DNA of 21,013 nucleotides from a bacterium (GTDB taxonomy: Bacteria > JALSQH01): positions 1 through 21,013 of the forward strand of contig JALSQH010000008.1 in NCBI GenBank assembly GCA_026985515.1. The letters are read 5' to 3'. Shown here piece after piece: positions 1-21,013 of the stretch (the stretch's first letter is position 1; each line of letters opens with the position of its first letter). The position numbers were made by a program, and so were the translations under genes. A model generated the notes under the pieces. That model ran no database searches, was not told the origin of the DNA, and was given only the letters and a program-made list of their open reading frames with translations.

Positions 1-1
1 T

Positions 2-562
2 GGTCCCTGTTATGTTATTCAGAAAAAGACTAAAGAAACTGATGGATATAATGCCATACAGCTTGGTTTTCTGCCCAAGAAGATGCACAGAGTGAATAAA
101 CCTCTCAGAGGTCATATGGGGAAGGGTGGGAGAGGAATGTTTTATTATCTGAGAGAAATAAGACTCACAGACGAAGAGGTTAACAATTATGAGGTGGGTC
201 AGGAAGTAACTCTCGATATATTTGAAGAGGGTGAATATGTTGATGTGACAGGCAGGTCCAAGGGAAGAGGATTTGCAGGTGTCATGAAAAGATGGAATTT
301 TGGTGGAGGTCGTGCCAGCCACGGATCAAAGTTTCACAGGACTCACGGTAGTACGGGAATGTGTGAGCATCCCGGTCGTACATTTAAAGGTACGAGAATG
401 GCTGGACACTATGGAAATGAGAGAGTAACAATCCAGAATTTGAAAATTGTCGGGAAGGTAAAGGAGAAAAATTACCTTCTCATAAAGGGAGCAATTCCTG
501 GACCGAATAAAGGTCTGGTAATTATAAAACAATCTGTCAAAAAAGGCGGGGCTAAAAAATGA
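2..562 (+). CDS. rplC: Large subunit ribosomal protein L3 (uL3), 5' end missing
   Basis: L3 is an early-assembling 50S protein that binds 23S rRNA and sends a loop toward the peptidyl transferase centre. The frame is open from base 2 and gives 186 residues beginning GPCYVIQKKT. This matches the family from about residue 30 on, so roughly 25-30 N-terminal residues lie outside the window. The conserved central loop (GGGRASHGSKFHR, then the PGRTFKG and RMAGHYGNE blocks) is intact. The first in-frame ATG visible, at 83, is internal and is not the start. The stop overlaps the rplD start in an ATGA motif, which suggests coupled translation. Identity is secure; only the N-terminus is unknown. Confidence 0.96.
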   Translation, partial: GPCYVIQKKTKETDGYNAIQLGFLPKKMHRVNKPLRGHMGKGGRGMFYYLREIRLTDEEVNNYEVGQEVTLDIFEEGEYVDVTGRSKGRGFAGVMKRWNFGGGRASHGSKFHRTHGSTGMCEHPGRTFKGTRMAGHYGNERVTIQNLKIVGKVKEKNYLLIKGAIPGPNKGLVIIKQSVKKGGAKK

Positions 563-1176
563 AAGCGGATCTTTACAATCAGCAGAAAGAGAAGGTTGGT
601 GAAGTTGAGCTTAAAGAAACAGTTTTCAATGAGCCGAGAAAACTCAGCATAGTTCATGAATATGTCCGCTGGTTGCTTGCGAGAAAAAGAGCTGGAACAG
701 CCAGCACCAAAACAAGAGGAGAAGTAAGGGGTGGTGGTAGAAAGCCCTGGAGACAGAAAGGTACAGGAAGAGCAAGACATGGATCCATAAGATCACCCAT
801 CTGGAGAGGTGGAGGAGTTGTTTTTGGTCCTAAACCAAGAGATTACGCTTTTGATTTACCTAAGAAAGTGAGAAGAAAGGCACTCAGAATAGCTCTCTCT
901 GATAGATTCAGGGAAGGAAGAATTTATTTTCTTGATAAGATAGAGTTACCCAGGATAAAGACAAAGGATGCTTACGAAATATTGAAGAGATTTGATGCGC
1001 TAAATACATTGATTGTGATAGGTGACAGAAATGAAGTTTTAATCAAATCTTTCAGGAACATACCAAAAGTAGATGTTTTGAGGTGGGATGAAATCAATGC
1101 ATATGAAATTTTGAAGAAAAAATATATAATGATAACACGTGATGCACTTGATAAAATACAGGAACGGTGGGGTTAG
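559..1176 (+). CDS. rplD: Large subunit ribosomal protein L4 (uL4)
   Basis: L4 binds domain I of 23S rRNA, and its long loop lines the exit tunnel constriction. In E. coli it also represses the S10 operon. The 205-residue length is normal. The tunnel loop is canonical: TKTRGEVRGGGRKPWRQKG, then GRARHGS, then SPIWRGGGVVFGPKPRDY. The start ATG overlaps the rplC stop by four bases (ATGA) and has no strong Shine-Dalgarno of its own, so re-initiation after L3 is likely. The S10-operon leader where L4 would act is upstream of the window, so autoregulation cannot be judged here. Confidence 0.97.
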   Translation: MKADLYNQQKEKVGEVELKETVFNEPRKLSIVHEYVRWLLARKRAGTASTKTRGEVRGGGRKPWRQKGTGRARHGSIRSPIWRGGGVVFGPKPRDYAFDLPKKVRRKALRIALSDRFREGRIYFLDKIELPRIKTKDAYEILKRFDALNTLIVIGDRNEVLIKSFRNIPKVDVLRWDEINAYEILKKKYIMITRDALDKIQERWG

Positions 1177-1179
1177 AAA

Positions 1180-1476
1180 ATGGATGAGAAAAGGTTATAT
1201 CAGATTATCAAAAGGCCCATAGTTACTGAAAAGGTGATGAGATTGAGGGAAAAAAAGAATATTGTGGCCTTTGAGGTTGACATAAATGCCAACAAAAAAG
1301 AGATAAAAGAAGCTGTTGAAAAGATATTCAAAGTTAAAGTGAAAAAAGTCAGGACCATGATTGTCAGAGGCAAAAAGGTCAGAAGAGGGTGGGTCGAAGG
1401 AAAGAGGCCCAACTGGAAGAAAGCTTACATTGAGCTTCAGGAAGGTGATAGAATCGAGTATTTTGAAGGTGCGTAA
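1180..1476 (+). CDS. rplW: Large subunit ribosomal protein L23 (uL23)
   Basis: L23 sits at the tunnel exit and is the docking site for trigger factor and SRP. The 98-residue protein has the family opening (RPIVTEKVMRLREKKNIVAFEVD), the KEIKEAVEKIFKVKVKKVRT helix-strand core, and the basic RGKKVRRGWVEGKRPNWKKA hairpin. Length and order between rplD and rplB are as expected. The start lies three bases after the L4 stop with only a poor purine-rich ribosome binding site (ggtgggg), so translation is probably coupled to rplD. Confidence 0.96.
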   Translation: MDEKRLYQIIKRPIVTEKVMRLREKKNIVAFEVDINANKKEIKEAVEKIFKVKVKKVRTMIVRGKKVRRGWVEGKRPNWKKAYIELQEGDRIEYFEGA

Positions 1477-1491
1477 AAAGGGGAAAAGAAA

Positions 1492-2322
1492 ATGGGAGTA
1501 AAGAGTTTTAAGCCTGTGACACCAGGCAGAAGATTTATGACAGTTTCAGATTTTTCTGAGATAACAACAGATAAACCATACAAACCTCTTCTTGTTCCTC
1601 TCAAAAAGACTGGAGGAAGGAATAATTACGGCAGGATCACCGTCAGACACAGGGGCGGTGGTCACAAGAGAATGTACAGAATAATAGATTTCAAAAGGGA
1701 TAAGATTGATATCCCTGCAAGGGTACTTACCATTGAGTATGATCCCAATCGTTCAGCAAGAATTGCCCTTGTTGTTTATGCCGACGGTGAAAAGAGGTAC
1801 ATCATTGCTCCTCATGGATTGAAAGTGGGTGATACCATAATTTCCAGCGAAAATGCTGAAATTAAGGTTGGTAATACTCTTCCTCTGAAAAATATTCCGG
1901 TGGGAACAATCATACACAACGTGGAACTCCACATTGGAAAGGGTGGTCAGCTGGCAAGAGCTGCCGGTGCCTATGCCCAGATAGTTGGTAAGGAAGGAAA
2001 TTATGCACTTATAAAACTCCCCTCGGGAGAATTAAGAAAAGTTCATTTGAATTGTAAAGCCACTATTGGTCAGGTAGGGAATCTGGATCATGAGAATATT
2101 GTGATTGGAAAAGCGGGAAGAAGCAGATGGCTTGGAATCAGACCCACTGTCAGAGGAGTTGCAATGAATCCTGTTGATCACCCCCATGGAGGAGGAGAGG
2201 GTAAGCAGAAGGGTTACCCATATCCAATGACTCCCTGGGGTAAAAATTGTAAAGGTAAAAAGACGAGACACAATAAGCGAACTGATAAGTTTATTGTGAA
2301 GAGAAGGGAAAAGAGGAGATAA
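1492..2322 (+). CDS. rplB: Large subunit ribosomal protein L2 (uL2)
   Basis: L2 is a primary 23S rRNA binding protein needed for subunit association and peptidyl transferase activity. The 276 residues are full length. The conserved N-terminal region ([15 protein letters not shown]), the [20 protein letters not shown] block and the C-terminal [13 protein letters not shown] motif are all present. His230 in that motif corresponds to the functionally important E. coli His229. The segment after it, [15 protein letters not shown], differs from the common GRxPxGRxPVTPWGK form but keeps the TPWGK anchor. AAGGGG precedes the ATG. Confidence 0.97.
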
Positions 2323-2325
2323 AAA

Positions 2326-2607
2326 ATGGCAAGGTCACTTAAGAAAGGGCCCTTTGTTGATGATCATCTTATGAAAAAGGTTTTGAAAGCAAAGGAGACT
2401 GGAGATAGAAGACCGATAAAGACCTGGTCCCGCAGATCAACCATTGTGCCAGAGATGATAGGACTTACAATCGCTGTTCATAATGGGAGAGATTTTGTGC
2501 CCGTTTTTATTACTGAGGCGATGGTGGGTCATAAACTTGGTGAATTCGCGCCTACAAGGACCTTCAGAGGCCACGCCGGTGATAGAAAGAAAAAAGGTAA
2601 GAAATAG
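2326..2607 (+). CDS. rpsS: Small subunit ribosomal protein S19 (uS19)
   Basis: S19 is a 30S head protein that binds 16S rRNA with S13 near the A-site finger bridge. The 93-residue sequence is canonical: [19 protein letters not shown] at the N-terminus, then [38 protein letters not shown] and a basic tail. It starts three bases after the L2 stop. The SD-like GAGGAG lies within the end of rplB. Nothing is unusual. Confidence 0.97.
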
Positions 2608-2618
2608 AGAGGGTTAAA

Positions 2619-2957
2619 ATGCCAGAGGTTAGAGCAGTTGGAAGGTACATAAGAATTGCACCGAGAAAAGCCAGACTTGTTGCTGATCTGGTGAGGGGAA
2701 AAGATGTTGAGGAAGCTCTTGCTATTCTGCAGGTGACAAACAAGAAGGCAGCTCCAATAATAGCCAAGATTATAAAGTCTGCTGTGGCCAATGCAATTGA
2801 TAAAGGTGGATTTGATATTGATAATCTCTATATAAAGCGTATTTTTGTTGATGAGGGTCCACGACTTAAGAGGTTTCAACCCTCCTATGGTGGCAGGGTT
2901 AACCTCAGATTGAAGAGATACTCCCATATAACAGTTATACTGGACGAAAGACTGTAA
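2619..2957 (+). CDS. rplV: Large subunit ribosomal protein L22 (uL22)
   Basis: L22 is a core assembly protein whose long beta hairpin reaches into the exit tunnel and, with L4, forms the constriction where macrolides bind. The 112 residues contain the expected core (IRIAPRKARLVADLVRGK and the KKAAPIIAKIIKSAVANA helix). The hairpin at residues 80-105 is recognisable (GPRLKRFQ...LKRYSHITV). Its tip, PSYGGRV at 88-94, differs from the widespread PRAxGRA consensus; see findings. A modest SD (AGAGGG) precedes the ATG. Confidence 0.96.
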   Translation: MPEVRAVGRYIRIAPRKARLVADLVRGKDVEEALAILQVTNKKAAPIIAKIIKSAVANAIDKGGFDIDNLYIKRIFVDEGPRLKRFQPSYGGRVNLRLKRYSHITVILDERL

Positions 2958-2971
2958 GAAGGAGGTTTGTT

Positions 2972-3643
2972 TTGGGACAGAAAGTTCATCCAATTGGATT
3001 CAGGCTTGGAGTTATTAAGACCTGGGATTCAAAATGGTTTGCTGAGGGAAAAACATACAGAGAACTTCTTCATGAAGATTTTAAGATAAGAGAGTATATA
3101 AAAAACAGACTTAAAAGGGCGGAAATTTCCAGAATTGAAATTGCAAGGAGGGAAGAGTCTGACGTTGTAACGGTGACCATTCACACGGCGAGGCCGGGTT
3201 ATGTCATAGGTAAAAAGGGACAGGAGCAGGAAGCACTGAGAAATGCCCTCCAGAGCATGTTTAACAGAAAATTTCAGATAGAAGTTAAAGATATCAAGAA
3301 GCCAGAGATGGATGCCCAGATTGTAGCTGAGAGAGTGGCCTTTATGATTGAGAGGAGAGGCAATTATCGTAGAATAATGAAGAAAGCCGTCAGTGATGCA
3401 ATGAGAGTGGGTGCCCAGGGTGTAAAAGTTATGGTAGCTGGAAGATTGGGTGGAGCGGATATGAAGAGAAGAGAGTGGATCAGAGAGGGTAGAGTTCCTC
3501 TTCAGACTCTGAGAGCTGATATAGATTATGGATTTGCTGAAGCCTTTACAACATATGGTGTGATTGGTGTGAAGGTCTGGATTTTTAAAGGTGAGGTTAT
3601 TCCTTCCGGGAAAGAGGAAGCAGAAGTTGAAAGGTTAATCTAA
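2972..3643 (+). CDS. rpsC: Small subunit ribosomal protein S3 (uS3), TTG start
   Basis: S3 is a 30S head protein lining the mRNA entry channel and contributing to helicase activity. The 223 residues start with the family signature [13 protein letters not shown], which fixes the start at a TTG codon. That TTG is preceded by AAGGAGG (2959-2965) with six bases between. A type II KH domain is present with its GKKG loop at 80-83. The C-terminal domain carries the [16 protein letters not shown] and [19 protein letters not shown] blocks. There is no in-frame ATG that would leave the N-terminal signature intact. Confidence 0.97.
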
Positions 3644-3662
3644 TCTAAAAAGTGAGGAGCAG

Positions 3663-4082
3663 ATGTTACAGCCCAGGAAAGTTAAACACAGAAAACAGCA
3701 AAAGGGAAGGATAAAAGGAATTGCCCACAGAGGGAACACACTGGCATTTGGTAAGTACGGGTTACAGGCTCTTGAAGCTGGCTGGATCACTGCGAGACAG
3801 ATTGAGGCTGGAAGAATTGCAATGGTGAGGAAGGCTAAAAGAGGTGCGAGAATCTGGATCAGGATTTTTCCTGATAAGCCCATTACCAAAAAACCTGCTG
3901 AGACAAGAATGGGTAAAGGTAAGGGAAATGTTGAATACTGGGTCGCTGTTGTGAAACCCGGAAAGATAATTTATGAAATAGACGGTGTGGCTGATGATGT
4001 GATGATTGAGGCTCTCAGAAGGGCAGGGCACAAGATGCCCGTAAAATGTAAAATTGTAAGTCTGGAAGAGGAAGGGATATAA
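3663..4082 (+). CDS. rplP: Large subunit ribosomal protein L16 (uL16)
   Basis: L16 is a late-assembling 50S protein contacting A- and P-site tRNA elbows. The 139-residue protein has [16 protein letters not shown] at the N-terminus, [28 protein letters not shown], the [23 protein letters not shown] loop, and a normal C-terminus. GTGAGGAGC lies directly before the ATG. Its TAA stop overlaps the rpmC start by one base (TAATG), so the next gene is likely coupled. Confidence 0.97.
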
Positions 4083-4285
4083 TGAAGGCGTCAGAACTGA
4101 GAGAATTAACAGACAGAGAACTTGAAATGAAAGAGGCTGAATTAAGAGAAGAACTGTTTCATTTGAAGATCAAGAAGAAAATGGGTGAACTTGAAGATGT
4201 AACGAAGATAAGAAAAATTAAAAGGGATATTGCGAGAATCCTCACAATTCTCAATGAAAGAAGAAGGAAAGGTGAGGCAAAATGA
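4082..4285 (+). CDS. rpmC: Large subunit ribosomal protein L29 (uL29)
   Basis: L29 is a small helical-hairpin protein at the exit tunnel rim beside L23, part of the chaperone and SRP docking surface. The 67 residues show the expected two long helices ([20 protein letters not shown] and a second ending in [10 protein letters not shown]), with [10 protein letters not shown] between them. The gene overlaps rplP by one base and rpsQ by four (ATGA), so three genes are translationally linked here. Family identity is clear from pattern and position. Confidence 0.95.
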
Positions 4286-4554
4286 GTGAGAAAAAAATCC
4301 GGAGAAAAACATTTGTCGGTGTGGTTGTGAGTGACAAGATGGATAAAACGGTGGTGGTGCAGGTTGAAAGGCTCGTTCAGCATCCCAGGTTCAAGAAGTA
4401 TGTGAAAAAGAGAAAAAAGTATATGGCCCATGATGAGGAAAATAAATGCAGAGTGGGGGATAAAGTCCTCATTAGGGAAACAAGACCCCTCAGCAGACAT
4501 AAAAGGTGGAGAGTTGTAGAGATACTTGAGAGAAGAGTAAAAGAAGGTGAATAA
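4282..4554 (+). CDS. rpsQ: Small subunit ribosomal protein S17 (uS17)
   Basis: S17 is a primary 16S rRNA binding OB-fold protein of the 30S body. The 90 residues contain the family motifs [36 protein letters not shown], with the DKMDKTVVV block diagnostic, followed by [40 protein letters not shown]. Start overlaps the rpmC stop by four bases (ATGA) without a strong SD. A short 23-bp spacer separates it from rplN. Confidence 0.96.
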
Positions 4555-4577
4555 AATCCCAGGCAGGAGAAGCTAAG

Positions 4578-4946
4578 ATGATCCAGATGGAAACGATACT
4601 CGATGTGGCTGATAATTCAGGTGCCAGAAAGGTGAAGTGCATAAGGGTGCTTGGAGCCTCCAATAGAAGATATGCTTCACTGGGTGATGTTATTGTGGCT
4701 TCAGTTGTTGATGTAGCACCTGGTTCCAAAGTGAAAAAGGGTGATGTTGTGCGAGCTGTGGTGGTCAGGACAAGGAAGGAAGTGAGAAGACCAGATGGTA
4801 CCTATATCAGATTTGATACGAATTCTGCGGTCCTGATAAATAAACAGAATGAACCTATTGGAACCCGTATTTTTGGCCCCGTAGCGAGAGAGTTGAGGGC
4901 GAAAAACTTCATGAAAATCATTTCCCTGGCGCCGGAGGTGCTTTAA
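4578..4946 (+). CDS. rplN: Large subunit ribosomal protein L14 (uL14)
   Basis: L14 forms inter-subunit bridges and is the binding site of the silencing factor RsfS. The 122-residue protein is the exact family length and begins [18 protein letters not shown], followed by [38 protein letters not shown] and a normal C-terminus ending in [10 protein letters not shown]. An AGGAGA ribosome binding site lies eight to nine bases upstream. The family N-terminal MIQ supports the ATG at 4578 over the one three codons later. Confidence 0.97.
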
Positions 4947-4947
4947 G

Positions 4948-5295
4948 ATGGCAAATAAGAAGAAAAAGAGGGTAAAGCTGCATGTAAAAAAGGGTGATCT
5001 GGTTCAGGTTATCGCTGGAAAGGATAAGGGTAAGAGGGGTAGAATTAAAAAGGTTTTCCCCTCTGAGATGAGGGTAATAGTTGAGAAAGTTAACATGGTA
5101 AAGAAACACCAGAGGCCCACTGATAAATATCCTCAGGGTGGAATTATTGAAAAGGAAGCGTCAATTCATGTTTCCAATGTTATGATAGTTTGTGAAAATT
5201 GTGGCAGACCGGTCAGAACAAGGAAGAAGATTCTCCCGGATGGTACCAAAGTAAGGGTTTGCGTCAGGTGCGGAGAAATTCTCGACAGGACATAA
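4948..5295 (+). CDS. rplX: Large subunit ribosomal protein L24 (uL24) with zinc ribbon
   Basis: L24 is an assembly initiator that binds the 5' end of 23S rRNA through a KOW domain. The 115-residue protein has the KOW motif ([22 protein letters not shown], about residues 15-36) and a C-terminal ribbon with C82, C85, C105 and C108 in a C-x2-C...C-x2-C arrangement that can bind zinc. Many bacterial L24 proteins have this ribbon and others have lost the cysteines; here all four are retained. GGAGGT inside the rplN end serves as its SD. Confidence 0.96.
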
Positions 5296-5310
5296 TGGAG
5301 GATGAATAAA

Positions 5311-5856
5311 ATGGTCCCCAGATTAAAAAAATATTATTATGAAACCGTTGTGCCTGAAATGATGAAAGAGTTTGGTTATAAGAACATCATGGAGGTACCC
5401 CGTCTTGTGAAAATAGTGGTGAATATGGGGCTTGGAGAGGCGATTCATGATGGTAAGCTTTTAGACGCAATGAGTGAAGACCTTGCCCTCATCACTGGAC
5501 AAAAACCCGTAATTACAAGGGCGAGAAAATCAATATCCAATTTTAAATTGAGGGAGGGTATGGCTATTGGTTTAAAGGTTACTCTCAGAAGAGATTATAT
5601 GTGGGAATTCTACGACAGGCTTGTGAATGTTGCTCTCCCGAGAACGAGGGATTTCAGGGGAGTATCCCCCAGGGCATTTGATGGACATGGAAACTATACT
5701 CTTGGAATAAGAGAACATATTATTTTCCCTGAAATCAATTATGATAAGGTGTACAAGATAAAGGGAATGAATATAACCATTGTGACATCAGCGGAGACTG
5801 ATGAAGAGGCGAAAGCCCTTCTTGATAAACTTGGTATGCCTTTTAGAAGAAGTTAA
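5311..5856 (+). CDS. rplE: Large subunit ribosomal protein L5 (uL5)
   Basis: L5 binds 5S rRNA and the P-site tRNA elbow in the central protuberance. I chose the ATG at 5311 (181 residues, [20 protein letters not shown]) rather than the in-frame ATG at 5302. GGAGG at 5297-5301 abuts the earlier ATG with no spacer but is nine bases before the later one. Family members also begin MVPRLK. The [34 protein letters not shown] and [24 protein letters not shown] blocks are present. Confidence 0.95.
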
Positions 5857-5868
5857 AGGAGGTTTAAC

Positions 5869-6054
5869 TTGGCGAGGAAAGCACTGGTAGTTAAGGCTCA
5901 GAGGGAACCTAAATTTAAGGTCAGGAAGTACAACAGGTGTCCCATCTGCGGTAGGCCGAGGGGATATTTGAGGGATTTTGGAATGTGCAGAATTTGTTTC
6001 AGAAAGTATGCATCAAGGGGATTGATCCCCGGAGTACGCAAGGCAAGCTGGTAG
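5869..6054 (+). CDS. rpsN: Small subunit ribosomal protein S14, zinc-binding short form (uS14), TTG start
   Basis: S14 is a 30S head protein. This is the short, 61-residue zinc form (type Z), with C24-x2-C27 and C40-x2-C43 and the [14 protein letters not shown]-terminus typical of that form. The start is TTG preceded by AAAGGAGGT with ideal spacing (GGAGG 5858-5862, six bases before TTG). There is no usable upstream ATG. The zinc form indicates no need for the cysteine-free paralogue at this locus. Confidence 0.96.
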
Positions 6055-6063
6055 GAGGATGCT

Positions 6064-6477
6064 ATGGTAACGGATCCAATAGCTGATATGCTTACAATAA
6101 TAAGAAATGGTTTGCAGGCAAGGAAAAAGGATGTTGTTGTTCCTGCATCAAACTTAAAAAGGGCAATCCTTCAGATTCTGAAGGATGAGGGATATATTGA
6201 GGATTTTCAGGAGTTCTCTGTACCAACAAGAAAGGGCGAGCAGGGGAAAAAACTCAGATTTCAGATTTTCCTCAAATACTTTAACGGGAAGCCGGTTATT
6301 GCTCACATTGAAAGACTCAGCAAGCCTGGAAGAAGGGTTTATGTTTCTGTTGATGAGATTCCCAGAGTGAGAAATGGACTTGGAATTGCTATTTTATCCA
6401 CATCAAAGGGAGTTATGACTGATAAGCAGGCAAGGAAAGAGAGAGTTGGTGGTGAATTACTCTGTATAGTGTGGTAA
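6064..6477 (+). CDS. rpsH: Small subunit ribosomal protein S8 (uS8)
   Basis: S8 is a primary 16S rRNA binder of the 30S platform and, in E. coli, the translational repressor of the spc operon. The 137 residues begin with [20 protein letters not shown] and end with the diagnostic block [31 protein letters not shown], including the STSxG motif. The middle segment (about 50-75) is slightly longer than in E. coli, accounting for a few extra residues. TAGGAGG overlaps the rpsN stop and serves as the SD. Confidence 0.97.
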
Positions 6478-6491
6478 ACAGGAGATAAAAA

Positions 6492-7061
6492 ATGGCAAGA
6501 TATGGGAAAATACCTGTGAAAATTCCTGAGAAGGTTAATGTAACAGTTGAGGGAAGATTGATAAAAGTGAAGGGTCCCAAAGGTGAATTGTCCTGGGAGC
6601 ATCCGGAAGGAGTCAATGTTGTGGTTGATAATGGGGAGGTCCGGGTAAAGATCAATGATGAGAGAAATAAACAGTTGCTTGCATATCAGGGTTTAACAAG
6701 GAGCCTTATCAATAACATGGTTAAAGGAGTAACGGAGGGTTTTGTAAAAGAACTTTACCTTGTTGGTACGATTTACAATGCACAGATGAGGGGAAGGAAA
6801 CTTGTAATGTCCCTTGGGTATTCCCATCCTGTTGAGTATGAACCTCCGCAGGGAATTGAACTGGAAGTGGAACCGGCTCAATTTTCCATTAATAATCAGA
6901 AGGTTATGATAATCAGAGTTAAGGGAATTGATAAACAACTTGTGGGTCAGGTAGCGGCAATCATAAGAGGATTCAGGGAACCGGATAATTACAAGGGCAA
7001 AGGTATCAGATATAGTGATGAAAGGTTGATTCTGAAGGAAGGCAAGAAGTCGAAAAAATAG
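6492..7061 (+). CDS. rplF: Large subunit ribosomal protein L6 (uL6)
   Basis: L6 sits near the sarcin-ricin loop and the factor-binding site. The 189-residue protein has two repeated L6 domains. The first opens with ARYGKIPVKIPEKVNV and contains VKGPKGELS. The second contains LSLGYSHPVEYEPPQGIELEVE-like elements and the conserved end DNYKGKGIRYSDE followed by a basic tail. It is about ten residues longer than usual because of that Lys-rich tail. AGGAGAT is a clear SD. Confidence 0.96.
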   Translation: MARYGKIPVKIPEKVNVTVEGRLIKVKGPKGELSWEHPEGVNVVVDNGEVRVKINDERNKQLLAYQGLTRSLINNMVKGVTEGFVKELYLVGTIYNAQMRGRKLVMSLGYSHPVEYEPPQGIELEVEPAQFSINNQKVMIIRVKGIDKQLVGQVAAIIRGFREPDNYKGKGIRYSDERLILKEGKKSKK

Positions 7062-7073
7062 TGAGGTTGTAAG

Positions 7074-7442
7074 ATGCTGAGCAAGAAGGAAAGAAAAAAT
7101 AAGAGATTGAGAAGGAAGATCAGAATCAGAAAGAAGATCAGGGGTACTGCTGAAAGACCAAGGCTTACAGTTTATAAGAGTCTGAAGTATATTTATGCTC
7201 AGATCATCAATGATGAAGAGGGCAGAACCCTTGTTTCAGCATCCACCCTGGAAAAGGATTTAAGGGAGAAGCTACCCTCCACCAAAGATATTAATGCGGC
7301 CAGAGTGGTGGGAGAGCTGATAACGAAAAGGGCGCTGGAAAAGGGAATTGAAAAGGTCGTTTTTGACAGAAATGGTTACAAATATCATGGCAGGGTAAAA
7401 GCTCTTGCAGATGCTGCAAGAGAGGCTGGTTTAAAGTTTTAA
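7074..7442 (+). CDS. rplR: Large subunit ribosomal protein L18 (uL18)
   Basis: L18 carries 5S rRNA into the central protuberance together with L5. The 122 residues have the basic N-terminal arm ([22 protein letters not shown]), [33 protein letters not shown], and the C-terminal [28 protein letters not shown], all diagnostic. The ATG at 7074 is preceded by a weak GTGAGG. Length and context are normal. Confidence 0.96.
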
Positions 7443-7458
7443 GAGGAGGTGACTGAAA

Positions 7459-7962
7459 TTGGCTTTTGAAAGGTTGAGAGAGGATGAGTGGATAGAGAAA
7501 ACTGTTCAGATAAGAAGAGTAGCGAAGGTTGTTGCCGGCGGTCGTAGATTTAATTTTTCTGTTCTCGTGGTGGTTGGTGATGGTAAAGGAAGGGTTGGTG
7601 TTGGGCTTGGAAAGGCAAGACAGGTTCCTGATGCGGTGAGGAAGGCTGTGGCAGATGCGAAGAAGAATATAATCGAGGTTCCCATTATAAATGATACCAT
7701 TCCCCATGAGGTCATCGGGCATTTCAAGGCAAGCAAGGTTCTGCTAAAGCCCGCCAGTCCAGGTACAGGAGTTATAGCAGGAAGCACAGTGCGTGCAGTT
7801 GTTGAGGCAGCAGGAATAAAGAATATACTTACCAAAAGCCTGGGATCCAACAATCCCCAGAATCTTGTTAAAGCTGTTATTGATGGATTTTTGCAGCTGG
7901 AATCACCGGAGTATGTTGCAAAGAAAAGAGGTAAAAAGGTTGAGGAAATTTTAGGGGAATAG
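7459..7962 (+). CDS. rpsE: Small subunit ribosomal protein S5 (uS5), TTG start
   Basis: S5 lines the mRNA entry tunnel and affects decoding accuracy. The 167-residue protein has an N-terminal double-stranded RNA binding-like domain (about 8-75, with [30 protein letters not shown]) and a C-terminal ribosomal S5 domain ([19 protein letters not shown], then [22 protein letters not shown]). Translation must begin at TTG 7459, preceded by AGGAGGT with GGAGG nine bases upstream. Only nine bases separate it from rplO, leaving no space for rpmD. Confidence 0.96.
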
Positions 7963-7971
7963 GAGGATTAA

Positions 7972-8421
7972 ATGGAACTCTATGAATTAAGGCCGTTTCC
8001 CGGTTCAAGGCATAAAAGAAAGAGAGTTGGGAGGGGAGAGTCTTCCGGCTGGGGAAAGACGGCTGGAAGGGGACACAAGGGTCAGAATGCACGGTCGGGA
8101 GGTGGAGTTCCACCTGATTTTGAAGGTGGTCAGATGCCTTTAAAAAGGAGACTCCCCAAATTTGGGTTCAGTAATGCTCTTTTCAGGAAGGAATATGCTG
8201 AAGTGAATGTTGAGAAGCTTAACAGATTTGAAGATGGGACAGTCGTTGATCCCGAACTTCTTCTGCAGACAGGAATTGTTAAAAAGATGAAGGATGGTAT
8301 CAAGATCCTTGGAAAGGGAGAACTGAAGAGGAAACTCACAGTAAAGGCACACAAATTTTCAAAAGGTGCCAGGGAGAAAATTTTATCTGCAGGTGGTAGC
8401 ATAGAGGAGATCCAGCAGTAA
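7972..8421 (+). CDS. rplO: Large subunit ribosomal protein L15 (uL15)
   Basis: L15 is a late 50S assembly protein whose extended N-terminus threads through 23S rRNA. The 149-residue protein shows the expected Gly/Arg/Lys-rich N-terminal arm ([22 protein letters not shown], then [25 protein letters not shown]) and a C-terminal globular domain ending in [19 protein letters not shown] precedes the ATG. The stop overlaps secY by one base (TAATG). Confidence 0.96.
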
Positions 8422-9734
8422 TGCTCGGGAATATTGATTCTCTCGGAAAAGTTCCTGAATTGAGAAAGAGGATCTTTTTTACCCTTTTAATGCTTGCCGT
8501 TTACAGAATAGGTGTTTTCATTCCTACCCCCGGTGTTAATACGCAGGCTCTCATGAGTTTTTTCCAGAGGGCCCAGGGAACTCTTTTCGGAATGATAAAT
8601 CTCTTCTCAGGTGGTGCAATAAGCAGATTCTCTGTTACAGCTCTTGGTGTTATGCCCTACATCAGTGCCGCCATAATATTGGAGGTACTTACAGTTGTTA
8701 TACCAGCTCTCGATCAGCTAAAAAAACAGGGTGAGCTTGGAAGGAAGAAGATAACACAATATACCAGGTATCTCACAGTTGCCCTTGCCTTTTTTCAGGG
8801 ACTTGGAATAGCATATGGACTTGAGGGGATGAGAGGTCCGGGAGGAGAAGTAATAGTCCTCTATCCGGGTTGGGGGTTCAGAATTTTCACTGCGCTTATC
8901 CTTGCCACCGGCAGTACTTTTCTCATGTGGTTGGGTGAGCAGATAACTGAGCGTGGTATAGGTAATGGTATCTCCCTTTTAATTTACGCTGGTATTGTTG
9001 TGCGACTCCCGGCTGCTATAGGCAGTACGATTCAGCTGATGAAGGTTGGCGAACTTTCCCTTTTCACTGTTCTTTTCATACTTATCCTTGCTTCTGTAGT
9101 TGTATGGTTTATAGTGTTTATGGAAACAGCTCAGAGGAGATTACCCGTTCAGTATGCAAGGAGGGTAGTTGGCAGGAAGGTTTATGGAGGTACAAGTACC
9201 CACCTTCCTTTAAAAGTTAACACTGCAGGTGTTATTCCTCCCATCTTTGCCAGTTCATTGCTGATGTTTCCACTGACTGTGACGAATTTCATCAGGACAC
9301 CCTTTACAGAGTCTGTCAAGTACTACTTTTCACCTGGAACATTCTGGTATGAAATTGCATATGTTGGGTTAATTATTTTCTTTGCATATTTTTACACCGC
9401 CATTCAGTTCAATCCGGTTGATGTTGCTGATAATCTCAAAAAGTGGGGTGGATACATTCCTGGAATAAGACCGGGGAATCAGACAGCAGAATATATTGAC
9501 AGAGTTCTCTCCAGGATAACCCTTATTGGAGCTCTTTATGTTGCAGCAGTTTGTGTTCTTCCCACAATTCTTATCAAAAGATTTAATGTTCCCTTTTACT
9601 TTGGTGGTACATCTCTTTTAATCGCTGTTGAAGTTGCCCTCGATACAATGCAGCAGATACAGGCTCATCTTGTGAGCAGGTACTATGAGGGATTTCTTGG
9701 TAAGGGTGCCAGAATTAGAGGAAGGCGTTACTGA
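8421..9734 (+). CDS. secY: Protein translocase channel subunit SecY
   Basis: SecY is the membrane channel of the general secretion pathway, partnering SecE, SecG and SecA. The 437 residues give about ten hydrophobic segments (near 18-37, 72-94, 117-136, 154-171, 182-202, 213-236, 270-290, 311-330, 366-384 and 392-412). The signature EQITERGIGNGISLLIYAGI lies at 173-192. The cytoplasmic RRLPVQYARR loop that binds SecA or ribosomes is at 239-248, and PGNQTAEYIDRVLSRIT is at 351-367. The start overlaps the rplO stop by one base, so synthesis is coupled to a ribosomal protein, as in most bacteria. Confidence 0.97.
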   Translation: MLGNIDSLGKVPELRKRIFFTLLMLAVYRIGVFIPTPGVNTQALMSFFQRAQGTLFGMINLFSGGAISRFSVTALGVMPYISAAIILEVLTVVIPALDQLKKQGELGRKKITQYTRYLTVALAFFQGLGIAYGLEGMRGPGGEVIVLYPGWGFRIFTALILATGSTFLMWLGEQITERGIGNGISLLIYAGIVVRLPAAIGSTIQLMKVGELSLFTVLFILILASVVVWFIVFMETAQRRLPVQYARRVVGRKVYGGTSTHLPLKVNTAGVIPPIFASSLLMFPLTVTNFIRTPFTESVKYYFSPGTFWYEIAYVGLIIFFAYFYTAIQFNPVDVADNLKKWGGYIPGIRPGNQTAEYIDRVLSRITLIGALYVAAVCVLPTILIKRFNVPFYFGGTSLLIAVEVALDTMQQIQAHLVSRYYEGFLGKGARIRGRRY

Positions 9735-9755
9735 GAATTTAAAAAGGAGAAGGTT

Positions 9756-10403
9756 ATGAACCTTATTTTTCTTGGACCTCCTGGCGCTGGTAAGGGAACC
9801 CAGGCGAAGAAGCTTGTGCAGTTACTTGGAATTCCCCAGATATCAACAGGTGATATTTTAAGGGCAAAGAAGGAGGAGGATTCACCTCTCGGGAGGCAGA
9901 TTAGAGAAATTATGGCTGAAGGTAAGCTTGTGCCTGATGAAATTGTGGTGGAAATAGTTAAGGAAAGATTATCGCAGCCTGATTGTGAGAAGGGTTTTAT
10001 TCTTGATGGTTTTCCAAGAACTATACCTCAGGCGGAGGCTCTTGATGAGGTGCTGAAGGAAATGGGAAGAAAGATAGATGCTGTGGTTTACATTGAAGTC
10101 CCGGAGGAGGAGCTTATAAAGAGAATAAGTGGAAGAAGGGTCTGTGAAAAGTGTGGTGAAGAGTATCATGTTATTTTTAAACCTCCGAAGGTGGAAGGTG
10201 TATGTGATAAATGTGGAGGGAGGTTGATTCAGAGGGAGGATGATAAAGAGGAAGTGGTGAGGAAGCGAATCGAGGTTTATAACAATTCCACAGCGCCGCT
10301 GATAGAGTATTACGAGGAGAGGGGTCTTTTGAAGAGGATTGACGGAGTTGCCTCAATGGAAGAGGTCTTTGCCAGGATAAAGAAAGCCCTCGGGATAAAT
10401 TGA
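9756..10403 (+). CDS. adk: Adenylate kinase with zinc-binding lid
   Basis: Adenylate kinase converts AMP and ATP reversibly to two ADP in the cytosol. The 215 residues contain the P-loop GPPGAGKGT (7-15), the AMP-binding TGDILR (31-36), the FILDGFPRT signature (81-89) and a long lid with C130, C133, C150 and C153, the four-cysteine zinc set typical of Gram-positive and many thermophile enzymes. A strong AAAGGAG precedes the ATG. Its TGA stop overlaps the map start by one base. Location after secY is standard. Confidence 0.97.
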   Translation: MNLIFLGPPGAGKGTQAKKLVQLLGIPQISTGDILRAKKEEDSPLGRQIREIMAEGKLVPDEIVVEIVKERLSQPDCEKGFILDGFPRTIPQAEALDEVLKEMGRKIDAVVYIEVPEEELIKRISGRRVCEKCGEEYHVIFKPPKVEGVCDKCGGRLIQREDDKEEVVRKRIEVYNNSTAPLIEYYEERGLLKRIDGVASMEEVFARIKKALGIN

Positions 10404-11155
10404 TGGGGATCAATTTAAAAAGCAAGCGTGAAATTGAGATAATGAGGGATGCTAACAGAATAGTGGCTGAAATTCTGTTGGATTTGAAAGAAAGAGTGAA
10501 GGAGGGGGTTACCACAGCTGAACTTGACAGAAGAGCGGAGGAACTCGCCGGGAAATATGGTGCTGAACCTGCATTTAAGGGATATATGGGATATCCAGCT
10601 TCTCTCTGTGTCTCGATTAATGAGGAGATTGTGCATGGTATTCCCTCAGAAGAGAGAGTAATTAAAAATGGAGATATTGTGAGTCTCGATTTTGGGGTTA
10701 TTTACAAAGGGTATTATGGTGACGCGGCTCTGACCGTGGGAGTGGGAAATATTTCTGAAACGGCGAAGAAATTGATGGAAGTGACTGAAAAGGCTCTTTA
10801 CATAGGGATAGAGGAGGCTGTACCCGGTAATCATATTGGTGATATTGGTTTTGCTATTCAAAATTTTGTGGAGAAAAATGGTTTTAATGTGGTGAGGGAA
10901 TTTACAGGACATGGAATAGGTAAAAAACTTCACGAAGAGCCGTATGTGCCCAATTATGGAACAAGGGGAAGTGGGCCCCTTATAAGAGAGGGGTTAACCA
11001 TAGCAATTGAGCCAATGGTCACTGAAGGCACCTGGAAGGTGAAGATACTTAAGGATGGCTGGACTGCTGTCACCGCAGATGGGAAACTCGCCGCTCATTT
11101 TGAGCATACGATTGCTGTTACTTCAAGCGGACCGGAAATTTTGAGTAGAGTATGA
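10403..11155 (+). CDS. map: Methionine aminopeptidase, type I
   Basis: This enzyme removes the initiator methionine from nascent proteins. The 250 residues have the pita-bread fold motifs and all five metal ligands: D96, D107, H170, E203 and E234. The substrate-binding His79 is in the IVHGIP motif. There is no N-terminal extension, so it is the short type Ia form. I set the start at ATG 10403, overlapping the adk stop (TGATG). A TTG at 10400 is in frame but would only add one Met and has worse context. A 57-bp gap with a promoter follows. Confidence 0.96.
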   Translation: MGINLKSKREIEIMRDANRIVAEILLDLKERVKEGVTTAELDRRAEELAGKYGAEPAFKGYMGYPASLCVSINEEIVHGIPSEERVIKNGDIVSLDFGVIYKGYYGDAALTVGVGNISETAKKLMEVTEKALYIGIEEAVPGNHIGDIGFAIQNFVEKNGFNVVREFTGHGIGKKLHEEPYVPNYGTRGSGPLIREGLTIAIEPMVTEGTWKVKILKDGWTAVTADGKLAAHFEHTIAVTSSGPEILSRV

Positions 11156-11156
11156 T

Positions 11157-11185
11157 TTGCAGGAAGAAAGCAGGTATGGTAAAAT
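11157..11185 (+). promoter_or_regulatory. Predicted sigma-70-type promoter upstream of infA
   Basis: TTGCAG at 11157-11162 and TAAAAT at 11180-11185 are separated by exactly 17 bases. TGG directly before the -10 gives an extended -10 element. It sits in the only sizeable gap of the ribosomal cluster, just after the map stop and 27 bases before the infA ATG. It could drive the alpha-operon part (infA through rplQ) separately from secY-adk-map. This is inferred from consensus match and position only. Confidence 0.55.
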
Positions 11186-11212
11186 TATTTTCAAAAAACA
11201 AAAGGGTATTTT

Positions 11213-11449
11213 ATGCCAAAAAAACAGCCTAAATCAATAGAAGTAACGGGAGAGGTACTTGAATTGTTACCAAATGCAATGTTTAAGGTAAAACTTGAAA
11301 CGGGTCATGTTATACTTGCCCATATTTCGGGGAAAATGAGGATGCATTACATAAAGATAATTCCTGGTGATAAGGTCAGGGTTGAAATTTCACCTTATGA
11401 TCTCACCAGGGGAAGAATAACCTACAGGTTAAAAGGAGATCAGAAATGA
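11213..11449 (+). CDS. infA: Translation initiation factor IF-1
   Basis: IF-1 is an OB-fold factor that blocks the 30S A site during initiation. The 78 residues match the family ([61 protein letters not shown] is spread over residues 9-68, with the PNAMFKV and YDLTRGRI blocks diagnostic). It has a few extra N-terminal residues (MPKKQPKS) before the usual start. The SD is weak (AAAGGG). The stop overlaps the rpmJ start (ATGA). Confidence 0.96.
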
Positions 11450-11559
11450 AGGTAAGTGCATCTGTAAAGAGAAGGTGTGAGAAGTGCAAGATTGTCAGGA
11501 GAAAAGGAAGGATATATGTAATTTGTGAGAATCCCCGTCATAAACAGAGACAGGGGTAA
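11446..11559 (+). CDS. rpmJ: Large subunit ribosomal protein L36 (bL36), zinc form
   Basis: This gene encodes 37 residues beginning [15 protein letters not shown] and ending NPRHKQRQG. That is the usual L36 length, and the zinc ligands C11, C14, C27 and H32 are intact. L36 binds 23S rRNA near the L6-L16 region late in assembly. The ATG overlaps the infA stop in an ATGA motif, with AAAAGGAGAT before it as SD. The infA-rpmJ-rpsM order is standard. Because it is so short it is easily missed, but the cysteine-histidine pattern and position make it secure. Confidence 0.95.
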
Positions 11560-11570
11560 GGAGGATCGGA

Positions 11571-11951
11571 ATGCCAAGAATTGCAGGTGTTGATATTCCA
11601 AAGAACAAAAAAATCTTTATAAGTCTTACCTACATCTATGGTATAGGTAAAACCACATCGCTTGAAATTCTTAAGAAGGCAGATGTTGACCCGGATAAAA
11701 GAGCTGGTGAACTTACTGCTGAAGAGGTGCAGAGGATAAGAAAGGTGATTGATGAAGGATACAAGGTGGAAGGTGCTCTCAGAGCTGAGGTGCAGAGAAA
11801 CATAAAGAGACTTATGGATATTAAGGCTTACAGGGGTCTCAGACATATAAGAGGCCTTCCTGTCAGGGGACAGAGAACCCATTCCAATGCAAGGACAAGA
11901 AAGGGTCCAAGAAACAAACTGAGCACAAAGAAAAAGAAAAAAGAGAAATAG
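11571..11951 (+). CDS. rpsM: Small subunit ribosomal protein S13 (uS13)
   Basis: S13 is a 30S head protein touching P-site tRNA and forming bridges with L5 and L31. The 126 residues begin [26 protein letters not shown] and include the [27 protein letters not shown] block before a Lys-rich tail ending in KKKKEK. AAGGAGGAT lies before the ATG. Just eleven bases follow rpmJ, so there is no room for the leader structure that E. coli uses for S4 repression. Confidence 0.97.
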
Positions 11952-11965
11952 TGTGGAGGTAGTTG

Positions 11966-12358
11966 ATGGCGACAAGAAGGAGAACAGGAAAGAAGAAAAA
12001 GGCGAAAAAGGGTATAACAGAGGGATACATATACATTCATGCCACTTTCAACAATACTATTGTGACTGTTACCGATCCAAAGGGAAATGTGATAGCCTGG
12101 TCATCGGGTGGAGTCGTGGGCTTTAAAGGTGCAAGAAAAGGAACTCCTTATGCGGCTCAGCTGGCTGCTGAAGATGCTGTGAAGAAAGCCATGGCAATGG
12201 GGTTGAAGAGAGCTGGAATCCTGGTTAAGGGACCTGGTCCCGGTAGAGAAAGTGCTCTTCGAGCAATTGGGATGAGCGGGATTCAGGTCACATTGATTAA
12301 AGATATAACACCCATTCCTCACGATGGGTGCAGGCCACCAAAAAGAAGAAGAGTATAA
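11966..12358 (+). CDS. rpsK: Small subunit ribosomal protein S11 (uS11)
   Basis: S11 is a 30S platform protein near the mRNA exit. The 130 residues show the basic N-terminus ([15 protein letters not shown]), [54 protein letters not shown] and the C-terminal CRPPKRRRV. The residue before the C-terminal Gly-Cys is Asp120, where E. coli encodes an Asn that matures to isoaspartate; see findings. ATG 11966 is preferred over the TTG one codon earlier, with GGAGG at 11955-11959. Confidence 0.96.
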
Positions 12359-12370
12359 AGGAGGAATCCT

Positions 12371-13003
12371 GTGGGAAGGTATACCGGTCCAGTTTGCAGA
12401 TTGTGCAGGCGCGAAGGAGTAAAATTATACTTAAAGGGGGAGAAATGTTACTCACCCAGCTGTCCCTTTGAGAAGAGACCTTATCCCCCTGGACAGCATG
12501 GTAGAAGTATCAGACCAAGACCCACTGACTACTGGCTCAGGTTGAGGGAGAAACAGAAAGCCAGAAGGATATACGGGGTCAGTGAGAAACAGTTCAAAAA
12601 ATATTATGAGATGGCTGATAGAATGAAAGGTGTAACAGGTGAAAATCTACTTATTCTGCTGGAACGCAGACTCGACAATGTTGTTTACAGAATGGGGTTT
12701 GCAGTCTCAAGGAGGCAGGCGAGACAGCTTGTGGTTCACAGACATTTTAAGGTTAACGGTAGAGTTGTGGACAAGCCTTCTTATCTTGTAAAGCCCGGAG
12801 ATATCATAGAGGTCAAAGAAGAGAGCAGGAATGTTGAGTTGTTTAAAGAAAATCTTGAAAGGGCCCAGGAGAGAGGTTTTCCACACTGGGTTGAGGTGGA
12901 CCCTGAAGCATTGAGAGGTAAATTTGTTACATATCCTGCAAGGGAAGATCTCAGGGCACCGGAAATTAAGGAACAGCTTATTGTTGAGTTTTACTCAAGA
13001 TAA
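12371..13003 (+). CDS. rpsD: Small subunit ribosomal protein S4 (uS4), zinc form, GTG start
   Basis: S4 initiates 30S body assembly. The 210 residues begin [12 protein letters not shown] and carry the zinc cluster C9, C12, C26 and C31, followed by RPYPPGQHG. The S4 RNA-binding domain lies at about 98-160, with [34 protein letters not shown] spread over that region. GTG is the start codon, preceded by AAGGAGG (GGAGG 12360-12364) six bases upstream. In E. coli S4 represses the alpha operon; no target structure is obvious here. Confidence 0.96.
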
Positions 13004-13024
13004 AAATCCCCGGGAGGATAGTAT

Positions 13025-14038
13025 ATGTACGATATTGAAAAATTCTGGGAATCTTTTATTAAGCCGGCCAGGATCCTGTACAATATTTCCAATCTCACAG
13101 ACAGTTATGGTAAGTTTTATGTTGAGCCGTTTGAGAGAGGTTATGGTGTAACTATTGGTAATTCATTGAGAAGAGTCCTCCTCTCCTCTATTCCTGGGGC
13201 TGCCATTGTTGCCATTAAGGTAGAGGGTGTTCTGCATGAGTTTACCAGTCTTCCTGGTGTGGTGGAAGATATTCCTGACATAATTCTTAATCTGAAAAGT
13301 ATAAGAGTGGCCATTCAGTCTGAAGATGAGGTTGTGGAAGGTTCCCTGGAGGCTGAAGGGGAAAGGGAAATTAAGGCAGGTGACCTCAAGTTTCCAGAAA
13401 GTGTCAAAATCCTCACTCCCGATGTGCACATTGCCACTTTGTCTTCCAATGGGAAACTCAATATGCGGCTGTGGGTAATGAGAGGTAAGGGATATCTTCC
13501 TGCGGAGAGAGTAAAAGAGAAATTTATAGAGCCTCCAATTGACATGATTTTCCTTGATGCTGATTTCTCTCCAGTGAGAAAGGTGGCTTATCACATTACC
13601 AATGCGAGGGTGGGAAGGATATCAGATTATGACAGGCTCAATATTGAAATATTGACTGATGGAAGTGTAAATCCAAAAGAGGCCTTAAATTACGCTGCAC
13701 AGCTTCTGATCAAGCATTTTGAAATATTCAGTAAGATTGAGCCTGAAAAGCAGGAAGAGGAGAAGAAGGAACCGGAGGTGGACCCAGTTTTTTATACTCC
13801 TATTGAGGAATTTAAATTTCCTGAAAGGGCAATGAATTGTTTGAGAAACGAGAATATAAAGTATCTTGGTGATCTTGTACAGAAGACTGAATCTGAACTG
13901 ATGGGAATAAAGAACCTTGGTGAGAAAACCCTGAAGGAAATTAAGGAGATCCTGGAAAGCCATGGTTTTCATCTGGGAATGAAGATAGAGGGCTGGAAGC
14001 GTCCTGAAGAGAAGAAAGGAGTTGGAGATGAGACATAG
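13025..14038 (+). CDS. rpoA: RNA polymerase alpha subunit
   Basis: The alpha dimer nucleates RNA polymerase assembly, and its C-terminal domain binds UP elements and activators. The 337 residues contain the N-terminal domain (about 15-235: [44 protein letters not shown]), an acidic Lys/Glu-rich linker (240-257), and the C-terminal domain (258-320). Arg268 in FPERAMNCL aligns with E. coli Arg265, the key UP-element contact, so UP-element recognition should be kept. The end overlaps rplQ by 11 bases. CGGGAGG is the SD. Confidence 0.97.
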
Positions 14039-14561
14039 AAAGGATCACAGCAAGCTAAACAGAGACAGGGATCACAGGAAGGCATTGATGAGGAATCTGT
14101 TGAGGGCTCTCTTTACTCATGAGAAGATTGTGACCACTGTGCCAAAAGCCAAGGAACTGAGAAGACATTCAGATAAACTGATAACTCTGGGGAAAAGGGG
14201 GGATCTCCACGCGAGAAGGCTTGCGCTTGCAATTTTACCTGATAAAAAGCTTGTAAAGAAAATTTTTGATGAACTTGCTCCAAGATATAAAAACAGACCT
14301 GGAGGATACACCAGGGTATTGAGGTACAGAAACAGAAGAGGCGATAATGCTCCACTGGCAGTAGTGGAACTTGTGCAGGAAGAGTTAAAGATAAGAGTGA
14401 GGAAGAAAAAGATTCAGGAGGAAAGGGAAAAGTTAGAGGCGGAGGAAGAGAAGAAGAAAGAGGAAATTCAGGAGGTTAAGGAAGAGGTTAAAGCTGAAAC
14501 TCAGGAAGAAGCTTCCGTTGAAAGGCAGGAGGAACAGGAAAATAAGGAAGAGGGGAATTAA
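14028..14561 (+). CDS. rplQ: Large subunit ribosomal protein L17 (bL17) with long charged C-terminal tail
   Basis: L17 sits beside L22 and L32 near the tunnel exit. I use ATG 14028 (177 residues, [24 protein letters not shown]) because it matches the family start and has AAAGGAG six bases upstream; TTG 14022 is in frame but inferior. The core (1 to about 120) is typical, with [10 protein letters not shown] near 90-99. Residues about 121-177 are an extra tail dominated by Glu, Lys and Gln, probably helical or disordered. It overlaps rpoA by 11 bases, and its stop overlaps the convergent trpA stop. Confidence 0.95.
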
Positions 14562-14579
14562 TCCTTTATCCCCTCTTTT
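14546..14579. terminator. Predicted bidirectional intrinsic terminator across the rplQ/trpA stop codons
   Basis: AAGAGGGG (14548-14555) and CCCCTCTT (14570-14577) form an eight-base perfect stem, extendable by two G-U pairs, around a 14-base loop. Reading + the stem runs into TTTTA; reading - it is followed by CCTTATTTTC. Both stop codons (rplQ TAA 14559-14561, trpA TAA complementary to 14558-14560) lie in the loop, so each arm is coding sequence of one gene. The + direction looks better supported than the -. Confidence 0.6.
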
Positions 14580-15325
14580 ATCCAGTTTAACCAGTTTTTA
14601 ATGTCTTCTCCTTCTTCCAGTTTTTTTATCAGTGCTGAACCAATTATAAAGCCGTCCACGAGGTTTTTTATTGAAGTAAGCTGTTGGGGTCTGCTTATGC
14701 CGAAGCCAGCGGCAACTGGCTTATTTGTTTCTCTTTTCAGTCTCCTGAAAAGCTCAATACCTTCTGGAGGAATTTCGTCTCTTGCCCCTGTGGTACCTGT
14801 TCTGGTTACGGCATAGATGAAACCGGAAGATGCCTTTACAAGTTTTTTAAAGTATTCACCCTTAATGGTTGGTGGGATCAACATTGGTGTTACAATGCCG
14901 AGTGAATTGATTTTTCTGTAAAAATTTTCCCCTTCAATGAGAGGGAGATCAGGTATTATTATTCCGTCGATTCCGGACTTTTTCAGGTTTTCGATGTATT
15001 TGAAACCTTTTCTGGCGATGGGATTGTAATAACTCATTGTTATTAATGGGATATCTGGATGTTTTTTTCTTATCTCTGAAACTATTTCAAGATATTTTTC
15101 AGGTGTCATTCCTCTTTTCAGTGCCTCCTGGGACGCGAGTTCAATTACCGGACCATCAGCAACGGGATCGCTGAATGGCAATCCAATTTCAAGTATCTCA
15201 AATCCAGCTGATATCACTCTGTCAGCCCATTCCAGAGTGGTTTCATCATCCGGGTATCCGCAGGTGAGATAGCCAATAAAGATTTTTCCAGATCTTCTGA
15301 ATACCTCATCAACTCTGTTTTTCAT
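14558..15325 (-). CDS. trpA: Tryptophan synthase alpha subunit
   Basis: TrpA cleaves indole-3-glycerol phosphate to indole and glyceraldehyde 3-phosphate and channels indole to TrpB. The 255 residues form a TIM barrel with catalytic Glu46 ([10 protein letters not shown]) and Asp57 (PVADGP), plus [20 protein letters not shown] and [11 protein letters not shown] blocks near the phosphate site. The start overlaps the trpB end by 17 bases and is preceded by GGAGG inside trpB. It is the last gene of the operon and its stop codon overlaps that of rplQ on the other strand. Confidence 0.97.
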
Positions 15326-16490
15326 GAAGTGCCTCCATTATGGTTTCCATATCCTTGTCTCCCCTTCCGGAGATGTTGACCACTACGATGTCTTCCTGCC
15401 GGAATTCTCCTCTGTGTTTTAGCAGATACGCAACTGCGTGTGCTGATTCGAGAGCAGGTATGATTCCCTCGCTTTCTGCCAGAACTTTTACAGCCTCGAT
15501 AACTTCGGTATCGGTGGCTGATGATGCCTTTACCCTTCCCGAATAGACGAGATGGGCCAGTTCTGGCCCCACTCCAGGATAGTCGAGACCAGGAGCTATC
15601 GAGTGGACCTTTTTCACCTGTCCATTTTTGTCCTGAAGGAGCAGGGATCTGGTACCGTGAAGATATCCGGGTGTGCCAAGGTTGAGGGTTGCAGAATGAA
15701 GAGAATCAAGTCCTCTTCCCGCAGCTTCCACGCCTATCAGCCGTGTGTTTCTGTTTCTTATGAAGGCTGAAAATATGCCCATCGCATTGGATCCCCCTCC
15801 CACACAGGCAATGACATAGTCAGGATCTCTACCCTCAATTTTCCTTATCTGCTTTTTTGTCTCACTTCCAATGACTGACTGGAAAAATTTTACAATTGCT
15901 GGATAGGGATGGGGTCCAACAACAGAGCCAAGAAGGTAGTATGTGGTGGTCACATTCTCTGCCCATTCTCTCAGAGCCTCATTTATTGCGTCTTTCAGTG
16001 TTCCACTACCCTTGTTCACCGGTACAACCTTTGCCCCCAGGAGTTCCATTCTGAGAACATTCAACCTCTGGCGTTTAACATCTTCGCTGCCCATAAAGAT
16101 TTCGCATTCAAGGCCAATGTGAGCTGCAGCTGTGGCTGTGGCAACCCCATGCTGTCCCGCTCCTGTTTCTGCAATGATTCTCCTTTTCCCCATGTATTCA
16201 GCCAGCAGTGCCTGACCAATTGTATTATTGATCTTGTGGGCGCCAGTGTGAGCCAGATCCTCTCTTTTAAGATAGATTTTTGCTCCGATGATTTTTGAGA
16301 GCCGTGGTGCGTATGTGAGGGGAGTGGGTCTGCCAGCGTATTCCTTCAGCAATTTTCTGTATCTTTTAAGGAATTCACTATCTCTTTTTGCCCTGATGAA
16401 GGCACTTTCTAATTCCTCTAAAATGGGAATAAAGAGTTCAGGTATGTAGACTCCGCCAAAACTCCCGTAGTATCTCTTCAATCTGAACAT
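15309..16490 (-). CDS. trpB: Tryptophan synthase beta subunit (TrpB1 type)
   Basis: TrpB condenses indole with serine to make tryptophan using PLP. The 393 residues carry the PLP lysine K86 in HTGAHKINN, the catalytic Glu108 in AETGAGQHG and the phosphate-binding GGGSNAMG (231-238). The N-terminus ([21 protein letters not shown]) is that of the classical TrpA-dependent enzyme, rather than the longer TrpB2 form. The start overlaps trpF by 13 bases with AAAGGAGG directly upstream. It is adjacent to trpA as usual. Confidence 0.97.
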
Positions 16491-17107
16491 GCTCCCTCCT
16501 TTATTTTTGTGGAAATTTCCCGTAATTTTACCGGATCTTTTTTACCCGGCTCCATTTCCACCCCACTGTTAAAGTCAAGCCCGAAGGGTTTGAAGATCCT
16601 CACCGCTTCGCAGAAATTGTCTGGATTCAGGCCTCCAGCTATGATAATGGGAAAGTCCAGTTTCGCAAGGAAGGAAAATTTTTCCCATTCAAATCTTCTT
16701 CCGCTTCCCCCGTAGCTCTTTGAAGGAGTGTCAACCAGAATGGCAAATAGGGGCAGATTTATGTATTCTTCAATTCTTTTCTGCAGATTTTCATCTGCGT
16801 GTAAAGCCTTTATTACTGTTTGTGGGGGGAGTTTTTTTATGTACTCTGCTGGTTCGTCACCGTGAAGCTGGATCAGGTCAAGGTTTACCTCTCTGTAGAT
16901 TTCAACCACTTTCCCGGGGTTTTCATTTACAAAAATTCCCACTTTTTTAATCCTGGTTGCTTTTGAAATCTTTTTTGCCTCTTCAGGTGGTATGTATCTT
17001 TTACTCCCGGGGTAGAAATTGAGGCCAATGGCATTGAATCCAAGTTTTTCCACAAGTTTTGCGTCTTCAATTGATTTTATGCCACACACTTTAATCCACA
17101 ACTGCAT
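16478..17107 (-). CDS. trpF: Phosphoribosylanthranilate isomerase
   Basis: TrpF performs the Amadori rearrangement of phosphoribosylanthranilate to CdRP. The 209-residue TIM barrel has the general-base Cys8 in KVCGI, the general-acid Asp126 in [14 protein letters not shown] at 78-85, and phosphate-binding [10 protein letters not shown] near the C-terminus. It is a separate gene, not fused to trpC as in E. coli. The start overlaps trpC by 17 bases with GTGAGGG about nine bases before it. The TGA stop lies inside trpB. Confidence 0.96.
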
Positions 17108-17852
17108 TTTTCAATTCCCTCACCTTTTCTTCCAGATTTTCACTTTTAAGAATGGATGTTCCCACAAGAAAACCCATTACACCTTTTTCTCTGAGGAGCC
17201 TGATATCCTCCGTCTTTTCAATGCCGCTTTCACTTACCACTGTTATTCCCTGGGGAATGTGGTCGATGAGGTTTATGGTGGTGGAAATGTCAACTCTGAA
17301 GGTTTTCAGATCCCTGTTGTTTATGCCTATCATAACTGGGTCAATACTGAGTGCCTTCTCAATATCCTCCTTTGTGTGAGCTTCAACGAGCGCCTTCATT
17401 CCCAGGCTGTTCACAGCATCGTGGAGTTTTTCAAGTTCCTTTTCATTGAGTGCGGTGGCAATGAGAAGAACGATATCTGCTCCAAGGCTATAAGCCATTT
17501 CCACCTGCCATTCATCCACAACAAATTCCTTGAAAAGGATTGGAATTTCGGTCCTTAAGGCTATTTCCCTCACCCAGCATGGATTACCAGAGAAGTATTT
17601 TCGATCCACCACCACAGATATTGCATCAGCCCCACCTCTGATGTAAAGCTGAGCCATTTCGATGGGGTCAATTTCTCTGATTTTACCGGCTGATGGAGAG
17701 GCGGCTTTAATTTCGGCGATGAGAAAGGGGTGATCTGGTGGAAAGGGAATAACTTCCCTGGGTCTTGAATCTTTCGTGAGTTTTCCGAATTCCTTTTTGA
17801 GTTCTTTAATCTCGGATCTCTTGTGAGAAACTATTTCATCAAGAATACCCAT
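17091..17852 (-). CDS. trpC: Indole-3-glycerol phosphate synthase
   Basis: TrpC cyclises and decarboxylates CdRP to indole-3-glycerol phosphate. The 253-residue barrel has the catalytic residues in their usual motifs: Glu47 and Lys49 (AEIKAASPSAG), Lys108 (LFKEFVVD), Glu157 (ALVEAHT), Asn178 (GINNRDLKTF) and Ser207 with Ser209 (VSESGI). It is a stand-alone enzyme. The start overlaps trpD by 14 bases, and GGAGG lies upstream inside trpD. Confidence 0.97.
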   Translation of the reverse strand: MGILDEIVSHKRSEIKELKKEFGKLTKDSRPREVIPFPPDHPFLIAEIKAASPSAGKIREIDPIEMAQLYIRGGADAISVVVDRKYFSGNPCWVREIALRTEIPILFKEFVVDEWQVEMAYSLGADIVLLIATALNEKELEKLHDAVNSLGMKALVEAHTKEDIEKALSIDPVMIGINNRDLKTFRVDISTTINLIDHIPQGITVVSESGIEKTEDIRLLREKGVMGFLVGTSILKSENLEEKVRELKNAVVD

Positions 17853-18891
17853 TTTTTACTTCCTCCATCTGGGAAAAACCTACTAACTGGTTCAGCTTTT
17901 CAAGTGGTTTTAATGATTCAAGGACTTTTTTCGCCTCACTGATTCCTTCGGAAATGTCATTTCCATTTTTCAATGCGAAGAGGACACCTGCGTTGAGAAT
18001 TACAGTGTCAATTGCTACCTGAGGAGCTTCTCCTCTGAAGATCTTTTTTATCAGCTCTGCACTTTCATCTGGGTTTTTAACTTTTATTTTCTCCCTTTCC
18101 TTTTCATCGTGCTTTAAACCAAAGTCTTCCGGTTTTATTACTCTTTCTTCAGTTCCTGTTTCGTTAAAAAATATAATTCTGGTGGGAGCAAATGGTGATA
18201 CTTCATCCATTCCATCATAGCTGGAGAATACAGCACCTCTCCTTGTTCCCATTTCCCTCAATGCAGAGGAGATGGTATCGATGTATGATGGAGAGAACAC
18301 CCCCATTGAGTGGTATGATACGGGTCCCGCAGGATTTACAAGCGGTCCAATAATATTAAAGATTGTTCTGAATCCAAGTTTCTGCCTCACCGGCGCCACG
18401 GCTTTCATGGCTGGATGGAAGAATGGTGCAAAGAGGAAGGTTATTCCTATTTTCTTGAGGGCCTCCTCTGCTCTCTGCGGAGTGAGGTTCTTTATGTTTA
18501 CCCCGAGAGAGACCAGAACATCTGCAGATCCGGAGGCACTGGTTATTGATCTGTTGCCATGTTTGGCGACTTTGAAACCTCCAGCTGCTGCAAGAAAGGA
18601 AACTGCTGTGGAAATGTTGAAGGTTCCCGAATTATCTCCTCCTGTTCCACATGTATCGGCAAGTTTGTCTTTCTCATCGCACTCAACTTTTACCATCTTT
18701 TCCCTCAGTGCCTCTGCAACACCAAGTACTTCATTGAGTGATTCCCCTTTTATTCTGAGGGCGGTGAGGAAAGCCGCTGTTTGCACCGGGTCTATCTCCC
18801 CGTTGAGGACAGAAAGGATAAAGTTTTTAATTTCCTCTCTTTCGATTTCTTCGCCATTTATCAGTGAATTAATCAGCGTTTTGTAGCCCAT
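17839..18891 (-). CDS. trpD: Anthranilate phosphoribosyltransferase
   Basis: TrpD joins anthranilate to PRPP. The 350 residues contain DTCGTGGDNSGTFNIST (79-95, PRPP loop), KHGNRSITSASGSADVL (110-126, magnesium and anthranilate channel) and the second metal site Asp229-Glu230 in YDGMDE. The usual HG pair just before that DE motif is replaced by SS-Tyr, a mild divergence from common family members. It is not fused to trpG. The start overlaps trpG by 23 bases with AAAAGGAGG just upstream, the strongest SD in the operon. Confidence 0.96.
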   Translation of the reverse strand: MGYKTLINSLINGEEIEREEIKNFILSVLNGEIDPVQTAAFLTALRIKGESLNEVLGVAEALREKMVKVECDEKDKLADTCGTGGDNSGTFNISTAVSFLAAAGGFKVAKHGNRSITSASGSADVLVSLGVNIKNLTPQRAEEALKKIGITFLFAPFFHPAMKAVAPVRQKLGFRTIFNIIGPLVNPAGPVSYHSMGVFSPSYIDTISSALREMGTRRGAVFSSYDGMDEVSPFAPTRIIFFNETGTEERVIKPEDFGLKHDEKEREKIKVKNPDESAELIKKIFRGEAPQVAIDTVILNAGVLFALKNGNDISEGISEAKKVLESLKPLEKLNQLVGFSQMEEVKNGYS

Positions 18892-19474
18892 TGCTTCCTC
18901 CTTTTACAATTTCTGTGAAGTTTCTTATGATTTTTTTACCTTCAGGTGTGAGGACAGACTCTGGATGAAACTGAATCCCGTATGCGGGATATGTGCGGTG
19001 TCGCACCGCCATTATTTCATCATCATCTTCAGATCTTGCAAGGATTTCCATTGATTCGGGGATCGCATCTGCCACGAGGGAATGATATCTGCCCCCATCA
19101 AATACTTCTGGAATTTCCCTGAATATGGTATCACTCTTTATGATCCTGATTTTTGACACCTTTCCATGCATTATTCTTTTTGCCCTTCTGATTGTGGCAC
19201 CGAAGGCGAATGATAGTATCTGATGACCGAGGCATATTCCCAGGATGGGAGTCTTTTCAGAAAAGCGTTTCACAATTTCAACCACACCGGGATAATCTTC
19301 AGGATGTCCCGGACCGGGAGATATGATAATGGCTTCAGGGGAGAGTTGTATAATTTTTGCAGGTGTGATTACATTTGTTCTGAGAACCAGAAGATTTTCC
19401 TCTCCAATTATTTCTCCAAGGTACTGGTAGAGATTGTAGACAAATGAATCGAAATTATCTATTATCAGATACAT
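18869..19474 (-). CDS. trpG: Anthranilate synthase component II (glutamine amidotransferase)
   Basis: TrpG supplies ammonia from glutamine to TrpE. I set the start at ATG 19474 (201 residues, [15 protein letters not shown]), the family N-terminus. The frame stays open 123 bases upstream into trpE, but those residues match nothing expected, and GGGAGGA (19480-19486) lies five bases before this ATG. The class I amidotransferase triad is complete: Cys81 in GICLGHQ, His170 and Glu172 in FHPES. Position next to trpE argues for the tryptophan pathway, though a dual role with PabB is possible in some bacteria. Confidence 0.95.
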   Translation of the reverse strand: MYLIIDNFDSFVYNLYQYLGEIIGEENLLVLRTNVITPAKIIQLSPEAIIISPGPGHPEDYPGVVEIVKRFSEKTPILGICLGHQILSFAFGATIRRAKRIMHGKVSKIRIIKSDTIFREIPEVFDGGRYHSLVADAIPESMEILARSEDDDEIMAVRHRTYPAYGIQFHPESVLTPEGKKIIRNFTEIVKGGSNGLQNAD

Positions 19475-20867
19475 CTTCTTCCTCCCTGAGAGCTGATAGA
19501 AGTGCTTTTGCCTTGTTGAGGGTTTCCAGATATTCCTTTTCCGGCACAGAGTCATAAACGATTCCTGCACCTGCCTGAATGTATGCAGTTTCACCAATTT
19601 TCAGAATGGTTCTTATGGTTATGCATGTGTCGAGATTCCCGTTAAAATCCACATAGCCAATTGCTCCAGCGTAAGGGCCTCTTTTATCAGGTTCGAGTTC
19701 TTCAATGATTTCCATTGCTCTTATTTTGGGTGCACCAGAAACTGTTCCTGCCGGAAATGTGGATGTGAGAAGCATGAGAGGTGTAATGCCAGGTTTGAGG
19801 GTGGACACCACATCAGTGACGATGTGCATTACATGGGAGTAGTATTCCACCCTGAATGGATCAATAAGTTTCACGCTTCCTGCTCGTGAGACCTTTCCCA
19901 GATCATTCCTTGCCAGATCAACTAACATTACATGTTCTGCTCTCTCTTTGGGGTCATTAATGAGTTCTTCCTCAAGCATTCTATCTTCGACCGGATTGGA
20001 TCCCCTTGGTCGTGTCCCCGCAATGGGTCTTATCAGGGCCTTATCCCCTGCTTTTTTAACATGAACCTCTGGAGATGATCCTATGAGCTGATAATTCCCG
20101 TAGTTTAGGAGGAAGAGGTATGGGGAAGGATTGATGCGACGGAGCTTTCTGTAAATCTCAATGTAGTCCATCGTGGTCTGAACGGAAAGTCTCTGTGAGA
20201 GGACAACCTGAAATATGTCCCCCCTTTCTATATATTTTTTGGCTTTTTCCACAGCTGAGATAAATGCTTCCTTCGTCATGCTGGATCGGGGCGAAGAGGT
20301 TGTATGATGGTTGCCAGAGTGAGGAATTTTTGAGGAAGTTAGGGCGGTTGTAACTCTATCGAGTCTTTTTCTGATTTCCCCTGTTCTGCCTGATGGGGGT
20401 ATCACTCCCACAACTTTAAGTGTGTGATAGAGATGATCAAAGATCAGATAAACTGAAGGCGCTCTCAAATGAAAATAGGGTAAATTGAAGATGTCCTTTT
20501 TCAGATCAGGAATATCCTCAATGTATCTCACAAAGTCGTATGAAAAGAATCCCGCAGGACCCCCTGAATAGGGGAGATTCACCTGCTCGGTAGAGATTTT
20601 TTCCAGTGCTTCTTCAACGAGGGGAATGGGGTTGGAGGTTACAAACTCCTCTTCTGAGTCTTCAATTCTTAATCTGAGCAGTTTTCCTCTGGCTTCAACT
20701 TCAAACCATGGGTAAAAACCAATAAAGGAGTATCTTCCAAGTTCTTCCACCCTCGCTGAGCTTTCAAGGAGGAAAATGGGGTTCAGCTTTCTCAGTTTCA
20801 GGAGTGCAGATATTGGGGTTTCTATGTCTCCCGGCAGTTCTTTAATGATGTAGCCAATCTTTTTCAT
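19455..20867 (-). CDS. trpE: Anthranilate synthase component I
   Basis: TrpE converts chorismate to anthranilate with TrpG. The 470 residues have the N-terminal feedback-inhibition motif LLESS (33-37), so tryptophan inhibition is expected. The catalytic domain has PIAGTRPRG (281-289), HVMHIV and [11 protein letters not shown] (371-381). A Ser/Thr/His-rich patch (about 178-195) joins the two domains. I prefer ATG 20867, six bases after GGAGG (20878-20874), over the adjacent ATG 20870, which has only three. The gene follows a structured leader and overlaps trpG by 20 bases. Confidence 0.96.
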
Positions 20868-20883
20868 CATTTACCTCCTGCAT

Positions 20884-20918
20884 AAAAAAAGCCGCGGGTT
20901 TTTGTTAAAACCCGCGGC
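20884..20918 (-). terminator. Second leader terminator hairpin (T2), upstream of trpE
   Basis: On the - strand GCCGCGGGTTTT (20918-20907) pairs with AAAACCCGCGGC (20902-20891) to give a 12-bp perfect stem with a four-base AACA loop, followed by seven T (20890-20884). It is an ideal intrinsic terminator. It ends just before the trpE ribosome binding site, so it can only be useful if regulated. Confidence 0.85.
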
Positions 20919-20922
20919 CCAT

Positions 20923-20961
20923 AAAAAAAAGGGCCGCGGGGGATTGCCCCGCGGCCCTTTT
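20923..20961 (-). terminator. First leader terminator hairpin (T1), upstream of trpE
   Basis: On the - strand GGGCCGCGGGG (20957-20947) pairs with CCCCGCGGCCC (20941-20931) in an 11-bp all-GC stem with a CAATC loop, followed by eight T (20930-20923). Four A residues before the stem (20961-20958) can extend it against the first four T. It precedes T2 by a few bases and is one of two tandem terminators. Confidence 0.87.
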
Positions 20962-20979
20962 GCTTTCACGAACTACACC

Positions 20980-21012
20980 TCAGCCCCGGGGCAATCCTCC
21001 CATGTTGTTCCA
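20980..21012 (-). CDS. trpL: Possible 3' end of a trp leader peptide (partial)
   Basis: On the - strand one frame reads TGG AAC AAC ATG GGA GGA TTG CCC CGG GGC TGA, that is WNNMGGLPRG and a stop (TGA 20982-20980). The Trp codon at 21012-21010 is at the edge of the window, and the codons before it cannot be seen. If more Trp codons precede it, this would be the leader peptide. With one visible Trp codon and no visible start or ribosome binding site, it is a low-confidence call. Another frame stays open to a TGA at 20968-20966 and could be the end of an unrelated gene. Confidence 0.3.
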   Translation of the reverse strand, partial: WNNMGGLPRG

Positions 21013-21013
21013 C

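Follow-up and report, generated by a model that had tools for sequence, protein, structure and literature searches.

A putative ribosome-mediated transcription attenuator with two tandem terminators in the leader of a bacterial trpEGDCFBA operon

Leader-peptide attenuators of trp operons are classic regulatory systems, and comparative work on proteobacterial attenuators is said to have been presented by Vitreschak and colleagues in 2004. In E. coli trpL (Rfam RF00513, Trp_leader) a leader upstream of trpE carries a Trp codon upstream of an antiterminator strand, and the pairing of this strand excludes an intrinsic terminator. The leader described here resembles trpL in all of these respects, but it contains two terminators instead of one and its sequences are different. 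For Corynebacterium and Streptomyces, lineages other than that of the present DNA, trp attenuators with double or triple UGG codons, a GC-rich terminator with U-tract and an alternative antiterminator have been reported, and tandem terminators are not described in the part of that source drawn on here (PMC1262725). Two adjacent Rho-independent terminators are present in the leader-peptide attenuator erm(K) of Bacillus licheniformis (PMC4335068), which is similar to the present locus in its leader peptide and its terminator pair but senses a macrolide antibiotic and belongs to a resistance gene. No description of tandem-terminator trp leaders was found in a search of the open-access literature. 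Leader-peptide trp attenuators and two-terminator attenuators such as erm(K) are known; their combination at this locus is unmatched by Rfam Trp_leader.

The window, i.e. the whole analysed stretch of 21,013 nt, corresponds to the complete contig C8. According to the NCBIfam scan, trpE is the first gene of a trpEGDCFBA operon on the minus strand, and the leader is located directly upstream of this tryptophan biosynthesis gene on the same strand (Table 1). At the start of trpE, ATGATG comes after the Shine-Dalgarno site. A plus-strand cluster of ribosomal protein genes at 83-14561 (L3, L4 and further genes to SecY, adenylate kinase, a methionine aminopeptidase-like protein, S11, S4, RpoA and L17) is convergent with the trp operon (14558-20870), and the end of its last ORF, L17, shares 4 bases with the end of trpA. 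The contig edge at 21013 lies 143 nt upstream of trpE. The missing upstream part of the leader gave no match among the other contigs of the genome, and the search for leader-like sequence in the sister genome G001 gave no match outside the end of its trpE contig. In G001 (locus L004, contig C22) trpE is cut at about codon 9, and at the contig end unrelated sequence takes the place of its first codons, which is probably an assembly chimera. The trp leader is lost at a contig end in both members of the phylum, the genome of the window and G001.

Table 1. Positions of the leader elements and of the trp genes in the window.
Feature	Position	Strand	Basis
Putative leader ORF fragment, ..W-N-N-M-G-G-L-P-R-G-stop	20980..21012	-	Direct reading
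Segment A, upstream antiterminator strand, GGATTGCCCCGGGGC	20983..20997	-	Complementarity, shuffles, terminator ranking
Terminator T1, 15-bp stem, loop of 5, U-tract to 20923	20927..20961	-	-30.7 kcal/mol; terminator scan
Segment B, pairs with A, comprises T1 5' arm and loop	20941..20955	-	Complementarity, shuffles
Segment C, T1 3' arm, CCCGCGGCCC	20931..20940	-	10/10 complementary to segment D
Segment D, T2 5' arm, GGGCCGCGGG, sequence shared with T1 5' arm	20911..20920	-	Own-species C:D above cross-species C:D
Terminator T2, 14-bp stem, loop of 4, U-tract to 20884	20889..20920	-	-23.0 kcal/mol; terminator scan
trpE Shine-Dalgarno site, AGGAGG	20874..20879	-	Sequence
trpE, anthranilate synthase component I	19455..20870	-	TIGR00564, 525.7 bits, cut-off 517.7
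trpG-trpD-trpC-trpF-trpB-trpA, remainder of operon	14558..19597	-	NCBIfam scan

An earlier note on this DNA had proposed a simple attenuation switch in which GGATTGCCCC at 20997-20988 and GGGGCAATCC at 20950-20941 (minus strand) pair perfectly over ten bases and exclude T1. Both segments were verified at these positions, and the complementarity was found to extend to 14 of 15 Watson-Crick pairs with one G.G mismatch when A (20997-20983) is set against B (20955-20941). Since B comprises the 5' arm and the loop of T1, the predicted exclusion of T1 by this pairing is supported, and an antiterminator strand that pairs with the 5' arm of a terminator is present. The A:B duplex has an energy of -32.9 kcal/mol, compared to a shuffled mean of -16.4 (sd 2.7); when the 56 nt upstream were shuffled 20,000 times with dinucleotides preserved, no shuffle reached this value (shuffle minimum -30.1), and any exact 10-nt complement occurred in 5 of the 20,000. 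With the same program, the E. coli 2:3 pairing amounts to -12 to -14 kcal/mol, in contrast to about -33 for A:B. Stretches totalling 915 kb of the same genome were used as background for terminators, and among the 109 intrinsic terminators scored there A:B ranked first (-33.7 with slightly different arm limits; best other locus -26.0). A pairing beyond that of 20,000 shuffles and of the other terminators scored supports the attenuation switch.

Two intrinsic terminators precede trpE, and the U-tract of T2 stops about 5 nt ahead of the Shine-Dalgarno site. A scan of 20700-21013, which covered the sigma-70-like type only, revealed no sigma-70-like promoter. Because neither room for a promoter nor a sigma-70-like promoter is present after T2, trpE transcripts should have to pass at least T2. 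These observations bear on an alternative in which T1 and T2 end an upstream gene, the cut ORF being its 3' end, and a trpE promoter overlaps or follows the terminators. From the contig edge, each of the three frames runs open to a stop 20-40 nt ahead of T1, which is compatible with an ordinary gene end if the window is judged alone. However, the short distance from T2 to the Shine-Dalgarno site and the negative promoter scan leave little place for such a promoter, and the A:B complementarity is far above that of the other terminators of this genome. Tandem terminators are also rare, with only one other pair in the 915 kb of the same genome, and 14 of the 17 pairs in 2.07 Mb of fetched loci, a sample enriched for trpE loci, were located in trpE leaders. 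T1 and T2 are therefore unlikely to be ordinary terminators belonging to an upstream gene, and the alternative as a whole has only a very slight chance of being correct. Since the A:B statistics coincide with the position of T1 and T2 directly before trpE without promoter room, it is, as judged from sequence, nearly certain that the leader is a transcription attenuator of the trpE operon.

The putative leader ORF contains a Trp codon at 21012-21010 and an in-frame stop at 20982-20980. Its reading frame is cut by the contig edge at 21013, so that the start and further codons lie past the edge and a single Trp codon is visible. Chance would place one TGG within the appropriate range in approximately 18% of cases, so that a single codon is weak evidence by itself. 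For comparison, 159 trpE upstream regions were collected, all from other lineages, as the contig of the same-phylum genome G001 ends inside trpE. Many of them encode Trp-run leader peptides, and 15 of those have tandem terminators; 14 of the 15 were analysed, the remaining one being a near-duplicate. The analysed tandem leaders are L052 (Deltaproteobacteria bacterium ALJrbin.12), L012, L026, L238, L241-L244, L247, L257, L261, L262, L264 and L265. Each of the 14 has a complete leader ORF in which a start codon and a ribosome-binding site are present and two or more Trp codons lie shortly upstream of A, and the order Trp codons, A, T1, T2, trpE was found in 14 of 14. The last Trp codon is separated from A by 6-17 nt in these leaders (12-13 nt in the window), A from T1 by 16-55 nt (window 23) and T1 from T2 by 7-24 nt (window 10). 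The window shares with them this order and spacing as well as the common arms of T1 and T2, whereas they differ from it in their complete ORFs with 3-5 Trp codons, in a visible segment 1 and in a lower GC content of the arms. The local layout of L052 (W-C-V-C-G-G-V-C-P-L-P-G-E-stop) resembles that of the window. The geometry shared by the 14 complete leaders supports the earlier proposal of a leader peptide with a Trp codon just upstream of A.

The comparison with relatives that had been suggested as a check was here run on distant lineages, and complementarity and Trp codons were both kept. Own-species A:B pairing exceeded cross-species A:B pairing in all leaders taken together (0 of 20,000 permutations), and in seven dereplicated leaders the own pairing had the exact rank 1 of 5,040, or 1 of 720 without the window. 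The view that the switch uses three segments rather than the four of E. coli was not supported. In the 14 comparison leaders the stretch of Trp codons, which corresponds to E. coli segment 1, is able to pair with A at -11 to -26 kcal/mol and represents a fourth segment. Because this pairing occurs in complete leaders and the upstream part lies off the contig here, the three-segment appearance of the window probably just reflects the cut at the contig end.

Several other features were observed in the collected trpE regions. Loci L238, L241-L245, L247, L257, L261, L262, L264 and L265 combine WWW or WWWW leader peptides with tandem terminators, many of the type GCGCCGTGGATGCA..., and no Rfam match was obtained in the leaders of L241-L244, L247 and L257. 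Loci L240, L246, L248, L252, L253, L255, L256, L260, L263 and L266-L270 encode Trp-rich leader peptides followed mostly by a single terminator, whose arms read, for example, AACCCACT or AATCCCAC. Single and tandem terminators thus alternate inside a single bacterial group.

Searches with Rfam gave nothing at gathering score for the whole window and, for the leader at E values up to 10, just weak and mutually inconsistent hairpin matches. RF00513 Trp_leader matched neither the window nor twelve trpE loci of other lineages (of which eight belong to the 14 tandem leaders), and an E. coli control scored 93.1 bits with this model. The A:B switch might also be run by a T-box, a tryptophan riboswitch or a TRAP-like protein acting upstream of 21013. 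Any upstream ligand-binding part would fit, as the sensor region lies off the contig, and all of these systems make use of a strand that pairs alternatively with a terminator. However, the TRAP gene (mtrB, PF02081) was not found in the genome, which is 97.6% complete, although it was detected in the B. subtilis control. The best genome match to the T-box model RF00230 reached 14 bits against a cut-off of 93, segment A contains no UGGN-type T-box sequence, and no T-box match was obtained in the leader at E values up to 10, its upstream part being off the contig. The 14 leaders of the same layout, moreover, bear Trp-run leader peptides. Control by one of these sensors is accordingly regarded as very improbable. 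By analogy with these 14 complete trpE leaders, a ribosome-stall mechanism is likely.

In prefix folding of the leader transcript, A:B was predicted to form at emerged lengths of 68-83, before the 3' arm of T1 is complete, and A:B together with C:D at emerged lengths of 104-116, when D is out and the 3' arm of T2 is incomplete. The expected antiterminator was thus predicted while only B had emerged, but T1 and T2 were favoured at equilibrium. With a ribosome footprint to 20999, T1 was favoured (0.997) once its 3' arm was out, and for the full leader the energies were -67.1 kcal/mol for T1+T2, -65.6 for A:B+T2 and -62.6 for A:B+C:D, T2 being more stable than C:D. Since T1 is the preferred structure at equilibrium after completion of its 3' arm, readthrough would have to be kinetic. 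For E. coli trp attenuation, kinetic antitermination is the accepted view.

The best explanation, which we hold with high confidence, is that transcription of the trp operon is controlled by a ribosome-mediated attenuator whose two terminators are arranged in tandem. At low levels of Trp-tRNA, a ribosome on the Trp-containing leader peptide would stall at the Trp codons and leave segment A free, so that A could pair with B upon its emergence and T1 would be blocked. The freed 3' arm of T1 (C) may then capture the 5' arm of T2 (D) and delay or prevent the formation of T2, allowing the polymerase to proceed into trpE. With plentiful tryptophan, the ribosome would run to the stop codon at 20982 and cover A, and T1 and then T2 would form. 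Ribosome stalling, the masking of A and the kinetics are steps that we infer, and a disarming of T2 by C:D is the least certain element of the explanation.

Since the 5' arms of T1 and T2 share GGGCCGCGGG, a feature absent from the earlier note, the 3' arm of T1 can pair with the 5' arm of T2. Across 15 leaders, own C:D pairing exceeded cross-species C:D pairing (0 of 20,000 permutations reached it), and in seven dereplicated leaders it had the exact rank 1 of 5,040, or 1 of 720 without the window, whose share of the excess may be inflated by its GC content. The sequences thus give moderate support to a C:D pairing across species. The likeness of the arms may equally have arisen by duplication, in which case C:D would be functionless, the terminators independent and T2 a back-up. 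This would account for the similarity between the arms and is consistent with the thermodynamic preference for T2 over C:D and with an automatically compiled set (14 related leaders, window excluded), in which the C:D excess was weaker (reached by 186 of 5,000 permutations). Duplication alone does not, however, predict a greater strength of C:D than of the mirror pairing B:E, as was found in 12 of 15 leaders (Wilcoxon p 0.002; the sequences are partly related and not independent). In several leaders the 5' arms of T1 and T2 differ and yet C:D pairs fully (CGCCGTGGA versus CGCTGTGAA), and in the window two additional G residues of D find partners in C, their pairing within T2 being weak at best. 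We give this functionless duplication an even chance. A relay, in which A:B frees the 3' arm of T1 for the capture of the 5' arm of T2 and one stall would disarm both terminators, is proposed tentatively, with slightly less than even confidence. With similar reserve, the alternatives A:B plus C:D versus B:C plus D:E may constitute a recurrent variant of trp attenuation in several lineages that is absent from Rfam.

If the relay is true, it would account for the presence of two terminators with matching arms in attenuators, and the complementarity between the 3' arm of T1 and the 5' arm of T2 would provide a simple sequence rule to find tandem attenuators. The family of WWW or WWWW leaders with tandem terminators could become a new RNA family. 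The attenuator proposed here places a classic type of amino-acid control in a phylum represented in this study by two genomes, and its twin-terminator layout is common to the window and distant lineages.
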